Of a stretch of 64,000 nt of DNA, positions 1 through 64,000 are shown piece by piece. How positions within the stretch are numbered: position 1 is the stretch's first letter; every line of letters begins with the position of its first letter. The stretch is from NCBI RefSeq assembly GCF_023611505.1, contig NZ_CP097843.1, positions 806,001 to 870,000 of the forward strand. Direction: 5' to 3'. The stretch is from Streptococcus oralis. Lineage in GTDB: Bacteria; Bacillota; Bacilli; Lactobacillales; Streptococcaceae. The notes under the pieces were generated by a model. That model saw only the letters and a list, made by a program, of their open reading frames with translations, was not told where the DNA came from and did no database searches. Made by a program: the position numbers and the translations under genes.

Positions 1-641
1 AAAGTGGTGCTGGTAAGACTACAATTCATCGTATTAAACAGAAAGAATTTCAAGGAAATATTGTTATCTTAGATGGTGATAGTTTTCGTTCTCAGCATCC
101 ACACTATTCAGGACTGCAGCAAGAATATGGCAAAGATAGTGTAGAATACACCAAAGATTTTGCAGGGAAAATGGTAGAGTCTTTAGTAACAGAATTGAGT
201 CATTTGGGATACAATCTTTTGATAGAGGGAACTTTACGAACGATTGATGTTCCAAAGAAAACAGCACAACTCTTGAAAAGTAGGGGATATGAAGTACAAT
301 TAGCCTTGATTGCGACAAAGCCTAAGCTGTCCTATCTGAGCACCCTTATCCGATATGAAGAACTATACGCTATCAATCCAAATCAAGCACGTGCAACTCC
401 AAAAGAACATCATGATTTCATTGTAAATCATCTAGTTGATAATACACGGCAATTGGAAGAACTAGCTATCTTTGAAAGAATTCAAATTTACCAACGAGAT
501 AGAAGTTGTGTATATGATTCAAAAGAAAATACAACTTCAGCAGCAACCGTTCTTCATGATTTACTATTTGGAGAATGGAATCAAGTGGAGAAAGAGATGC
601 TTAAATCTGGAGAAGAAAGATTGAAAGATTTAACTAATTGA
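1..641 (+). CDS. pezT: Zeta toxin PezT (UDP-GlcNAc kinase), 5' end outside window
   Basis: About 213 C-terminal residues are visible; the start lies upstream of base 1. The frame opens in the Walker A loop (SGAGKTT). It continues with the DGDSFRSQHPHY segment, which carries the acidic catalytic residue of zeta toxins, and the conserved EYTKDFAGKMVES helix. Family members phosphorylate UDP-N-acetylglucosamine and block peptidoglycan synthesis; the partner antitoxin PezA would be encoded just upstream, outside the window. The sequence is very close to the pneumococcal PezT I remember, and no frameshift or stop interrupts the visible part. It is followed by a terminator and then by an SOS cassette, a pairing typical of Tn5252-type ICE cargo. 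Confidence 0.93.
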   Translation, partial: SGAGKTTIHRIKQKEFQGNIVILDGDSFRSQHPHYSGLQQEYGKDSVEYTKDFAGKMVESLVTELSHLGYNLLIEGTLRTIDVPKKTAQLLKSRGYEVQLALIATKPKLSYLSTLIRYEELYAINPNQARATPKEHHDFIVNHLVDNTRQLEELAIFERIQIYQRDRSCVYDSKENTTSAATVLHDLLFGEWNQVEKEMLKSGEERLKDLTN

Positions 642-682
642 AATGGTTTGTAGAGTTAGATTTTTAAAATAAAGTCTATTGG

Positions 683-712
683 ATCGTTAATTAAAAAATA
701 ACGATTCTTTTT
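683..712 (+). terminator. Terminator after pezT
   Basis: A 7-bp stem ATCGTTA/TAACGAT (683-689, 699-705) is followed by a T-rich run. It lies 40 nt after the pezT stop codon. The 190 nt between it and the next gene hold the promoter and operator listed separately. Confidence 0.7.
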
Positions 713-841
713 TATATTCTCTATTTTCTTCTTCATATTTTTTCAAAAGTTTTAGCATTCTTCAGTGATGATTTCCTAACAATAAAAGTACGAATTTAGC
801 GCAGTTTATGATTATTTTAAATCTTGAGGGTTATTAAACTC

Positions 842-895
842 TTGATTTTTTCAACAAGCTATGGTATCCTTTTGTTAGTTAATAAACTTACAAAA
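842..895 (+). promoter_or_regulatory. Promoter and palindromic operator of the S24 repressor operon
   Basis: A -35 TTGATT (842-847) and a -10 TATCCT (865-870) are separated by 17 nt. A 26-bp palindrome at 870-895 begins at the last base of the -10 box and runs over the expected transcription start up to the ribosome binding site. Its outer arms are TTTTGT and ACAAAA, and 11 of 13 base pairs match. The position is ideal for autorepression by the repressor encoded immediately downstream. Confidence 0.7.
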
Positions 896-904
896 GGAGA
901 ATAA

Positions 905-1588
905 ATGTTTTCACCTACTAAATTAAAAAGAAAAAGAGAAAGTCAAGGATTATCTCAATCTCAACTTGCATCCAGTTTGGGAATTAGTAGAGCCTCATAC
1001 TTTAATTGGGAATCAGGTAAAACAAAGCCTAATCAAAACAATTTAAGCAAATTGAGTGAGATTTTGAATGTAGATCTTCGATATTTTGAATCAGAGTATG
1101 AAATAGTTGAAATCTATCTCAAACTAACGGAAAGGAATCAAGAAGCAACACTTCATTATGCTACAGAATTGTTGAACAAACAGAATGCAAAGGTTGTAGA
1201 CATTCCTCAGCGTTTTGCCTATAAGATCTACGAAAAATTATCAGCTGGTATAGGAACAGCTTATTTTGATGATGGTAATTACGATACAGTTTACTTCGAT
1301 CATCAATTTGATTATGATTTTGCATCGTGGGTGTTTGGTAATTCAATGGAACCGACATATGAAAATGGTTCGGTAGCCCTTATTAAGCAAACGGGATTTG
1401 ATTATGACGGGGCTATCTATGCGATAGATTGGGATGGTCAAACCTATATTAAGAAAGTGTATCGTGAAGAAAATGGGCTTCGATTAGTTTCACTCAATCG
1501 GAACTATTCAGATAAGTTTGCGCCTTATGATGAGAATCCTCGTATCATAGGGAAAATCGTTGGAAACTTTATGCCTTTAGAGGATTGA
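905..1588 (+). CDS. XRE/S24-peptidase SOS-type repressor (HdiR/LexA-like)
   Basis: The 227-residue protein has an N-terminal XRE helix-turn-helix (residues about 5-60, QSQLASSLGISRASYFNWESG). It also has a C-terminal S24/LexA-like autoprotease domain with the catalytic serine in FGNSMEPTY and the lysine in YIKKVY. An Ala-Gly bond in the linker (KLSAGIGTA) is the likely self-cleavage site. By family knowledge such proteins are cleaved on RecA activation and derepress lesion-bypass genes. It leads a four-gene unit with a Y-family polymerase. Start ATG 905 has AAAGGAGA upstream. A palindromic operator covers its own promoter, so autoregulation is inferred. Confidence 0.88.
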   Translation: MFSPTKLKRKRESQGLSQSQLASSLGISRASYFNWESGKTKPNQNNLSKLSEILNVDLRYFESEYEIVEIYLKLTERNQEATLHYATELLNKQNAKVVDIPQRFAYKIYEKLSAGIGTAYFDDGNYDTVYFDHQFDYDFASWVFGNSMEPTYENGSVALIKQTGFDYDGAIYAIDWDGQTYIKKVYREENGLRLVSLNRNYSDKFAPYDENPRIIGKIVGNFMPLED

Positions 1589-1590
1589 GT

Positions 1591-3006
1591 ATGACTTGGT
1601 TTGATTATAGTCTCGAACCAAAGAGTGACGTTGCATTTATTGATATGAAATCTTTTTACGCAAGTGTAGAGTGTGTCGATAGAGGCTTACATCCACTTAA
1701 GACTTCGCTTTGTGTTATGAGTCGTGCAGATAATTCTGCCGGGTTAATCCTTGCTTCCTCTCCTATGTTTAAAAAGGTCTTTGGAAAATCAAACGTTGGA
1801 CGTTCCTATGATTTACCATTTGATGTAAAAACTAGGAAGTTCTCTTACTATAACGCTAAGAAGCAAGGTTTACCGACAACGATTGATTATGTGCGTTTTA
1901 TTGAGGAATGGGCAAAATCAACTGTGATTGTTCCTCCGAGAATGGATACTTATATAGCAGTCAATATGGAAATTCAAAAAATCTTTCAAGATTTTGCGGC
2001 ACCAGACGATATTTATCCTTATTCAATTGATGAAGGATTTATTGATTTAACAAGTTCATTAAATTATTTTGTGCCAGATAAAAGTATTAGTCGGAAAGAT
2101 AAATTAGATATTATCTCGGCTGCTATTCAAAAAAAGATTTGGAGAAAAACAGGAATCTATTCAACGGTAGGTATGTCTAACGCCAATCCCTTATTAGCTA
2201 AGTTGGCACTTGATAATGAAGCTAAAAAGACTCCGACAATGAGAGCTAATTGGTCCTATGAGGATATAGAAAAGAAAGTATGGGCTATTCCTAAAATGAC
2301 AGATTTCTGGGGAATTGGAAATAGAATGGAGAAGAGATTACATAATCTAAGTATCTTTTCGATTAAAGAATTGGCACAGGCTAATCCTGACTTGATTAAA
2401 AAAGAGCTTGGGATTATGGGACTAGAGTTGTGGTTTCACGCTAATGGTATTGATGAAAGTAATGTTCATAAACCTTATAAGCCGAAGTCAAAAGGGATAG
2501 GGAACTCTCAAGTTTTACCTAGAGATTATGTCAAACAAAGAGATATTGAAATTATACTTCGTGAAATGGCAGAACAAGTTGCAGTTAGATTGAGAAGAGC
2601 TGGTAAAAAAGCGACTGTGGTTTCTATACACTTAGGATATTCTAAAGTAGAACAGAAACGATCTATTCATACTCAAATGAAGATTGAACCGACCAATCAA
2701 ACAGCATTACTGACAAATTACGTTTTAAAGTTATTTAACACTAAATATACTTCAGGAGCTATTAGGAATGTTGCGGTTAACTATTCTGGTTTAGTAGATG
2801 AATCCTTTGGATTGATTTCATTATTTGATGATATTGAGAAAATAGAAAAAGAAGAAAGGCTCCAGTCCGCAATCGATGCTATTCGAACAGAATTTGGTTT
2901 TACTTCACTATTGAAAGGAAATGCTCTGGATCAGGCTTCTAGAACAATTGCAAGAAGTAAACTCATTGGTGGTCATTCAGCTGGAGGATTAGATGGGCTA
3001 AAATGA
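1591..3006 (+). CDS. Y-family DNA polymerase (UmuC-like)
   Basis: This 471-residue translesion polymerase has the palm-domain acidic motif DMKSFYASVE near the N terminus and the second catalytic motif YSIDEGFIDL at about residue 150. Helix-hairpin-helix and little-finger regions follow. Upstream in-frame TTG 1585 is possible, but AGAGGA at 1579-1584 is spaced best for ATG 1591. It sits 2 nt after the repressor stop and overlaps the next start by ATGA coupling. The relatives I know of this type are carried on Gram-positive ICEs and plasmids and give SOS-induced mutagenic bypass and UV tolerance. Confidence 0.92.
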   Translation: MTWFDYSLEPKSDVAFIDMKSFYASVECVDRGLHPLKTSLCVMSRADNSAGLILASSPMFKKVFGKSNVGRSYDLPFDVKTRKFSYYNAKKQGLPTTIDYVRFIEEWAKSTVIVPPRMDTYIAVNMEIQKIFQDFAAPDDIYPYSIDEGFIDLTSSLNYFVPDKSISRKDKLDIISAAIQKKIWRKTGIYSTVGMSNANPLLAKLALDNEAKKTPTMRANWSYEDIEKKVWAIPKMTDFWGIGNRMEKRLHNLSIFSIKELAQANPDLIKKELGIMGLELWFHANGIDESNVHKPYKPKSKGIGNSQVLPRDYVKQRDIEIILREMAEQVAVRLRRAGKKATVVSIHLGYSKVEQKRSIHTQMKIEPTNQTALLTNYVLKLFNTKYTSGAIRNVAVNYSGLVDESFGLISLFDDIEKIEKEERLQSAIDAIRTEFGFTSLLKGNALDQASRTIARSKLIGGHSAGGLDGLK

Positions 3007-3368
3007 TGAATCGTTCTTATTTGCCGTTTTTATCTGCAAGAGAGTATCAAGATCGTGGGATGGCTAAGTGGATGGGATTCTTTTTGTCAGAACATTCAAG
3101 TTCTCTTTGGGAAGAAAAAAATAAAGAAGATGTCTCAATTACTTTATCAATGGAAGTGAAAGTTTTACTTGTTCGTCAACTTTATACGAATACATTCCCT
3201 GCAACGTTTATTTTTAAGCACTCAAATAGAAGAAAAGTAGTATCGGGTATTGTTAAAGAAATTGGGAAAGAGTTTATATCTATAAAATCAGACATTGGAT
3301 TTCTTCGATTAGAATGGTTAGATATACTTGATATCCAGATAGAAGGTGAGGAATTACATGAATCGTAA
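3003..3368 (+). CDS. YolD-like protein
   Basis: The 121-residue protein has the YolD-family signature near the N terminus, an arginine-glycine followed by KW and an EH pair (DRGMAKWMGFFLSEH). YolD-like proteins are habitually encoded beside UmuC-type polymerases, but their biochemical role is unsettled. Its start overlaps the polymerase stop (ATGA at 3003), so translation is probably coupled; no well-spaced independent ribosome binding site is visible. The alternative ATG at 3006 differs by one residue. Confidence 0.8.
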   Translation: MMNRSYLPFLSAREYQDRGMAKWMGFFLSEHSSSLWEEKNKEDVSITLSMEVKVLLVRQLYTNTFPATFIFKHSNRRKVVSGIVKEIGKEFISIKSDIGFLRLEWLDILDIQIEGEELHES

Positions 3369-3648
3369 AGAATTATATGACGATAAATTGCAGCTAGATT
3401 ATTTTTCTGATTCTTATTTACGATTTGAGTCAGATTTTTACAAGTATTCTGCTTTAGATATACCATTAACATTTATTACCGATGATATTTTACGCACAAT
3501 GGCTATGTCTCAAAAACATTATTTTAAACTTGACAAAAGTAAATCTTTAGACGGTCGGGACCATTACTTTGTTTTTTCTATCAAGATGAATAAAGATAGT
3601 AGTGGGATTAGGCAGTATGAATATCAGAGACATTGCTTTAGTTTATGA
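3358..3648 (+). CDS. Small protein of the SOS cassette, unknown function
   Basis: The 96-residue protein matches no family I can name with certainty. It is charged, has no signal peptide or membrane segment, and shares the operon by an 11-nt overlap with the YolD-like gene. ATG 3358 is preferred over GTG 3346 because a GGTGAGG tract lies 7 nt before it. Genes of this size recur at the end of streptococcal umuC cassettes, so a role in regulating or assisting the polymerase is an inference only. Confidence 0.65.
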   Translation: MNRKELYDDKLQLDYFSDSYLRFESDFYKYSALDIPLTFITDDILRTMAMSQKHYFKLDKSKSLDGRDHYFVFSIKMNKDSSGIRQYEYQRHCFSL

Positions 3649-3965
3649 AAATTATTGAACAATTGAAAACAAAAATCAATAGATAAAATTAAAGATTAAT
3701 AAAATAATTTTAATTGTGAAACAAGAAATATAGTAGTTGAATAAATAAATTAAAAAACATCACGACTGTTTTAATACTATAATTAAAAACTATCTCATTC
3801 TAATATTGATAACATCCAAAAAAATAATAGGAGGCGATGAATTAACTATTTCGTTTGACATGATTATAAAGGAAAAATTAGGACTCTAAGTAATTCTATA
3901 ACAATACTGGAGGCTGAGTAAAACTCAATTTGAGGAGAAAATGAAGTAAATCTTTCCACAAGAAT

Positions 3966-4008
3966 GCATATTATTAAGGTTTTAGATACCTGATAATATG
4001 CGTTTTTT
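3966..4008 (+). terminator. Strong stem-loop with T-run
   Basis: GCATATTAT (3966-3974) pairs with ATAATATGC (3993-4001). Inner pairs extend the stem and a run of seven T follows. It may terminate the SOS-cassette transcript more than 300 nt upstream or act as a leader attenuator. Confidence 0.7.
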
Positions 4009-4044
4009 TATTTTAAAGACTTTTTACCAAGCGTTCTTTTTTAC

Positions 4045-4096
4045 GTGACTATTAGTCCGTCTCGCTCCGCTAGGTGTGAGACGGACTAATAGTCAC
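4045..4096. repeat. 19-bp perfect inverted repeat
   Basis: The arms 4045-4063 and 4078-4096 (GTGACTATTAGTCCGTCTC and its exact complement) flank a 14-nt spacer. There is no T-run, so it is not a standard terminator. A further hairpin lies 13 nt beyond. Possible roles are a mobile-element end, a recombination or origin site, or a stable RNA stem; none can be assigned. Confidence 0.75.
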
Positions 4097-4344
4097 ATAG
4101 TGAAAGCCAGCGTCTTTAGACGCTAGCTAGTAATCTGAACTTATAGCCCTAGCACAGATCACCCGTTTGACGGATGGTCATGATTTTAAATTATAATTAA
4201 AAGATTACGACTTTTATTAAATAGAATTTAGTGATATTTTAGAAGATTTTTTCGAAACAATGAAACTATTATCTCAAACTAGAAATATTGGAAGAAGTTA
4301 AAAAATTTTTTTGTATATATTGATTAGATATAAAAATTTAAATA

Positions 4345-4439
4345 TGATTGCGTTTTCAAAAATGTTGTATTTTATTGTGTTATTTCTTGACAATTCAAAT
4401 TAGAAAATATATGATAAAGATAATGACAGCGGTGTCATT
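4345..4439 (+). promoter_or_regulatory. pfbA promoter with LacI-type operator and possible cre
   Basis: The promoter is consensus-like: TTGACA (4387-4392), a 17-nt spacer and TATGAT (4410-4415). The operator AATGACAGCGGTGTCATT (4422-4439) covers the expected transcription start. It is an 18-bp palindrome centred on CG with one mismatched pair, and sister copies lie at 10676 and 17667. Upstream, TGATTGCGTTTTCA (4345-4358) matches 12 of 14 positions of the CcpA cre consensus, which suggests carbon control as well. Confidence 0.78.
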
Positions 4440-4499
4440 TTCTCTATTTTAAGAAAAGTAATAATAAATTGTAAATTAATAAAAATATTGGAGGTCCTT

Positions 4500-6605
4500 A
4501 TGAAACACATTTTTCATAATGAAGTATTTAGCATTCGTAAATTGAAAGTTGGAACATGCTCAGTTTTATTGGCTATTTCAATTTTGGGAAGCCAAAGTAT
4601 TTTAGCTGATGAAGTTGGTACTACTACATCACAGATTGATACAAAAGAGATTTCTAATGTAACTACCAATGATTTAGGTTACTCTCAAAATATTTCTAAT
4701 AATGATTCTATTGGAAGTATCGATACTAATTCATCTACTAATAATTTAGATAGTTTGTCAGGTGTTAATCGTGATAACTCTAATAATACTATTCATTCTG
4801 ATTCACAAGATAATAAAACTGTTGAATCTATAGAAAAATCTAATAATGAAAGTAAGAATAGTAAAGAAGATATTGTAAATGATAGCACTATAAAAAAAGA
4901 TTTTGAAAAAATTGCTTTAAATGTAAAAGATTATGGTGCAGTAGGCGATGGGGTTAATGATGACCGACAAGCAATTCAGGATACAATAGATGCAGCTGCT
5001 AAAGGATTAGGTGGAGGGAAAGTATATTTTCCTGAGGGGACTTATTTAGTTAAAGAGATTGTCTTTTTGAGAAGTCATACACACCTAGAAGTACATGAAA
5101 AAGCTACTATATTAAATGGTATCAATATCAAAAATCATCCTTCTATTGTATTCATGACAGGTTTATTCACTGACGATGGAGATCAAGTTGAGTGGGAACC
5201 AACTGAAGATATCAGTTACTCTGGTGGAACAATTGATATGAACGGAGCTTTGAATGAAGAGAGGACAAAAGCTAAGAATCTCCCTTTGATTAATTCTTCA
5301 GGAGCCTTTGCTATAGGAAATTCAAAAAACGTAACAATAAGTAATGTTACCTTTAAAGATAGCTATCAGGGGCATGCCATTCAAATTGCAGGTTCAAAAA
5401 ATGTACTAGTAGATAACTCTCGTTTTTTGGGACAAGCTCTTCCTAAGACTATGAAGGATGGTCAGATCATCAGTAAGGAGTCTATTCAAATAGAGCCATT
5501 AACCAGAAAAGGCTTTCCATATGCATTAAATGATAATGGTCAAAAATCTGAAAATGTAACGATTCAAAATTCTTATTTTGGTAAAAGTGAAAAATCAGGT
5601 GAATTAGTAACTGCAATTGGGACACATTATCAAACTGCAACAACTGAAAATCCTTCAAATATTAAAATTCTAAATAATCATTTTGATAATATGATGTATG
5701 CGGGTGTTCGCTTTACAGGATTTACTGATATTTTAATAAAAGGAAATAGGTTTGATAAGAAAACTAAAGAGGAAAGTGAACACTATCGTGAAAATGGTGC
5801 TGCTTTAGTTAATGCTTATAGTTATAAAAATGTTAAAGACGTATTAGATCTGAATAAACATGTGACTATTACTGAAAATGTATTTAATATTGCTGATGCT
5901 AAAACAAAAGCAATACGTGTTGCAAAAGATAGTGCAGACTATCTTGGAAAAGTGTCTGATATTACTGTAACAAAGAATATCATTCATAATAATTCGAAAA
6001 ATACTGAACAGCCAAACATTGAAATGTTAAGAGTCAGCGACAATTTGGTAGTGTCTGATAATATCATTTCAGGCGGTAAAGACGGAATCGTAATTGAAGA
6101 ATCTGCTGGAAGTATCACTGTCTTAAATAATCAACTTTTCAATTTAACAGGAAATCACGTTTCTTTACTTAAAACGGATTTTAATGGGACCAATTCAGAC
6201 ACAAATAATAGTGTCGGTGATTTTAATATTATAACTGAGAATGAAAGTTATAAAATCTTTTCCCAAAATTCAGACAACCACTCAGATAACCACTCAGATA
6301 ATCATGTGGAGAAATTAAAACCTGTAGTTGAAAACAAAAATAATTTAGCTAATAATTACTCAGCAAATAGTGTAGATGATAAAATTGAAAAATCAAATCA
6401 TGATTCAGATAATGTAGTAACAGTAGAAATTTCACAAAAACAAGATGATGTAACCAATATTAGTGAAGTAGTGAAGGTAAAAGATAATCAACATGCATTA
6501 CCAAAAACTGGATTAAATAAAATGGCTGAGATGGTTATAACTGTAATTGGAATTTGCCTTCTATTTGGACAATGGAGTTTAAAACGTCGTTATGAAGATA
6601 GATAG
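4500..6605 (+). CDS. pfbA: PfbA-like cell-wall-anchored beta-helix surface protein
   Basis: The 701-residue exported protein has a YSIRK-type signal (FSIRKLKVGTCSVLLA) and a Ser/Asn-rich linker to about residue 135. A right-handed beta-helix of the pectate-lyase-3 type starts at about residue 141 (LNVKDYGAVGDGVNDD). A low-complexity stalk with a short DNHS repeat at about residue 590, an LPKTG sorting signal (667-671), a hydrophobic segment and an Arg-rich tail follow. The pneumococcal homologue I recall, PfbA, binds plasmin(ogen) and fibronectin; its fold resembles polysaccharide lyases, so glycan cleavage is possible but not shown. ATG 4500 has GGAGGT at 4490; the upstream TTG is rejected. 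It heads the galT/galE transcription unit. Confidence 0.83.
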   Translation: MKHIFHNEVFSIRKLKVGTCSVLLAISILGSQSILADEVGTTTSQIDTKEISNVTTNDLGYSQNISNNDSIGSIDTNSSTNNLDSLSGVNRDNSNNTIHSDSQDNKTVESIEKSNNESKNSKEDIVNDSTIKKDFEKIALNVKDYGAVGDGVNDDRQAIQDTIDAAAKGLGGGKVYFPEGTYLVKEIVFLRSHTHLEVHEKATILNGINIKNHPSIVFMTGLFTDDGDQVEWEPTEDISYSGGTIDMNGALNEERTKAKNLPLINSSGAFAIGNSKNVTISNVTFKDSYQGHAIQIAGSKNVLVDNSRFLGQALPKTMKDGQIISKESIQIEPLTRKGFPYALNDNGQKSENVTIQNSYFGKSEKSGELVTAIGTHYQTATTENPSNIKILNNHFDNMMYAGVRFTGFTDILIKGNRFDKKTKEESEHYRENGAALVNAYSYKNVKDVLDLNKHVTITENVFNIADAKTKAIRVAKDSADYLGKVSDITVTKNIIHNNSKNTEQPNIEMLRVSDNLVVSDNIISGGKDGIVIEESAGSITVLNNQLFNLTGNHVSLLKTDFNGTNSDTNNSVGDFNIITENESYKIFSQNSDNHSDNHSDNHVEKLKPVVENKNNLANNYSANSVDDKIEKSNHDSDNVVTVEISQKQDDVTNISEVVKVKDNQHALPKTGLNKMAEMVITVIGICLLFGQWSLKRRYEDR

Positions 6606-7323
6606 AATTTGCTCAATACAAGGTAGCGCTAAAGAGAACGAAGATAGCGTAGATTACAAAAACCAATATTTCTGGATTATAGATGGAGCAACAGATTTAT
6701 TTAATGCAAAAGACTCTATAGGTTATTCAGTTTCAGAAGTATCTCACCTTATTTCTGAATGTCTCAAAAAGTATTGTGACGATTCGTTATCATTGAAGAA
6801 AATTTTCGAGCTTGCTTTAGATGACGTTAGAACAAGAATAGAGATAGATAAGTGTGAATTTGATGATTATTACCAGTTACCAACGTTTGCCTTTATTTTT
6901 GCAAAATTGTCTGATATAAAACTAGAATACATAATGATTGGCGATTGTGTTATGATAGTCAACAATCAAGTTATTACAGACCATAGAGTAGATTGTCTTT
7001 TTGAGCAAGGAAAATTTTCAATCAAAACTAATCATGAAGTTGATAAAAAGACAATATTACAAAATATTAGGAAGCTAGCTAATAAACCAGAAGGATATTG
7101 GATAGGTTCACTAGACAAAAGTAGTATAAATCATGTTATAAATGGTAGCTTGGAAGTAACTAGTAATCATATTGTTTTAATGACTGATGGTTTTTACGAT
7201 TTTTATACTCAAAATTCAGGATACAATTTTGGAGAGTTAATTGAAATGAGAAAAGAATCTACAAATATTGATCCAATTTATGGTAAAAAAGATGATGCAA
7301 GTATTTTGATAATTGATGTTTAA
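6592..7323 (+). CDS. PP2C-type Ser/Thr phosphatase
   Basis: The 243-residue cytoplasmic protein has the PPM metal-binding signatures in order: KENEDS near the N terminus, WIIDGATD (about residue 28), IGDC, LMTDGFYD (about residue 200) and a C-terminal DDAS. These aspartates bind the two metals in PP2C enzymes. It is not the housekeeping StP phosphatase, which would sit beside the StkP kinase; no kinase is encoded here. The start overlaps the pfbA stop by 14 nt, so translation is probably coupled. The substrate is unknown; the galactose and PhoU neighbours suggest metabolic or phosphate signalling. Confidence 0.8.
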   Translation: MKIDRICSIQGSAKENEDSVDYKNQYFWIIDGATDLFNAKDSIGYSVSEVSHLISECLKKYCDDSLSLKKIFELALDDVRTRIEIDKCEFDDYYQLPTFAFIFAKLSDIKLEYIMIGDCVMIVNNQVITDHRVDCLFEQGKFSIKTNHEVDKKTILQNIRKLANKPEGYWIGSLDKSSINHVINGSLEVTSNHIVLMTDGFYDFYTQNSGYNFGELIEMRKESTNIDPIYGKKDDASILIIDV

Positions 7324-7343
7324 AATAATTTCATCATATAATG

Positions 7344-7382
7344 CACTATAAAGACAGTTATCTATACGAGTTCTTTATAGTG
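7344..7382 (+). other. Intercistronic hairpin between PP2C and PhoU genes
   Basis: An 11-bp perfect stem, CACTATAAAGA (7344-7354) with TCTTTATAGTG (7372-7382), fills most of the 82-nt gap. There is no T-run, so it is more likely an mRNA-stability or processing element than a terminator. Confidence 0.6.
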
Positions 7383-7405
7383 TAATTGATTATTGAGGTT
7401 AGATA

Positions 7406-8044
7406 ATGTTAAGAAAGCATTTTGACAATGAAATTATTGAGTTGTCTAATAATCTAGAAGATGTATGGGCTTCTATAATAAAAAAGTATGAAATGATATT
7501 TGATGACTTAACCGAAGTTCAAAAACAAAGTATTATAGATAATGATCTATTAATTAATGAAGCTGTTGTTACAATAGATATGAAAGGTATTGAACTCATC
7601 TGTTTACAACATCCTGTTTCTGTTGATTTGAGAAAAATTATAACTATAGTAAAATTATCCACAGATATTGAACGCATTGGTGATCGAGTCGTTGAAATAG
7701 TTAAGAATTTAAAAAATATTCATACAATGCATGAATGGGGACCATTATTTTATGAAATGCTGAAAATACATTTTGAACTAGGCGAGTACTTAAAGAAAGC
7801 TTTATTATGGTTTAAGAAGAGAAATTATGAGTTTGACGTATATGACTATAATAAAAAATATCATTTAATATCTAATTTATGTCAAAAACTAGGAGATAAA
7901 GCAGTAGAGAATTTTCTTATTGAACCCAAAAATGTTGATGAAGCTATTGTATTTTTAGAAGTTGTTAATATTCTTGATAAGATATCCCATACAACACAAT
8001 CTATTTATAAATGGTTAGATTATCAGGAAAGAGGAGTATTATAG
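7406..8044 (+). CDS. PhoU-like phosphate signalling protein
   Basis: The 212-residue helical protein has two PhoU-type three-helix repeats. The conserved metal-binding-type motif of the first (SVDLRKIITIVKLSTDIERIGDRVVEI) is clear, and a weaker second copy runs near residues 155-205. Housekeeping PhoU proteins sit after pstSCAB and dampen phosphate uptake and PhoR signalling. Here it is instead in an adhesin/galactose operon, with no pst genes in the window. A role in sensing phosphate freed by this operon's metabolism is an inference. Confidence 0.82.
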   Translation: MLRKHFDNEIIELSNNLEDVWASIIKKYEMIFDDLTEVQKQSIIDNDLLINEAVVTIDMKGIELICLQHPVSVDLRKIITIVKLSTDIERIGDRVVEIVKNLKNIHTMHEWGPLFYEMLKIHFELGEYLKKALLWFKKRNYEFDVYDYNKKYHLISNLCQKLGDKAVENFLIEPKNVDEAIVFLEVVNILDKISHTTQSIYKWLDYQERGVL

Positions 8045-8060
8045 ATAAAGAGGAGTAAAT

Positions 8061-9536
8061 ATGCAGACAATAGTAGATAATTTTGTTAATAGAGTTATTG
8101 AATATGGAATTTATAAACCGATGGACCAGATATATATAAAAAATAGAGTTTTGGCCTTAATCGGGGAAGAAGGAACTGATAAGATTTCAAATGATAGTGA
8201 TCTTAAAAAATTAAAAGACGATTTAGTAGAAATAGCTTTAAAGAATGGTAAAATTGCTGATTTAGGTGAGGCGAAGGAATGTTTAGGTGCAGAGCTGATG
8301 AATTTCATCATTCCATTACCAAGTCGCCTTAATGATATTTTTTGGAGTTCATATGATGTTTCGCCACAGGAAGCAGTTGAAGAGTTCTATCAGCTAAGTA
8401 AAGATAGCGACTATATTAAATTGTCAGCTATCTCTAAAAATATAGCTTTTCATACTGAAACTAATTATGGTTCACTTGAAATTACAATCAATTTATCAAA
8501 ACCGGAAAAAGATCCGAAAACAATCGCGGCAGAGAAATTAGTAAAGTCATCTAATTATCCAAAATGTTTACTTTGTATGGAAAATGAAGGTTATCAGGGG
8601 AGAATAAATTATCCAGCACGTGCTAATCATAGAATTATTCGATTGGAACTGGGAGACGAAGTATGGGGGTTCCAGTATTCTCCATACTCATATTTTAATG
8701 AGCATGCGATATTCTTGAATAGTCAACATGTACCTATGGCTATTACGTCCAAAACATTTGAACAATTATTGGAGATTGTTGATATTTTACCAGGGTATTT
8801 TGCTGGTTCAAATTCTGATCTTCCTATCTCAGGAGGATCTATCCTTAGTCATAATCACTACCAGGGAGGAAAACATATTTTCCCAATGGAAAAAGCAAAA
8901 TTTGAGAGAGAATTTCTTTTTAAAGACTTTGAGGATATTAAAGCTGGGATTATAAAATGGCCGATGTCAGTGATTAGGCTACAAGGTGAAAATAAAAATC
9001 GTTTGGTAGAATTAGCCACTAAAATCCTAGATACCTGGAGAGAATATTCAGATTTAGACGTAAACATTATTGCTAAGACTGAAGATATTCCACACCATAC
9101 GGTGACTCCTATTGCTCGTAAAGTGAATGGGAGATATGAATTGGATATTGTTTTGAGAGATAATCATACTACTGAAGAATACCCAGATGGTGTTTACCAT
9201 CCTCATCAAGATGTACAACATATTAAAAAGGAAAACATCGGGTTAATTGAGGTGATGGGACTTGCGATTTTACCACCTCGTTTGAAAACAGAGTTAGAAG
9301 AAGTTGAGAAATATCTTTTAGGAAAAGATAACGCAATTGCTGATTATCATTTAGAATGGGCCGTTCAATTGAAAGAAAAATATCCTGTCCTTAAAGAGGA
9401 GGAGGTTCATAGAGTAGTTCAACATGAAGTAGGGCAAGTATTTGCGAGAGTTCTCGAAGATGCAGGTGTTTATAAGAATACTCAAAACGGACATGAAGCA
9501 TTTATGAGATTTGTTAAATCGGTTGGAATTAATTAG
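8061..9536 (+). CDS. galT: UDP-glucose--hexose-1-phosphate uridylyltransferase
   Basis: The 491-residue protein is the Firmicutes-type GalT of the Leloir pathway. It swaps UMP between UDP-glucose and galactose-1-phosphate. Visible are the Cys pair LLCMENEGY, the LNSQHVPM segment and the HNHYQGG His motif of the active site. Length is normal for the class. It lies 16 nt after the PhoU gene and 12 nt before galE. No galK is present nearby, so galactose-1-phosphate must come from elsewhere. Pneumococci have two galT copies, and by context this looks like the pfbA-linked one. Confidence 0.95.
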
Positions 9537-9548
9537 GAGGAAATAAAA

Positions 9549-10562
9549 ATGGCAATATTGGTAACAGGCGGAGCTGGTTATATTGGTAGCCATACCGTAG
9601 TAGAATTACTAAATTTAGGAAAGGAAGTCGTTATTGTCGACAACCTTTCAAACTCAAGCATTTTAGTATTAGATCGTATTGAAGCAATTACAGGGCAACG
9701 TCCTGCGTTTTACGAATTAGATGTTTGTGATAAACAAGGATTGAGAAAAGTTTTTGAACAAGAATCTATTGAGGCTGCAATTCATTTTGCAGGATACAAA
9801 GCTGTCGGCGAATCCGTGCAAAAGCCTGTGATGTACTACGAAAATAATATTATGAGTACATTATCTCTTGTTGAAGTGATGTCAGAGTTTAATGTTAAAA
9901 AGATTGTATTTTCATCGAGTGCGACTGTATACGGCGTTCACAATCAGTCTCCTCTTATTGAAACGATGCCAACAAGTGCAACGAATCCGTATGGGTACAC
10001 AAAAGTGATGCTTGAACAAATTTTAAAAGATGTTCATGTAGCAGATTCAGAGTGGAGTATTGCGTTGCTTCGTTATTTCAATCCGATTGGTGCTCATGAG
10101 TCTGGGTTGATTGGAGAAGATCCATCAGGCATTCCTAACAACTTAATGCCTTTTATTGCACAAGTAGCGGTAGGTAAGCGACCAGAGCTAAGTGTTTTTG
10201 GAGATGATTATGATACGGTAGATGGTACTGGTGTTCGCGATTATATCCATGTAGTGGATTTAGCGATAGGGCATATAAAAGCTTTAGAAAAAGTATCTGA
10301 AAAAACAGATGTTTATATTTATAACCTTGGTTCAGGAGAAGGCACAAGTGTATTACAACTTGTAAATACATTTGAAAGTGTTAATAAGGTTCCAATTCCG
10401 TATAAAATTGTACCAAGACGATCAGGAGACGTTGCGACTTGTTATGCAAATGCAGATAAGGCGTATAAGGAATTAAATTGGAAGACTACAAAAACGGTCG
10501 AAGACATGTGTAGAGATACATGGAATTGGCAATCAAAAAACCCTAATGGATACAATAAATAA
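9549..10562 (+). CDS. galE: UDP-glucose 4-epimerase
   Basis: The 337-residue short-chain-dehydrogenase-fold epimerase interconverts UDP-galactose and UDP-glucose. The NAD-binding GGAGYIGSHT is at the N terminus, the catalytic Ser in FSSSATVYG, and the YGYTK motif supplies Tyr and Lys. A good ribosome binding site (TAGGAGGAAA) precedes ATG 9549. It ends the pfbA unit; no clear terminator was seen before the next promoter at 10637. Confidence 0.96.
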   Translation: MAILVTGGAGYIGSHTVVELLNLGKEVVIVDNLSNSSILVLDRIEAITGQRPAFYELDVCDKQGLRKVFEQESIEAAIHFAGYKAVGESVQKPVMYYENNIMSTLSLVEVMSEFNVKKIVFSSSATVYGVHNQSPLIETMPTSATNPYGYTKVMLEQILKDVHVADSEWSIALLRYFNPIGAHESGLIGEDPSGIPNNLMPFIAQVAVGKRPELSVFGDDYDTVDGTGVRDYIHVVDLAIGHIKALEKVSEKTDVYIYNLGSGEGTSVLQLVNTFESVNKVPIPYKIVPRRSGDVATCYANADKAYKELNWKTTKTVEDMCRDTWNWQSKNPNGYNK

Positions 10563-10628
10563 TAAAGTTCAAGTAGTCTTGTAACATGTATATATTAAAA
10601 AAATTAAAAAAATTTAAAAAAAAACAAT

Positions 10629-10693
10629 GAAAGCGCTTGACAAAGTAAACGGTTACATTGTATAATACAAATATGAATGACACCGATGTCAAA
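10629..10693 (+). promoter_or_regulatory. Promoter of the 2H/ABC unit with operator and cre-like site
   Basis: TTGACA (10637-10642), an 18-nt spacer and TATAAT (10661-10666) form a strong promoter. AATGACACCGATGTCAAA (10676-10693) is the second copy of the operator found before pfbA, again just past the -10. Inside the spacer, AGTAAACGGTTACA (10644-10657) fits 13 of 14 cre positions. A partial cre (TGAAAGCGCTT, 10628-10638) overlaps the -35, so CcpA repression is likely. Confidence 0.78.
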
Positions 10694-10715
10694 AAATATA
10701 AAAGAAGGTCTGTTT

Positions 10716-11372
10716 ATGAAAAACTTAACAAAAATTAAGTTCAAAGAGAACGGAGAATTTAATCATTTTCCCGGAAATACAGTTGTAGCAAATCTTTATA
10801 CTAATTCAGATTTGATGGAAGTTGTTGATATCATTCAATCACGCTATAGAGAGTTACCATTTATAGACAAATTCACATTAACTCCAAGAGATTCTATTCA
10901 TATGACTGTAATTGAATTGCTTTGCCATGAAAATCGTGAGCCTGAATTTTGGAGTAGCCATCTACCATTGGATACGCCATTACAAGAAATTCATGATTAC
11001 TTTGCAAAACAACTAGAAATTTTCCCATTGCTAAACGAAGATATTCATATGCGTGTGACTGAAATGGGAAATCAAAACATTTTAGTAGAACCAGCCGATG
11101 AAAAATCAGCTAAACGATTAGAAGAAATTAGAACATATGTTTCTGAAAAAGCAGGTGTTCGATTCCCTAATCATGATCGCTATCAATTCCATATCTCAAT
11201 TGGATATCTTCGAGTTCCATTAACTGAAGAAGAAAATGAAGAGTTTACTAAAGTGAAAAAGGAATTAACCGAAGTTCTGCTTGAAAAGATTCCTGTCATT
11301 ACAGTAAATCGTATCGATTACACAGTATTTGAAGATATGAGACGCTTTGTTCCATATTGCGAAAAATTTTAA
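10716..11372 (+). CDS. 2H-family phosphoesterase (2'-5' RNA ligase-like)
   Basis: The 218-residue cytoplasmic protein has the two 2H active-site motifs, H62-M-T64 (SIHMTVIEL) and H159-I-S161 (YQFHISIGYL). A KFxxxGxxxxFPGNTVVANL-like N terminus recalls DUF1868-type members. 2H enzymes act on 2',5' or cyclic phosphodiesters in RNA, nucleotides or sugar phosphates; the substrate cannot be read from sequence. ATG 10716 is chosen because AGAAGG lies 7 nt before it. An ATG at 10677 lies within the operator and the expected transcription start and is rejected. It leads the ABC importer unit, so it may process the imported compound. Confidence 0.75.
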   Translation: MKNLTKIKFKENGEFNHFPGNTVVANLYTNSDLMEVVDIIQSRYRELPFIDKFTLTPRDSIHMTVIELLCHENREPEFWSSHLPLDTPLQEIHDYFAKQLEIFPLLNEDIHMRVTEMGNQNILVEPADEKSAKRLEEIRTYVSEKAGVRFPNHDRYQFHISIGYLRVPLTEEENEEFTKVKKELTEVLLEKIPVITVNRIDYTVFEDMRRFVPYCEKF

Positions 11373-11409
11373 AATAAAATTATAATTAAAAATAAAAAGG
11401 AGATTTCAT

Positions 11410-12489
11410 ATGAAAAAATCTAAATTATTATCGTTTTTAGCTGCAGGGGTTGCGGTTACAACATTGGCAGCATGTTCAGGTGGTTCAACTAATTCATCAA
11501 ATTCTTCGAGCGATACACCTCAATCAGAAGAAAAAGCTGATAAGAGCCAAGAATTAGTAATTTATTCTAACTCTGTTTCAAACGGACGTGGAGATTGGCT
11601 AACTGCTAAAGCAAAAGAAGCTGGTTTCAATATTAAAATGGTTGACATTCCAGGTGCTCAGTTGGCAGATCGTGTTATTGCTGAAAAAAATAATGCAGTA
11701 GCTGATATGGTATTTGGTATTGGAGCTGTTGACTCAAATAAAATTAGAGATCAAAAATTACTAGTACAGTACAAGCCTAAATGGTTAGATAAAATTGACC
11801 AATCTTTATCAGATAAAGATAATTATTACAATCCTGTAATTGTTCAACCATTGGTCTTGATTGGTGCTCCTGATGTTACTGAAATGCCAAAAGATTGGAC
11901 TGAGTTAGGTAGCAAGTATAAAGGTAAATATTCAATTTCTGGGCTCTCAGGTGGAACAGGACGTGCTATTTTGGCAAGTATCCTTGTTCGTTATCTAGAT
12001 GATAAAGGAGAATTGGGTGTTTCTGAAAAAGGTTGGCAAGCAGCTAAAGAATATTTGGAAAATGCGTACACTCTTCAAAAGGGTGAAAGTTCAATTGTTA
12101 AAATGTTAGATAAGGATGACCCAATCCAGTACGGTATGATGTGGGGTTCTGGTGCATTAGTTGGACAAAAAGAAAACAATGTTGTATTTAAAGTAATGTC
12201 TCCTGAAATTGGTGTTCCGTTTGTAACTGAACAAACAATGATTTTGAATACTAGTAAGAAACAAGCTTTAGCTAAAGAATTTATTGATTGGTTTGGTCAA
12301 ACAGAAATTCAAGTAGAGTACAGCAAAAACTTTGGTTCTATTCCTGCAAATACTGAGGCAGTGAAAGAGTTACCAGAAGCTACTAAGAAATTTGTTGATC
12401 AAGTGAAACCGCAAAGTATTGATTGGGAAGCTGTTGGAAAACATTTGGATGAATGGGTTGAAAAAGCTGAACTAGAATATGTAAAATAG
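11410..12489 (+). CDS. ABC importer substrate-binding lipoprotein (Fe3+/2-AEP/polyamine type)
   Basis: The 359-residue lipoprotein has lipobox LAAC with the lipidated Cys at residue 22, then a Ser/Asn-rich linker and a type-II periplasmic-binding fold. The family (SBP_bac_6/8 type) carries ferric iron, 2-aminoethylphosphonate, polyamines or thiamine-like ligands. No iron-binding tyrosine pair typical of FbpA/FutA is obvious, so iron is not favoured. It lies 37 nt after the 2H gene. A hairpin separates it from the ATPase gene, which fits the usual excess of binding protein over transporter. Confidence 0.85.
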   Translation: MKKSKLLSFLAAGVAVTTLAACSGGSTNSSNSSSDTPQSEEKADKSQELVIYSNSVSNGRGDWLTAKAKEAGFNIKMVDIPGAQLADRVIAEKNNAVADMVFGIGAVDSNKIRDQKLLVQYKPKWLDKIDQSLSDKDNYYNPVIVQPLVLIGAPDVTEMPKDWTELGSKYKGKYSISGLSGGTGRAILASILVRYLDDKGELGVSEKGWQAAKEYLENAYTLQKGESSIVKMLDKDDPIQYGMMWGSGALVGQKENNVVFKVMSPEIGVPFVTEQTMILNTSKKQALAKEFIDWFGQTEIQVEYSKNFGSIPANTEAVKELPEATKKFVDQVKPQSIDWEAVGKHLDEWVEKAELEYVK

Positions 12490-12517
12490 GACATAAGTGT
12501 AAATTTTAAAATTCCAG

Positions 12518-12565
12518 GTCTCTCTAAAGTTTCTAAACCTACATGAGAAATTAAGAGAGACTTTT
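12518..12565 (+). terminator. Intra-operon attenuator after the binding-protein gene
   Basis: GTCTCTCT (12518-12525) pairs with AGAGAGAC (12554-12561), with further pairing inside and TTTT after it. It probably stops part of the transcripts so that the binding protein is made in excess of the ATPase and permease. Confidence 0.68.
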
Positions 12566-12592
12566 CATTTATAAGTAAAGGAAGTTAGTAAT

Positions 12593-13603
12593 ATGATTAA
12601 ATTTGATAACATTCAAATTAAATACGGTGATTTTATCGCGATTGATAATCTAAATTTAGATATTAAGGAAGGAGAATTCTTTACCTTCCTTGGACCATCT
12701 GGTTGCGGTAAATCAACAACTTTAAGAGCTTTGGTAGGTTTTTTAGACCCTTCATCTGGAAGTATTGAGGTTAATGGCACAGATGTTACGCACTTGGAGC
12801 CTGAAAAACGTGGAATCGGGATCGTATTCCAATCTTACGCACTATTTCCAACAATGACAGTTTTTGATAATATTGCTTTTGGTTTAAAAGTTAAAAAAGT
12901 TGCTCCAGATGTTATTAAAGCCAAGGTTTCTGCAGTGGCTGCTAAAATTAAGATTTCAGATCAACAATTGCAACGTAACGTTTCAGAATTATCTGGAGGA
13001 CAACAGCAGCGTGTAGCTTTAGCTCGTGCTCTTGTTTTGGAACCTAAAATCCTATGTTTGGATGAACCCTTGTCAAACCTAGATGCAAAATTACGTGTGG
13101 ATTTGAGAAAAGAGTTGAAACGTCTTCAAAAAGAATTGGGAATTACAACTCTATATGTTACACATGACCAAGAGGAAGCGTTAACGCTATCTGATAGGAT
13201 TGCTGTCTTTAATAATGGTTTTATTGAACAAGTGGGAACACCAGTAGAAATTTATCATAATTCTCAAACAGAATTTGTATGTGATTTCATTGGAGACATT
13301 AACGTACTTACAGATGAAACTGTTCACGGAATTCTTCTAAATAATGCTCATGTTCTTTTGGAAGATAAAAAAGGTTACATTCGTTTAGAAAAAGTTCGCT
13401 TCAAACGTGAAACGGATCAGGATTTTGTCTTAAAAGGTTCAATTATTGATGTGGAATTTTCAGGAGTTACAATTCACTATACTGTTCAGGTATCTGAAAA
13501 TCAAATTCTTAATGTAACAAGTATCGATAGTCAGTCAGCTATTAGATCTGTCGGAGAAAGTGTGGAATTATTTATCACACCATCAGACGTTCTGCAATTT
13601 TAA
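12593..13603 (+). CDS. ABC importer ATPase (PotA/FbpC type)
   Basis: The 336-residue ATPase has Walker [10 protein letters not shown] (about residues 34-42), a Q-loop, the signature [15 protein letters not shown], Walker [14 protein letters not shown] and the H-loop [11 protein letters not shown]-terminal regulatory extension of TOBE type follows (about residues 240-336). It energises import through the fused permease 11 nt downstream. Length and layout fit polyamine/iron/aminoethylphosphonate importers. Confidence 0.93.
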
Positions 13604-13614
13604 GGAGGTGCAGT

Positions 13615-15306
13615 ATGCGTCATAAATTAAATTGGAAAGATTGGCTCATTCGTTTAGGCTTAATCTGGTTCTTGGTAACTTTCATCATTTATCCAAACTT
13701 TGATTTAGTAGTTAATGTATTTGTGAAAGGTGGGGAGTTTTCACTTGATGTCGTACAACGAGCTTTTAAATCTCAACGTGCGATTCAGAGTATTTTTAAC
13801 AGTTTCAAGTTAGCATTCTCACTAATTATAACTGTTAATGTTGTTGGTGTACTTTGTGTATTGTTTACAGAATATTTTGATATTAAAGGAGCTAAAATAT
13901 TAAAACTAGGATACATGACGTCACTAATCTACGGTGGAGTAGTTTTGGCTACTGGTTATAAATTCGTTTATGGACCATATGGAATGATTACCAAATTTTT
14001 ACAAAGTATTATTCCATCTTTAGATCCTAACTGGTTTATTGGTTATGGTGCAGTTCTATTTATTATGACATTTTCTGGTACTGCTAATCACACCTTATTC
14101 CTAACTAATACAATTCGTAGTGTAGACTATCATACTATTGAAGCTGCACGTAATATGGGTGCAAAACCATTTACAGTGTTTAGAAAAGTAGTATTGCCAA
14201 CTCTAATTCCTACTTTATTCGCTCTGACAATTATGGTTTTTCTAAGTGGGTTATCAGCAGTAGCAGCACCTATGATTGTTGGTGGGAAAGAATTCCAAAC
14301 TATTAACCCAATGATCATAACATTTGCTGGAATGGGAAATTCTCGTGACTTAGCTGCCTTTCTAGCAATTATTTTGGGTATTGCCACTACGATTTTGCTT
14401 ACTATTATGAACAAGATCGAAAAAGGCGGAAATTATATTTCTATTTCTAAAACAAAAGCACCTTTGAAAAAACAAAAAATCACATCTAAACCATGGAATA
14501 TCATTGCACATATTGTTGCTTATGCTTTGTTCACTGTTTTCATGTTACCATTGATTTTCATTGTATTGTATTCATTTACTGACCCAGTTGCAATACAGAC
14601 AGGAAACTTATCATTATCAAACTTTACTTTAGATAATTATAAGTTATTCTTTAGTAATAGTGCTGCGTTCTCTCCATTCTTAGTCAGCTTTATATACTCT
14701 ATCATTGCAGCAACTACTGCAACAGTTCTTGCTGTTGTGTTTGCGCGAGTAGTTCGTAAACATAAAGCTCGATTTGATTTCTTGTTCGAATACGGAGCTC
14801 TTCTTCCTTGGCTATTACCAAGTACACTTCTAGCAGTTAGTTTATTGTTCACTTTCAACCAACCTCAACTTTTAGTCTTTAACCAGATTCTAGTTGGTAG
14901 TTTAGTAATTTTGCTAATCGCTTATATTGTTGTAAAAATTCCATTCTCTTATAGAATGGTACGTGCAATCTTATTTAGTGTTGATGATGAGATGGAGGAT
15001 GCTGCTAGAAGTATGGGGGCTTCACCATTTTACACAATGATGAAGGTTATTATTCCTTTCATCTTGCCGGTTGTTCTCTCTGTTATCGCACTCAACTTTA
15101 ACTCTTTATTGACCGATTTCGATTTATCTGTATTCCTTTATCATCCATTGGCTCAACCATTAGGTATTACGATTCGTTCTGCAGGTGATGAAACAGCAAC
15201 ATCTAACGCACAAGCTCTTGTATTCGTTTATACAATTATTCTAATGATTATTTCTGGAACTGTGTTATACTTCACACAGAGACCACGCGGTAAGAAAAGG
15301 AAATAG
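13615..15306 (+). CDS. ABC importer permease, two fused MetI-type domains
   Basis: The 563-residue integral membrane protein has about 12 hydrophobic segments. The two EAA loops that dock on the ATPase are visible: [16 protein letters not shown] (about residue 178) and [16 protein letters not shown] (about residue 463). The single fused permease is the FbpB/PhnU-V-like arrangement of ferric-ion and 2-aminoethylphosphonate transporters. It lies 11 nt after the ATPase and 2 nt before the mgtC-like gene, clearly one operon. Confidence 0.92.
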
Positions 15307-15308
15307 TA

Positions 15309-16019
15309 ATGCAATCATCCGGCATGGGACTACCATACATTGAAATTATCATTAGAGTCGTATTATCTTTGGTCATAGGAAGTATTATTGGCTTGGAAAG
15401 AGGAAGTAAATCTCAACCAGCAGGTATTCGTACACATAGTATCGTTTGTATGGCTGCTTGTTTGATTATGATGACTAATGAATTTGTATCTTATAAGTTT
15501 GGAACAGGAGATCCGACACGTTTAGGTGCTCAAGTTATTTCTGGTGTTGGTTTTCTTGGAGCTGGAACAATTCTTATCACAGATAAAAAGAAGGTTACGG
15601 GTCTGACAACTGCAGCAGGAATCTGGGCTTCTGCAGGAATAGGTTTAGCTATTGGAGTAGGTTTTTATGAAGGTGCTCTGTTAGTAGCTATTTCTGTGTG
15701 GAGTGTGATTACTATGTTTCAGCCTTTAAAAAAATATCTTCAAAGTCGTTCAAAAGTTATTGAATTATATATTGTAGTTAAATCTACTGAGGCATATAAT
15801 CGAGTATTGGTTTATTGTGCAGAAAATGGAATTCGATTGAATGATTCAAGAACTGCTTTTGGAGATGTTAATACTGAAAGAATTGAATATTTTGATGTTC
15901 CAGACAAAAGAATAGCATCATTTATGACTCTAGAACTTTCAGGTAAGTTTGAACATCTTAAACTAATGGAAGAAATAGCAGATATTGTTGGTGTTATTTA
16001 TGTTGAAGAAGTTAGTTGA
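15309..16019 (+). CDS. MgtC/SapB-family membrane protein (copy 1)
   Basis: The 236-residue protein has the MgtC/SapB N-terminal membrane domain (RVVLSLVIGSIIGLERG, GIRTHSIVCMAA, GVGFLGAGTI, GLTTAAGIWASAGIGLAIG). A roughly 90-residue soluble tail that looks ACT-like follows. Family members affect Mg2+ and phosphate homeostasis, and in Salmonella MgtC inhibits F-ATPase and restrains phosphate uptake. Two nt separate it from the permease. Its placement as the last gene of an importer operon suggests it counters an ionic or phosphate load, an inference. Confidence 0.87.
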   Translation: MQSSGMGLPYIEIIIRVVLSLVIGSIIGLERGSKSQPAGIRTHSIVCMAACLIMMTNEFVSYKFGTGDPTRLGAQVISGVGFLGAGTILITDKKKVTGLTTAAGIWASAGIGLAIGVGFYEGALLVAISVWSVITMFQPLKKYLQSRSKVIELYIVVKSTEAYNRVLVYCAENGIRLNDSRTAFGDVNTERIEYFDVPDKRIASFMTLELSGKFEHLKLMEEIADIVGVIYVEEVS

Positions 16020-16028
16020 TATAGAATA

Positions 16029-16064
16029 AACAAAGGGGCAGTTATTCTTGTCCCTTTGTTTTTT
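16029..16064 (+). terminator. Terminator of the 2H/ABC/mgtC operon
   Basis: AACAAAGGG (16029-16037) pairs perfectly with CCCTTTGTT (16052-16060), then TTTT. It starts 10 nt after the mgtC stop codon. Confidence 0.85.
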
Positions 16065-16113
16065 AGATTAAAAATTACTCAAGATTATTTTCAATGTATA
16101 AAGGTGTACATAA

Positions 16114-16476
16114 ATGAAGGTGTATAATATTAATTTTGACTGTGGAAGAATAACGTATTTTGAATATAATTCTTTAATGCAAGTGTATAGATTTCATTCT
16201 TTTTATGATATTTGTGAAATGGTATTTTCGTCTTCTTTACCAGCTGATGATATACTAACAAAGCTTATTGATAAGGAAAAGATTATTCCGATCTTAGACT
16301 GCTATGTTCAAATGTTATTAGATACATTTATAGTTTCAATGGATTTTACCAAAAATGATTCTTTATATTTTTATGGTAAGTTATTTTCATACAAGTTTAT
16401 CAGTTGTGAAGTAGAAAGAATTGTAAAGAATAAAAATTTTAATTGTCAATGTTATTTTTTTGAATCGGAAGAATAG
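16114..16476 (+). CDS. Unknown 120-residue protein
   Basis: No family is recognised. The protein is rich in Phe, Tyr and Cys (four cysteines, two of them in a C-terminal NCQC), has no signal peptide and no certain membrane segment. An AAAGGTG tract 7 nt before ATG 16114 supports translation. It lies between the importer operon terminator and the LacI gene, and I recall a similarly placed small gene in the pneumococcal locus. No known operator or strong promoter is visible before it. Confidence 0.6.
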   Translation: MKVYNINFDCGRITYFEYNSLMQVYRFHSFYDICEMVFSSSLPADDILTKLIDKEKIIPILDCYVQMLLDTFIVSMDFTKNDSLYFYGKLFSYKFISCEVERIVKNKNFNCQCYFFESEE

Positions 16477-16544
16477 AGTACAAAATAGAAATTTTGAAAT
16501 TAAAGTTTTTGTTAAGATACATTAAAATATTTTACTAAATTCTC

Positions 16545-16572
16545 TTGTTAAAAAAAGTAAATATTGTATAAT
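16545..16572 (+). promoter_or_regulatory. Promoter of the LacI-family gene
   Basis: TTGTTA (16545-16550), a 16-nt spacer and TATAAT (16567-16572). The three-copy operator of this locus is absent here, so the regulator does not appear to repress itself through that site. Confidence 0.65.
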
Positions 16573-16604
16573 AATATTAGATAAATCATAAATGGAGGAC
16601 TAAA

Positions 16605-17606
16605 GTGAAAAATTTAAACGATAAAAAGGTAACTATTTATGATATTGCACATTTATCAGGTTTTTCTCCAAAAACTGTTTCACGTGTTATTAACGGTGGT
16701 GAAAAGGTAAAAGAAGAAACTTATCGAGCTATTCAAAAAGTCATTGATGAGTTGTCGTATGTTCCAAATGCATATGCAAAAAATTTGACTAAGAAAGAAA
16801 CTACAAACATTTTGATTTCCGTTAAAAAGATTGATTCTTTTCCCTTGATTTGGTTTCAAACTTTACTAGATAGAGTTCTACAAACTTGTAAAGAGTTTGG
16901 TGTAAACGCCATTGTTGAATACTTTGGTGAAGAAGATACGATTAGGAATTCAATAATTTCAAGTACAGGAAGCTTAATAGATGGAGTAATAGTATTTTAT
17001 GAAAGTAAAGACGATATTCGGATTAATTATTTACAGAAGAATAATATGCCTTTTATAGTTTTTGGAGAATCTCGAACACCTGATGTTGTTTATGTATCTA
17101 ATAACAATTTTCAAGCCACTTATGATATGATGGAATTAGTAACAAAAGAGAATATTAAAAGTATGTTGTTACTTATGGGAGGGGAATCTCTTGTTAATAA
17201 GGATCGTGAAAAAGGTATTCGTGCTTTTTTGACTGATAAAAATTATTTAATGGATTTGCAAGTTATTTATGGTTTAACTACAATTGATTCAGTTTATTCA
17301 TATGCTATAAACCATTTAACTAAACAAAACCATCCAGATATGATATTTGTTTCTGGGGATGAGAAGGTTCAAGGGCTGATTCGTGCGTGCTATGAGAAGG
17401 GGATTATCATTCCTGATGATATTTCAATAATTGGATTCGATAATATTCCTATTTCGCAATATTATACTCCAGCTCTGTCTACTATTTCTCCTAATTATGC
17501 TATGTTAGCCCAAAAAATGATAGAAGGTGTTTTAGCAATCGTTAACGGTGAAAATATAGAATCCGTTGAAATATCTTCAAAAATTATTAGAAGACAAAGC
17601 TTTTAA
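16605..17606 (+). CDS. LacI/GalR-family transcriptional regulator
   Basis: The 333-residue protein has an N-terminal LacI helix-turn-helix (VTIYDIAHLSGFSPKTVSRVIN, residues about 8-30) with hinge VPNAYAKNL. A periplasmic-binding-like effector domain follows, ending in IIGFDNIPISQYYTPALSTI. The start is GTG 16605 with TGGAGGA 7 nt before it. It lies amid three units carrying the palindrome AATGACAnCGnTGTCATT with a central CG, as LacI-family operators have, and is the obvious candidate to bind it. The effector is probably a sugar or sugar derivative but cannot be read from sequence. Confidence 0.92.
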   Translation: MKNLNDKKVTIYDIAHLSGFSPKTVSRVINGGEKVKEETYRAIQKVIDELSYVPNAYAKNLTKKETTNILISVKKIDSFPLIWFQTLLDRVLQTCKEFGVNAIVEYFGEEDTIRNSIISSTGSLIDGVIVFYESKDDIRINYLQKNNMPFIVFGESRTPDVVYVSNNNFQATYDMMELVTKENIKSMLLLMGGESLVNKDREKGIRAFLTDKNYLMDLQVIYGLTTIDSVYSYAINHLTKQNHPDMIFVSGDEKVQGLIRACYEKGIIIPDDISIIGFDNIPISQYYTPALSTISPNYAMLAQKMIEGVLAIVNGENIESVEISSKIIRRQSF

Positions 17607-17630
17607 TCGGTAAAAAATACCGATTTTTTA
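17606..17630 (+). terminator. Terminator of the LacI-family gene
   Basis: ATCGGTA (17606-17612) and TACCGAT (17618-17624) form a 7-bp stem followed by TTTTT. The stem overlaps the last base of the stop codon. Confidence 0.8.
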
Positions 17631-17659
17631 TTTGATAAAATATTAAAATAGTAGTAGAA

Positions 17660-17684
17660 TATAATTTATGACACCGATGTCATT
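17660..17684 (+). promoter_or_regulatory. -10 box and third copy of the LacI-type operator
   Basis: TATAAT (17660-17665) is followed directly by TATGACACCGATGTCATT (17667-17684), whose core TGACACCGATGTCA is identical to the copy at 10678. No good -35 is seen at normal spacing, so the promoter may need an activator or be weak. Confidence 0.7.
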
Positions 17685-17702
17685 TTAGGGTAGGAGGGAT
17701 TA

Positions 17703-18404
17703 ATGTCTACAATTTTTAATCATTCATTTAATAGTATTGTCGAGTTAAGGCATGTTATTTCAATATTAATCGCTTGTGCATGTGGGTGGGCAATTGGTTA
17801 TGAGCGTAAGGCACGTAACAAGCAAGCAGGAGTCAAAACGCATATAATTGTTGCTTTAACGTCGGCTTTAATGATGATTCTCTCAAAAGAAGCATTTTTA
17901 GATACACCATCCTATGATACTTCTAGGGTCGCAGCTCAAATTGTTAGTGGTATTAGCTTTATAGGTGGGGGAATTATTTTTACCCGGGATAAGAAAGTTA
18001 GTGGAATTACTACTGCTGCTGGGATATGGGCTACTGCTGGTATAGGTATGGCAATTGGTGCTGATTTTTGGATATTTGGTTCCTTTTGTAGTTTTATAGT
18101 TGTTCTTGTGCAATTAGTGACACACAGTAATGGTAGAAATCATGAAATTTATCAAGCAAAGATAGTGTTAGAAACAATTGATATTTCTTTACTTGGTAAG
18201 ATTTATACTAATCTAGGGACACTTGATTTCAGAAAATATAATGTTGAGTTAAAAGAACAGTTGTCTAATAATTCTTATGATATTTTGATTTCAATTGAGA
18301 ATGATAAGGAGATTTCGATTATAGATATTGAGGATTTCTTACTTAATGAAGATAAAAATATAAAAATAAAAGAGTTTAAGCTAAAGAATTATATGAAGAG
18401 TTAA
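17703..18404 (+). CDS. MgtC/SapB-family membrane protein (copy 2)
   Basis: The 233-residue paralogue of the protein at 15309 has the same membrane signature (GWAIGYERKARNKQAGVKTHIIVALTSALMM, GISFIGGGIIF, GITTAAGIWATAGIGMAIGA). Its soluble tail is clearly diverged. Start ATG 17703 has TAGGAGG before it. It is a single-gene unit under the same operator as pfbA and the importer, so the two MgtC-like proteins are probably co-induced. The mobile element begins in the spacer downstream. Confidence 0.87.
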   Translation: MSTIFNHSFNSIVELRHVISILIACACGWAIGYERKARNKQAGVKTHIIVALTSALMMILSKEAFLDTPSYDTSRVAAQIVSGISFIGGGIIFTRDKKVSGITTAAGIWATAGIGMAIGADFWIFGSFCSFIVVLVQLVTHSNGRNHEIYQAKIVLETIDISLLGKIYTNLGTLDFRKYNVELKEQLSNNSYDILISIENDKEISIIDIEDFLLNEDKNIKIKEFKLKNYMKS

Positions 18405-18479
18405 ATTTTCTATCTAAAATTTTTATTTTTCTAAAGAAAAAATACAACTACCTTTCGTTTTTAATAGATTTAAGTTTGT

Positions 18480-18503
18480 AAGAGTCCGTTTGGGCTCTTT
18501 TAT
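18480..18503 (+). terminator. Terminator after mgtC copy 2
   Basis: AAGAGTCC (18480-18487), loop GTTT and GGGCTCTT (18492-18499) with one G-T pair, followed by T's. Confidence 0.7.
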
Positions 18504-18561
18504 TCTGTGATAATTTTTTCAAATAGTATTTGTTATACTTTTTTTAATTGAGATTTATGTT

Positions 18562-18749
18562 GGGGGTTTGGGGGCTAGCCACCATATTTTCATATCGTTT
18601 GTCTTTTGAACAGTATGGTTTGAAATGGCAAGCGATATGATTTTTGGGATATTGTGGACACAATATCTGAGCTCGCAAAGCCTTACAAAAATGTTGAATC
18701 TATTTTGAAAAACGTACTGACAGTGTCTGTAAGCTTACATTGTCAGTAC
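18562..18749 (+). other. oriT-like region with nested inverted repeats
   Basis: A GGGGGTTTGGGGG tract is followed by TCATATCG (18590-18597) with CGATATGA (18633-18640). Next is the perfect palindrome GATATTGTG-GA-CACAATATC (18648-18667). Last, GTACTGACA (18714-18722) pairs with TGTCAGTAC (18741-18749) around the inner palindrome TGTAAGCTTACA (18728-18739). Such clusters immediately before relaxosome genes are typical of oriT and of auxiliary-protein binding sites; the nick site is not identifiable by eye. Confidence 0.6.
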
Positions 18750-18776
18750 AAGTATCTATGAAGGAGGAAAAGCCAT

Positions 18777-19133
18777 ATGAAAAGATGTATACGTAGTATT
18801 CGGAAACAATTTCGCTTAACAGAAACGGAGGAAAAACAAATACTAGATTTAATGAGAGAGAAAGGAGAGGATAATTTTTCTGATTTTCTCCGTAAAAGCT
18901 TACTATTGTCTGATGGACAAAAACAGATGGAAAAATGTTTCAACCTTTGGAAACAGCAAAAGTTGGAACAAATTAGTCGTGATGTTCATGAAATATTAAT
19001 AATTGCTAAAATAAATCATCAGGTTACTCAAGAACATGTTTCTATTTTGTTAACTTGTATTCAGGAATTAATTAAAGAGGTAGAAAAAACAAGTCCTCTT
19101 AGTGAAAATTTTCGTAACAAATACATGAGGTAG
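18777..19133 (+). CDS. Relaxosome accessory protein
   Basis: The 118-residue protein has a basic N terminus (KRCIRSIRKQFRLTETEEKQI) resembling a ribbon-helix-helix DNA-binding segment, then a helical, probably coiled region. Similar proteins precede mobC and the relaxase in Tn5252-like elements. AAGGAGGAAAAG before ATG 18777 is a strong ribosome binding site. A palindrome 28-63 nt upstream could be its operator. Function in nicking or oriT recognition is inferred from position. Confidence 0.7.
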   Translation: MKRCIRSIRKQFRLTETEEKQILDLMREKGEDNFSDFLRKSLLLSDGQKQMEKCFNLWKQQKLEQISRDVHEILIIAKINHQVTQEHVSILLTCIQELIKEVEKTSPLSENFRNKYMR

Positions 19134-19137
19134 TAGA

Positions 19138-19503
19138 GTGGAGCACCGATATAGAACAAATTTAAAAAAAGTCTTTTTATCTGACCTAGAATTAGTCAAA
19201 TTGAATGAAAATATCTCAAAAAGTAACTGCTTATCATTCTCAGAATATGCTAGACGAACTCTACTAGATCCTGGTATGAATTTTATCACCATTGATACAA
19301 ATAGTTATCAAGATTTGATTTTTGAATTAAAACGAATCGGAAATAATATTAATCAAATAGCCAGAAGCATAAATTATTCGAATTTAATAACGGAAGTTGA
19401 ATTAAATGAGTTGAGAAAAGGTATAGAAGAGTTAATAGTAGAAGTGGAGAAAGATTTTCTTATTCAATCTGAAAAATTGAGGAAATTTTATGGTCATCAC
19501 TAA
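19138..19503 (+). CDS. mobC: MobC-like mobilization protein
   Basis: The 121-residue protein has an N-terminal RHH-like region (FLSDLELVKLNENISKSNCLSFSEYARRTLL) and the MobC hallmark ELKRIGNNINQIARSIN at about residues 63-80. MobC proteins help melt oriT and position the relaxase. The start is GTG 19138 with GAGG upstream; the stop overlaps the relaxase start by 14 nt. Confidence 0.85.
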   Translation: MEHRYRTNLKKVFLSDLELVKLNENISKSNCLSFSEYARRTLLDPGMNFITIDTNSYQDLIFELKRIGNNINQIARSINYSNLITEVELNELRKGIEELIVEVEKDFLIQSEKLRKFYGHH

Positions 19504-21319
19504 ACACTTTGCGATTCATGGAAAAAATTATCGTAGTAAACTAATCAAATATATTTTGAATCCAAGTAAAACAAAAAATCTAACACTAGTTTCAGATTTT
19601 GGTATGAGAAATTATTTAGATTTTCCTAGTTATAAAGAACTAGTGAAGATGTACAATGATAATTTTTTAAGTAATGATACTCTTTATGAATTTCGTCATG
19701 ATAGGCAAGAAGTAAATCAACGAAAAATTCATTCTCATCACATCATTCAGTCCTTTTCTCCAGATGAGCATCTCACTCCTGAACAAATCAATCGGATTGG
19801 TTATGAGACAGTTAAAGAGTTGACAGGAGGTAGATTTCGATTTATCGTGGCAACTCATGTCGATAAAGATCATATCCACAATCACATCATCCTAAATTCA
19901 ATTGATCAGAATTCTGATAAAAAGTTTCTATGGGATTATAAGGCAGAACATAATCTACGAATGGTTTCTGATCGTCTTTCAAAAATTGCAGGGGCAAAAA
20001 TTATAGAAAATCGTTATTCGCATCGTCAGTATGAAGTTTATCGCAAAACAAATTACAAATATGAAATAAAACAACGAGTATATTTTCTAATCGAGAACTC
20101 GAAAAATTTTGAAGATTTCAAGAATAAAGCAAAAGCTTTACATTTAAAAATTGATTTTAGACACAAGCATGTTACTTTTTTTATGACTGATTCAAATATG
20201 AAACAAGTCGTACGTGATAGTAAATTGAGTAGAAAACAACCTTATAATGAAACTTATTTTAAGAAAAAGTTTGTTCAAAGGGAAATCATAAACATCTTAG
20301 AATTTTTACTTCCGAAAATGAAGAATATGAATGAATTGATTCAACGAGCAGAATTTTTTGGATTAAAAATAATTCCGAAAGAAAAACATGTTCAATTTAA
20401 ATTTGATGAGATTAAGATTTCAGAGCAGGAATTGGTAAAAACGAATCGGTATAGTGTTAGTTATTTTCAAGACTATTTTAATAACAAAAATGAAACTGTT
20501 GTCTTAGATAATAAAAATTTAGTTGAACTTTACAATGAAGAAAAGCTAATTAAAGAAAAAGAGTTGCCGACAGAAGAGGTGGTATGGAAATCCTATCAAG
20601 ATTTCAAGAGAAATAGGGATGCAGTTCATGAGTTTGAGGTAGAGTTGAATCTTAATCAAATAGAAGAAGTAGTAGACGATGGAATGTACATTAAGGTACA
20701 TTTTGGCATCCGACAAGAAGGACTTATTTTTGTACCAAATATTCAAATCAATATGGAAGAAGAAAAAGTTAAAGTATTTCTCAGAGAAACTAGTTCTTAC
20801 TATGTATACCATAAAGATTCAGCAGAAAAAAATCGCTTTATGAAAGGTAAAACTTTGATTAGGCAATTTAATCTTCAGTATGAACCGCAGTATATGTATA
20901 GAAGAATTCCTCTTAGCGAAATTAGAGAAAAAATAGAACAATTAGATTTTCTTATATCTGCGGAAAATAGTCCGAATGATTTCGAAGATATAACAAATGA
21001 TTTCATTGCCCAAATATCATATCTAGAGAATATGATTGAACAAGTCCAAAATAAAATTGATGATTTAACTAATTTAGAGGAAGTATTGTTGAATAATACG
21101 ATAAATAGTTCTAGCAATTTAGAAAATAGTATTCAAGGTAAATGTTCAGTAGATACAATAGAGAAGGATTTATACATATATAAAGGAAAGATTGAAACAC
21201 TGAAGGAACAACATAGAGAAGCAATAAATTTCTTTGAAATGTTTAATAAAACAATACAGAAATATAAGAAAAAACAAAATATGAAATCTATTAAGGAAAA
21301 TGAGATACATTTAGAGTAA
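19490..21319 (+). CDS. Relaxase, Tn5252 type (MOBP-like)
   Basis: The 609-residue DNA transesterase nicks oriT and leads the strand in transfer. The N-terminal ITKHFAIHG and KLIKYILNPSKT region and the histidine triad HVDKDHIHNHII (about residues 124-135) form the metal site. The rest is Lys- and Asn-rich and helical, with coiled-coil character near the C terminus. Length is full for the family and there is no disruption. It closely recalls the Tn5252 relaxase, so mobilization by a Tn5252-family conjugation system is plausible. Confidence 0.92.
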   Translation: MVITKHFAIHGKNYRSKLIKYILNPSKTKNLTLVSDFGMRNYLDFPSYKELVKMYNDNFLSNDTLYEFRHDRQEVNQRKIHSHHIIQSFSPDEHLTPEQINRIGYETVKELTGGRFRFIVATHVDKDHIHNHIILNSIDQNSDKKFLWDYKAEHNLRMVSDRLSKIAGAKIIENRYSHRQYEVYRKTNYKYEIKQRVYFLIENSKNFEDFKNKAKALHLKIDFRHKHVTFFMTDSNMKQVVRDSKLSRKQPYNETYFKKKFVQREIINILEFLLPKMKNMNELIQRAEFFGLKIIPKEKHVQFKFDEIKISEQELVKTNRYSVSYFQDYFNNKNETVVLDNKNLVELYNEEKLIKEKELPTEEVVWKSYQDFKRNRDAVHEFEVELNLNQIEEVVDDGMYIKVHFGIRQEGLIFVPNIQINMEEEKVKVFLRETSSYYVYHKDSAEKNRFMKGKTLIRQFNLQYEPQYMYRRIPLSEIREKIEQLDFLISAENSPNDFEDITNDFIAQISYLENMIEQVQNKIDDLTNLEEVLLNNTINSSSNLENSIQGKCSVDTIEKDLYIYKGKIETLKEQHREAINFFEMFNKTIQKYKKKQNMKSIKENEIHLE

Positions 21320-21353
21320 ACAGTTTCCTAAAAAGTATATATAGCATAGTTTC

Positions 21354-21404
21354 ATGTGCCAATTTGTCACATATTTAAAAATAAGAAAATAACTATATTA
21401 TACT
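21354..21404 (+). promoter_or_regulatory. Palindrome and promoter of the XRE gene
   Basis: ATGTGCCAATTTGTCACAT (21354-21372) is a 19-bp palindrome with one mismatched pair. It directly precedes TTAAAA (21375-21380), an 18-nt spacer and TATACT (21399-21404). It is a likely operator for the repressor that follows. Confidence 0.5.
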
Positions 21405-21422
21405 TGTTTTAGGAGACATTGA

Positions 21423-21650
21423 ATGTTGAAAAGGATTAGAGATTTACGCGAGGATACTGATTTGACACAAGAATATGTTGCAAAAGCAATCTTAAATTGT
21501 ACAAGATCAGCGTATTCTAAAATGGAATCAGGTACCAGGTTAATCTCTATAGATGACCTTATCAAACTTGCAGATTTTTATAATGTAAGTTTAGATTACC
21601 TTGTAGGTCGAGTGGATAATAAAGAAGACCATTACTCCAAAAAGTATTAG
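21423..21650 (+). CDS. XRE-family repressor of the IME
   Basis: The 75-residue protein is almost wholly a Cro/CI helix-turn-helix (KRIRDLREDTDLTQEYVAKAIL, RSAYSKMESGTRLISIDDLIKLADFYNVSLDYLVGR). It lies between the mobilization and integration modules, as element-control repressors usually do. TTTTAGGAGACATTGA precedes ATG 21423. Confidence 0.9.
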   Translation: MLKRIRDLREDTDLTQEYVAKAILNCTRSAYSKMESGTRLISIDDLIKLADFYNVSLDYLVGRVDNKEDHYSKKY

Positions 21651-21919
21651 GTTAAGAAAGCACATTGACAATTGAATAGTCCAAAATGGTACTTTCCTCA
21701 TTTGTGGAGCAGATTTGAATGGCTCGCCATGATAAGAGCGATTTTAAAACCATCAATAAAATAGAGCGATACTTTATATGCCATGATACAAATGATATAC
21801 AATGATACTTCTGACCGTTCAGGCTGCCACCGTAAAAGAGCAGCAAGTGAAATTCTTATGATGACTTCATCAGTCATGCCATGGAGGTGAAAAAATCTAA
21901 GAAAGGAAGTAGTAAAATC

Positions 21920-22189
21920 ATGGAAACAGTAAACTATAAAGATTTAGTTGCGATTGGTTTTCCAGAGCACACATCGAGGAATATTATTAGACAAGCAAAA
22001 AAAATTGCTGTAAAAAAGTTTGAAGAAGCTAGAAAAAATGATAAGAATGCGGTACAATTAGGATGTTCACCTTTCGATAATAAAAGGTTAGGCATTGCTC
22101 CTAAAAATATTGTAGAAAATTTAATTGGTATTTCTTTTTCAGATATAGAAGGTGAGAAAAATGGTTATATCAAAGACAAAGAAATATAA
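21920..22189 (+). CDS. DUF3173-type protein, probable excisionase
   Basis: The 89-residue basic protein begins METVNYKDLVAIGFPEHTSRNIIRQAK, the pattern of DUF3173 proteins that precede tyrosine integrases in streptococcal ICEs and IMEs. It is presumed to act as the recombination directionality factor. ATG 21920 is preferred, with AGGAAG about 10 nt upstream. The in-frame ATG 21881 has no ribosome binding site. It overlaps the integrase start by 29 nt, so the two are translated together. Confidence 0.75.
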   Translation: METVNYKDLVAIGFPEHTSRNIIRQAKKIAVKKFEEARKNDKNAVQLGCSPFDNKRLGIAPKNIVENLIGISFSDIEGEKNGYIKDKEI

Positions 22190-23348
22190 AGGTGTATACA
22201 AAGATTCAAAAGGAAAAATTTATTTTCAAATTGAATTAGGAGTTGATCCAATAACTGGGAAAAGAATCCAAAAGAAAGGAAGGAAAAATCAACAAGGACT
22301 ACCGTTTAATTCTTTTAAGGAAGCATATGAAGAGATACTTCGTTTAAAACATGAATTTGTGAACTCTACTACTAATAATAGTTTTCTAACTTTTAGAGAG
22401 TTTATGGAAGAGATTTATTTAAAATATTATCAACAAAAAGTTCAATTTGTAACTTATCAGACCGCTTTACCACATCATCAGTTATTTATTAAGCAATTTG
22501 GTAGTAAAAAATTATCAGATATTAGTACTATTGACTGTGAAAGATTTCGCTTAGCTATTATAGACAAGTATTCTAGTAACTATGCTAAAAATATGTGGTC
22601 TAGATTTAAAGCATGTCTGGGCTATGCAGAAAGATTGGGTTATATTGATAGAGTTCCTTTTAAAGGATTAGATAATCCTAGAGGAAAGCACCCTGATACA
22701 AAATTTTGGACATTTGATGAATTTAAGAAGGTAATAAACTCTTTTGATATTAGTGAGTATGAGGGACTCCATAATTACATGACGATCTGGTTATATTTTA
22801 TGACTGGTTTAAGAGTTAGTGAGGGTATTGCTCTTAAATGGGAAGATATTGATTTTGAACGTAAATGGATTCATGTTCATTCGACGATTGAGAAAGATAA
22901 AAACGGTGTATGGTATGCTAAACAACAAACAAAGACAGTAGCAGGGAATCGTAAAATTGATTTAGATGATTTTACGATTACAATACTTAAAAAATGGCGA
23001 GAAGTTCAAATCAAGAATGATGATAAAGATTATGTAATATCACGTTTTGGTGCCCCCTTGTGTAAGTCTACAATTTCTAGGATAATAAAAAGGCATGCTA
23101 AGATTACTGGCGTACCAGAAATTACGGGGAAAGGATTAAGACATAGTCATGCATCTTATCTTATAAATGTGTTACATAAGGATACTTTATATGTTTCATA
23201 TCGATTAGGACACGCTGATAAGTCAACCACGTTGAATACATATAGTCACTGGTATTATTCAGGTGATTCAACAATTTCAGAAGAGATTACAAACAGTTTA
23301 GATAATCTTGGATTATCAATTTACCTACCAAATTCCTGCCAGAGTTGA
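22161..23348 (+). CDS. int: Tyrosine integrase
   Basis: The 395-residue phage/ICE-type integrase has an N-terminal arm-binding region (KGVYKDSKGKIYFQIELG), a SAM-like core-binding domain (about residues 75-160) and a catalytic domain. The catalytic residues are all visible: Arg in TGLRVSEG, Lys in KTVAGNRK, His-x-x-Arg in GKGLRHSHAS, His in LGHADKSTT and the nucleophile Tyr in NTYSHW. ATG 22161 with GAAGGTG is preferred to GTG 22152. It integrates and excises the element; no recognisable target gene such as a tRNA was found at either side. Confidence 0.95.
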   Translation: MVISKTKKYKGVYKDSKGKIYFQIELGVDPITGKRIQKKGRKNQQGLPFNSFKEAYEEILRLKHEFVNSTTNNSFLTFREFMEEIYLKYYQQKVQFVTYQTALPHHQLFIKQFGSKKLSDISTIDCERFRLAIIDKYSSNYAKNMWSRFKACLGYAERLGYIDRVPFKGLDNPRGKHPDTKFWTFDEFKKVINSFDISEYEGLHNYMTIWLYFMTGLRVSEGIALKWEDIDFERKWIHVHSTIEKDKNGVWYAKQQTKTVAGNRKIDLDDFTITILKKWREVQIKNDDKDYVISRFGAPLCKSTISRIIKRHAKITGVPEITGKGLRHSHASYLINVLHKDTLYVSYRLGHADKSTTLNTYSHWYYSGDSTISEEITNSLDNLGLSIYLPNSCQS

Positions 23349-23774
23349 AAATTGAGGAATTAACCCACTAATACTGGGAGAAAATAGGATTTGCAAATTG
23401 TTACTCTTAAATAATAGAGCAACTACATTAGTAGCTTAAAAATATGATTAAACCGCTATTCTTAGGAGTAGCGGTTTTTCTTTATAATTGAAAAGAGAAA
23501 ATTTATAAAGTGTCTCCAGTTGTTCCATAAGATTTTCATCATAAAGTTCTGGAGTTTGATTAGAGAACCATGTCAATCAAACTCCAACGCTCGGTAAAGC
23601 GATGATGTATCTGTGGAAGGAGATTATGTTTGCTAAGGTATTTTTTGCAGAAATAGTGGTACAATATCCTTAGAATAGTTCAAAATCTATCTTTGCTAGG
23701 GGAAAGGGAGATTGAACTCCCTGATGCATGGGATTAATGTCCTATAAAAAGGAAATGTTATAAAGGTGATATTG
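23349..23774. other. Spacer: element end, inverted repeats and leader
   Basis: The stretch contains a terminator (23451-23479) and an 11-bp perfect inverted repeat GGAGTTTGATT/AATCAAACTCC (23551-23561, 23575-23585). It also holds a TACAAT -10-like box (23660-23665) and two small hairpins (23706-23721, 23728-23745) before the next gene. The right end of the IME lies here. No intact gene is visible. Confidence 0.55.
23451..23479 (+). terminator. Terminator downstream of int
   Basis: AACCGCTA (23451-23458) pairs with TAGCGGTT (23469-23476), followed by a T-run. It lies 100 nt after the integrase stop. Confidence 0.75.
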
Positions 23775-24341
23775 ATGGAAAGATATGAATTTACAGCGAC
23801 AACAGCAAAATCAGATATAATAATTGGTGTCCTTTTTCCCATGTTCCTCATGCTTCCTGTATTGGGAATACAGTTGGCTGTATTCTATTTAAAACTGAAT
23901 GATTTTTTTAAATCACAACCTCTTTTTCTTTATACGATAGTATTAGTGTTTTTTGGCATTAGTTTTCTTTTAATTAAAAAAATACAAGGTAGTCTAGTGA
24001 AGAATTTTGTCGTAGAATTATCTGGAAGAAATATTAGGATTTGGTGTGATGGAAAGGAGATTGTATCAGGAGAAGTTGTTTTCTGTAGGATAAAAAATAA
24101 GGAGCCTAAACTGGGGGCGAGAGCCTTAAATGTAGACATAGACACCAAGGGGGATAACATTAAATTTCGAGTTCGGTCTAAGGAATATGAAAGTTTATCA
24201 TCTTCTACTTGGAATCCTCTCGGGACAAGCAAACCCTCTGATGTAGAAACGTTATTATCTTTGGGCAAAAAAATAAAAAATGCTATGGAGGAAGAAGTTT
24301 TGATAGAAGATGAAGCTTCAAAAAAAACTCGATCGTTTTGA
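23775..24341 (+). CDS. Unknown membrane protein
   Basis: The 188-residue protein has two hydrophobic segments (about residues 20-42 and 55-75) and a soluble, mostly cytoplasmic C-terminal domain of about 110 residues rich in charged and beta-prone sequence. It resembles PH-like or YcxB-type small membrane proteins but is not assignable. GTG 23766 is in frame upstream, but AAAGGTG at 23762-23768 fits ATG 23775. A leader with two hairpins precedes it. Confidence 0.65.
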   Translation: MERYEFTATTAKSDIIIGVLFPMFLMLPVLGIQLAVFYLKLNDFFKSQPLFLYTIVLVFFGISFLLIKKIQGSLVKNFVVELSGRNIRIWCDGKEIVSGEVVFCRIKNKEPKLGARALNVDIDTKGDNIKFRVRSKEYESLSSSTWNPLGTSKPSDVETLLSLGKKIKNAMEEEVLIEDEASKKTRSF

Positions 24342-24446
24342 TTTAAAATGGGTAAACCTACTTGAAATTATAGTCTGATACGAAAGATTTAGTATGTCAT
24401 TTTTTCCAAAAGTTACTAGAATTTTGATAGAAATTCAATTTTCTTC

Positions 24447-24477
24447 TTGACCCTGACCTTGGGTAAGGGATTATACT
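24447..24477 (+). promoter_or_regulatory. MerR/TipA-like promoter with 19-nt spacer
   Basis: TTGACC (24447-24452) and TATACT (24472-24477) are 19 nt apart, the long spacing typical of MerR-family activated promoters. The spacer has short dyads (ACCC..GGGT and CCTT..AAGG) and begins with GACCCTGAC, like Mta/TipA operators as I recall them. Confidence 0.55.
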
Positions 24478-24503
24478 AATAGTAGATAAGAAAGGAGATT
24501 ACT

Positions 24504-25406
24504 ATGAAAATCAATATGATTCGTTCAGATAAAGTTTATCAAGAGATGCTAGAGCTACCCTTAGAAAAGAGAGAAGGTTGCTTTCGAGCCAAAATATTAG
24601 GACCTTTTGCAACGAAATACCAAACTCAACACATTCCTTTAAAAGCGAAGTATCCTGGAGGATTTGATGCTCTGTTTCTACTTGGCTTTATGAATCAGTT
24701 GCCTGCAACTCTCTCGGAAAAGGATAGACCGGCTATCGACGCTCTAAGTTCTGATCAACTCTGGCAAAATTGTCAAGATACCATCAAGAGGAGTATTGGT
24801 CTTTTTGAGCAGGCTGGCTATGACTTAGAGGTTGAGGATTACCATTTTACTATTTTATTGGGCAATCCAGAAAAACCTATGCTACAGCTCAATAAGGGTT
24901 ATAGCGGAGATGGTGGAATTCCAGGATACCTCATGCTTAGTCTGTTACCAAATGACTATACTTTGCCCCGTGTACAGGCGGCGTTGGCCCATGAGTGTAA
25001 TCACAATGTCCGTTTCCAATTTGTCAAATGGAATCAGCAGACGACATTAGCAGACTGGGTAGTCAGTGAAGGATTGGCAGAGTCTTTTGCGGCTGAGATC
25101 TATGGTAAGGATCTCATTGGGCCTTGGGTCACTTCAACCAGTCCAGAGCAGTTAGAAGAGATTAAGCCCATCATATCAAGTCAGCTTCAGCTAACGGGGA
25201 TGGCGGAAATGGCTCCTTATCTCTACGGTGATGAAATAGCTGAGATACAGGGGCAGATACCGGTTGGAATGCCCTATGCTGCGGGCTATGCTTATGGCTA
25301 TCATCTGATACAAGCCTATCTGAAAATGACTGGCAAAACTATTATTGAAGCAACTGTGACACCAACGGAACAGATTTTAGAGGCGACGAAAGACTTTTGG
25401 AAATGA
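24504..25406 (+). CDS. YjaZ-like DUF2268 putative Zn-metalloprotease
   Basis: The 300-residue soluble protein contains HExxH (HECNHN at about residue 163) with a downstream glutamate helix (VVSEGLAESFAAEIYG), the layout of gluzincin-type peptidases and DUF2268. There is no signal peptide, so it acts inside the cell if active. AAGGAGA precedes ATG 24504. The MerR-like promoter suggests induction by a small ligand or stress. The substrate is unknown. Confidence 0.75.
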   Translation: MKINMIRSDKVYQEMLELPLEKREGCFRAKILGPFATKYQTQHIPLKAKYPGGFDALFLLGFMNQLPATLSEKDRPAIDALSSDQLWQNCQDTIKRSIGLFEQAGYDLEVEDYHFTILLGNPEKPMLQLNKGYSGDGGIPGYLMLSLLPNDYTLPRVQAALAHECNHNVRFQFVKWNQQTTLADWVVSEGLAESFAAEIYGKDLIGPWVTSTSPEQLEEIKPIISSQLQLTGMAEMAPYLYGDEIAEIQGQIPVGMPYAAGYAYGYHLIQAYLKMTGKTIIEATVTPTEQILEATKDFWK

Positions 25407-25468
25407 CACTTTTGCTTGCAAATCTGCCAGAGTTTGATATAATGTAGGTAATTTCTGGAGGAGACTAT

Positions 25469-25837
25469 ATGCACTATAAAAGAGTTGAATTAAAAGTCAC
25501 AAATCAAGGTATCCATGAGCACAAGATTTTTCAAGGTGTTAAGATTTTCAGTCGTAGCAAGTTATCCAAAGATCGGAAAAGCATTCTAACACAGAAGCTT
25601 TACCTGACACCGAAGCAGAACATCGTTTACTATCAACGTACAGATGTCAACTATGACCAGAACTGGCATCATCATAAGGACTATTACGAATTAGCTTATG
25701 GTCAAATGGATAGAGAGACGATTTTTAAGGTTTGCCAAGATTTTGACGAACTAAGTCCTTTTCTGGAGAACGAGCTGCTGGAGAAGCTAAAAGAAAAGCA
25801 GTCAACAGGCAAATTTTTTGAAAAATTAGATATATAA
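25469..25837 (+). CDS. EXLDI-family protein
   Basis: The 122-residue soluble protein ends FFEKLDI, the C-terminal E-x-L-D-I motif that names the EXLDI family; function is unknown. It has its own promoter (TTGCAA, 16 nt, TATAAT ending at about 25443) and a TGGAGGAG ribosome binding site, so it is probably expressed apart from the YjaZ-like gene. Confidence 0.75.
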   Translation: MHYKRVELKVTNQGIHEHKIFQGVKIFSRSKLSKDRKSILTQKLYLTPKQNIVYYQRTDVNYDQNWHHHKDYYELAYGQMDRETIFKVCQDFDELSPFLENELLEKLKEKQSTGKFFEKLDI

Positions 25838-25838
25838 A

Positions 25839-25871
25839 AATTCGGCTGCTTTTATAGGCAGTCGGATTTCT
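25839..25871 (+). terminator. Terminator after the EXLDI gene
   Basis: An 11-bp stem with G-T pairs, core CGGCTGC (25843-25849) and GCAGTCG (25858-25864), is followed by a T-rich stretch. Confidence 0.7.
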
Positions 25872-25964
25872 TTGAGTTATAGTTTGATAATCTTTCAAAA
25901 GGGAAAATAGATCTATTTTTATCATGAACAGCTAACTTAGTTAGAACTTTTGGAAACAGTATAG

Positions 25965-26022
25965 TTGAAATCTATGAAGAATAAGCATATAATTAAGAAA
26001 AATGATTGAGTGCTCACTCAAT
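25965..26022 (+). promoter_or_regulatory. Promoter and TetR-type operator of the oxidoreductase/TetR pair
   Basis: TTGAAA (25965-25970), 17 nt, TATAAT (25988-25993). The palindrome ATTGAGTG-CT-CACTCAAT (26005-26022) lies just past the transcription start. TetR-family repressors often use TGAGTG/CACTCA arms, and a TetR gene is second in this operon, so autoregulation is likely. Confidence 0.75.
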
Positions 26023-26052
26023 TTTTTTTTAGATGTGTAAGGAGTTCATACA

Positions 26053-27057
26053 ATGGTTGTTCAAGCAATACAATATAGTCGTTTCGGTGATGAAGAAGTG
26101 TTAGATTTAGTGAACATTAAATCTGATTCTTTGAAAGTGAATCAAGTTAGGGTAGAAGTTTATGCAGTTGGTTTAAATCCTATTGATTATAAAACTTTTG
26201 AGGGTGCAAAGCCACTTCGTTTTCTATCTTTTATGACGAAACTAAGGAAGCCAAGTCATTGGTTTGAGTCAAAATCATCTCTTTTTCCAAGAGGTATTGG
26301 TCGGGATTTTGCTGGAGTTATCACAGAAATCGGTGAAGGAGTAAGTAGGTTTGCAGTAGGGGATAAGGTTTTTGGAACAATGATCAGTGACCCTGGATTA
26401 GGCACCAAGAGGGGAGCTTTGGCAACAGAAATTTGTGTCAATGAATCAGAAATTGTGTTGAAGCCAGAGATGATTGATATGAACCATGCAGCTACTATGG
26501 GTGTAGCCTCTCTAACAGTGGGAGGTGCTTTTAGAAAGATTGAGCTAAACTCTAAAGATGTTGTAGTTATTTCAGCAGCAGCAGGAGGTATTGGAAGTAT
26601 CGCAGTACAGTATGCGGTTGCTAAAGGTGCGACAGTTATTGGAATTGCGAGTAAGAAAAATTCAGATTATCTAAAGTCCTTAGGTGCCATACCGGTAGCC
26701 TACGAAGAGAACATCCAGAATGCTCTTCTATCAGCAAGTGCAAAGCCAATTACAAAATTCTTGGATTGCTATGGAAGTGATTATGTTAAATTGGCTTTCA
26801 GTTTGGGATTGAAGGGCATGGCTATTGGAACTCTAGTACCTTCACCATATGTTATGATAAAAGGTGCCCAGTTCACAGGTCCGAGACATTCTACATATGA
26901 TGATTTTAACACTCTAGCGGAAATGGTCTCAGATGGGAAGGTTCGGCTGAATATTGACCAGGTTTATGATTTTTCTCTAAAGTCAGTTAGAGAGGCATAT
27001 CGTAGCCTGAAGTCGGGACATACTCGAGGTAAGAAGGTTGTAAAAGTAAGAGAGTAG
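26053..27057 (+). CDS. Medium-chain NAD(P)-dependent oxidoreductase (quinone reductase-like)
   Basis: The 334-residue MDR-superfamily protein has an N-terminal GroES-like domain (VYAVGLNPIDYKTF, RDFAGVITEIGEGVSRFAVGDKVFG). Its Rossmann domain has SAAAGGIGSIAVQYAVAKGATVIG at about residue 175. It lacks the structural-zinc cysteines, so a zinc-free quinone or enone reductase is likelier than an alcohol dehydrogenase. It shares an operon with a TetR repressor 16 nt downstream. Confidence 0.82.
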   Translation: MVVQAIQYSRFGDEEVLDLVNIKSDSLKVNQVRVEVYAVGLNPIDYKTFEGAKPLRFLSFMTKLRKPSHWFESKSSLFPRGIGRDFAGVITEIGEGVSRFAVGDKVFGTMISDPGLGTKRGALATEICVNESEIVLKPEMIDMNHAATMGVASLTVGGAFRKIELNSKDVVVISAAAGGIGSIAVQYAVAKGATVIGIASKKNSDYLKSLGAIPVAYEENIQNALLSASAKPITKFLDCYGSDYVKLAFSLGLKGMAIGTLVPSPYVMIKGAQFTGPRHSTYDDFNTLAEMVSDGKVRLNIDQVYDFSLKSVREAYRSLKSGHTRGKKVVKVRE

Positions 27058-27073
27058 CAGAGAGGTGCTAGTA

Positions 27074-27718
27074 ATGGAAAGTTTAGAAGAAAAGTATGCC
27101 CAGACATTAGAAAATAGCAACCTGAGTTTAAAACAACGTCAAGTATTATTATCAAGTCTAAAGTTATTTTCAGAAATTGGCTTTGAAAATACAACAGCAA
27201 GCCTTATTGCTAAGGAGGCTGGAGTTTCAGAAGGGACCGTTTTTAGTTACTTTAAAACCAAGGAAGGCATCTTAGAAGCAATTTTGTCGACTTTTCTTGA
27301 GCAAGTTATTCCAGATGTTATTGCTGATTTTTCTGAGAAGAAATTTACAGCAAACCAAGAGTCTTTTCCGCTATTTTTAAGAAGTATTGTTCGGGATAGA
27401 CTGGTCTTTATTCAGGAGAATCAAATGCAAGTTAAAATTCTCTTGAACCGTTCTTTTATTGATGAAACGATTTCTGACCAGTTAGGGAATGTTATTGTTC
27501 ACTCTATCATTAAGCCAATTAGTCCAGTTCTGAATCAGTTTAAAGAAAATGGTGTTATCCGAGATTGGTCAAATGAAAGAATTGTTCGCTATATTTTAGC
27601 TTTGAGTCTTTCTTATGCTCTTCCAATGATGTTGAATAATAATGAGGGCCTAGACATAGATGAAGCAGTGAATGAAATTGTTGAATGCCTGTCTTTTGCC
27701 TTAGTAGAAGTAAAGTGA
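27074..27718 (+). CDS. TetR-family repressor
   Basis: The 214-residue protein has an N-terminal TetR helix-turn-helix (RQVLLSSLKLFSEIGFENTTASLIAKEAGVSEGTVFSYFKTKEGI, residues about 20-62) and a helical ligand-binding domain. ATG 27074 has AGAGGTG 7 nt before it; GTG 27065 is in frame but less likely. It probably binds the ATTGAGTG..CACTCAAT palindrome before the oxidoreductase. Confidence 0.88.
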   Translation: MESLEEKYAQTLENSNLSLKQRQVLLSSLKLFSEIGFENTTASLIAKEAGVSEGTVFSYFKTKEGILEAILSTFLEQVIPDVIADFSEKKFTANQESFPLFLRSIVRDRLVFIQENQMQVKILLNRSFIDETISDQLGNVIVHSIIKPISPVLNQFKENGVIRDWSNERIVRYILALSLSYALPMMLNNNEGLDIDEAVNEIVECLSFALVEVK

Positions 27719-27730
27719 ATTTTGATTTTT

Positions 27731-27762
27731 AAGCTTACTATTAAAAATAGTGAGCTTTTTTA
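27731..27762 (+). terminator. Terminator of the oxidoreductase/TetR operon
   Basis: AAGCTTACTATT (27731-27742) pairs with AATAGTGAGCTT (27746-27757), followed by TTTTT. Confidence 0.85.
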
Positions 27763-27771
27763 AAACCAAAA

Positions 27772-27799
27772 TAAAAATCCCCAATCATAATGATTGAGG
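27772..27799 (-). terminator. Terminator of gdhA
   Basis: On the minus strand, a stem of CCTCAATCA with TGATTGGGG is followed by a T-run (AAAAAT on the plus strand at 27772-27777). Confidence 0.75.
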
Positions 27800-27815
27800 A
27801 TTGAGCAAATGAATC

Positions 27816-29183
<1,368 letters not shown>

Positions 29184-29204
29184 TTATATTTTATTACATG
29201 AGCC

Positions 29205-29233
29205 ATTATAACAGAATTCTTTTTCAGTGTAAA
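29205..29233 (-). promoter_or_regulatory. gdhA promoter
   Basis: Read on the minus strand: TTTACA (29233-29228), a 17-nt spacer and TATAAT (29210-29205). An AGGAGAAC ribosome binding site follows before the ATG. Confidence 0.8.
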
Positions 29234-29396
29234 GAAAAAAACGAAAATTTTCTAAAAATTCTTTCAATTTACATTCAGTCAATACTAAGAGCATTATCAA
29301 AAAACGAACGTTTTCTCTAGAAATAACTTTCTCAAAGAGAAAATATGAAAGTATGGTATAATATTAGAAATAAAAGGAATCTGGAGGATCAGAATC

Positions 29397-30332
29397 ATGG
29401 TATCAACGAAAACACAAATTGCTGGTTTTGCGTTTGACAATTGCTTGATGAATGCAGCAGGTGTGGCTTGTATGACGATAGAGGAACTAGAAGGGGTCAA
29501 AAACTCAGCAGCAGGTACTTTTGTTACGAAGACTGCGACCTTGGACTTCCGTCAGGGAAATCCTGAACCACGTTACCAGGATGTTCCACTTGGTTCTATC
29601 AACTCCATGGGATTACCAAATAATGGCTTAGACTACTATCTGGACTATCTTTTGGACTTGCAGGAAAAAGAGCCAAACCGTACTTTCTTCCTATCTTTAG
29701 TTGGCATGTCTCCAGAAGAAACACATACCATCTTGAAAAAAGTTCAAGAGAGTGAATTTAAAGGACTGACAGAGCTCAATCTCTCTTGTCCAAACGTTCC
29801 AGGAAAACCTCAGATTGCCTATGATTTTGAGACAACAGACCGTATCTTGTCAGAGGTATTTGCCTACTTTACCAAACCTCTCGGGATCAAATTGCCACCA
29901 TATTTTGATATTGTTCACTTTGATCAAGCGGCTGCTATTTTCAACAAATATCCACTCAAGTTTGTTAACTGTGTTAACTCTATCGGAAACGGCCTTTATA
30001 TAGAAGGCGAGTCGGTCGTGATTCGTCCTAAAAATGGTTTTGGTGGCATTGGTGGAGAGTATATCAAACCGACTGCTCTTGCTAATGTGCACGCCTTCTA
30101 TCAACGCTTAAATCCGCAAATCAAAATCATCGGAACGGGTGGCGTTCTGACGGGTCGTGATGCCTTTGAACACATCCTTTGCGGTGCTAGTATGGTGCAA
30201 GTAGGAACGACGCTCCACAAGGAAGGCGTCGGTGTTTTTGAACGCATTACCAAAGAACTGAAAGCTATTATGGCAGAAAAAGGTTATGAGAACCTAGAAG
30301 ATTTCCGTGGGAAATTGCGCTATATTGATTAA
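29397..30332 (+). CDS. pyrD: Dihydroorotate dehydrogenase, class 1A
   Basis: The 311-residue FMN enzyme oxidises dihydroorotate to orotate in pyrimidine synthesis. Class 1A features are FMN-binding NAAGV and [11 protein letters not shown], the catalytic cysteine in [13 protein letters not shown], and [28 protein letters not shown] near the C terminus. Class 1A is soluble and uses fumarate; no pyrK partner lies beside it. GGAGGATC precedes ATG 29397. A TATAAT box at 29357-29362 is the likely -10. Confidence 0.96.
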
Positions 30333-30364
30333 GTTTAATAAAAAATCAGAAGAAAGGAGAGAAG

Positions 30365-31399
30365 ATGCTAGCCATTGAAGACAGTCAGAAGTTGACTTTA
30401 TCAAATCTATCTAGCTTGAACCTATTTACAGGGACAGATCAGGGTCAGTTTGAAGTTATGAAGAGTCAAGTGCTGAAGCAGATTGGTTATGATCCAGCTG
30501 ATCTCAATTTTGCTTACTTTGATATGAAAGAAGTAGCTTATAAAGACTTAGAGTTGGAGTTGGTCAGTCTCCCTTTCTTTGCTGATGAGAAAATCGTGAT
30601 ATTAGACCATTTTGTCGATATTACAACTGCCAAGAAACGTTTTTTAACAGATGATGAGCTCAAGTCATTTGAGGAATATCTTGACAATCCTTCGCCAACA
30701 ACCAAGTTATTGATATTTGCAGAAGGAAAACTGGATAGTAAGAGACGGCTGGTCAAATTGCTCAAACGAGATGCGACTGTCTTTGATGCTATTGAACCCA
30801 AGGAACAAGAATTGCGCCAGTATTTCCAAAAATGGAGTCAGACACAAGGTTTGCAGTTTGTGGGGCAATCTTTTGAAAATCTACTTATCAAATCTGGTTT
30901 TCAATTTAGCGAAATCCAGAAAAACCTCCTTTTTTTACAGTCTTATAAGTCCGACGGAGTGATTGAGGAGAAGGATATTGTCGAGGCTATTCCCAAGACC
31001 TTGCAGGACAATATTTTTGATTTGACTCAGTTTATCTTGGGTAAAAAGATTGACCTGGCCCGTGAACTGGTTAGAGACTTGACCTTGCAAGGGGAGGATG
31101 AGATCAAGCTCATAGCTGTCATGTTAGGACAGTTCCGAACCTTTACCCAAGTGAAGATTTTATCAGAAGCTGGTCAGTCGGAATCGCAGATTGCAAGCAG
31201 TCTGGGAATTTACTTGGGGCGCAATCCTAATCCTTATCAAATCAAGTTCGCATTAAGAGATTCGAGAGGGATTTCCTTGGCCTTTCTCAAACAAGCAATT
31301 TCTTATTTAATTGAAGCAGACTATCAGATTAAAACAGGGGTCTATGAAAAAGGCTACCTTTTTGAGAGAGCGCTGTTACAGATATCTAGCCAAGCGTAA
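30365..31399 (+). CDS. holA: DNA polymerase III delta subunit
   Basis: The 344-residue clamp-loader subunit opens the beta clamp. The family layout is present: an N-terminal AAA-like domain (LFTGTDQGQFEVMKSQVLKQ), a middle domain and a helical collar (about residues 215-340, GEDEIKLIAVMLGQFRTF). It shows no Walker motif, as expected for delta. It lies 32 nt after pyrD. Confidence 0.92.
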   Translation: MLAIEDSQKLTLSNLSSLNLFTGTDQGQFEVMKSQVLKQIGYDPADLNFAYFDMKEVAYKDLELELVSLPFFADEKIVILDHFVDITTAKKRFLTDDELKSFEEYLDNPSPTTKLLIFAEGKLDSKRRLVKLLKRDATVFDAIEPKEQELRQYFQKWSQTQGLQFVGQSFENLLIKSGFQFSEIQKNLLFLQSYKSDGVIEEKDIVEAIPKTLQDNIFDLTQFILGKKIDLARELVRDLTLQGEDEIKLIAVMLGQFRTFTQVKILSEAGQSESQIASSLGIYLGRNPNPYQIKFALRDSRGISLAFLKQAISYLIEADYQIKTGVYEKGYLFERALLQISSQA

Positions 31400-31471
31400 T
31401 GAGCATAAAACTTGAAAAAAGAGGATGATTGCGTTATCATTTTCATATAGAAAGAAAAAGAGGTATTACAG

Positions 31472-32077
31472 ATGGCTATTATCTTACCAGACCTTCCATA
31501 CGCATATGACGCTTTGGAACCATACATCGATGCAGAAACAATGCACTTGCACCATGACAAGCACCATCAAACCTACGTCAACAATGCGAATGCTGCTCTT
31601 GAAAAACACCCTGAAATCGGTGAAGACCTTGAAGCTTTGCTTGCTGATGTAGACTCTATCCCAGCTGATATCCGCCAAGCGCTTATCAACAATGGTGGTG
31701 GACACTTGAACCACGCTCTTTTCTGGGAATTGATGACTCCAGAAAAAACAGCTCCTTCAGCAGAACTTGCAGCAGCTATCGATGCAACATTTGGTTCATT
31801 TGAAGAGTTCCAAGCAGCCTTTACAGCAGCAGCTACAACTCGCTTTGGTTCTGGCTGGGCATGGTTGGTTGTCAACAAAGAAGGGAAGCTTGAAGTGACT
31901 TCAACAGCAAACCAAGACACACCAATCTCAGAAGGCAAAAAACCAATCTTGGGCTTGGACGTTTGGGAACATGCTTACTACGTGAAATACCGCAACGTGC
32001 GTCCTGACTACATTAAAGCTTTCTTCTCAGTCATTAACTGGAACAAAGTAGATGAGCTTTACGCAGCAGCTAAATAA
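31472..32077 (+). CDS. sodA: Manganese superoxide dismutase
   Basis: The 201-residue Mn/Fe SOD has [28 protein letters not shown] with the first metal His residues, [10 protein letters not shown] with the third ligand region, and [18 protein letters not shown] with Asp and His ligands. The metal is assigned as Mn from the genus habit. Codon use is strongly biased, as for a highly expressed gene. Confidence 0.97.
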
Positions 32078-32128
32078 AAAATAGGAAGGGAAGAGTCATT
32101 CTTCTCTTTTTTGCTTTATATGGTAGAG

Positions 32129-32160
32129 GTCTGACAAAATCGTCAGACTTATTTCATTTT
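32129..32160 (+). terminator. Terminator after sodA
   Basis: GTCTGAC (32129-32135) pairs with GTCAGAC (32142-32148), followed by a T-rich stretch. A weaker stem with T-run lies just before it at about 32084-32112. Confidence 0.65.
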
Positions 32161-32231
32161 TATGAGAAACGTGCTAACTGCTAGAAATTATGGTAAAATA
32201 GAGTGTTAAGTAATCGTGGAAAAGGAAGACT

Positions 32232-32762
32232 ATGCGTAAAGAAATTACACCTGAATTATACAACTATAACAAGTTTCCTGGCCCAGAATTTCATGTAAAT
32301 GGGGATAAGGTTGAGACTGAAGGAATCGCTTTTACCTTGGTTGAAAATATCAAGGATGCCTTCGATGTGACAGTCTTTAATCAACGCTTCTCAGAAGTGT
32401 TGACCAAGTTTGATTATGTCGTGGGGGACTGGAGTAATGAACAGCTCCGCCTACGTGGTTTTTACAAAGATGACCGAACAGAGGAAAAAATTGAAAAGAT
32501 TAGTCGTTTACAGGACTATCTTTTGGAGTACTGTAGTTATGGTTGTGCCTATTTTGTCCTAGAAAACCAAGCACCGAAACGTGCGTCATTTGATAAAAAA
32601 TTGCGTAAAAAGGATGAGGAAAATCATCCTAGAAGAGGAAAAAAACCTTCGCAAAACAAGAGAAAACCAAATGCGGATAAGCGAAATAGACGTCGTCATA
32701 AGGACCAAAAGTCTCAGAAAGAGGACAAGGGACAGCGCCATTTTGTCATTCGTCAGAAATAG
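32232..32762 (+). CDS. yutD: YutD-family protein
   Basis: The 176-residue protein has the YutD (DUF1027) domain in the first 115 residues (GIAFTLVENIKDAFDVTVFNQRFSEVLTKFDYVVGDWSNEQLRLRGFY). A very basic, disordered C-terminal tail suggests nucleic-acid binding. Function is not established. It is 21 nt upstream of rlmN. Confidence 0.85.
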   Translation: MRKEITPELYNYNKFPGPEFHVNGDKVETEGIAFTLVENIKDAFDVTVFNQRFSEVLTKFDYVVGDWSNEQLRLRGFYKDDRTEEKIEKISRLQDYLLEYCSYGCAYFVLENQAPKRASFDKKLRKKDEENHPRRGKKPSQNKRKPNADKRNRRRHKDQKSQKEDKGQRHFVIRQK

Positions 32763-32783
32763 ATAGAGAAATAAGGAGAAGAG

Positions 32784-33869
32784 ATGAAACCGTCTATTTA
32801 TAGTTTAACACGTCAAACCATGCAAGAATGGGTATTAGAACAAGGAGAAAAGAAATTCCGAGCAGATCAAATCTGGGAATGGCTCTACCGTAAACGTGTC
32901 CAGTCATTTGAAGAAATGACTAATCTTTCCAAGGATTTGATTGCCAAGCTCAATGAGCAGTTTATCGTAAATCCTTTGAAACAACGGATTGTACAAGAGT
33001 CAGCTGACGGTACTGTTAAGTATCTTTTTGAGTTGCCAGATGGCATGTTGATTGAGACAGTACTGATGCGTCAACACTACGGTTTGTCAGTCTGTGTGAC
33101 CACTCAGGTTGGCTGTAATATTGGTTGTACCTTCTGTGCCTCTGGGTTGATTAAGAAACAACGTGACCTTAATAACGGGGAAATTGTAGCGCAGATCATG
33201 TTGGTTCAGAAATACTTTGATGAGCGTGGTCAGGACGAGCGTGTCAGTCATATCGTTGTCATGGGAATTGGTGAACCATTTGATAACTACAACAATGTTT
33301 TGAATTTTGTCCGTACCATCAATGATGACAAGGGAATGGCTATCGGTGCTCGTCACATCACTGTTTCAACTTCAGGTTTGGCCCATAAAATTCGTGACTT
33401 TGCTAATGAAGGCGTACAGGTCAATCTTGCTGTTTCCCTTCACGCACCCAATAATGAATTGCGTTCAAGCATCATGAAGATTAATCGTGCCTTTCCGATT
33501 GAAAAACTCTTCGCAGCCATTGAGTACTATATCGAAACAACAAATCGCCGTGTAACCTTTGAATACATCATGCTCAATGAAGTCAACGACGGTGTTGAAC
33601 AAGCCTTGGAATTGGCGGAATTGCTCAAGAACATCAAGAAATTGTCTTATGTAAACTTGATTCCTTATAACCCAGTTAGTGAACACGACCAATATAGCCG
33701 TAGTCCTAAAGAGCGCGTGATGGCCTTCTACGATACCCTCAAGAAAAAAGGGGTCAACTGTGTTGTCCGTCAAGAGCATGGTACAGATATTGATGCAGCT
33801 TGTGGACAATTACGCTCCAATACAATGAAACGTGACCGCCAGAAGGCAGTCGCAGCGGTAAATCCATAA
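32784..33869 (+). CDS. rlmN: Radical-SAM 23S rRNA (adenine2503-C2)-methyltransferase
   Basis: The 361-residue enzyme methylates A2503 of 23S rRNA and A37 of some tRNAs. The radical-SAM Fe-S triad is in [12 protein letters not shown] (CxxxCxxC, about residues 110-121). The catalytic C-terminal Cys lies near DAACGQLR and the second within NCVVRQEHG. Length is full. AAGGAGAAGAG precedes the ATG. One nt separates it from the VanZ-like gene. Confidence 0.97.
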
Positions 33870-33870
33870 A

Positions 33871-34350
33871 ATGACTAAAAAAAGAGAATTAATCTTAAGA
33901 TTGGGAGTGGCTATTTACAGTCTTTGCATTGTCTGTTTTTGCTTCACTCCCCAGCCTCAACTTCCTACAGGAGTGGAAACTCCAGGTATTCAAACTTTTG
34001 GACGCCTGGTTTTTCTTTTAACTCCCTTAAACTCCCTTTGGAATCTAGGTGAAGTGACCAGTTTGGGACAAGTCCTTTGGATCTTTTTGCAGAACATTTT
34101 AAATGTCTTCTTGCTCTTCCCCCTGGTCTTTCAACTGATCTATCTCTGTCCAAACTTTCGGCAAACGAAAAAAATCCTCCTTCTCAGTTTTCTACTGAGC
34201 CTAGGAATTGAATGTACGCAGCTGGTCTTAGACTTTTTCTTTGATTTTAATCGCGTCTTTGAGATTGATGATTTGTGGACTAATACCCTGGGTGGCTATC
34301 TGGCTTGGCTCCTCTATAAAGGACTGCATAAAAACAAGATAAGGAATTAG
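33871..34350 (+). CDS. VanZ-family membrane protein
   Basis: The 159-residue protein has about four membrane segments and the VanZ-like end (LSLGIECTQLVLDFFFDFNRVFEIDDLWTNTLGGYLAWLLY). VanZ relatives give low-level teicoplanin resistance in some hosts, but most copies have unknown roles. It lies between rlmN and the ABC-F gene with 1-nt gaps, one operon. Confidence 0.85.
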   Translation: MTKKRELILRLGVAIYSLCIVCFCFTPQPQLPTGVETPGIQTFGRLVFLLTPLNSLWNLGEVTSLGQVLWIFLQNILNVFLLFPLVFQLIYLCPNFRQTKKILLLSFLLSLGIECTQLVLDFFFDFNRVFEIDDLWTNTLGGYLAWLLYKGLHKNKIRN

Positions 34351-34351
34351 A

Positions 34352-35893
34352 ATGAGTATTTTAGAAGTTAAAAATCTGAGTCACGGTTTTGGTGACCGTG
34401 CAATTTTTGAAGACGTGTCCTTCCGCCTTCTCAAGGGAGAACACATCGGCTTAGTCGGTGCCAATGGTGAAGGAAAATCAACCTTTATGAGCATTGTGAC
34501 TGGTAAGATGTTACCTGACGAAGGGAAGGTTGAGTGGTCTAAGTATGTGACTGCTGGCTATCTGGATCAGCATGCTGTGCTAAAGGAAGGCCAAACCGTG
34601 CGAGATGTCTTGCGGACAGCCTTTGATGAGCTATTTAAAGCAGAAGCTCGTATCAATGACCTCTATATGGAAATGGCCGAAGACGGAGCGGATATCGATG
34701 CACTCATGGAAGAAGTTGGCGAACTACAAGACCGTTTGGAGAGTCGAGATTTCTATACCTTGGATGCTAAGATTGATGAAGTAGCGCGTGCTCTCGGTGT
34801 CATGGACTATGGCATGGATACAGATGTAACAGCCTTATCAGGTGGACAAAGAACCAAGGTGCTTTTGGCTAAACTCCTCCTTGAAAAACCAGATATTTTG
34901 TTGCTTGACGAGCCGACCAACTACTTGGATGCTGAGCATATTGACTGGCTCAAGCGCTATCTCCAAAACTATGAGAATGCCTTTGTCCTCATTTCGCACG
35001 ATATTCCTTTCCTTAACGATGTGATCAATATCGTCTACCATGTAGAAAATCAACAGCTGACGCGTTACTCTGGTGATTACTACCAGTTTCAAGAAGTCTA
35101 TGCTATGAAAAAATCTCAGCTAGAGGCGGCCTATGAACGTCAACAGAAAGAGATTGCAGACCTCAAGGATTTTGTCGCTCGTAACAAAGCGCGTGTCGCA
35201 ACGCGTAATATGGCCATGTCCCGTCAAAAGAAACTCGACAAGATGGATATTATCGAACTGCAAAGTGAGAAGCCAAAACCGTCCTTTGATTTCAAGCCAG
35301 CTCGTACACCTGGACGTTTTATCTTCCAAGCCAAGGACTTGCAGATTGGTTATGACCGTCCTCTGACCAAACCTTTAAATCTTACCTTTGAACGGAATCA
35401 AAAGGTTGCCATTATCGGGGCAAATGGTATCGGGAAAACAACTCTCTTGAAGTCTCTCCTGGGTATTATTCCACCAATCGCTGGAGAAGTCGAACGCGGT
35501 GACTACCTAGAACTTGGTTACTTTGAACAGGAAGTAGAAGGTGGAAATCGCCAAACTCCTCTTGAGGCTGTATGGAATGCCTTTCCTGCACTTAACCAAG
35601 CAGAAGTCCGTGCGGCTCTTGCTCGTTGTGGCTTGACAACTAAACATATCGAAAGTCAAATTCAAGTCTTATCAGGTGGGGAACAAGCCAAGGTGCGTTT
35701 CTGTCTCTTGATGAACCGTGAAAACAACGTTTTAGTACTTGACGAGCCGACCAACCACTTGGATGTGGATGCTAAGGAAGAACTCAAACGGGCGCTTAAA
35801 GAATACAAAGGAAGCATTCTTATGGTTTGCCACGAACCAGACTTTTATGAAGGTTGGATGGACCAAATTTGGGACTTTAACAAGCTAACTTAA
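34352..35893 (+). CDS. ABC-F family ATPase
   Basis: The 513-residue protein has two ABC cassettes and no membrane segment. Walker A is GANGEGKST and GANGIGKTT; signatures are LSGGQRTKV and LSGGEQAKV; both Walker B motifs are DEPTNYLD/DEPTNHLD. The interdomain linker (about residues 245-315) is Lys/Arg-rich. ABC-F proteins act on the ribosome as translation or antibiotic-protection factors. The short form resembles YkpA/YbiT, probably a housekeeping type rather than resistance. Confidence 0.9.
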   Translation: MSILEVKNLSHGFGDRAIFEDVSFRLLKGEHIGLVGANGEGKSTFMSIVTGKMLPDEGKVEWSKYVTAGYLDQHAVLKEGQTVRDVLRTAFDELFKAEARINDLYMEMAEDGADIDALMEEVGELQDRLESRDFYTLDAKIDEVARALGVMDYGMDTDVTALSGGQRTKVLLAKLLLEKPDILLLDEPTNYLDAEHIDWLKRYLQNYENAFVLISHDIPFLNDVINIVYHVENQQLTRYSGDYYQFQEVYAMKKSQLEAAYERQQKEIADLKDFVARNKARVATRNMAMSRQKKLDKMDIIELQSEKPKPSFDFKPARTPGRFIFQAKDLQIGYDRPLTKPLNLTFERNQKVAIIGANGIGKTTLLKSLLGIIPPIAGEVERGDYLELGYFEQEVEGGNRQTPLEAVWNAFPALNQAEVRAALARCGLTTKHIESQIQVLSGGEQAKVRFCLLMNRENNVLVLDEPTNHLDVDAKEELKRALKEYKGSILMVCHEPDFYEGWMDQIWDFNKLT

Positions 35894-35909
35894 AAATGAG
35901 GGAAAAAGA

Positions 35910-35942
35910 AATACAGTATCGAATGCGGATACTGTATTTTTT
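35910..35942. terminator. Bidirectional terminator between ABC-F gene and slrA
   Basis: A perfect 11-bp stem AATACAGTATC (35910-35920)/GATACTGTATT (35928-35938) with T's on one side and A's on the other serves both convergent genes. Confidence 0.85.
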
Positions 35943-35949
35943 AGGTTAT

Positions 35950-36759
35950 TTAGGATTTAAAATCGTAATCCTTCACTACTTCGATACTATCAATGGTGAT
36001 AGCAGAAGTCGGTTTGTCTTTCTCATCTTTTTCAGCTTTGGCAATCTTGTCAACAACGTCCATGCCATCGATGACTTGACCAAAGACAGGGTGTTTGCCG
36101 TCTAGACTCGGATTTCCACCTTCTTTATAGGCTTCGATGATTTTCTTTGGATACTTGCTTGTAGGGAGTTTAGCTGAAATATCTGTTGAGTTTTGGTTGA
36201 TGAAGAACTGGCTACCGTTGGTGTTTGGTTGACCAGTGTTAGCCATAGCAAGAGCTCCTCGGATATTGTATAGGTAAGGAGAGATTTCATTTTTGAAACC
36301 AGTTCCTTTGTCCTTCGTTTTATCCTTATCATGCCAGATAGATTGGCCCCCTGTACCATCTCCCTTAGGATCTCCAGTTTGGACCATAAAGCCATCGATG
36401 ACACGGTGGAAGGTGATGCCGTTATAGTAGCCTTCTTTGGCGTGAGTAAGGAAGTTTTCAACGGCTAGAGGAGCGAGTTTAGGGAAGAGTTTAATACGAA
36501 TATCACCCTGACTTGTACTTGTGTGGAGAACCACTTCGGCTTCATCTTCGGCAACTTCCTTAGAAAGTTGAGGGAAGTTGGCATTTTCATTGGTTAAAGC
36601 GTCATTCAAATCTTTGGCAGCCTGAGCAGCTGCTTTAGAACTTTCTTCAGCTGAGATACTAGAGTCAACATAGTCATCGCCACGCAGACTGCGTTGGATA
36701 CTGCTACATCCAGCTAATGCAACAGTGGACAGTAAAAGAAGGGTTGCTAGTTTTTTCAT
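35950..36759 (-). CDS. slrA: Cyclophilin-type peptidyl-prolyl isomerase lipoprotein (SlrA-like)
   Basis: The 269-residue surface lipoprotein has lipobox LAGC with the Cys at residue 18. The cyclophilin domain runs from about residue 75 to the end ([69 protein letters not shown]). It folds secreted proteins at the membrane surface; in pneumococcus SlrA aids colonisation. The F-H-R catalytic Arg is intact. Confidence 0.92.
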
Positions 36760-36867
36760 TGTTTTCCTCTCAAAAATTCATTTCTATCATTGTACCCTAA
36801 AAGGAAGGGGATTTCAAATATTAGTGACAAGGTAGTTTAAGAGGAAGCCGACCAGAAAGTCGCTTGC

Positions 36868-37180
36868 TTAGAGATTTTTCTTTGGATGACGGTCGATAAT
36901 GTCCTGGTACTGTTCCAGTATCTGCTCTCCCTTTGGAGTCAATTTGTAACCACGAATTGAAAAGTAACTTGCTAATTCTTCTCCTGAAAAGTTGTCACGA
37001 AGGGATTGGTCCAAATCTAGAGCCTTCATCTTAGAAAGTACTGTAACTCTCCTTACTTTTGAGGATATTCTCTTTCATAGTGGTATTTAGATGATCAAGC
37101 GAGTCAAAGACAGTTTCGACAAGAGCATAGCCTTTTTCAACAGGTATTTCTAAATTTTTTGGGGCATCAATGCTATAAGT
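36868..37180 (-). pseudogene. Frameshifted gene remnant
   Basis: On the minus strand one open stretch reads TYSIDAPKNLEIPVEKGYA and on to a stop at 37031. A second in another frame begins MKALDLDQSLRDNFSG at 37029 and ends at 36868. The two join if a single-base frame change near 37030 is undone, giving about 100 residues. An in-frame stop at 37181 cuts the N-terminal side. No family is recognised. Confidence 0.55.
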
Positions 37181-37354
37181 CTACTTGAAGTATTTAGAAA
37201 ACCAGTTCTTAAGAAAGCTCGTAAAGAATCACAATTAGTAAACGTTAATTCGAAAGAATTACTATGTTTTAAAAGAGCACATTTTAAACGGATTTTTTCT
37301 TTCGGCTTCAATTCCTAATTAATCAATGAACTTAATACTAGGTCTCGAAAAAAA

Positions 37355-37579
37355 TTATGCTTCCTCTTTCTGTCTGAGTTCAAAGAGGTCTTCTACTTTC
37401 AGATTAAAAACTTGAGCAATTTTAAGAGCCATTTCCAGCGAAGGATTGTAACGATTATTTTCCAAGTGCAGAATTGTCTCGCGTCGCATGCCGATGAGGT
37501 CGGCTAACTCCTGCTGGGTCATGCCTGTGGACTCACGAATAGATTTGAGATTAGTAATAATCTTGCTTTCTTTGGTCAT
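37355..37579 (-). CDS. Small XRE-family regulator
   Basis: The 74-residue helix-turn-helix protein (NLKSIRESTGMTQQELADLIGMRRETILHLENNRYNPSLEMALKIAQVFNLKVEDLF) is of the compact YgzD type. ATG 37579 has AGGATAAGC before it; a longer frame upstream would begin inside the preceding gene. It lies 2 nt after the membrane-protein gene, a common pair in Firmicutes in which the regulator controls its own operon. Confidence 0.88.
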   Translation of the reverse strand: MTKESKIITNLKSIRESTGMTQQELADLIGMRRETILHLENNRYNPSLEMALKIAQVFNLKVEDLFELRQKEEA

Positions 37580-37581
37580 GC

Positions 37582-38178
37582 TTATCCTATCCGTTCTAAG
37601 ATAAGATAGACAACCGCAAAGATGCAAATCAAGACAGCTATGCTAATAAAGATCTGGCCCATGTAAAGAGTGAGAGACCCCATATACCCAATGATAACTG
37701 CTAGGATCATCAGTGCGCCTAGTATAAAAACAAACATCAAGCTAGCTGCCTTGGATAAATTAGCATAAAAGCGTTCGTCCGGAGTTTCCTTGACATTTTT
37801 CAAACAGAAAAAACCAAATACAATCACTTCAATAACGAGGCCAATTCCCAAAATCCATTCTTTAATACCAGAACTTTCGCTTGGGGTCGCAACCCAAATC
37901 CCTACTGTATAAAAAATGCTTGCTGCAAACAAAAGTATCGTGTAAAGCTTAGCAGACAAGTCAAAAATAGTCTTTCCTTTACCTTTCTGACTCTTATGAG
38001 GCCATGGTTTCATATGTAGCCAGCCCCAAATAGCTACAATCTGACCTAACACTGAAATACCAGCAATAACTAACTTGGGTCCCCAAGTAAGATTAGAACC
38101 AAATAAAACAGTAAAATCAATAAAGAGAGCTGCGGAAATCATTGTAATGAGGCCACCCGTTTTTTGACTTTTTTTCAT
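37582..38178 (-). CDS. Membrane protein paired with XRE regulator
   Basis: The 198-residue protein has about five or six hydrophobic segments and the mid-protein loop KETPDERFYANLSKAASLMF, which recalls DUF3796-like partners of small XRE regulators. Function is unknown. It starts at ATG 38178 with AAGGAGTC before it and ends 2 nt before the XRE start codon. Confidence 0.75.
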   Translation of the reverse strand: MKKSQKTGGLITMISAALFIDFTVLFGSNLTWGPKLVIAGISVLGQIVAIWGWLHMKPWPHKSQKGKGKTIFDLSAKLYTILLFAASIFYTVGIWVATPSESSGIKEWILGIGLVIEVIVFGFFCLKNVKETPDERFYANLSKAASLMFVFILGALMILAVIIGYMGSLTLYMGQIFISIAVLICIFAVVYLILERIG

Positions 38179-38826
38179 GATAGACTCCTTTCCTTGTGTT
38201 AGAAATATTTAACAATCTTTATATTATAAATATATCACACTTCAATTTGGAAAGCAAGAATTTATGTGTCAATGAGGCAATTATTTGAAAAAATTTTTTA
38301 ATAAAAGCCTTCGCTAGTCAAACAACTAAAGAATTCTTTGAAGCAATGCATCGGATTTGGTTTGAATAGTTTCGTTAATAATATTTGATGATAAAGAATT
38401 TTCGGAAAATCTAGATACTATATGAATCTCTACTTTTTTTCTTAGACTGTTATAAAGTCTGTCAGAATAAGCTTTGTAAGTGTAGAAGTTAATTTTTACA
38501 GAACTAAATTATTCCCCTATTTAGAATCTATTAATTCATATTTTATAAATTAATTAGTAGATATCGTTCTTAAAATCCTTGATATTTCGCTGTTTTTAGT
38601 CCAATTAAAACCTATACTTTTCAAACCAGATCTTATGAAAGCTCGTAAAGCTAGCCAGTTCTCTAAACGTTAAGAACTAGCTACAATACAGCATTTACAA
38701 CACTTCATGGTTCACACCATTTAATTGAAAGTTATTTAAATTAGATGAAAATTTGTTTTCTGAAAAAGTGAGAAAACATTGATTTTAAGCGAATTTTGAA
38801 TCATATTCGAATGGGAGTTTTTAAAA
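38179..38826. other. Gene-poor decayed stretch
   Basis: No intact gene is visible in 650 nt. A short plus-strand frame (38554-38673) ends in KPDLMKARKASQFSKR. Its last 51 nt resemble 37199-37248 at roughly 80 percent by eye, which suggests diverged copies of one sequence. The rest is AT-rich and featureless. Confidence 0.5.
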
Positions 38827-39015
38827 TCATGTTTTGGTTGTAAAAGTGCCAAACTGGATTCTCCAGAGAAGCATGATATCACCTGCTAATAGATTGTCTT
38901 CTAGTAGTTCCATATTGCGTTTTGGGACAGGTTTAGGGGCTTCCATATCACGATTAGTAGAGATATAAGGCTTGACAGGGTAGTCTTTATAGATAGTATC
39001 AAAAGTAGTATTCAT
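38827..39015 (-). CDS. Possible small protein, 62 residues
   Basis: The open frame starts MNTTFDTIYKDYPVKPYIST and ends WRIQFGTFTTKT. Composition is protein-like, with no signal peptide or clear domain. The ribosome binding site is only AGAAAG, 9 nt upstream. It sits alone upstream of rpsP in the opposite direction. It may be a real small gene or the tail of a lost one. Confidence 0.4.
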   Translation of the reverse strand: MNTTFDTIYKDYPVKPYISTNRDMEAPKPVPKRNMELLEDNLLAGDIMLLWRIQFGTFTTKT

Positions 39016-39089
39016 AAATTTTTTCTTTCTAATTTATCCCTATTAGTCTAAAAAATTTAAAAATTTTAAAGTCTGTCAAGTTTTTTTCT

Positions 39090-39145
39090 TGACACCTGTC
39101 AAAAATCTGCTATAATAGAACATGTGCTAAATAGCTCAGCTATTT
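39090..39145 (+). promoter_or_regulatory. rpsP promoter and leader hairpin
   Basis: TTGACA (39090-39095), 16 nt, TATAAT (39112-39117). The 60-nt leader begins with a small stem AAATAG/CTATTT (within 39128-39145) that might serve leader control, though no known ribosomal-protein site is recognised. Confidence 0.7.
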
Positions 39146-39182
39146 CACCGAAATAAAATAATAAGAAAAGAGATATTAAAAA

Positions 39183-39455
39183 ATGGCAGTAAAAATCCGT
39201 TTGACTCGTATGGGTTCTAAGAAAAAACCTTTCTACCGTATCAACGTAGCAGACTCACGTTCACCACGTGACGGACGTTTCATCGAAACAGTTGGAACTT
39301 ACAACCCACTTGTTGCTGAAAACCAAGTGACTTTGAAAGAAGACCGCGTTCTTGCATGGTTGGCTGATGGAGCTCAACCTTCAGATACAGTTCGCAACAT
39401 CCTTTCAAAAGAAGGCGTATTGAAAAAATTCCACGATTCTAAATTCTCAAAATAA
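39183..39455 (+). CDS. rpsP: 30S ribosomal protein S16
   Basis: The 90-residue protein has the S16 start [35 protein letters not shown] and full length. Strong codon bias. It leads the khpA-linked unit, ending 19 nt before khpA; both probably stop at the terminator 39714-39743. Confidence 0.98.
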
Positions 39456-39474
39456 GTTTAAAGTAGGTTGACAG

Positions 39475-39714
39475 ATGGATACGATTGAAAATCTCATTAT
39501 TGCGATTGTGAAACCTTTGATTTCACAACCTGATGCCTTAACTATCAAGATTGAAGACACACCAGAGTTTTTGGAATATCACTTGGATCTTGACCAAAGC
39601 GATGTCGGTCGTGTTATCGGTCGTAAGGGTCGCACTATCTCAGCGATAAGAACGATTGTCTACTCTGTCCCAACTGAAGACAAAAAAGTAAGAATCGTTA
39701 TCAATGAAAAATAA
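39475..39714 (+). CDS. khpA: KH-domain RNA-binding protein KhpA
   Basis: The 79-residue single KH domain has the GxxG loop in [19 protein letters not shown]. In pneumococcus KhpA partners with KhpB/EloR to regulate cell elongation and division and binds many RNAs. The gene order after rpsP is conserved in Firmicutes. Confidence 0.95.
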
Positions 39715-39743
39715 AAAAAGCGGGACAGATGTCTCGCTTTTTT
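39714..39743 (+). terminator. Terminator after khpA
   Basis: AAAAAAGCGGGAC (39714-39726), loop AGAT, GTCTCGCTTTTTT (39731-39743). It overlaps the last base of the khpA stop codon and so separates rpsP-khpA from the next gene. Confidence 0.88.
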
Positions 39744-39757
39744 GTGGAAAGCAGAAG

Positions 39758-40087
39758 ATGAAAGATTTAACGTTTAGACAATTACAAGATTATTTACTCG
39801 AACATTACCAGCAATCTCGAACTGAGGAAGGCCTCTTTATCAAGCTAGTGGAGGAAGTCGGAGAGGTAGCAGAGGTCTTGAATGGGCGCTCTGGTCGAAA
39901 AGAGGGTGTCCAGGACTCAAATGAGGAACTAGCCAAAGAACTGGCTGATATCATTCATTATACCGTCGCAATTGCGGCCATCAACGATATTGATCTAACC
40001 AAAGCCATCTTTGACAAAGATAAGAAGGCTGCCATTAAGTACCAACATGAACGTGATTTAGAAAAGTTTTTAGACGCTCAAAGCTGA
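39758..40087 (+). CDS. MazG-like nucleotide pyrophosphohydrolase
   Basis: The 109-residue all-alpha NTP pyrophosphatase has the ExxE...ExxD metal motifs: LVEEVGEVAEVLN and ELAKELADIIHYTV. The true start is ATG 39758 (MKDLTFRQ) with GGAAAGC before it. A longer frame from 39704 runs through the khpA terminator and is rejected. Likely substrates are non-canonical or excess nucleotides. Confidence 0.85.
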   Translation: MKDLTFRQLQDYLLEHYQQSRTEEGLFIKLVEEVGEVAEVLNGRSGRKEGVQDSNEELAKELADIIHYTVAIAAINDIDLTKAIFDKDKKAAIKYQHERDLEKFLDAQS

Positions 40088-40166
40088 TTGCAGTCACTGT
40101 TCTTCAACTTGAGAAAATCCTTGTAACATGATAAAATAAAGGATAGAAACAAATACAGGAGACAAG

Positions 40167-40685
40167 ATGAACTACTTTAATGTTGGAAAAATCGTCAATA
40201 CGCAGGGTCTACAGGGTGAGATGAGAGTCTTGTCTGTGACGGATTTTGCTGAGGAACGGTTTAAAAAAGGGTCAGAGCTGGCTTTATTTGATGAAAAAGA
40301 TCAGTTTGTCCAAACAGTGACCATCGCTAGCCACCGTAAGCATAAGAATTTTGACATTATCAAATTCAAAGACATGTACCATATCAATGCGATTGAAAAA
40401 TACAAGGGGTACAGTCTCAAGGTCGCTGAGGAAGATTTGAACGATTTAGATGATGGTGAATTCTATTATCACGAGATTATCGGTTTGGATGTTTACGAGG
40501 GGGAAAACTTGATTGGAACCGTCAAGGAAATCCTGCAACCAGGTGCCAATGATGTCTGGGTGGTCAAGCGAAAAGGCAAGCGAGATTTGCTTTTACCTTA
40601 CATTCCGCCAGTAGTTCTCAATGTTGATATTCCAAACAAGCGGGTCGAAGTGGACATCTTAGAAGGGTTAGATGATGAAGATTGA
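40167..40685 (+). CDS. rimM: 16S rRNA processing protein RimM
   Basis: The 172-residue two-domain beta-barrel protein begins [21 protein letters not shown] and has a PRC barrel C terminus ([39 protein letters not shown]). It aids 30S assembly near S19. Its stop overlaps the trmD start. Confidence 0.96.
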
Positions 40686-41394
40686 TATTTTAACCCTCTT
40701 TCCAGAGATGTTTTCTCCGTTGGAACACTCGATTGTTGGAAAGGCTCGAGAAAAAGGGCTCTTGGATATCCAGTATCATAATTTCAGAGAATATGCTGAA
40801 AAGGCCCGTCATGTTGACGATGAGCCATACGGAGGCGGTCAGGGGATGTTGCTCCGTGCCCAACCTATTTTCGATGCCTTTGACGCCATTGAAAAGAAAA
40901 ATCCCCGTGTCATACTTCTTGATCCTGCTGGGAAACAGTTTGATCAGGCTTACGCTGAGGATTTGGCCCAGGAAGAGGAACTGATCTTTATCTGTGGTCA
41001 CTATGAAGGGTATGACGAGCGCATCAAGACCTTGGTAACCGATGAAATTTCCCTAGGAGACTATGTCTTGACTGGAGGAGAATTGGCGGCCATGACCATG
41101 ATCGATGCGACCGTTCGCCTGATTCCTGAAGTGATTGGCAAGGAGTCTAGCCACCAAGATGACAGTTTTTCTTCAGGACTCCTCGAATATCCTCAATACA
41201 CACGTCCATATGACTATCGTGGCATGGTGGTACCAGATGTTCTCATGAGTGGACACCATGAAAAGATTCGTCAGTGGCGACTGTATGAGAGTCTAAAGAA
41301 AACCTACGAGCGCAGGCCTGACTTGCTAGAAAACTATCAACTAACAGCCGAAGAAGAAAAAATGCTGGCTGAAATTAAAGAAAACAAAGAATAA
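40675..41394 (+). CDS. trmD: tRNA (guanine37-N1)-methyltransferase
   Basis: The 239-residue SPOUT-class knotted enzyme begins [13 protein letters not shown]. It shows [28 protein letters not shown] and [12 protein letters not shown], which form the trefoil-knot SAM site. ATG 40675 gives the usual N terminus; ATG 40672 adds one Met. Start overlaps rimM by 11 nt. Confidence 0.97.
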
Positions 41395-41405
41395 AGGAGA
41401 ACCTT

Positions 41406-41744
41406 ATGCAAGTAATCAAACGTAATGGAAAAATTGCTGAATTTGATCCAGATAAAATTTACCAAGCTGTCCTAAAAGCAGCTCAAACCGTTTATGTTTT
41501 GACAGATGATTTGCGTCAAAACCTTGCACAAGTTACTAAGAAAGTCGTTTTGGACTTGGAAGAAGCAAAAGTGGAACGTGCGACTATCAGCATGATCCAG
41601 TCAATGGTTGAGCACCGCTTACTTGGAGCTGGCTACATTACCATTGCAGAGCACTATATCTCTTATCGCTTGCAACGCGATTTGGAGAGAAGTGGTTATG
41701 GCGACCATATCGCCGTTCATCTTCATTTTGAACAAATCCGTTAA
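41406..41744 (+). CDS. Stand-alone ATP-cone domain protein
   Basis: The 112-residue protein is nearly all one ATP-cone domain (VIKRNGKIAEFDPDKIYQAVLKAAQ..., with a second half ERATISMIQSMVEHRLLGAGYITIAEHYISYRLQR). ATP cones sense dATP/ATP in ribonucleotide reductases and in NrdR, but here there is no zinc ribbon and no reductase domain. It lies 11 nt after trmD with a GGAGAACCTT site. It may sense nucleotides for an unknown partner. Confidence 0.85.
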   Translation: MQVIKRNGKIAEFDPDKIYQAVLKAAQTVYVLTDDLRQNLAQVTKKVVLDLEEAKVERATISMIQSMVEHRLLGAGYITIAEHYISYRLQRDLERSGYGDHIAVHLHFEQIR

Positions 41745-41747
41745 GAA

Positions 41748-41783
41748 AAAGAGTGGGATGCAATGAACATCTCACTCTTTCTT
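41748..41783. terminator. Bidirectional terminator
   Basis: AAAGAGTGGGATG (41748-41760) pairs with CATCTCACTCTTT (41768-41780) with one G-T pair, flanked by A- and T-rich sequence, between two convergent genes. Confidence 0.8.
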
Positions 41784-42092
41784 AAATAGACTTTTCTGAG
41801 CTTGTTGTACGGTTGAGGGAACAAAACGAAGCCGTTTAATATCACTGATACGAATGATTCGAGTCACGTTTTTTGAAAAATTCTTGACGATAATTTGTTG
41901 GCGATTGGCATCGTGTTTGATAATATCACCCGTAAAACTTGTTTCTGCAAGTATCACATGAACAGCCGTCTTTTTCTGGATGGCTTGTTCAATCATAGCA
42001 GTGAGGGAGTTGTCCTCGATTTGAGGATGATCATCATTCCCATTGAGAAAACTATGTAGTTTATCTAGAACTAGTTGGAATGCCTGTCTCAT
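41772..42092 (-). CDS. Unknown 106-residue protein
   Basis: The soluble protein has a helical first half and a beta-rich second half (VHVILAETSFTGDIIKHDANRQQIIVKNFSKNVTRIIRISDIKRLRFVP) that looks like a small Sm- or YolD-like barrel, though no family is certain. GGGAGGATTC precedes its ATG (minus strand). Monocistronic. Confidence 0.65.
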   Translation of the reverse strand: MRQAFQLVLDKLHSFLNGNDDHPQIEDNSLTAMIEQAIQKKTAVHVILAETSFTGDIIKHDANRQQIIVKNFSKNVTRIIRISDIKRLRFVPSTVQQAQKSLFKKE

Positions 42093-42189
42093 AGAATCCT
42101 CCCTTCTTACATATCCACATTATATAAAATTTTCCTAAAAACTACAAGATTTTTCGAATAATCTAATGAAAACTTAAAAGGAGAACAAA

Positions 42190-42408
42190 ATGGCAGAATT
42201 TACATTTGAAATCGAAGAACACTTACTGACCCTGTCCGAAAATGAAAAAGGATGGACCAAGGAAATCAATCGCGTCAGCTTTAATGGAGCCCCTGCAAAG
42301 TTTGACATTCGCGCTTGGAGCCCAGATCATACTAAAATGGGCAAGGGAATTACTCTTACAAATGAAGAATTTCAGGTAATGGTGGATGCCTTTAAAGGCG
42401 GGAAATGA
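42190..42408 (+). CDS. ydbC: YdbC-family PC4-like nucleic-acid-binding protein
   Basis: The 72-residue protein matches the YdbC/PC4 fold pattern (EKGWTKEINRVSFNGAPAKFDIRAWSPDHTKMGKGITLTNEEFQVMVDAF). Relatives bind single-stranded DNA as dimers. AAAAGGAGAAC precedes the ATG. Single-gene unit convergent with a TetR gene. Confidence 0.85.
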   Translation: MAEFTFEIEEHLLTLSENEKGWTKEINRVSFNGAPAKFDIRAWSPDHTKMGKGITLTNEEFQVMVDAFKGGK

Positions 42409-42425
42409 GAGAAGGATAGTGAATT

Positions 42426-43001
42426 TTACTCACTATCCTTCTCTTGTAAAATCATATAGTCTCGAAGAGATATTGTTGTTAATAGGAGAAACGTTTTTTT
42501 AAACTTTTCTGGTGGAGTAGGGTTCTCTTTTCGTATCCAAGCTTCAATAAAAGTGATAATCATGTTTGCGACGACATAGGTCATGTCATCTTCACTAAAA
42601 TCAAATTCCTTGTTGTAGTGGACATTCTTTAGAATCCATTTTGAATAAGTATCTCTTAGGAACTCCTTCCAACCAGGATCTGCTTGAGTTATAAAAAGTG
42701 TTCGAATGATATTCCTATTTTCATAGATCAAAGGAATCGCAAAATTTGCAAAACACTCAATCGGATTTCCATCCCTTCTCGAACAATAATTATTAAATAT
42801 CTGGAAAATTTGTTGATCTGCTTGTTCGTGAATATATTTGATAATATCATCATAGTTATGAAAATGTTTTTGATAAATCGCTTGTCTTGAAATCCCCGCT
42901 TTTTTAGCAATTTCACTCATTGTGAAGGAACTACGTTGAGGATTTTGTTTAGCTAGTGATATAAAAGCAGAAATGATAGAATTTCGAGTATCTTTAGTCA
43001 T
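42426..43001 (-). CDS. TetR-family regulator
   Basis: The 191-residue protein has an N-terminal TetR helix-turn-helix (SSFTMSEIAKKAGISRQAIYQKHFHNYDDIIKYI, residues about 24-58) and a helical effector domain. It is divergent from the giant adhesin gene with 730 nt between them. A regulatory link is possible, but no palindrome shared by both was identified. Confidence 0.88.
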   Translation of the reverse strand: MTKDTRNSIISAFISLAKQNPQRSSFTMSEIAKKAGISRQAIYQKHFHNYDDIIKYIHEQADQQIFQIFNNYCSRRDGNPIECFANFAIPLIYENRNIIRTLFITQADPGWKEFLRDTYSKWILKNVHYNKEFDFSEDDMTYVVANMIITFIEAWIRKENPTPPEKFKKTFLLLTTISLRDYMILQEKDSE

Positions 43002-43730
43002 AAGCGTCCTTTCTATGAAATAAATTGTGAATAGGTATCAATTAAAATATTAGATAAAATTGACAACTTAAAAGAAACTGTTGGTAAAGAATTACAGCGA
43101 TAAAATATTTTAATATTGTTTATATTACTAGATAAATTATAACATAGAATCAACAATTCTCCTAATGAATGATATAAAAAGTGTCTATTTTGCTAAACTA
43201 TAATAGGAAAAATAATGTAATAAAAACTTTAAAATGATGTATAAAGAACAAAGTGTGCATTGCATAATATATAATTTAAAACTATCCATCTTCCATGAGC
43301 TTATTCTAGATTGTATTTTAGAAAATGTTTTTGTTGATAATATACCTTGAAATTTATAATGTTTGAGAACTTTTATAATCCAAATACCTTAAACACCAAT
43401 ATGAACTCACTATGTATGTCATGATGGAAGTAGACAAACTGTAAATTTTTTCTTTAAGGAATATTCATAAAAAATTAATATAATACTTGAGGTTATGGTA
43501 TAATAAGATGAATGATATTTTGCGAGTTTTCATTCATAAGTGAGTAAGAAATCCTATTAAAGATTAAATTAAATCATTACTTTGAGCAGTATTACTAGCC
43601 ATAGCAAGTAACCGTCGCAGCTACCATAGGAAGAGTCTTATGGTAAATCTAGCAATTGAAAGGGGTGTTGCCTACTGAACAGATGTGACATACTTCTCAA
43701 TTAAATTTAATCAAATAGAAAGGATTTTTT
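43002..43730. other. 730-nt divergent spacer with adhesin promoter and leader
   Basis: The left 490 nt are AT-rich with no open frame of note. A TATAAT box at 43499-43504 is the best -10 for the adhesin gene (a TTAATA-like -35 lies about 18 nt upstream). This leaves a leader of about 220 nt with the nested stems listed next. Confidence 0.6.
43508..43677 (+). ncRNA. Structured 5' leader of the adhesin mRNA (candidate)
   Basis: First hairpin: ATGAATGA with TCATTCAT (43508-43537). Then nested pairs: CAGTA (43587-43591) with TACTG (43673-43677). Inside it, GCAA (43604-43607) pairs with TTGC (43668-43671) and ACC (43611-43613) with GGT (43664-43666). Innermost, TACCATA (43622-43628) pairs with TATGGTA (43639-43645). 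The ordered nesting looks like a folded cis-acting RNA, but no known riboswitch class is recognised. Confidence 0.4.
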
Positions 43731-46700
43731 ATGGATAAACTAAAGAAAGTACTAGGTTTTCTAGTATTCCCTCTTTTGTTATTGCTGATGTTCTTCCCGA
43801 CAGGTGAAGCACATGCTGCAACTGATGTTACCGATAAGGCCCATGTCGAGAAGTTGGAGATTACTATAGCATCTACAGGAAGCAAGACAGAAGGAATTCA
43901 TGGTTCAAATGATACTTCGATGAAATTGAAATATTCAGGTGAATTCTCATTCCCTGGTGTACAGGCGAACGTGATTAAGCCTGGAGATTACTTTATCGTA
44001 AAGGCTCCAGATAACTTGAGTTTGACGGATGGTAGTCTGGATTTGATTGATTCGACATCAAATACCAAAATGGGGACTGTCCAGGTGGATAATGCTAACC
44101 ATCAGCTGGTATTTACTTTCAACGAAAAGGTGGAAGACAAGCAAAATATTCGTGGGGACTTTGTTGCAGAAGCAACTGAAACGCTCAAAAAAGAGGGGAA
44201 AACGGTTACCTATGTTTTACCAGATGGTAAAAAACAGACCATCACGTATAAAGTGAATAAATTTGAACAGACTGACGTGATTGGAGAAACTATTACAAAG
44301 TACGGTTATAACGATAACAATAAGGCGAGAGCACATTTTCAGATGAAGATTAATCGCGCTAAGAAAGATATGACTGGACATGTGGTGAAGATTACAGATG
44401 ACGTTTCAAAGGGAGCCTTTGCTAACTATGTGGAAGGTACTTTCTATATGCATGAAGCGGAATTCGAAACGACGAATACGAATTCATCTGCTCTTAAACG
44501 TTTAGGTGATGAATACGAAATCACAACCGATCCGGAGGTATACAAGGCTAACTCAGATAAAAAAGCTTTGTTGACCTTTGTCAACGGGAAACGAGGATTT
44601 GAGTTGCTCATGCCGACCAATATGGGAACAAAGAGCTTTTTCTTAACGTATGATACGTCCTCACCAGCAGATACTTCAACGATAAGTAACTCAGCGCAGT
44701 ACTTGATTGATAATCAACCACAACTTATTTGGGAAAACTACGGAGGTAGTATTGGAACCAGAACAGAAGCAACGTTTAATTTAAAGACGGTTAAATCTGT
44801 AGGTGCGTCAGTCACAGCTGATATTGCTGGTAAGATCAAAATCACAAAATACGATGAAGCGGATGCAACTGTTAAGTTGGCAGGCGTTGTCTTTGAAATC
44901 CGTGAGAAAACCACTAATAATTTGGTTGATACCGTTACAACAGATGCGGATGGGATAGCTGTCTCAAAGGCTCTCAATAATGGTAAGTATATCGTTAAAG
45001 AAAAAACTCCTAAATCAGGCTATCAGGTAAATAGTCAAGAGTTTGAAGTGGAGTTGAAAGCTGGGAAGGGTGTTCCCCTCAACATCTCCAACAAACGTGT
45101 GACAGTTGACTTTGAAGCAACCAAGACTTGGGTAAACGGAAAAGCAACTGACTACAAAAAAGTCAAACTCGGTTTGTATGTGCACAAAGAAGGACAAACT
45201 GTTGCAGATGCAAAACCTGTTACTGGGAACTACACCCCTGAAGTGACAGAGTCTAATGGTGTTTACACTTATAAATGGAAAAATCAACTTCCTGAACGTG
45301 ATGTTGATGGAAGCAAGCTAGTTTATTCTGTTCGAGAACTTGAAAATCAGACGGGTCTTCCTCTGAAAGAAGGAGAGAAAGTCAAAGTAGGCGACAACAG
45401 CTATGTTGTATCCTATAACGGAAACAACAAAGTCACCAACACTTACGAAGTTCCAAAGACAAACGTGACGGCTAAGAAAATCTGGGTTGGCGGTCAGGAA
45501 CATATTCGTCCAACTGTCTACTTCAAACTCTATCGTACGCCAGAAGGTGGAGCGATTGAAGAAGTAGTTGGTGTTAGTCAAAAAGAAGTTCCCAAAACAG
45601 ATGGAACTATAGAATGGACAGACCTTCCTGCGACAGATGAGCACGGTGTGAAGTACACTTATAGTGTGATGGAAGTCGATGAAGATGGCAATCTTGTCAC
45701 TGCTGTAGATGGTTATACAGCCAATCAAACAGCTGATTTAACTGTCACAAACACCTATGGTACTTCACCAACTAAGGCTGATATTGAAGTCAAAAAAGAA
45801 TTGGTGGGTGGTCGTCCAACACCTCTTCAAAACGAAGAATTTGAATTTATCTTGAAAGACAAAAATGGCCAAGAAGTTCAAAGAGCTAAGAACGATGCAG
45901 CTGGTCGCGTAGTCTTCAAAGATATTCCTTTCGATAAAGCGAGTGAACACGAATTTACTGTTGTTGAAGTGAATGCTGGTCAAACCATCGATGGTGTGAC
46001 TTACGATGTTAGAACAGTACCAGTCACAGTAAGTGTAACAGATGATGGAAAAGGTAAACTGGTTGCGACAGTATTGTATCATCCTATTACTGCTGTGGCA
46101 CTTCCGTCAGCTAATTTGGTCTCTTCAGCACCTAGTTCTAATCTTGTACCATCACTTACTGATGCAGTGAATAGAGCTACTGATGGTGGAATTCAGACAT
46201 TCAAAAATACTTATAAAGCAACTAATGCTAAGGTCATTCTTGAAGTAACTAAGCAGTTGACTGGTCGTACGACAGGAGCTCAAGAAAATGAGTTCGAATT
46301 TACGTTGACAGACCAGGCTGGTAATGTTGAAACAGCGAAGAATGATGCAGATGGAAAAGTTAAGTTTCATGAATTGACCTTCGATGAAGCAGGTACTTAT
46401 ACTTACACTATCAAGGAAGTAAAAGCTGGTACAACTGAAAATGGTATTACCTACGATTCTAAGACAGTCACAGCTAAAGTAACTGTAACAGATGACGGTC
46501 ATGGTAAACTGACTGCAGTTGTTGATTACAGCAGTGATGGTACAGCTAATAGCACAACCTTCACCAATACTTACAACCCTGCAAAAGTCAAAGCTCCAGT
46601 TTCTGCAACTAAATCATTTATTAATAAGAACACCAATACTCCAATGCCGCTCAAAGGTGGCGAGTTTGTCTTCTCCTTGCTAAATCACGAAGGTGATCCC

Positions 46701-49700
46701 GTAGAAAAAGCTACAAATGATGCAGATGGAAACATCAAGTTTAAGGATTTAGAATTCGAGAAAGCTGGTACTTACCAGTATACAATCTACGAACACAAAG
46801 CTGGTCAAATCGAGAATGGTATCACTTATTCTAATAAGACTGTGGAAGTGACTATCGAAGTAACAGATGACGGTCATGGTGCTTTGAAAGCAACTGTTTC
46901 TTATGATAACGATGAAAAACACTTCGAAAATACTTACAAAGCTGCAAATGCTAAAGCAAATCTCGAAGTGACTAAGAAATTGACAGGTCGTGAAACAGAA
47001 GCTCAAGATGGTGAGTTTGAATTCACTTTGACTGATTCAACTGGCGTAGTTAAAGATACTAAGAAGAATGATGCAGCCGGAAACGTTAAGTTTGATGAAC
47101 TAGAATTTGATAAAGTAGGAACATACACCTACACTATCAAGGAAGTTAAGGCTGGTCAAACTGAAAATGGTATCACCTACGATTCTAAGACAGTAACAGC
47201 CAAAGTAACTGTAACTGATGATGGCAAAGGGAATCTGACTGCAGTTGTTGACTACAGTAGTGACGGTACAGCTAACAGCACAACCTTCACCAATATCTAC
47301 ACACCAGCAGGCGCAACAACTGTGACTCTTGGAGCTAAGAAAGTTCTTGAAGGTAAGAAACTTGAAGCAGGAAAATACAGCTTTGTTCTGAAAGAAGGCG
47401 ACAAAGAGCTTGAAACAGTTACAAACGATGCAGATGGTAATGTTACATTTAAAGCTCTTACTTACAACGAAAGTCAAGTAGGAACTCACAAGTACACTAT
47501 CTCAGAAGTTGCTGGATCTGAAGCAGGAATCACTTACGATAAGACAGTTCAAGAAGTTGAAGTAACGGTTGAAAAAGTAAGTGCGACTGAATTGAAAGCA
47601 ACTGCTTCAAAAGAAGCAAAAGATCTTGTATTTACAAACAAATACACACCAGCCGGAGCTACAAGTGTAACTCTTGGAGCTAAGAAAGTCCTTGAAGGTA
47701 AAGACCTTGAAGCTGGTAAATACAGCTTCGAATTGAAGAAAGAAGACGGTAGTGTTGTCGAAACAGTTACAAACGCTGCTGACGGAACAGTGACCTTCTC
47801 ACCAATCTCATATGATGAGAGCCAAGTGGGAACTCACAAGTACACTATCTCAGAAGTTGCTGGCTCTGAAGCAGGAATCACTTACGATAAGACAGTTCAA
47901 GAAGTTGAAGTAACGGTTGAAAAAGTAAGCGCGACTGAATTGAAAGCAACAGCTTCAAAAGAAGCAAAAGACCTAGTCTTCACAAACAAATACACACCAG
48001 CCGGAGCTACAAGTGTAACTCTTGGAGCTAAGAAAGTCCTTGAAGGAAAAGCTCTTGAAGCAGGTAAATACAGCTTTGAATTGAAGAAGGAAGATGGAAC
48101 TGTTGTTGAAACAGTGACAAACGCCGCAGACGGAACAGTGGCCTTCTCACCAATCTCATATGATGAGAGTCAAGTGGGAACTCACAAGTACACCATCTCA
48201 GAAGTTGCTGGCTCTGAAGCAGGAATCACTTACGATAAGACCGTTCAAGAAGTTGAAGTAACGGTTGAAAAGGTAAGCGCAACTGAATTGAAAGCAACTG
48301 TTTCGAAAGAAGCAAAAGACCTAGTCTTCACCAACAAGTACACACCAGCAGGAGCTACAAGTGTAACTCTTGGAGCTAAGAAAGTTCTTGAAGGAAAAGC
48401 TCTTGAAGCAGGTAAATACAGCTTTGAATTGAAGAAGGAAGATGGAACTGTTGTCGAAACAGTGACAAACGCTGCTGATGGAACTGTAACCTTCTCACCA
48501 ATCTCATATGATGAGAGTCAAGTGGGAACTCACAAGTACACCATCTCAGAAGTTGCTGGCTCTGAAGCAGGAATCACTTACGATAAGACCGTTCAAGAAG
48601 TTGAAGTAACGGTTGAAAAAGTAAGCGCGACTGAATTGAAAGCAACAGCTTCAAAAGAAGCAAAAGATCTTGTATTTACAAACAAATATACTCCAGGTAA
48701 AACTCAAGTTCCTGTGAAGAAAGTATGGAAGGACGAGAACAACCAAGATGGCAAACGTCCATCTTCTGTCACAGTTAAATTGCTTGCGGATGGTCAAGAC
48801 ACTGGTAAAACACTTAAATTGACCGAAGCAAACGGTTGGGCTGGAAGCTTCACAGACCTTGATGCTGATAAAGGTGGCACACCTATCCAGTACACTGTAG
48901 TAGAAGTAACTGTTCCTGGTTACACTTCTAAGGTTACTGGTGACGCTGCATCAGGATTCACTATCACAAATAGCTATTCTCCAGAAACAGTTGATGTAAA
49001 AGCAACTAAGAACTGGGATGACGCGAACAACCAAGACGGCAAACGTCCAACTAAGATTACAATCAATCTTTTAGCAGATGGTCAGAAAGTCGATTCGAAA
49101 GAAGTTCAAGAAGCTGCAGATGGAACTTGGACTGTCGAATTCACGAAATTAGCAAAATATAAAGCTGGTAAAGAAATCAAATACACTGTAACAGAAGAAA
49201 AAGTTTCAGAGTATGAATCTTCTATTACAGACTTTACTATCACAAACAAATATGCACCAAAACAAATCGACTACAAAGTAACAAAAGTATGGAACGACGC
49301 GAACAACCAAGACGGCAAACGTCCTAAGTCCGTAACAGTTCAACTTTATAAATCTGTAGATGGTTCTAAACCAGTAGCCGTTAAAGGTAAGAAATTGACC
49401 TTGACAGCTGATGATAAGACCGACGCTAACACTTGGGTAGCATCCTTCACAAATCTTCCACAATACGAAGCTGGTAAAGAAATCACTTACTCTATCGAAG
49501 AAGTAGATGTACCAGCTGGCTATAAAGCCTCTGTGACTGGTCAAGTGGTGACAAACACTCACAATCCAGAAACAGTCGTTCTTTCAGGAACTAAAGTTTG
49601 GGATGATAACAATAACCAAGACGGCAAACGTACGAAATCTGTGAAAGTTCAAATTCTTAATGGCGATAAAGTTGTTCAAGAAATTGAAGTTTCAGAAGCA

Positions 49701-50309
49701 ACTGGTTGGAAGTTCGAATCAAAAGCACTTCCTAAATATGAAAATGGTACAGAAATCAAGTACACTGTCAAAGAAGTAGCTGTGAAAGAATATAAATCAA
49801 CAGTTACTACGGACAAAGACGGTAAGTACACTGTTACCAACACACATACACCAGAGAAAATTACTGTTAAAGGTAAGAAAATCTGGAATGATGCTAATAA
49901 CAAAGATGGTAAACGTCCAGAATTTATCACAGTGAGACTTCTTGCGGATGGTAACGAAACTGATAAGACAGTAAAAGTTACAAAAGCAACAGCTCTATCA
50001 GATAACGAGTGGGCTTATGAGTTTACAGGTCTTGATCGTTATAAAGAAAATGGTCAAGAAATCAAGTACACTGTTAAAGAAGTTGATGTTCCTAAAGATT
50101 ACCAAGCTGAAGTAGATGGCATGAACGTTACAAATACACATACTCCAGAAAAACCAACACCAGGTAAACCAAATGAACCAGGAAAACCAGGTCCAAAACC
50201 TCAACTTCCTAACACTGGTGAAAAAGCATCTAACGCAGCAGTAGTTGCAGGACTTGCTTTGATGGCAGTGACTGGTGGATTGTACTTTGTAAGCCGTAAA
50301 AATAAATAA
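43731..50309 (+). CDS. Giant LPXTG multidomain adhesin (pilin-like isopeptide and Cna_B repeats)
   Basis: This 2192-residue wall-anchored protein has a signal peptide (cut near AHA-29) and an SdrG-like ligand-binding head (about 30-365). A SpaA-type domain (366-456), two Cna_B-like domains (457-677) and four FctA-type isopeptide-linkage domains (677-1190) follow. Then come four nearly identical 116-residue isopeptide domains (about 1191-1655) and five Cna_B domains sharing NNQDGKRP or close variants (about 1656-2140). A Pro-rich spacer, LPNTG (2159-2163), a membrane segment and a basic tail close it. Repeated YTISEV/YTVKEV E-box motifs indicate Lys-Asn cross-links that stiffen the stalk. No sortase or pilin genes adjoin, so it probably uses SrtA. 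AAAGGA precedes ATG 43731. Confidence 0.92.
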   Translation: MDKLKKVLGFLVFPLLLLLMFFPTGEAHAATDVTDKAHVEKLEITIASTGSKTEGIHGSNDTSMKLKYSGEFSFPGVQANVIKPGDYFIVKAPDNLSLTDGSLDLIDSTSNTKMGTVQVDNANHQLVFTFNEKVEDKQNIRGDFVAEATETLKKEGKTVTYVLPDGKKQTITYKVNKFEQTDVIGETITKYGYNDNNKARAHFQMKINRAKKDMTGHVVKITDDVSKGAFANYVEGTFYMHEAEFETTNTNSSALKRLGDEYEITTDPEVYKANSDKKALLTFVNGKRGFELLMPTNMGTKSFFLTYDTSSPADTSTISNSAQYLIDNQPQLIWENYGGSIGTRTEATFNLKTVKSVGASVTADIAGKIKITKYDEADATVKLAGVVFEIREKTTNNLVDTVTTDADGIAVSKALNNGKYIVKEKTPKSGYQVNSQEFEVELKAGKGVPLNISNKRVTVDFEATKTWVNGKATDYKKVKLGLYVHKEGQTVADAKPVTGNYTPEVTESNGVYTYKWKNQLPERDVDGSKLVYSVRELENQTGLPLKEGEKVKVGDNSYVVSYNGNNKVTNTYEVPKTNVTAKKIWVGGQEHIRPTVYFKLYRTPEGGAIEEVVGVSQKEVPKTDGTIEWTDLPATDEHGVKYTYSVMEVDEDGNLVTAVDGYTANQTADLTVTNTYGTSPTKADIEVKKELVGGRPTPLQNEEFEFILKDKNGQEVQRAKNDAAGRVVFKDIPFDKASEHEFTVVEVNAGQTIDGVTYDVRTVPVTVSVTDDGKGKLVATVLYHPITAVALPSANLVSSAPSSNLVPSLTDAVNRATDGGIQTFKNTYKATNAKVILEVTKQLTGRTTGAQENEFEFTLTDQAGNVETAKNDADGKVKFHELTFDEAGTYTYTIKEVKAGTTENGITYDSKTVTAKVTVTDDGHGKLTAVVDYSSDGTANSTTFTNTYNPAKVKAPVSATKSFINKNTNTPMPLKGGEFVFSLLNHEGDPVEKATNDADGNIKFKDLEFEKAGTYQYTIYEHKAGQIENGITYSNKTVEVTIEVTDDGHGALKATVSYDNDEKHFENTYKAANAKANLEVTKKLTGRETEAQDGEFEFTLTDSTGVVKDTKKNDAAGNVKFDELEFDKVGTYTYTIKEVKAGQTENGITYDSKTVTAKVTVTDDGKGNLTAVVDYSSDGTANSTTFTNIYTPAGATTVTLGAKKVLEGKKLEAGKYSFVLKEGDKELETVTNDADGNVTFKALTYNESQVGTHKYTISEVAGSEAGITYDKTVQEVEVTVEKVSATELKATASKEAKDLVFTNKYTPAGATSVTLGAKKVLEGKDLEAGKYSFELKKEDGSVVETVTNAADGTVTFSPISYDESQVGTHKYTISEVAGSEAGITYDKTVQEVEVTVEKVSATELKATASKEAKDLVFTNKYTPAGATSVTLGAKKVLEGKALEAGKYSFELKKEDGTVVETVTNAADGTVAFSPISYDESQVGTHKYTISEVAGSEAGITYDKTVQEVEVTVEKVSATELKATVSKEAKDLVFTNKYTPAGATSVTLGAKKVLEGKALEAGKYSFELKKEDGTVVETVTNAADGTVTFSPISYDESQVGTHKYTISEVAGSEAGITYDKTVQEVEVTVEKVSATELKATASKEAKDLVFTNKYTPGKTQVPVKKVWKDENNQDGKRPSSVTVKLLADGQDTGKTLKLTEANGWAGSFTDLDADKGGTPIQYTVVEVTVPGYTSKVTGDAASGFTITNSYSPETVDVKATKNWDDANNQDGKRPTKITINLLADGQKVDSKEVQEAADGTWTVEFTKLAKYKAGKEIKYTVTEEKVSEYESSITDFTITNKYAPKQIDYKVTKVWNDANNQDGKRPKSVTVQLYKSVDGSKPVAVKGKKLTLTADDKTDANTWVASFTNLPQYEAGKEITYSIEEVDVPAGYKASVTGQVVTNTHNPETVVLSGTKVWDDNNNQDGKRTKSVKVQILNGDKVVQEIEVSEATGWKFESKALPKYENGTEIKYTVKEVAVKEYKSTVTTDKDGKYTVTNTHTPEKITVKGKKIWNDANNKDGKRPEFITVRLLADGNETDKTVKVTKATALSDNEWAYEFTGLDRYKENGQEIKYTVKEVDVPKDYQAEVDGMNVTNTHTPEKPTPGKPNEPGKPGPKPQLPNTGEKASNAAVVAGLALMAVTGGLYFVSRKNK
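47310..48695 (+). repeat. Four tandem 348-bp coding repeats in the adhesin
   Basis: The unit start (GGAGCTAAGAAAGT) recurs at 47331, 47676, 48024 and 48372, spacings 345, 348 and 348 nt. The last three copies are nearly identical at DNA level, each coding for one isopeptide domain from VTLGAKKVLEG to KDLVFTNKYTP. Copy number is likely to vary by recombination, and short-read assembly may collapse it. Confidence 0.92.
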
Positions 50310-50362
50310 TCTCTAGATGAGAGTTGATTTTCAGTTAGTTCTTAGGAAGTAATTGGAAAGGA

Positions 50363-50396
50363 AATAGTCCAGAACACTTGTTCTGGACTATTTTTT
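50363..50396. terminator. Bidirectional terminator between adhesin and bioY
   Basis: A 13-bp perfect stem AATAGTCCAGAAC (50363-50375)/GTTCTGGACTATT (50380-50392) with a 4-nt loop and T-run. Confidence 0.9.
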
Positions 50397-50931
50397 ATCT
50401 TGAGAAATAAGGAAGGCTTTTCAATCGTTCGAGTAGGCGACGGCTAATGAAACTAAGGGCAATAATCTTACCAAGATCAGGAAGGATAAAGGGAAGGACA
50501 CCGACAGCGAGTGCTTTGTCAAGTGGCATACCAGCAAGGAAGTGGAGGCTGAGAATACCTCCGAAAAAGACGAGTGAATCACCCAAGAGGTTGGCTAGGA
50601 AAATGTGAATATAGCCACTATTTTGATGGATGAGATAAGATGTAAGTCCTGCATAGACAAGGTCAAACCAAAGATAGCCTGAACTTGGACCGACTAAAAC
50701 GTGGAATCCTGCACCTCCCCCTGCAAAGACAGGTAAACCAATGGCACCCAGCAGGAGGTAGAGAGCAACAGATAGAACGGCTTCTCTGGGTCTAAAAACA
50801 GTAGCAATCAGACCAATTGCAAAGTTTTGCAGAGTGAAAGGTACAGGACCGATAGGGAGACTGATTTGTGCCAATACGGCGATGAGAGCAGCACCGATAG
50901 CAGGGATGGCATAGATATGAGCTTTCTTCAA
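50395..50931 (-). CDS. bioY: Biotin ECF transporter S component
   Basis: The 178-residue membrane protein has about six segments and the BioY pattern (IGAALIAVLAQISLPIGPVPFTLQNFAIGLIA, GLPVFAGGGAGFHVLVGPSSGYLWFDLVYAG). It binds biotin and works with the shared EcfAA'T module encoded elsewhere. Monocistronic; the stop is within the shared terminator region. Confidence 0.95.
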   Translation of the reverse strand: MKKAHIYAIPAIGAALIAVLAQISLPIGPVPFTLQNFAIGLIATVFRPREAVLSVALYLLLGAIGLPVFAGGGAGFHVLVGPSSGYLWFDLVYAGLTSYLIHQNSGYIHIFLANLLGDSLVFFGGILSLHFLAGMPLDKALAVGVLPFILPDLGKIIALSFISRRLLERLKSLPYFSR

Positions 50932-51044
50932 AACTGTTAACCTCTTTTCAAAATTATAGTAACTATTATACTAATTCAGGAACAAAAGTCAACCTATTCT
51001 TTCAACCAAGGTGACAATCTTTGTAACAGCCGATTTTGTAAGTA

Positions 51045-51070
51045 AAAAGAGACCTCGAGAGGTCTCTTTT
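51045..51070. terminator. Terminator between gor and bioY
   Basis: AAAAGAGACCTC (51045-51056), GA, GAGGTCTCTTTT (51059-51070): a near-perfect palindrome with A- and T-runs, just past the gor stop. Confidence 0.8.
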
Positions 51071-51075
51071 GGTAT

Positions 51076-52422
51076 TTAGCGCATGGTCACAAATTCTTCT
51101 GAAGCGGTTGGGTGGATAGCTACTGTAGCATCAAAGTCTGCCTTGGTTGCTCCCATCTTGATAGCAACAGCAAATCCTTGAATCATCTCATCCACTCCGT
51201 AACCAAGTCCATGTAGGCCAACAACTTTTTCGTCAGCACCGGCGGTGATGAGTTTGAAGCGAGATTCCTGACGATGGCTTGTAACAGCAGAGTACATAGA
51301 TGCAAAGCTTGACTTGTAGACTTTGATGTTATCTTGGCCGTATTCTTTGATAGCTTGATCCTCGGTTAAACCAACCGTTCCGATTGCTGGGTGGGAGAAG
51401 ACAACAGTAGGGATAGTCGTATAGTCCATCTTGGCATTTGTTTTCCCATTAAAGAGACGTTCAGATAGGGTACGTCCAGCCTTGATGGCTACTGGGGTTA
51501 GTTCCTTCTCACCAGTAACGTCTCCAAGGGCATAGATACCATCTACAACTGTATTTTGATACTCATCCACTTGGATAAATCCACGTTCATTGAGTGTAAC
51601 GCCTGCTTTTTCTAAATCCAGACCATCTACATTTGGACGGCGACCGGTAGCCCAGATAACTTGGCTCGCAGTGTGACTAGAACCGTCTTCAAAATGAATC
51701 GTAATGCCTTGCTCTGATTCTTCTAGTTTGACGGGTACCTTATGCGTGTGCAAAGGAAGGTCTGTTTTTTCCATTTCATTGACAAGGCCTTCAACGATGT
51801 AGCTGTCAAACGTGCGCAAGGGACGATCGCGACGAACAAACAAATCAGTTTTTACTCCTAGTGCGTGGAGGACACCTGCTAATTCAACGGCGATATAGCC
51901 AGCTCCAAGAATCGTAACGGATTCAGGAAGTTGCTCCCAAGCAAAGACATCGTCTGAGCTACCACCAAGTTCAGCTCCAGGGATAGTTGGGATGCTTGGG
52001 CGAGCACCAGTCGCAATCACGATATGTTTGGCACGAATCAATTCACCATTAACGCTGACTGTGTGGGAATCAATGAAATGAGCACGACCTTCAATCAAAT
52101 CAACACCGTTGCGCTTGAAACTTCCATCATAAGACGAGCGGGCACGATCGATGTAGGCTTCACGATTTTGACGAAGTTTTGCGAAATCAAATTGAACATC
52201 TGAACTCGTAAACCCATAGTCAGGACCGTAGTGGTGAAAGCTTTCAGCGATTTGCGCTCCATACCACATAATTTTCTTAGGAACACAGCCGACATTGACG
52301 CAGGTTCCACCTAATTTTTTCTCTTCGATAACAGCTGCTTTAGCACCGTGTTCGCCAGCTCGGTTCATGGTGGCAATGCCACCGCTCCCTCCACCGATGG
52401 CGATGATATCATATTCTCTCAT
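51076..52422 (-). CDS. gor: Glutathione-disulfide reductase
   Basis: The 448-residue FAD/NAD(P)H pyridine-nucleotide disulfide reductase has [19 protein letters not shown] for FAD and the redox pair in [18 protein letters not shown] binding is in [17 protein letters not shown], and C-terminal [12 protein letters not shown] carries the catalytic His-Glu. Streptococci import glutathione, so it keeps imported glutathione reduced against peroxide. Monocistronic. Confidence 0.96.
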
Positions 52423-52623
52423 AGAAAACTCCTTATAGCTTTGATAGTCATATTCTATCGTTTTTACTTTTTGAATGCAAAAATCTGCTACGGCATAAGT
52501 AAAAAGTTGAAATTACTTGCTAAATATAGAAATAAGATGTATTATGTAACTAGTACAATTGATGTGCCAGAAAGAAGCTGAAGGTGAGTTTTGGAATGCT
52601 TCTCTTTTCTCACGGTACAATCA

Positions 52624-52652
52624 TTGTTCAGAGTGGATAAATTTGATATAAT
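52624..52652 (+). promoter_or_regulatory. Promoter of the MacAB-like efflux operon
   Basis: TTGTTC (52624-52629), 17 nt, TATAAT (52647-52652), placing the transcript start about 30 nt before ATG 52687. Confidence 0.65.
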
Positions 52653-52686
52653 GGTCTTTAATGGAAAATATGAAAGGCGTTTTGGG

Positions 52687-53838
52687 ATGAAGAAAAATAC
52701 GAAAAGAAAAAAATGGCAATTTTACACATCTATTGGGACTGCAAGTGTTGTTATTGTAGGGGCTATGGGGATTTTACTTTTTAGACAACCTTCTCAGGCT
52801 GCTGTTAAAGATGCCACCTCTCATTTGGTTGTTGCCAAAGAAGGAACGGTTGCCTCATCTATCCTCTTATCTGGTACTGTTACTGTAAAAAATGAACAGT
52901 ATGTATATTTTGATGCAAGTATGGGTGAGATTGAAGAAATTTTAGTCTCTGTTGGAGATAAGGTCGAAAAAGGACAAGCATTAGTAAAATACAATAGTTC
53001 CGATGCTCAGGCAGCATATGATGCTGCCAATCGTGCAGTAGCAAAGTTTGATCGTCATATTAGTGAATTAAAGGAATCTCGAAGCAAAGCCCTTACTTAC
53101 TCAGAAGAATACGGTGGTTCAGAGAGTAACACAGTATCTTCTCTTGATTCTCAAATTAAGGATGCATGTGACAATCGTGCAGATGCAGAAGCTCAAGTTA
53201 AAAAAGCAAAGGCTCAACTAGATGCGACAACTATTTTAAGCACGATAGAAGGAACAGTTGTAGAGGTGAATCGTGATCTTTCCAAATCTTCTGCGGGTAA
53301 TGGCAAAGTAATAGTTCATATAGTGAGCAATGAAAATTTGCAAGTTAAAGGTGAATTATCTGAGTACAATCTTGCCAAGCTTTCAGTCGGACAAGAAGTG
53401 ACCTTCACTTCTAAGGTCTACCCAGATAAGGCTTGGACAGGGAAGATCAACTATATCGCAACTTATTCAAAGAGTGGTGCTGATGGAAGCAATGGTAAAG
53501 GTGCATCGAATGTTGGCCCTAAATATCCATACACTATTGAAATTACGAGTGATATCGGTGAGTTGAAGCAAGGATTTTCTGTTAGTGTAGAAGTTAAGAG
53601 CGACAGTACATCTCTTCTCGTACCATTAACCAGCATCGTAGAAGAAGAAGGTAAAAACTATGTCTGGGTTGTTGACGAAGAGAATAAGGCTAAGAAAATC
53701 GAAGTTAGCCTAGGAAATGCTGACGCAGAAAACCAGGAAATTACTTCTGGCTTGACAAATGGGGCTAAAGTCATCAGTAATCCAACAACTTCCTTGGAAG
53801 AAGGAAAAGAGGTGAAGGCTGATGAAGAAACTAATTAG
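52687..53838 (+). CDS. Efflux periplasmic-adaptor-like (HlyD/MacA) protein
   Basis: The 383-residue protein has an N-terminal membrane anchor (residues about 12-32), a barrel-sandwich hybrid (GEIEEILVSVGDKVEKGQALVKYN), a coiled-coil hairpin (about residues 115-185) and beta-barrel domains. ATG 52687 (MKKNTKRKKW) is chosen because the promoter lies at 52624-52652, ruling out starts further up. With the next two genes it forms a Gram-positive MacAB-type ABC exporter; the substrate, perhaps an antimicrobial peptide or lipid, is unknown. Confidence 0.88.
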   Translation: MKKNTKRKKWQFYTSIGTASVVIVGAMGILLFRQPSQAAVKDATSHLVVAKEGTVASSILLSGTVTVKNEQYVYFDASMGEIEEILVSVGDKVEKGQALVKYNSSDAQAAYDAANRAVAKFDRHISELKESRSKALTYSEEYGGSESNTVSSLDSQIKDACDNRADAEAQVKKAKAQLDATTILSTIEGTVVEVNRDLSKSSAGNGKVIVHIVSNENLQVKGELSEYNLAKLSVGQEVTFTSKVYPDKAWTGKINYIATYSKSGADGSNGKGASNVGPKYPYTIEITSDIGELKQGFSVSVEVKSDSTSLLVPLTSIVEEEGKNYVWVVDEENKAKKIEVSLGNADAENQEITSGLTNGAKVISNPTTSLEEGKEVKADEETN

Positions 53839-54523
53839 TCTAAAAAATATCTGTAGGAGTTATCGAAATGGAGATCAGGAACTTCAGGTTTTGAAAAATA
53901 TCAACTTAGAAGTGAATGAGGGAGAGTTTGTTGCTATTATGGGACCGTCTGGTTCTGGAAAATCTACTCTAATGAATACTATTGGAATGTTGGACACACC
54001 AACTAGTGGTGAGTATTACGTAGAGGGGCAGGAAGTGGCTCGATTGGATGAAAAGCGGTTGGCCAAAGTCCGTAATAAAGAGATTGGTTTTGTCTTTCAA
54101 CAATTCTTTCTTTTGTCTAAACTAGATGCCCTTCAAAATGTTGAATTGCCTTTAATATATGCTGGAGTTTCAGCTTCCAAACGCCGTAAATTGGCAGAGA
54201 CCTATTTGAAAAAGGTAGACTTGACAGATAGAAGTCACCACTTGCCTTCGGAATTATCTGGTGGGCAAAAACAACGGGTAGCCATTGCCCGTGCCCTTGT
54301 CAACAATCCTTCGATTATTCTGGCAGATGAACCAACTGGGGCTTTGGATACAAGGACAGGAAGCCAAATCATGGAACTTTTGGTGGAGTTAAATGAAGAA
54401 GGAAGAACCATTATTATGGTCACGCATGAGCCTGAGATTGCAGCTTATGCAAAACGTCAGATTGTAATTCGTGATGGGGTTATTGCATCTGATAGTGGGC
54501 ATTTAGAAGGGGAGGGGCATTGA
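53822..54523 (+). CDS. MacB/LolD-type ABC ATPase
   Basis: The 233-residue ATPase has Walker [10 protein letters not shown], signature [15 protein letters not shown], Walker [13 protein letters not shown] and H-loop VTHEPE. It overlaps the adaptor gene by 17 nt and precedes the permease by 1 nt. It powers the mechanotransmission-type FtsX/MacB permease. Confidence 0.95.
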
Positions 54524-54524
54524 G

Positions 54525-55784
54525 ATGGAAAATCTAAAATTTGCTTTTTCATCGATTATGGCACACAAGATGCGTTCATTTTTGACGATGATTGGGATTA
54601 TTATAGGAGTATCTTCAGTCGTTGTTATCATGGCTCTGGGAGACTCTATGTCTCGTCAGGTCAATAAAAATATGACCAAATCTCAGAAAAATATTCAGGT
54701 CTTCTTCTCGCCTATTAAAAGTAAGGATGGCTCTTTTACCCAAAAACAATCTTCTCTAACACTGTCTAGTCGAGAAGATACAGCTTATGTTGTTCCACCC
54801 AAAACACAGGAAGCATGGGTTAAGGAAGCCGCTAAAGTAAAAGGTGTAGATAGTTACTTTGTGACGAATAGTATAAATGTTACTCTGACTTATAAAGATA
54901 AAAAAGTTGAACAGGCTAGTTTAACAGGTGGTAATATGACTTATATGGCTGCCACTGAAAATGAAATAATCGCTGGTAGGAGTCTAAGAGAACAAGATTA
55001 CAGAGATTTTGCAAGTGTTATCTTACTTGATGAAGAATTGGCTAAAAGTCTTTTTGATTCACCACAGGCAGCTCTTAATCAGATAATTTCAGTTAATAAC
55101 TTTCATTATCGAGTTATTGGAGTATATACAAGTACTGAAGCTAAAACTGCTAAAGCCTTTGGGATTGGTGGTCTTCCAATTACGACCAATATCTCTCTAG
55201 CAGCCAATTTTAATACTGATGAAATCTCGAACATCGTCTTTCGTGTCAATGATACTAGTCTAACGCAGACCTTGGGACCAGAGTTGGCTCGAAAATTGAC
55301 TGAGATTGCTGGTCTTCAGCAAGGGGAGTACCAAGTTGCGGACGCAACTGCCGCTTTCCAAGAGGTACAACAACTATTTGGTTTTATGACAACCATTATC
55401 AGTGCCATCGCAGGAATCTCTCTCTTTGTTGGGGGAACTGGTGTTATGAATATCATGCTGGTTTCGGTGACAGAACGCACGCGTGAGATTGGTCTGCGGA
55501 AAGCTCTCGGTGCTACACGGGCTAATATCTTGGTACAGTTTTTGATTGAATCCATGATCTTGACCTTGTTGGGTGGTGTCATCGGTCTTGGAATTGCTGC
55601 TGGAATGACCATGTTAGCCGGAGTACTGCTTCAAAACATGATTGCAGGTATCGAAGTTGGGGTTTCCCTCCCAATTGCTCTCTTTAGCTTGGCTGTATCA
55701 GCCAGCGTTGGTATGATATTCGGAGTTCTACCAGCCAATAAAGCGTCTAAGCTTGATCCGATCGAAGCCCTTCGTTATGAATAA
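54525..55784 (+). CDS. MacB/FtsX-family ABC permease
   Basis: The 419-residue protein has one N-terminal membrane segment, a large extracellular domain (about residues 45-285) and three C-terminal membrane helices. The FtsX signature is VGGTGVMNIMLVSVTERTREIGLRKALGA. It closes a three-gene exporter operon. Confidence 0.93.
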   Translation: MENLKFAFSSIMAHKMRSFLTMIGIIIGVSSVVVIMALGDSMSRQVNKNMTKSQKNIQVFFSPIKSKDGSFTQKQSSLTLSSREDTAYVVPPKTQEAWVKEAAKVKGVDSYFVTNSINVTLTYKDKKVEQASLTGGNMTYMAATENEIIAGRSLREQDYRDFASVILLDEELAKSLFDSPQAALNQIISVNNFHYRVIGVYTSTEAKTAKAFGIGGLPITTNISLAANFNTDEISNIVFRVNDTSLTQTLGPELARKLTEIAGLQQGEYQVADATAAFQEVQQLFGFMTTIISAIAGISLFVGGTGVMNIMLVSVTERTREIGLRKALGATRANILVQFLIESMILTLLGGVIGLGIAAGMTMLAGVLLQNMIAGIEVGVSLPIALFSLAVSASVGMIFGVLPANKASKLDPIEALRYE

Positions 55785-55797
55785 GATATAGAGCAGA

Positions 55798-55831
55798 AAA
55801 AACAAGATGGATATTTGTCTGTCTTGTTTTT
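55798..55831 (+). terminator. Terminator of the efflux operon
   Basis: AAAAACAAGA (55798-55807) pairs with TCTTGTTTTT (55822-55831). Confidence 0.75.
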
Positions 55832-55919
55832 GTATGAATTTCTCTATCGAAAATCACTAAAAATATGATATAATGAAGTGTTAGAAAAACAGGTTTCATT
55901 AGCCTGGAAAGGAAATATT

Positions 55920-57917
55920 ATGTCTGAAAAGAATTTTTATATTACAACACCGATTTACTATCCATCTGGTAAACTTCATATCGGTTCTGCCTACACAACT
56001 ATCGCCTGTGATGTCTTAGCTCGTTACAAACGCCTCATGGGCTATGATGTCTTTTATTTGACAGGCCTTGACGAGCATGGTCAAAAAATCCAGCAAAAAG
56101 CGGAAGAAGCTGGCATTACACCTCAAGCTTATGTTGATGGGATGGCAGTTGGAGTCAAAGAACTTTGGAAATTACTAGATATCTCATACGATAAATTTAT
56201 CCGTACAACTGATGGCTACCATGAAAAAGTAGTGGCTCAGGTCTTTGAACGCTTGCTTGCTCAAGATGATATCTACTTGGGTGAATACTCTGGCTGGTAT
56301 TCAGTATCAGATGAAGAATTCTTTACAGAAAGCCAACTGGCGGAAGTTTTCCGTGACGAAGCTGGAAATGTGACAGGCGGTATCGCTCCATCAGGTCACG
56401 AGGTAGAATGGGTTTCAGAAGAGTCTTATTTTCTTCGCCTCAGCAAATACCAAGACCGTTTGGTTGAATTTTTCAAATCGCACCCTGATTTCATCACTCC
56501 AGATGGTCGTCTTAATGAAATGTTGCGTAACTTTATTGAGCCAGGTTTGGAAGACTTAGCGGTTTCTCGTACAACCTTTACCTGGGGTGTTCCAGTCCCA
56601 TCAAATCCAAAACACGTTGTCTATGTTTGGATCGATGCCCTTCTCAACTATGCGACTGCTCTTGGTTATGGTCAAGACGATCATACTAACTTTGACAAGT
56701 TCTGGAACGGAACAGTCTTCCACATGGTCGGAAAAGATATTCTCCGTTTCCACTCAATCTACTGGCCAATCTTGCTCATGATGCTCGATATCAAGTTGCC
56801 AGAACGTTTGATTGCCCATGGTTGGTTTGTCATGAAAGACGGCAAGATGTCTAAGTCTAAAGGGAATGTCGTTTACCCTGAAATGCTAGTAGAACGTTAT
56901 GGACTGGATCCACTTCGTTACTACCTCATGCGTAGCCTCCCAGTCGGTTCAGATGGAACCTTTACTCCTGAGGACTATGTAGGCCGTATCAACTATGAAT
57001 TGGCAAATGACCTAGGAAACCTCCTCAACCGTACGGTTTCCATGATTAATAAGTATTTTGATGGAAAAGTTCCAGCCTATGTAGAAGGTGTGACTGAATT
57101 TGACAATGCTCTTGCTCAAGTAGCAGAGCAATCTATCTCTGACTACCATACACACATGGAAGCAGTTGACTACCCACGTGCACTTGAAGCAGTCTGGACT
57201 CTTATTTCACGTACTAACAAATACATTGATGAGACTGCTCCATGGGTCTTGGCTAAGGATGAAGCTCTTCGTGACCAATTAGCAAGTGTGATGAGCCACT
57301 TGGCAGCTAGCCTTCGTATTGTAGCTCACTTGATTGAGCCATTTATGATGGAAACCAGTCGTGCAGTCTTGACTCAACTTGGTCTAGCAGAAGTTTCTAG
57401 CCTTGAGAACTTGAGCTTGGCTGATTTCCCTGCAGGTGTGACAGTAGTTGCCAAAGGAACACCAATCTTCCCACGTCTGGACATGGAAGAAGAGATTGCC
57501 TATATCAAGGAACAAATGGAAGGCAACAAACCAGCAGTCGAAAAAGAATGGAATCCGGATGAAGTTGAACTCAAACTCAACAAGGATGAAATCAAGTTTG
57601 AATACTTTGATAAGGTTGAAATCCGTGTCGCAGAAGTCAAAGAAGTTTCCAAAGTAGAAGGTTCTGATAAGTTGCTTCAATTCCGATTAGATGCTGGTGA
57701 TGGCGAAGACCGTCAAATCCTCTCAGGAATAGCTAAATACTATCCAAACGAACAAGAATTGGTCGGCAAGAAAGTTCAAATCGTTGCCAATCTCAAACCT
57801 CGTAAGATGATGAAAAAATATGTCAGCCAAGGGATGATTCTCTCAGCTGAACATGATGGCAAACTAACCCTTCTCACAGTTGATCCAGCTGTACCAAACG
57901 GAAGTATGATTGGGTAA
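55920..57917 (+). CDS. metG: Methionyl-tRNA synthetase
   Basis: The 665-residue class I synthetase has the HIGH-like motif HIGSAY and the KMSKS motif [11 protein letters not shown]-terminal tRNA-binding OB-fold domain of EMAP/Trbp type runs from about residue 560 ([29 protein letters not shown]). It lacks the zinc-knuckle cysteines. ATG 55920 has GGAAAGGAAA before it; an upstream in-frame start would add 14 unusual residues. Confidence 0.97.
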
Positions 57918-57922
57918 TAGCA

Positions 57923-57953
57923 AAAAACCAACGTTAGGTACGTTGGTTTTTCT
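57923..57953. terminator. Terminator between metG and the kinase gene
   Basis: AAAAACCAACGT (57923-57934) pairs with ACGTTGGTTTTT (57940-57951). It overlaps the stop of the convergent gene and may serve both. Confidence 0.82.
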
Positions 57954-58467
57954 TGTTATATGCGAGATTATCTAAGAAGTGGTCTATCTCCTTTTGAGAC
58001 CGGAGGAGAATTACTTTCTCTGGATAGGTTTCTTGAATCCCCTTGTAGCGTTCCTTAGCGGATTTGCTCCGCCCATCCCAGAGAATCCATCGGATAAAGT
58101 CCCAGTCAAAGCGTTCGGGGCAACCTGCAGCCATACTTTCTCTGACCTTGCCTCGGTATGTGAGATACCGTTTAAAGGCTCGAAAGAGACAAGTCCATGG
58201 TGAAAAATTGAGAAAGATGATTTGGTCAGCTTGCTCCATCCTTTCCTCATAGCAGCACCAAGAGTAGTTGCCGTCGATGACCCAGTCTGAGTGATTAGTG
58301 AGGAAGTTTTTCATCTCGGCTTTCATCCAATCACGATCACTGTCTTGCCAGCCTGGTTGAAATTGGAGGGTGTCCATATGCAGTTTGGGTATGGAGTAGT
58401 AGTTAGATAAGTTCTCAGCTAGAGTTGACTTACCAGCTCCAGAATAGCCGATGATTGCGATTTTCAT
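57934..58467 (-). CDS. P-loop kinase-like protein (FlaR/topology-modulation type)
   Basis: The 177-residue adenylate-kinase-like protein has Walker A GYSGAGKST, then KLHMDTLQFQPGW and WVIDGNY. These mark the family often labelled DNA topology modulation protein FlaR; that name rests on weak evidence and the substrate is unknown. Monocistronic. Confidence 0.82.
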   Translation of the reverse strand: MKIAIIGYSGAGKSTLAENLSNYYSIPKLHMDTLQFQPGWQDSDRDWMKAEMKNFLTNHSDWVIDGNYSWCCYEERMEQADQIIFLNFSPWTCLFRAFKRYLTYRGKVRESMAAGCPERFDWDFIRWILWDGRSKSAKERYKGIQETYPEKVILLRSQKEIDHFLDNLAYNKKNQRT

Positions 58468-58492
58468 TTTCTATCTTTTCGTAATGGAGGAC

Positions 58493-58519
58493 AAAAAAAC
58501 AGCCTCTACGGACTGTTTC
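58493..58519 (-). terminator. Terminator of rpsT
   Basis: On the minus strand an AAACAGTCC/GGCTGTTT stem is followed by a run of T's. Confidence 0.78.
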
Positions 58520-58756
58520 TTATTTAGCAAGTTTAGCTGAAAGACGAGCTTTATCGCGGCTTGCTTTGTTTTTATGAATCAAACCTTTAGTTTCTGCTTT
58601 GTCGATAGCTGAGCTAGCAGCACGGAAAAGTTCTTCAGAAGGGTTTGCTTCGAAAGCTTTGATAGCAGTACGCATAGCTGATTTTTGAGCTGAGTTTTTT
58701 TCGTTTTGTTTAACGTTCAATTCAGCGCGTTTGATAGCTGATTTAATGTTTGCCAA
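58520..58756 (-). CDS. rpsT: 30S ribosomal protein S20
   Basis: The 78-residue protein is [25 protein letters not shown] and on, full S20 length. The start is TTG 58756: GGAGGT lies 6 nt before it. An in-frame ATG at 58771 overlaps that ribosome binding site, so it would add five residues but could not use it. A rare start codon on a ribosomal protein gene may tune its output. Confidence 0.92.
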
Positions 58757-58787
58757 TGTTCTTACCTCCATATTTACTAACTATACC

Positions 58788-58816
58788 ATTATATCTGAAA
58801 ACTTAGGTTTTGACAA
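58788..58816 (-). promoter_or_regulatory. rpsT promoter
   Basis: Minus strand: TTGTCA (58816-58811), 17 nt, TATAAT (58793-58788). Confidence 0.75.
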
Positions 58817-58823
58817 GGGGAAA

Positions 58824-59744
58824 TTATTTTTTTAGGTAAATTTCATCGATTTCATGGTTTTTAGTCTTGTGGAGAATGACCTCAGCGCGATTCCTTGTCG
58901 GTTCGATATAGTTTTGTAGATTTGTGAGATTAATACTGGTCCAAACCTGATGTGCAAAGGCTTCAACTTCTCCAATCGGCATTTGCGTAAAGCGGTGGTA
59001 GTAGCTGTTGGGATCATTTTGGGCAAAGCTGAGGAGTTTTAAGAAACGATCCAGATACCAACTTTCAATGTCCTCGACAGCAGCATCCACATAGATGGAA
59101 AAATCAAAGAAATCAGTGATGTAAAGGCGCTCATTTTGAGGGTTTTGAAAGACATTGATGCCTTCAACAATAACAAAGTCCGCAGCTTTGACACGTTGTT
59201 TCTCTTCAGGAACGATGTCATACACTTCATGAGAATAGACAGGAATATCGACATCTTGCCCGTTCTTTAGGCGATCAAGAAAATTCAGCAAGGTTTCCAT
59301 ATCATAACTTTCAGGAAAACCTTTGCGATTTAATATATCTTGATCCATCAAGGTTTGATTGGGATAGAGAAAGCCATCCGTTGTCACTAACTCTACAGTA
59401 GCATCAGTAACTGTACGAGAGAGAAGGATTTGCAGAAGTCGGCTAGTTGTTGATTTCCCGACAGCAACACTACCAGAAACCCCAATGATAAAAGGCTGTG
59501 ATTTGCTTTCACGTTGGAGGAAAATTCCTTTTGAAAATGCCAAATCATCCTTGGTGCGCTTGTAAATATGGATAAGATGGACAAGGGGAAGATAGACATC
59601 CGTTACGTCCTGCAGACTAATCTGGTCATTGAAACTCTTGATGGATTCTAACTCTTCCTCTGTCAAGGGAGGGGTTGTTTTGCGATGCAATGATTGCCAA
59701 GTATGGCGGCTGATTTTCTCAAAATGTAAAAATTCGTTGGTCAT
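58824..59744 (-). CDS. coaA: Pantothenate kinase, type I
   Basis: The 306-residue enzyme carries out the first step of coenzyme A synthesis. P-loop [15 protein letters not shown], substrate motif [12 protein letters not shown] and [10 protein letters not shown] are present. ATG 59744 (MTNEF) has AGGGGAAAAC upstream; a longer frame to 59774 lacks a site. It stands alone, divergent from the small membrane-protein gene. Confidence 0.95.
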
Positions 59745-59945
59745 TTGTTTTCCCCTAGATATTTTGTCTATCATACCATAAAAAGCTAAAAAAATAAAGC
59801 GGTTTCTTGATGGTAGTAAGTCAATATCGTATAATAGAGGTAGATGGAGGTTGAATAATTTAATGATGAGATAGGGAATGGTTTCTGAAGAGTTATCAGT
59901 TATTAAAAGTGGGTTTTTTAGTTCGCAACTTATAGGAGGTATACA

Positions 59946-60350
59946 ATGAAAATCTTGAGATGTTACATATTGGAACTCTGTTTTATTTTAAGTTTTACAC
60001 TACCTTTTATAAGGGGAGCGAATGCGGATAATGGTAGACGCTTTGTAGAAACCTATTACGGTTTTACCTTCTTAATGGATCATCTCCTTGTAACAGTTAT
60101 CTTTATCTGTTCACTCTTGATTGCTTGGTTAGTAAAAAAGCAGTGGACGAAATGGCTTGCTGCTGGTAGTTATCTATTTTTGATTTTGTGGATTGCTACA
60201 GAAGGATATCTATTCCGTATGTCACTAGAAGATTTGATACGTCTTTGGACAAGTTTGGAAATCTTGACACAAACTTATCAGTTGGGCTTTTATCTAAACA
60301 TCATATTGGGAATCCTGTTGATAATAAAGTATTTTAAGGTTAAGCAATAG
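59946..60350 (+). CDS. Unknown small membrane protein
   Basis: The 134-residue protein has about four hydrophobic segments (residues about 8-24, 45-63, 70-88, 108-128) and a basic end. No family is recognised. TAGGAGG precedes the ATG, and TATAAT at about 59829 may be its -10, which leaves a leader of about 110 nt. Confidence 0.7.
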
Positions 60351-60518
60351 TGATAAAAATGCGTCTAATTACAAACGATCTGTTTTTTTCCTGACTATGA
60401 TAATTTGTAGTTCCCGATAGATTGTAATGTATTTCTAATAATTGAAAGAGATTGAAGAAAAGGTTTTTTGACTAGGATTCTTCAGTCTTTTTCATTTTAT
60501 CATCACTTTGTAAACGAC

Positions 60519-60556
60519 TTACAATTCAAGCAAAATTATGGTAAAATAGTTTTATG
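60519..60556 (+). promoter_or_regulatory. Promoter giving an apparently leaderless mRNA
   Basis: TTACAA (60519-60524), 17 nt, TAAAAT (60542-60547). The expected start of transcription, about 7 nt downstream, falls on the ATG at 60554. No Shine-Dalgarno sequence lies between. Confidence 0.6.
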
Positions 60557-61144
60557 AGTAAAATGTATTATGCAGAAAATCCTGACGCTGCTCACGACAT
60601 ACATGAGTTGAGAGTGGAGTTGTTGGGAGAAAAAATGACCTTTTTGACGGATGCGGGTGTTTTTAGCAAGAAAATGGTTGACTTTGGGAGTCAGCTTTTA
60701 TTGAAGTGTCTGGAGGTTAACAAAGGAGAAACGGTCCTTGATGTGGGTTGTGGATATGGGCCTTTGGGCTTGTCCTTGACCAAGGCTTATGGAGTTCAGG
60801 CAACCATGGTTGATATCAATAATCGTGCTCTAGACTTGGCTCGACAAAATGCTGAACGAAATAAAGTAGAAGCAACGATTTTCCAATCCAATATCTATGA
60901 ACAAGTTGAAGGGAAATTTGACCATGTTATTTCTAATCCGCCTATTCGAGCGGGTAAACAAGTTGTTCATGAGATTATCGAAAAGAGCAGAGATTTCTTG
61001 AAAGATGGAGGTGATTTAACCATTGTCATTCAGAAAAAGCAAGGTGCTCCGAGTGCTAAAAGTAAGATGGAAGACGTTTTTGGAAATTGTGAAATCGTAA
61101 AGAAAGATAAGGGATACTATATCCTTAGAAGTGTGAAAGAATGA
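60554..61144 (+). CDS. RsmC-like class I SAM methyltransferase
   Basis: The 196-residue protein has SAM motif I VLDVGCGYGPLGLSL and the NPPIRAG motif typical of N6-adenine or N2-guanine base methylases of the RsmC type, followed by KKQGAPSAKSKM. The likely target is rRNA. It is first in the deoA-deoC-cdd-pnrA operon, overlapping deoA by 4 nt. Confidence 0.88.
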   Translation: MSKMYYAENPDAAHDIHELRVELLGEKMTFLTDAGVFSKKMVDFGSQLLLKCLEVNKGETVLDVGCGYGPLGLSLTKAYGVQATMVDINNRALDLARQNAERNKVEATIFQSNIYEQVEGKFDHVISNPPIRAGKQVVHEIIEKSRDFLKDGGDLTIVIQKKQGAPSAKSKMEDVFGNCEIVKKDKGYYILRSVKE

Positions 61145-62418
61145 GAGCAGTTGATTTAATTCAAAAGAAACGAGATGGTCAAGAACTTACTTCAAATGAA
61201 ATCAAGTGGCTAGTAGAAGGCTATGTGGCAGGAACTGTTCCAGACTATCAGATGTCTGCCTTTGCTATGGCGGTTTATTTCAAAGGAATGACGACACGAG
61301 AGATTTCTGACCTGACGATGAATATGGTTAAGACAGGTCAGGAGTTTGACTTGTCAGCTATTGATGGGGTTAAAGTTGACAAACATTCTACTGGTGGTGT
61401 AGGTGATAAGGTGACCTTGATTTTAGCTCCCCTTGTTGCTAGCTTTGGTGTGCCCGTGGCAAAAATGAGTGGTCGTGGACTAGGACACACTGGCGGAACT
61501 TTAGATAAGTTAGAAGCGATCAAGGGCTATCAAGTCGAGCGCAGTCAAGAAGATTTCATTCGTCAGGTACAGGACATTGGTGTATCTGTTATTGGGCAGT
61601 CAGATCAGCTTGTTAAAGCAGATAAACTTCTCTATGCCCTCCGTGATGTGACAGCGACTGTCGACACGATTCCTTTGATTGCAAGCTCTGTCATGAGCAA
61701 GAAAATCGCTGCTGGGGCAGATGCCATTTTGCTAGATGTGACAGTTGGTGAGGGTGCCTTTATGAAGACTGTTGAGGAGGCGCGCGAATTGGCTCAAACC
61801 ATGGTTGATTTGGGGAAGGCAGTTGGTCGAAAAACAGTTGCAGTCATTACAGATATGAGCCAACCCTTGGGACGAGCCATTGGCAATCGTCTCGAAATCC
61901 TAGAAGCAATTGAAATTCTTCAAGGAAAGGGTCGAGAAGATATTAGTCACTTTATTTGTGAACTAGCTCAGATTATGCTTGGTTTGGCAAATGTTGAGAA
62001 GACAGTTGAAGAAGTACGTCAACATCTTGAAAACGGCCAAGCGCTGGCTAAGTTTGAAGAAATGGTGGCGGCTCAAGGCGGTGATTTAGAAGATCTTTAT
62101 CGCCCAGTCAAGGTGGCGCATGTAGTAGATATCCTGGCTCAAGAGTCAGGTGTCATTTCAGCCCTTCCAGCGATGGAATTTGGTCTCTATGCCATGAGAT
62201 TGGGAGCTGGTCGTGCAGTCAAGACTGATGACTTGGACTATGAAACTGGAATCGTTTTTGAGAAGAAGATCGGTGACTCCGTTCAAAAGGGAGAAATTGT
62301 CGCAAAAGTTTATACAAATGGAAAAATTTCCCCTCAACTAGTTACAGAATTCCAAAAATATGTTAAAATAAATGATAGTGTGAAACGTTTGCAGGAAATA
62401 ATTGAAATCATCTCATGA
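61141..62418 (+). CDS. deoA: Pyrimidine-nucleoside phosphorylase
   Basis: The 425-residue enzyme cleaves thymidine, uridine and deoxyuridine with phosphate. [45 protein letters not shown] is the family signature. The gene overlaps the methyltransferase, and its end is close to deoC. It is named deoA/pdp in related genomes. Confidence 0.96.
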
Positions 62419-62437
62419 AAAAGAGAGGAATCCGAAT

Positions 62438-63100
62438 ATGAAATTAAACAAATACATTGATCATACGCTTTTAAAACAAGATGCAAGTCAAGAACAAATT
62501 GATCGTTTGCTATCTGAAGCGCGTGAGTATGACTTTGCCAGCGTTTGTGTTAATCCCACATGGGTTAAACATGCGAAAACAGGACTTGAAGGCTCAGATG
62601 TAAAGGTTTGTACAGTAGTTGGTTTCCCCTTGGGAGCGACAACTTCAGCTGTAAAAGCTTTTGAAACCAAGGAAGCCATCCAAAATGGTGCAGATGAGAT
62701 TGATATGGTTATCAATGTCGGTGCCCTCAAATCAGGAAATCTTGATTTGGTTGAATCGGACATCCGTGCTGTCGTAGAAGCAAGTGGTGACAAGTTGGTT
62801 AAGGTCATTATTGAAGCTTGCTTGTTGACAGACGATGAAAAGGTTGTGGCTTGCCAATTATCTCAGAAAGCAGGTGCTGACTTTGTCAAAACATCAACTG
62901 GATTTTCAACTGGTGGTGCCACTATAGAGGATGTTAAGTTGATGCGTAAAACAGTCGGGCCAGATATGGGAGTTAAGGCAGCTGGTGGTGCTCGTTCTTA
63001 TGCGGATGCTGTTGCCTTTGTGGAAGCGGGCGCTACCCGTATCGGAACATCAGCTGGCGTTGCAATTTTAAAAGGAGAATTAGCAGATGGCGACTACTGA
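62438..63100 (+). CDS. deoC: Deoxyribose-phosphate aldolase
   Basis: The 220-residue TIM barrel begins [16 protein letters not shown]. The Schiff-base lysine is in [13 protein letters not shown] and the second lysine in [11 protein letters not shown]. It splits deoxyribose-5-phosphate to acetaldehyde and glyceraldehyde-3-phosphate. ATG 62438 is favoured over ATG 62402 by homologous N termini. Confidence 0.96.
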
Positions 63101-63476
63101 GTTGATTGACTTAGCAATTGAAACCAGCAAGCAAGCCTATGTACCCTATTCTCACTTTCCTGTTAGCGCTGTTCTAGTGGCGAAAGATGGTAACGTTTAT
63201 ACAGGTGTTAATATTGAGAATGCTAGCTATTCTTTGACGAACTGTGGAGAGCGTACAGCGATTTTCAAAGCAGTTTCCGAAGGCCAAAGAGAGTTTTCAG
63301 AGTTGATTGTCTATGGACAGACTGAAAAACCCATATCACCATGTGGTGCTTGTCGCCAAGTGATGGCTGAATTTTTTGAAAAAGATCTAAAAGTGACACT
63401 TGTCGCAAAAGATAAATCGACGGTCGAGATGACGGTCGGGGAGTTACTTCCATACTCTTTTACAGACTTAAACTAG
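63087..63476 (+). CDS. cdd: Cytidine deaminase
   Basis: The 129-residue zinc enzyme has NCGERTAIF with the catalytic Glu and first Cys ligand, and PCGACRQVM with the other two Cys. It converts cytidine and deoxycytidine to uridines. Start overlaps deoC by 14 nt. Confidence 0.97.
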
Positions 63477-63481
63477 TCTGA

Positions 63482-63498
63482 GTCACTCTTTGAGTGAC
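63482..63498 (+). other. Hairpin between cdd and pnrA
   Basis: GTCACTC (63482-63488), loop TTT, GAGTGAC (63492-63498), no T-run. It may stabilise the lipoprotein mRNA or attenuate read-through. Confidence 0.5.
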
Positions 63499-63565
63499 GC
63501 GGTCCTTGTGGCCAACCAATCCATACTTGCAACATCGTTGCACATCTTATTTAGGAGGTTCAGTA

Positions 63566-64000
63566 ATGAACAAGAAACAATGGCTAGGCCTTGGTCTAGT
63601 TGCAGTGGCAGCAGTTGGACTTGCTGCATGTGGTAACCGCTCTTCTCGTAACGTAGCTTCATCTTCATCTGAAATGAAGACGAAAGCAGCAATTGTAACA
63701 GATACTGGTGGTGTTGATGATAAATCATTTAACCAATCAGCTTGGGAAGGTTTGCAAGACTGGGGTAAAGAACACAATCTTTCTAAAGATAAAGGCTTTA
63801 CTTATTTCCAATCAACAAGTGAAGCAGACTATGCGAACAACTTGCAACAAGCGGCTGGAAGTTACAACCTGATCTTCGGTGTTGGTTTTGCACTTCACAA
63901 TGCAGTTGAAGAGGCAGCAAAAGACCACTCTGACTTAAACTATGTCTTGATTGATGATGTGATCAAAGATCAAAAGAATGTTGCGAGCGTAACATTTGCT
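63566..64000 (+). CDS. pnrA: Nucleoside-binding lipoprotein PnrA/BMP family, 3' end outside window
   Basis: 145 residues are visible. The lipoprotein signal has LAAC (Cys 22) and the BMP-family start KAAIVTDTGGVDDKSFNQSAWEGL. It delivers nucleosides to an ABC importer expected just downstream. TTAGGAGGTTC precedes the ATG. Its placement at the end of the nucleoside salvage operon supports the role. Confidence 0.94.
   Translation, partial: MNKKQWLGLGLVAVAAVGLAACGNRSSRNVASSSSEMKTKAAIVTDTGGVDDKSFNQSAWEGLQDWGKEHNLSKDKGFTYFQSTSEADYANNLQQAAGSYNLIFGVGFALHNAVEEAAKDHSDLNYVLIDDVIKDQKNVASVTFA

What the first reader, a model, noticed from the sequence alone, without database searches (positions are those of the whole stretch)
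4422..17684. A three-site regulon joins a surface adhesin, an importer and MgtC proteins
The palindrome AATGACAnCGnTGTCATT occurs at 4422, 10676 and 17667, each time just after the -10 box of a unit: pfbA-PP2C-phoU-galT-galE, 2H-ABC-mgtC, and mgtC copy 2. I noticed no other copy in the window by eye. The CG-centred form is typical of LacI-family operators, and a LacI-family gene lies at 16605, itself without the site. A host-binding beta-helix protein thus appears co-regulated with uptake and metabolism genes, suggesting it helps release or capture the nutrient that induces the system.
Basis: partly seen in the sequence, partly recalled or inferred. Interest (0 to 1): 0.75.

Follow-up and report, generated by a model that had tools for sequence, protein, structure and literature searches.

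The report
Local LacI-type regulon including adhesin PfbA
Three matching DNA switches in an oral Streptococcus appear to let one LacI-type repressor control, together, the surface protein PfbA, an importer and sugar-phosphate enzymes, which suggests that this well-known adhesin belongs to a nutrient-scavenging system.

Summary
The core TGACAnCGnTGTCA lies in the sites at 4422, 10676 and 17667, each 6-9 bases after a -10 box; the exact 15-mer ATGACAnCGnTGTCA occurs nowhere else in the 2.06-Mb genome.

That the nearby LacI-family gene is the regulator is strongly supported by comparison. Of 284 genus genomes, 25 carry its orthologue. All 25 have the site, and all 48 of their sites lie within 15 kb of lacI; 40 of 259 genomes without the gene have a match. 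The site follows pfbA when gene order changes (Granulicatella, a divergent Streptococcus). The same palindrome also accompanies a 35-45% identical LacI beside the 2H gene in Paenibacillus and Bacillus. pfbA was found in 23 of 279 genus genomes, every one with this lacI. The third unit (mgtC2) is a rare addition.

My reading: a local LacI repressor regulon for scavenging a phosphorylated, probably galactose-1-phosphate-containing, glycan fragment. The circuit is well supported by comparison; the substrate is inferred (about 0.4). No binding was tested.

The parts
4422..4439 (.). Operator 1, AATGACAGCGGTGTCATT, just 3' of the -10 of pfbA
   Evidence: the same 18-mer upstream of pfbA in 15 of 15 named loci that have pfbA (L035-L049)
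4500..6605 (+). pfbA: YSIRK/LPXTG beta-helix surface protein
   Evidence: PDB 4mr0 E 1.7e-273, 3zpp 2.1e-243; LPKTG read
6592..7323 (+). PP2C-like phosphatase
   Evidence: PF13672
7406..8044 (+). PhoU-domain protein, below the full-length PhoU cut-off
8061..9536 (+). galT (second copy in the genome, without galK beside it)
9549..10562 (+). galE
10628..10642 (+). cre-like sequence TGAAAGCGCTTGACA overlapping the -35 of the 2H promoter (cre consensus recalled, imperfect match)
   Evidence: exact in 10 of the 17 rows
10676..10693 (.). Operator 2, AATGACACCGATGTCAAA, just 3' of the -10 of the 2H-ABC-mgtC unit
10716..11372 (+). 2H phosphoesterase (PF08975/DUF1868), HMT and HIS motifs
11410..12489 (+). 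Lipoprotein solute-binding protein of the FbpA/AfuA/PhnS fold class
12593..13603 (+). ABC ATPase
13615..15306 (+). Fused two-domain ABC permease
15309..16019 (+). mgtC copy 1
16114..16476 (+). Conserved 120-aa protein, no family hit
16605..17606 (+). LacI-family regulator, proposed repressor of the operators; corresponds to pneumococcal SP_1821 by locus order (inferred)
17667..17684 (.). Operator 3, TATGACACCGATGTCATT, upstream of mgtC2; exact site at this position in 3 of 25 LacI genomes
17703..18404 (+). mgtC copy 2, 42% identical to copy 1 over 107 residues

Best explanation
A LacI-family repressor (16605) binds a CG-centred palindrome placed over the transcription start of two units, pfbA-PP2C-phoU-galT-galE and 2H-ABC-mgtC (plus mgtC2 in a few strains), and blocks them until an inducer is present. 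The proposed work: PfbA, on the surface, binds or cuts an acidic, phosphate-bearing glycan. The ABC importer takes up a phosphorylated sugar or sugar phosphodiester. The 2H enzyme opens a (cyclic) phosphodiester to a sugar phosphate. GalT and GalE feed galactose-1-phosphate into UDP-sugars without a galactokinase. PP2C, PhoU-like and MgtC proteins handle the phosphate load. The inducer is probably galactose-1-phosphate or a close phosphorylated derivative. Supported by sequence comparison: operator, regulator and regulon membership (my confidence about 0.9). Inferred: repression rather than activation, inducer and substrate (about 0.4). No binding or expression experiment was done here.
For: Co-occurrence: 25 of 25 genomes with the LacI orthologue have the exact 15-mer, against 40 of 259 without it (control pattern read backwards: 15 of 284, two of them LacI genomes); 48 of 48 sites in LacI genomes lie within 15 kb of lacI on the same contig (Fisher p 1.4e-18, not corrected for kinship). 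Rearranged loci keep the site: in Granulicatella elegans (L040) pfbA lies downstream of lacI with its own AATGACAGCGGTGTCATT; in L094 pfbA and 2H are divergent, each with a site, pfbA's with one core change. Outgroups: LacI (35-45% identity) plus 2H plus the palindrome in 4 of 4 loci (3 Paenibacillus, 1 Bacillus). In the four whole genomes of 5-9 Mb a tightened pattern occurs 1, 3, 2 and 4 times, control 0; 7 of these 10 places lie in this cluster. The recognition helix S(P/F)KTVSRV is kept. pfbA in 23 of 279 genomes, all 23 LacI-positive. Two of the four outgroup loci (L051, L052) have a beta-helix protein; the one searched, L051's, has PfbA as its best match among solved structures (3zpp 9.3e-20, 4mr0 2.8e-17). 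Function: galT without galK, while galK-galT lies elsewhere. 2H catalytic motifs in 13 of 13 sequences compared. 2H neighbours include two NAGPA phosphodiester glycosidases (L053) and a GDPD-like protein with a related ABC importer and a PP2C-like protein (L091). [quoted passage not shown] PfbA has an electropositive groove (PMC3718772); H293, H377 and Q331 are invariant in 11 of 11 aligned sequences, with 296 Q/E, 320 K/R and 333 E/D.
Against: No binding or expression was measured. The 25 genomes are related, so the Fisher value overstates the evidence. The galT-2 mutant result could come from a second-site change or another metabolite (lacD also rose 87-fold); wild-type cells on galactose contain Gal-1-P, yet galE-2 was slightly lower on galactose than on glucose (ln ratio -0.57, PMC4595796). 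The 3 remote places in Paenibacillus and Bacillus lie beside sulfatases, a Gfo/Idh oxidoreductase, esterases, a metallo-beta-lactamase-fold lipoprotein and other binding proteins. None of the 4 outgroup loci matches galT, galE, PP2C or phoU, and 2 of 4 have no PfbA-like protein, so the ancestral substrate may be another acidic glycan. G. elegans lacks galE and phoU matches at the locus; L050/L093 has no pfbA, galT or galE there. The binding protein was published as iron-binding (PMC4738293, PMC6682666). PfbA showed no lyase activity on the polysaccharides tried (PMC3718772). PfbA K327, K338, G339, Y401, R405 and the aromatic residues 441 and 443 are not kept in the Paenibacillus proteins.
Confidence: 0.7

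Rival explanations
1. The same LacI regulon exists, but the importer is an iron (or other metal) system; PfbA and the sugar enzymes are secondary.
For: Published: SPD_1609 called iron-binding, operon 804 raised in an iron-transporter triple mutant, lower iron in the deletion mutant in iron-depleted medium (PMC4738293, PMC6682666; passages). Solved relatives by profile and by fold are mostly ferric-binding proteins, which also hold the top ranks.
Against: The paired tyrosines seen in the 4 aligned iron proteins are not at the aligned place (profile alignment only). The same fold list holds the hexose-phosphate binders AfuA and VcA0625, with the highest identity of the 50 rows (19-21%). LacI regulators, GalT, GalE and 2H do not fit iron (family knowledge). 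AfuABC was itself taken for an iron transporter before hexose-phosphate binding was shown (PMC4546632).
Confidence: 0.12
2. The regulon scavenges an acidic glycan or its fragments where phosphate is not the key feature (for example a sulfated or uronic glycan); 2H and GalT serve side branches.
For: Remote sites in one Paenibacillus genome beside sulfatases and a Gfo/Idh oxidoreductase. PfbA is a beta-helix protein of the polysaccharide-lyase/GH28-like class with an electropositive groove (PMC3718772).
Against: In streptococci the units carry 2H, PP2C, PhoU-like and GalT proteins, which by family act on phosphate esters or phosphate signals; the scans of the regulon proteins show no sulfatase or uronate-metabolism family apart from weak PfbA matches to galacturonidase models. 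PfbA was inactive on the glycosaminoglycans and pectins tried.
Confidence: 0.25
3. The palindrome serves another regulator, and lacI is only linked to it.
For: lacI itself lacks the site in the window.
Against: Palindrome and lacI co-occur in 25 of 25 genomes; in 3 Paenibacillus loci the site lies directly upstream of lacI; in G020 a cluster remnant keeps only the lacI 3' part, the site and the start of mgtC2. The four other LacI-family genes found in the genome lie far away.
Confidence: 0.06
4. Chance palindromes without function.
For: Two of 100 window shuffles reach three matches at up to 3 mismatches; 40 of 259 LacI-negative genomes hold an exact 15-mer somewhere.
Against: Exact cores, promoter position, and conservation across genera and gene orders.
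Confidence: 0.01

Closest known systems
LacI/GalR-family local repressors (LacI, GalR, CcpA fold class)
   Same: LacI HTH plus periplasmic-binding-like domain (CcpA, PurR and LacI among the solved relatives); CG-centred palindromic operator at the promoter; regulator gene inside the cluster
   Different: Regulon joins a cell-wall adhesin, a 2H phosphoesterase, PP2C, PhoU-like and MgtC proteins; no autoregulatory site in the window
Pneumococcal SP_1821-SP_1836 block (PfbA, GalT-1/GalE-2, 'operon 804')
   Same: Same genes, and the same two operators in loci labelled S. pneumoniae (L042, L048). The block is described in PMC6722419 and its parts in PMC4380338 and PMC4738293
   Different: In the passages read the importer is called phosphate or iron transport, and none of them describes the operator or the joint control
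AfuABC hexose-phosphate importer
   Same: ABC importer of the same binding-protein fold class, once called iron-specific (PMC4546632)
   Different: Only 16-19% identity; permease here is one fused chain; ligand residues not tested; AfuA does not bind glucose-1-phosphate
PhnSTUV / PhnT2-U2-S2 (2-aminoethylphosphonate) importers
   Same: Best NCBIfam relatives of binding protein, ATPase and permease
   Different: All scores below the family cut-offs; no phosphonate-degrading gene recognised in the regulon
Cyclic phosphodiesterases of the 2H family
   Same: Two HxT/S motifs; DUF1868 domain
   Different: The only solved relative found is Atu0111 (2fsq); substrate unknown

Membership tests
LacI/GalR family regulator | N-terminal LacI HTH and C-terminal periplasmic-binding-like domain | tested here: met
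   PF00356 3.6e-15, PF13377 4.5e-19
LacI/GalR family regulator | Linked CG-centred palindromic operators conserved with the regulator | tested here: met
   25 of 25 genomes; 48 of 48 sites near lacI
LacI/GalR family regulator | Physical binding and induction by a ligand | not testable with these tools
   needs gel shift and expression work
PfbA | YSIRK signal, beta-helix core, LPXTG anchor | tested here: met
   PDB 4mr0 and 3zpp
2H phosphoesterase | Two HxT/S motifs | tested here: met
   13 of 13 sequences, the window's included
FbpA-type ferric-binding protein | Paired Tyr iron ligands in the C-terminal lobe | tested here: not met
   Aligned segment reads QYGMMW where 4 of 4 iron proteins shown have YY (profile alignment only; role of the pair recalled)
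AfuA-type hexose-phosphate-binding protein | Fold and sugar-phosphate contact residues (His, Asp, Glu, Ser, Thr) | tested here: inconclusive
PhoU (full length) | Score above the TIGR02135 cut-off | tested here: not met
   81.6 vs 130.25 bits; PhoU domain PF01895 is met
Leloir-type gal operon | galK with galT and galE | tested here: not met
   the only galK over the cut-off lies with another galT at C1:440-442 kb

The most novel reading that the evidence does not exclude
PfbA is not primarily a host-protein adhesin but a surface enzyme (or dedicated binding protein) for a phosphodiester-linked glycan. The LacI protein senses galactose-1-phosphate or a sugar cyclic phosphate. The importer brings in such a compound, which 2H and GalT turn into UDP-galactose without galactokinase. 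It would be a galactokinase-independent salvage route, old enough to be shared in outline with Paenibacillus.
Probability: 0.25. Interest if true: 0.75.

Novelty: new member of a known kind. Interest (0 to 1): 0.55.

Why it matters
PfbA has a solved structure with a conserved charged groove but no known small ligand, and the importer has been called a phosphate and an iron transporter in print. A conserved shared operator ties both to one metabolic repressor with GalT, GalE and a 2H phosphoesterase. It turns an open question (what the PfbA groove binds) into a short list of phosphorylated glycans to test, and argues for rechecking the importer's annotation.

Tried and rejected
Rejected: free galactose as inducer (galE-2 ln ratio -0.57 on galactose against glucose in wild type, PMC4595796; galT-1 49-fold higher in a galT-2 mutant than in wild type, both on galactose). 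Rejected: mgtC2 as a core member (exact site at that position in 3 of 25 LacI genomes: G000, G067 and G020; for G067 judged by its place 66 bases past lacI). Rejected: wider regulon in this genome by strict matches (no further exact 15-mer; the two next-best places inside ORFs; 15 weaker ones not inspected).

Led nowhere: text search for the motif strings and for several SP_ tags at once. Single-sequence PDB search of the binding protein found nothing; the 7-row profile did. The class-wide PF08975 search found only the window's own genome among 398, the order-wide one 8 of 395. The structure model of the binding protein is of middling confidence, and the fold search does not separate iron from sugar-phosphate binders. 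Of the 40 LacI-negative genomes with a site I inspected the surroundings of 7 (L096-L102): no cluster of regulon genes there, only weak hits to generic ABC-ATPase (L098) and LacI-family (L101) sequences. In one search the identity of the operator positions is by construction, because the sequences were anchored on the motif; only the low identity of the flanks (190 of 540) is informative. RegPrecise, which may list this regulator, could not be consulted.

Not-in-print statement: searches of the held open-access library gave no paper whose listing or read passages describe this operator or joint control. Most listed papers were not opened, subscription papers and supplements were not seen. No paper was read whole: passages and part of one section of PMC4595796.
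Full report
Observation. With up to three mismatches the window holds exactly three copies. The 18-mer is perfect at 4422; the copies at 10676 and 17667 differ by two and one flanking bases, while the core TGACAnCGnTGTCA is exact in all three and found nowhere else in the window. In the whole 2.06-Mb genome the exact 15-mer ATGACAnCGnTGTCA occurs only at these three places, and first-order Markov copies of the window gave none. Each copy starts 6-9 bases after a -10 box, so a bound protein would cover the likely transcription start. I take 10716 as the start of the 2H gene; the longer ORF begins inside the operator.

Gene content. Pfam and NCBIfam give pfbA, PP2C, a PhoU-domain protein, galT and galE after site 1; a 2H phosphoesterase (DUF1868), a binding lipoprotein, an ATPase, a fused permease and MgtC after site 2; a second MgtC after site 3. 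The LacI-family gene at 16605 has no site of its own. The genome has a normal galK-galT pair elsewhere, so the regulon's galT and galE are a second, kinase-less set.

Comparative test in the genus. Among 284 genus genomes, 25 encode an orthologue of the LacI protein at E up to 1e-40 and 65 hold the exact 15-mer (the control pattern, read backwards, is in 15). All 25 LacI genomes are among the 65; 40 of the 259 others have a match. All 48 sites in LacI genomes lie on the same contig within 15 kb of lacI, mostly at two distances of about 6 and 12 kb. The Fisher value (1.4e-18) ignores kinship. Of the 40 other genomes I looked at 7 and saw no cluster of regulon genes there. The PfbA core was found in 23 of 279 genomes examined, and all 23 are LacI genomes. 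An exact site at the mgtC2 position is in only three genomes.

Comparative test across gene orders and genera. In the 15 named loci with pfbA (14 Streptococcus, 1 Granulicatella elegans) both pfbA and 2H have the site. In G. elegans pfbA lies downstream of lacI and has its own copy, and a further site precedes PP2C-galT. A second locus of the same genus group (L088, genome G328, unnamed) has both sites although its pfbA is only 58% identical. In L094 pfbA and 2H are divergent and each promoter has a site, the pfbA one with one core change. In L093/L050 the site lies between lacI and a duplicated 2H gene. In three Paenibacillus and one Bacillus locus a LacI protein 35-45% identical lies beside the 2H gene with one to three copies of the same palindrome, in the three Paenibacillus loci also directly upstream of lacI. 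In these four whole genomes a tightened pattern occurs 1, 3, 2 and 4 times with a control of 0, and 7 of the 10 places lie in this cluster. L051 and L052 also carry a beta-helix protein; phmmer of the L051 protein puts PfbA first among solved structures. The recognition helix S(P/F)KTVSRV is shared by these regulators.

What it does. The circuit that best fits is repression: the operator lies over the start of transcription, as in many LacI-family systems (family knowledge). The 2H promoter also carries a cre-like element over its -35, exact in 10 of 17 rows, which suggests catabolite control (consensus recalled, imperfect match). The gene set points to phosphate esters of sugars. The 2H catalytic motifs are kept in 13 of 13 sequences. 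In other genomes 2H sits beside phosphodiester glycosidases (L053), or beside a PP2C-like protein, a GDPD-like protein and a related ABC importer (L091). A PP2C-like protein also precedes 2H in L090 and L092, although by pairwise BLAST only the L091 one matches the window PP2C at E below 0.001, and the L092 one has no Pfam hit. Published data agree in part: when the main galT of pneumococcus D39 was deleted, galT-1, which belongs to this regulon, was 49-fold higher on galactose (PMC4380338; passages). Galactose alone does not induce galE-2 (PMC4595796, Table 1). An inducer that builds up when Gal-1-P is not cleared would explain both; a second-site change or another metabolite would too.

PfbA. 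The structure paper (PMC3718772; abstract and passages) reports an electropositive groove with a conserved centre, no known glycan ligand, and no lyase activity on the polysaccharides tried. In my alignment H293, H377 and Q331 are invariant in 11 of 11 sequences including the 25%-identical Paenibacillus proteins, with 296 Q/E, 320 K/R and 333 E/D, whereas K327, K338, G339, Y401, R405 and the aromatics at 441 and 443 are not kept there. This favours a working site over a pure protein-binding surface, without proving catalysis. Oral streptococcal receptor polysaccharides contain a phosphodiester bond (PMC2147599; passage), which makes them one candidate ligand; this is inference.

The importer. 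It has been called a phosphate transporter (PMC6722419) and an iron transporter (PMC4738293, PMC6682666, PMC13317198; passages). The profile of the binding protein is nearest to ferric-binding proteins, with an aminoethylphosphonate-binding protein and a pyridoxal-phosphate-binding protein among the hits, but the tyrosine pair of the iron proteins is not at the aligned place. The fold search ranks ferric proteins and the hexose-phosphate binders AfuA and VcA0625 within 2 Z units on a model of middling quality, so the ligand stays open. AfuABC itself was first taken for an iron transporter (PMC4546632; abstract and passages).

Against. The three remote copies of the site in Paenibacillus and Bacillus lie near sulfatases, a Gfo/Idh oxidoreductase, esterases, a metallo-beta-lactamase-fold lipoprotein and other binding proteins. 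None of the four outgroup loci matches galT, galE, PP2C or phoU, and two have no PfbA-like protein. Some nearer relatives lack galE, phoU, galT or pfbA at the locus. The ancestral theme may therefore be acidic glycans in general. No binding or expression could be tested.

Verdict. A real, conserved, compact regulon of a known kind (LacI-family), with a well-supported regulator and a striking member, PfbA. The joint control was not described in the passages I could read; the substrate hypothesis is testable.

Noticed in passing
window 18777-23348: A MobC-like protein, a 609-aa relaxase and an integrase directly 3' of mgtC2: a mobilizable element abuts the regulon.
   Followed up: partly
window 171-3006: Zeta-toxin-like fragment, S24-peptidase HTH regulator and a UmuC-type polymerase.
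   Followed up: partly
L095 13509-14034 (G020): Remnant of the cluster: 3' part of lacI, the operator and the first bases of mgtC2 remain, the rest was not found.
   Followed up: partly
L103 9353-10193 (G157): The PP2C match runs straight into the 3' part of galE; no phoU or galT match, while both operators stay.
   Followed up: no
L093 8208-8857: A second, divergent and possibly broken 2H copy between operator and main 2H gene.
   Followed up: no
L090-L092: A PP2C-like gene directly precedes the DUF1868 2H gene in three other Lactobacillales genomes, in L092 apart from any importer seen; the pair may act together.
   Followed up: partly
window 10645-10656: A second CG-centred element, GTAAACGGTTAC, lies between -35 and -10 of the 2H promoter and is partly kept in relatives; possible site of another LacI-family protein.
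   Followed up: no
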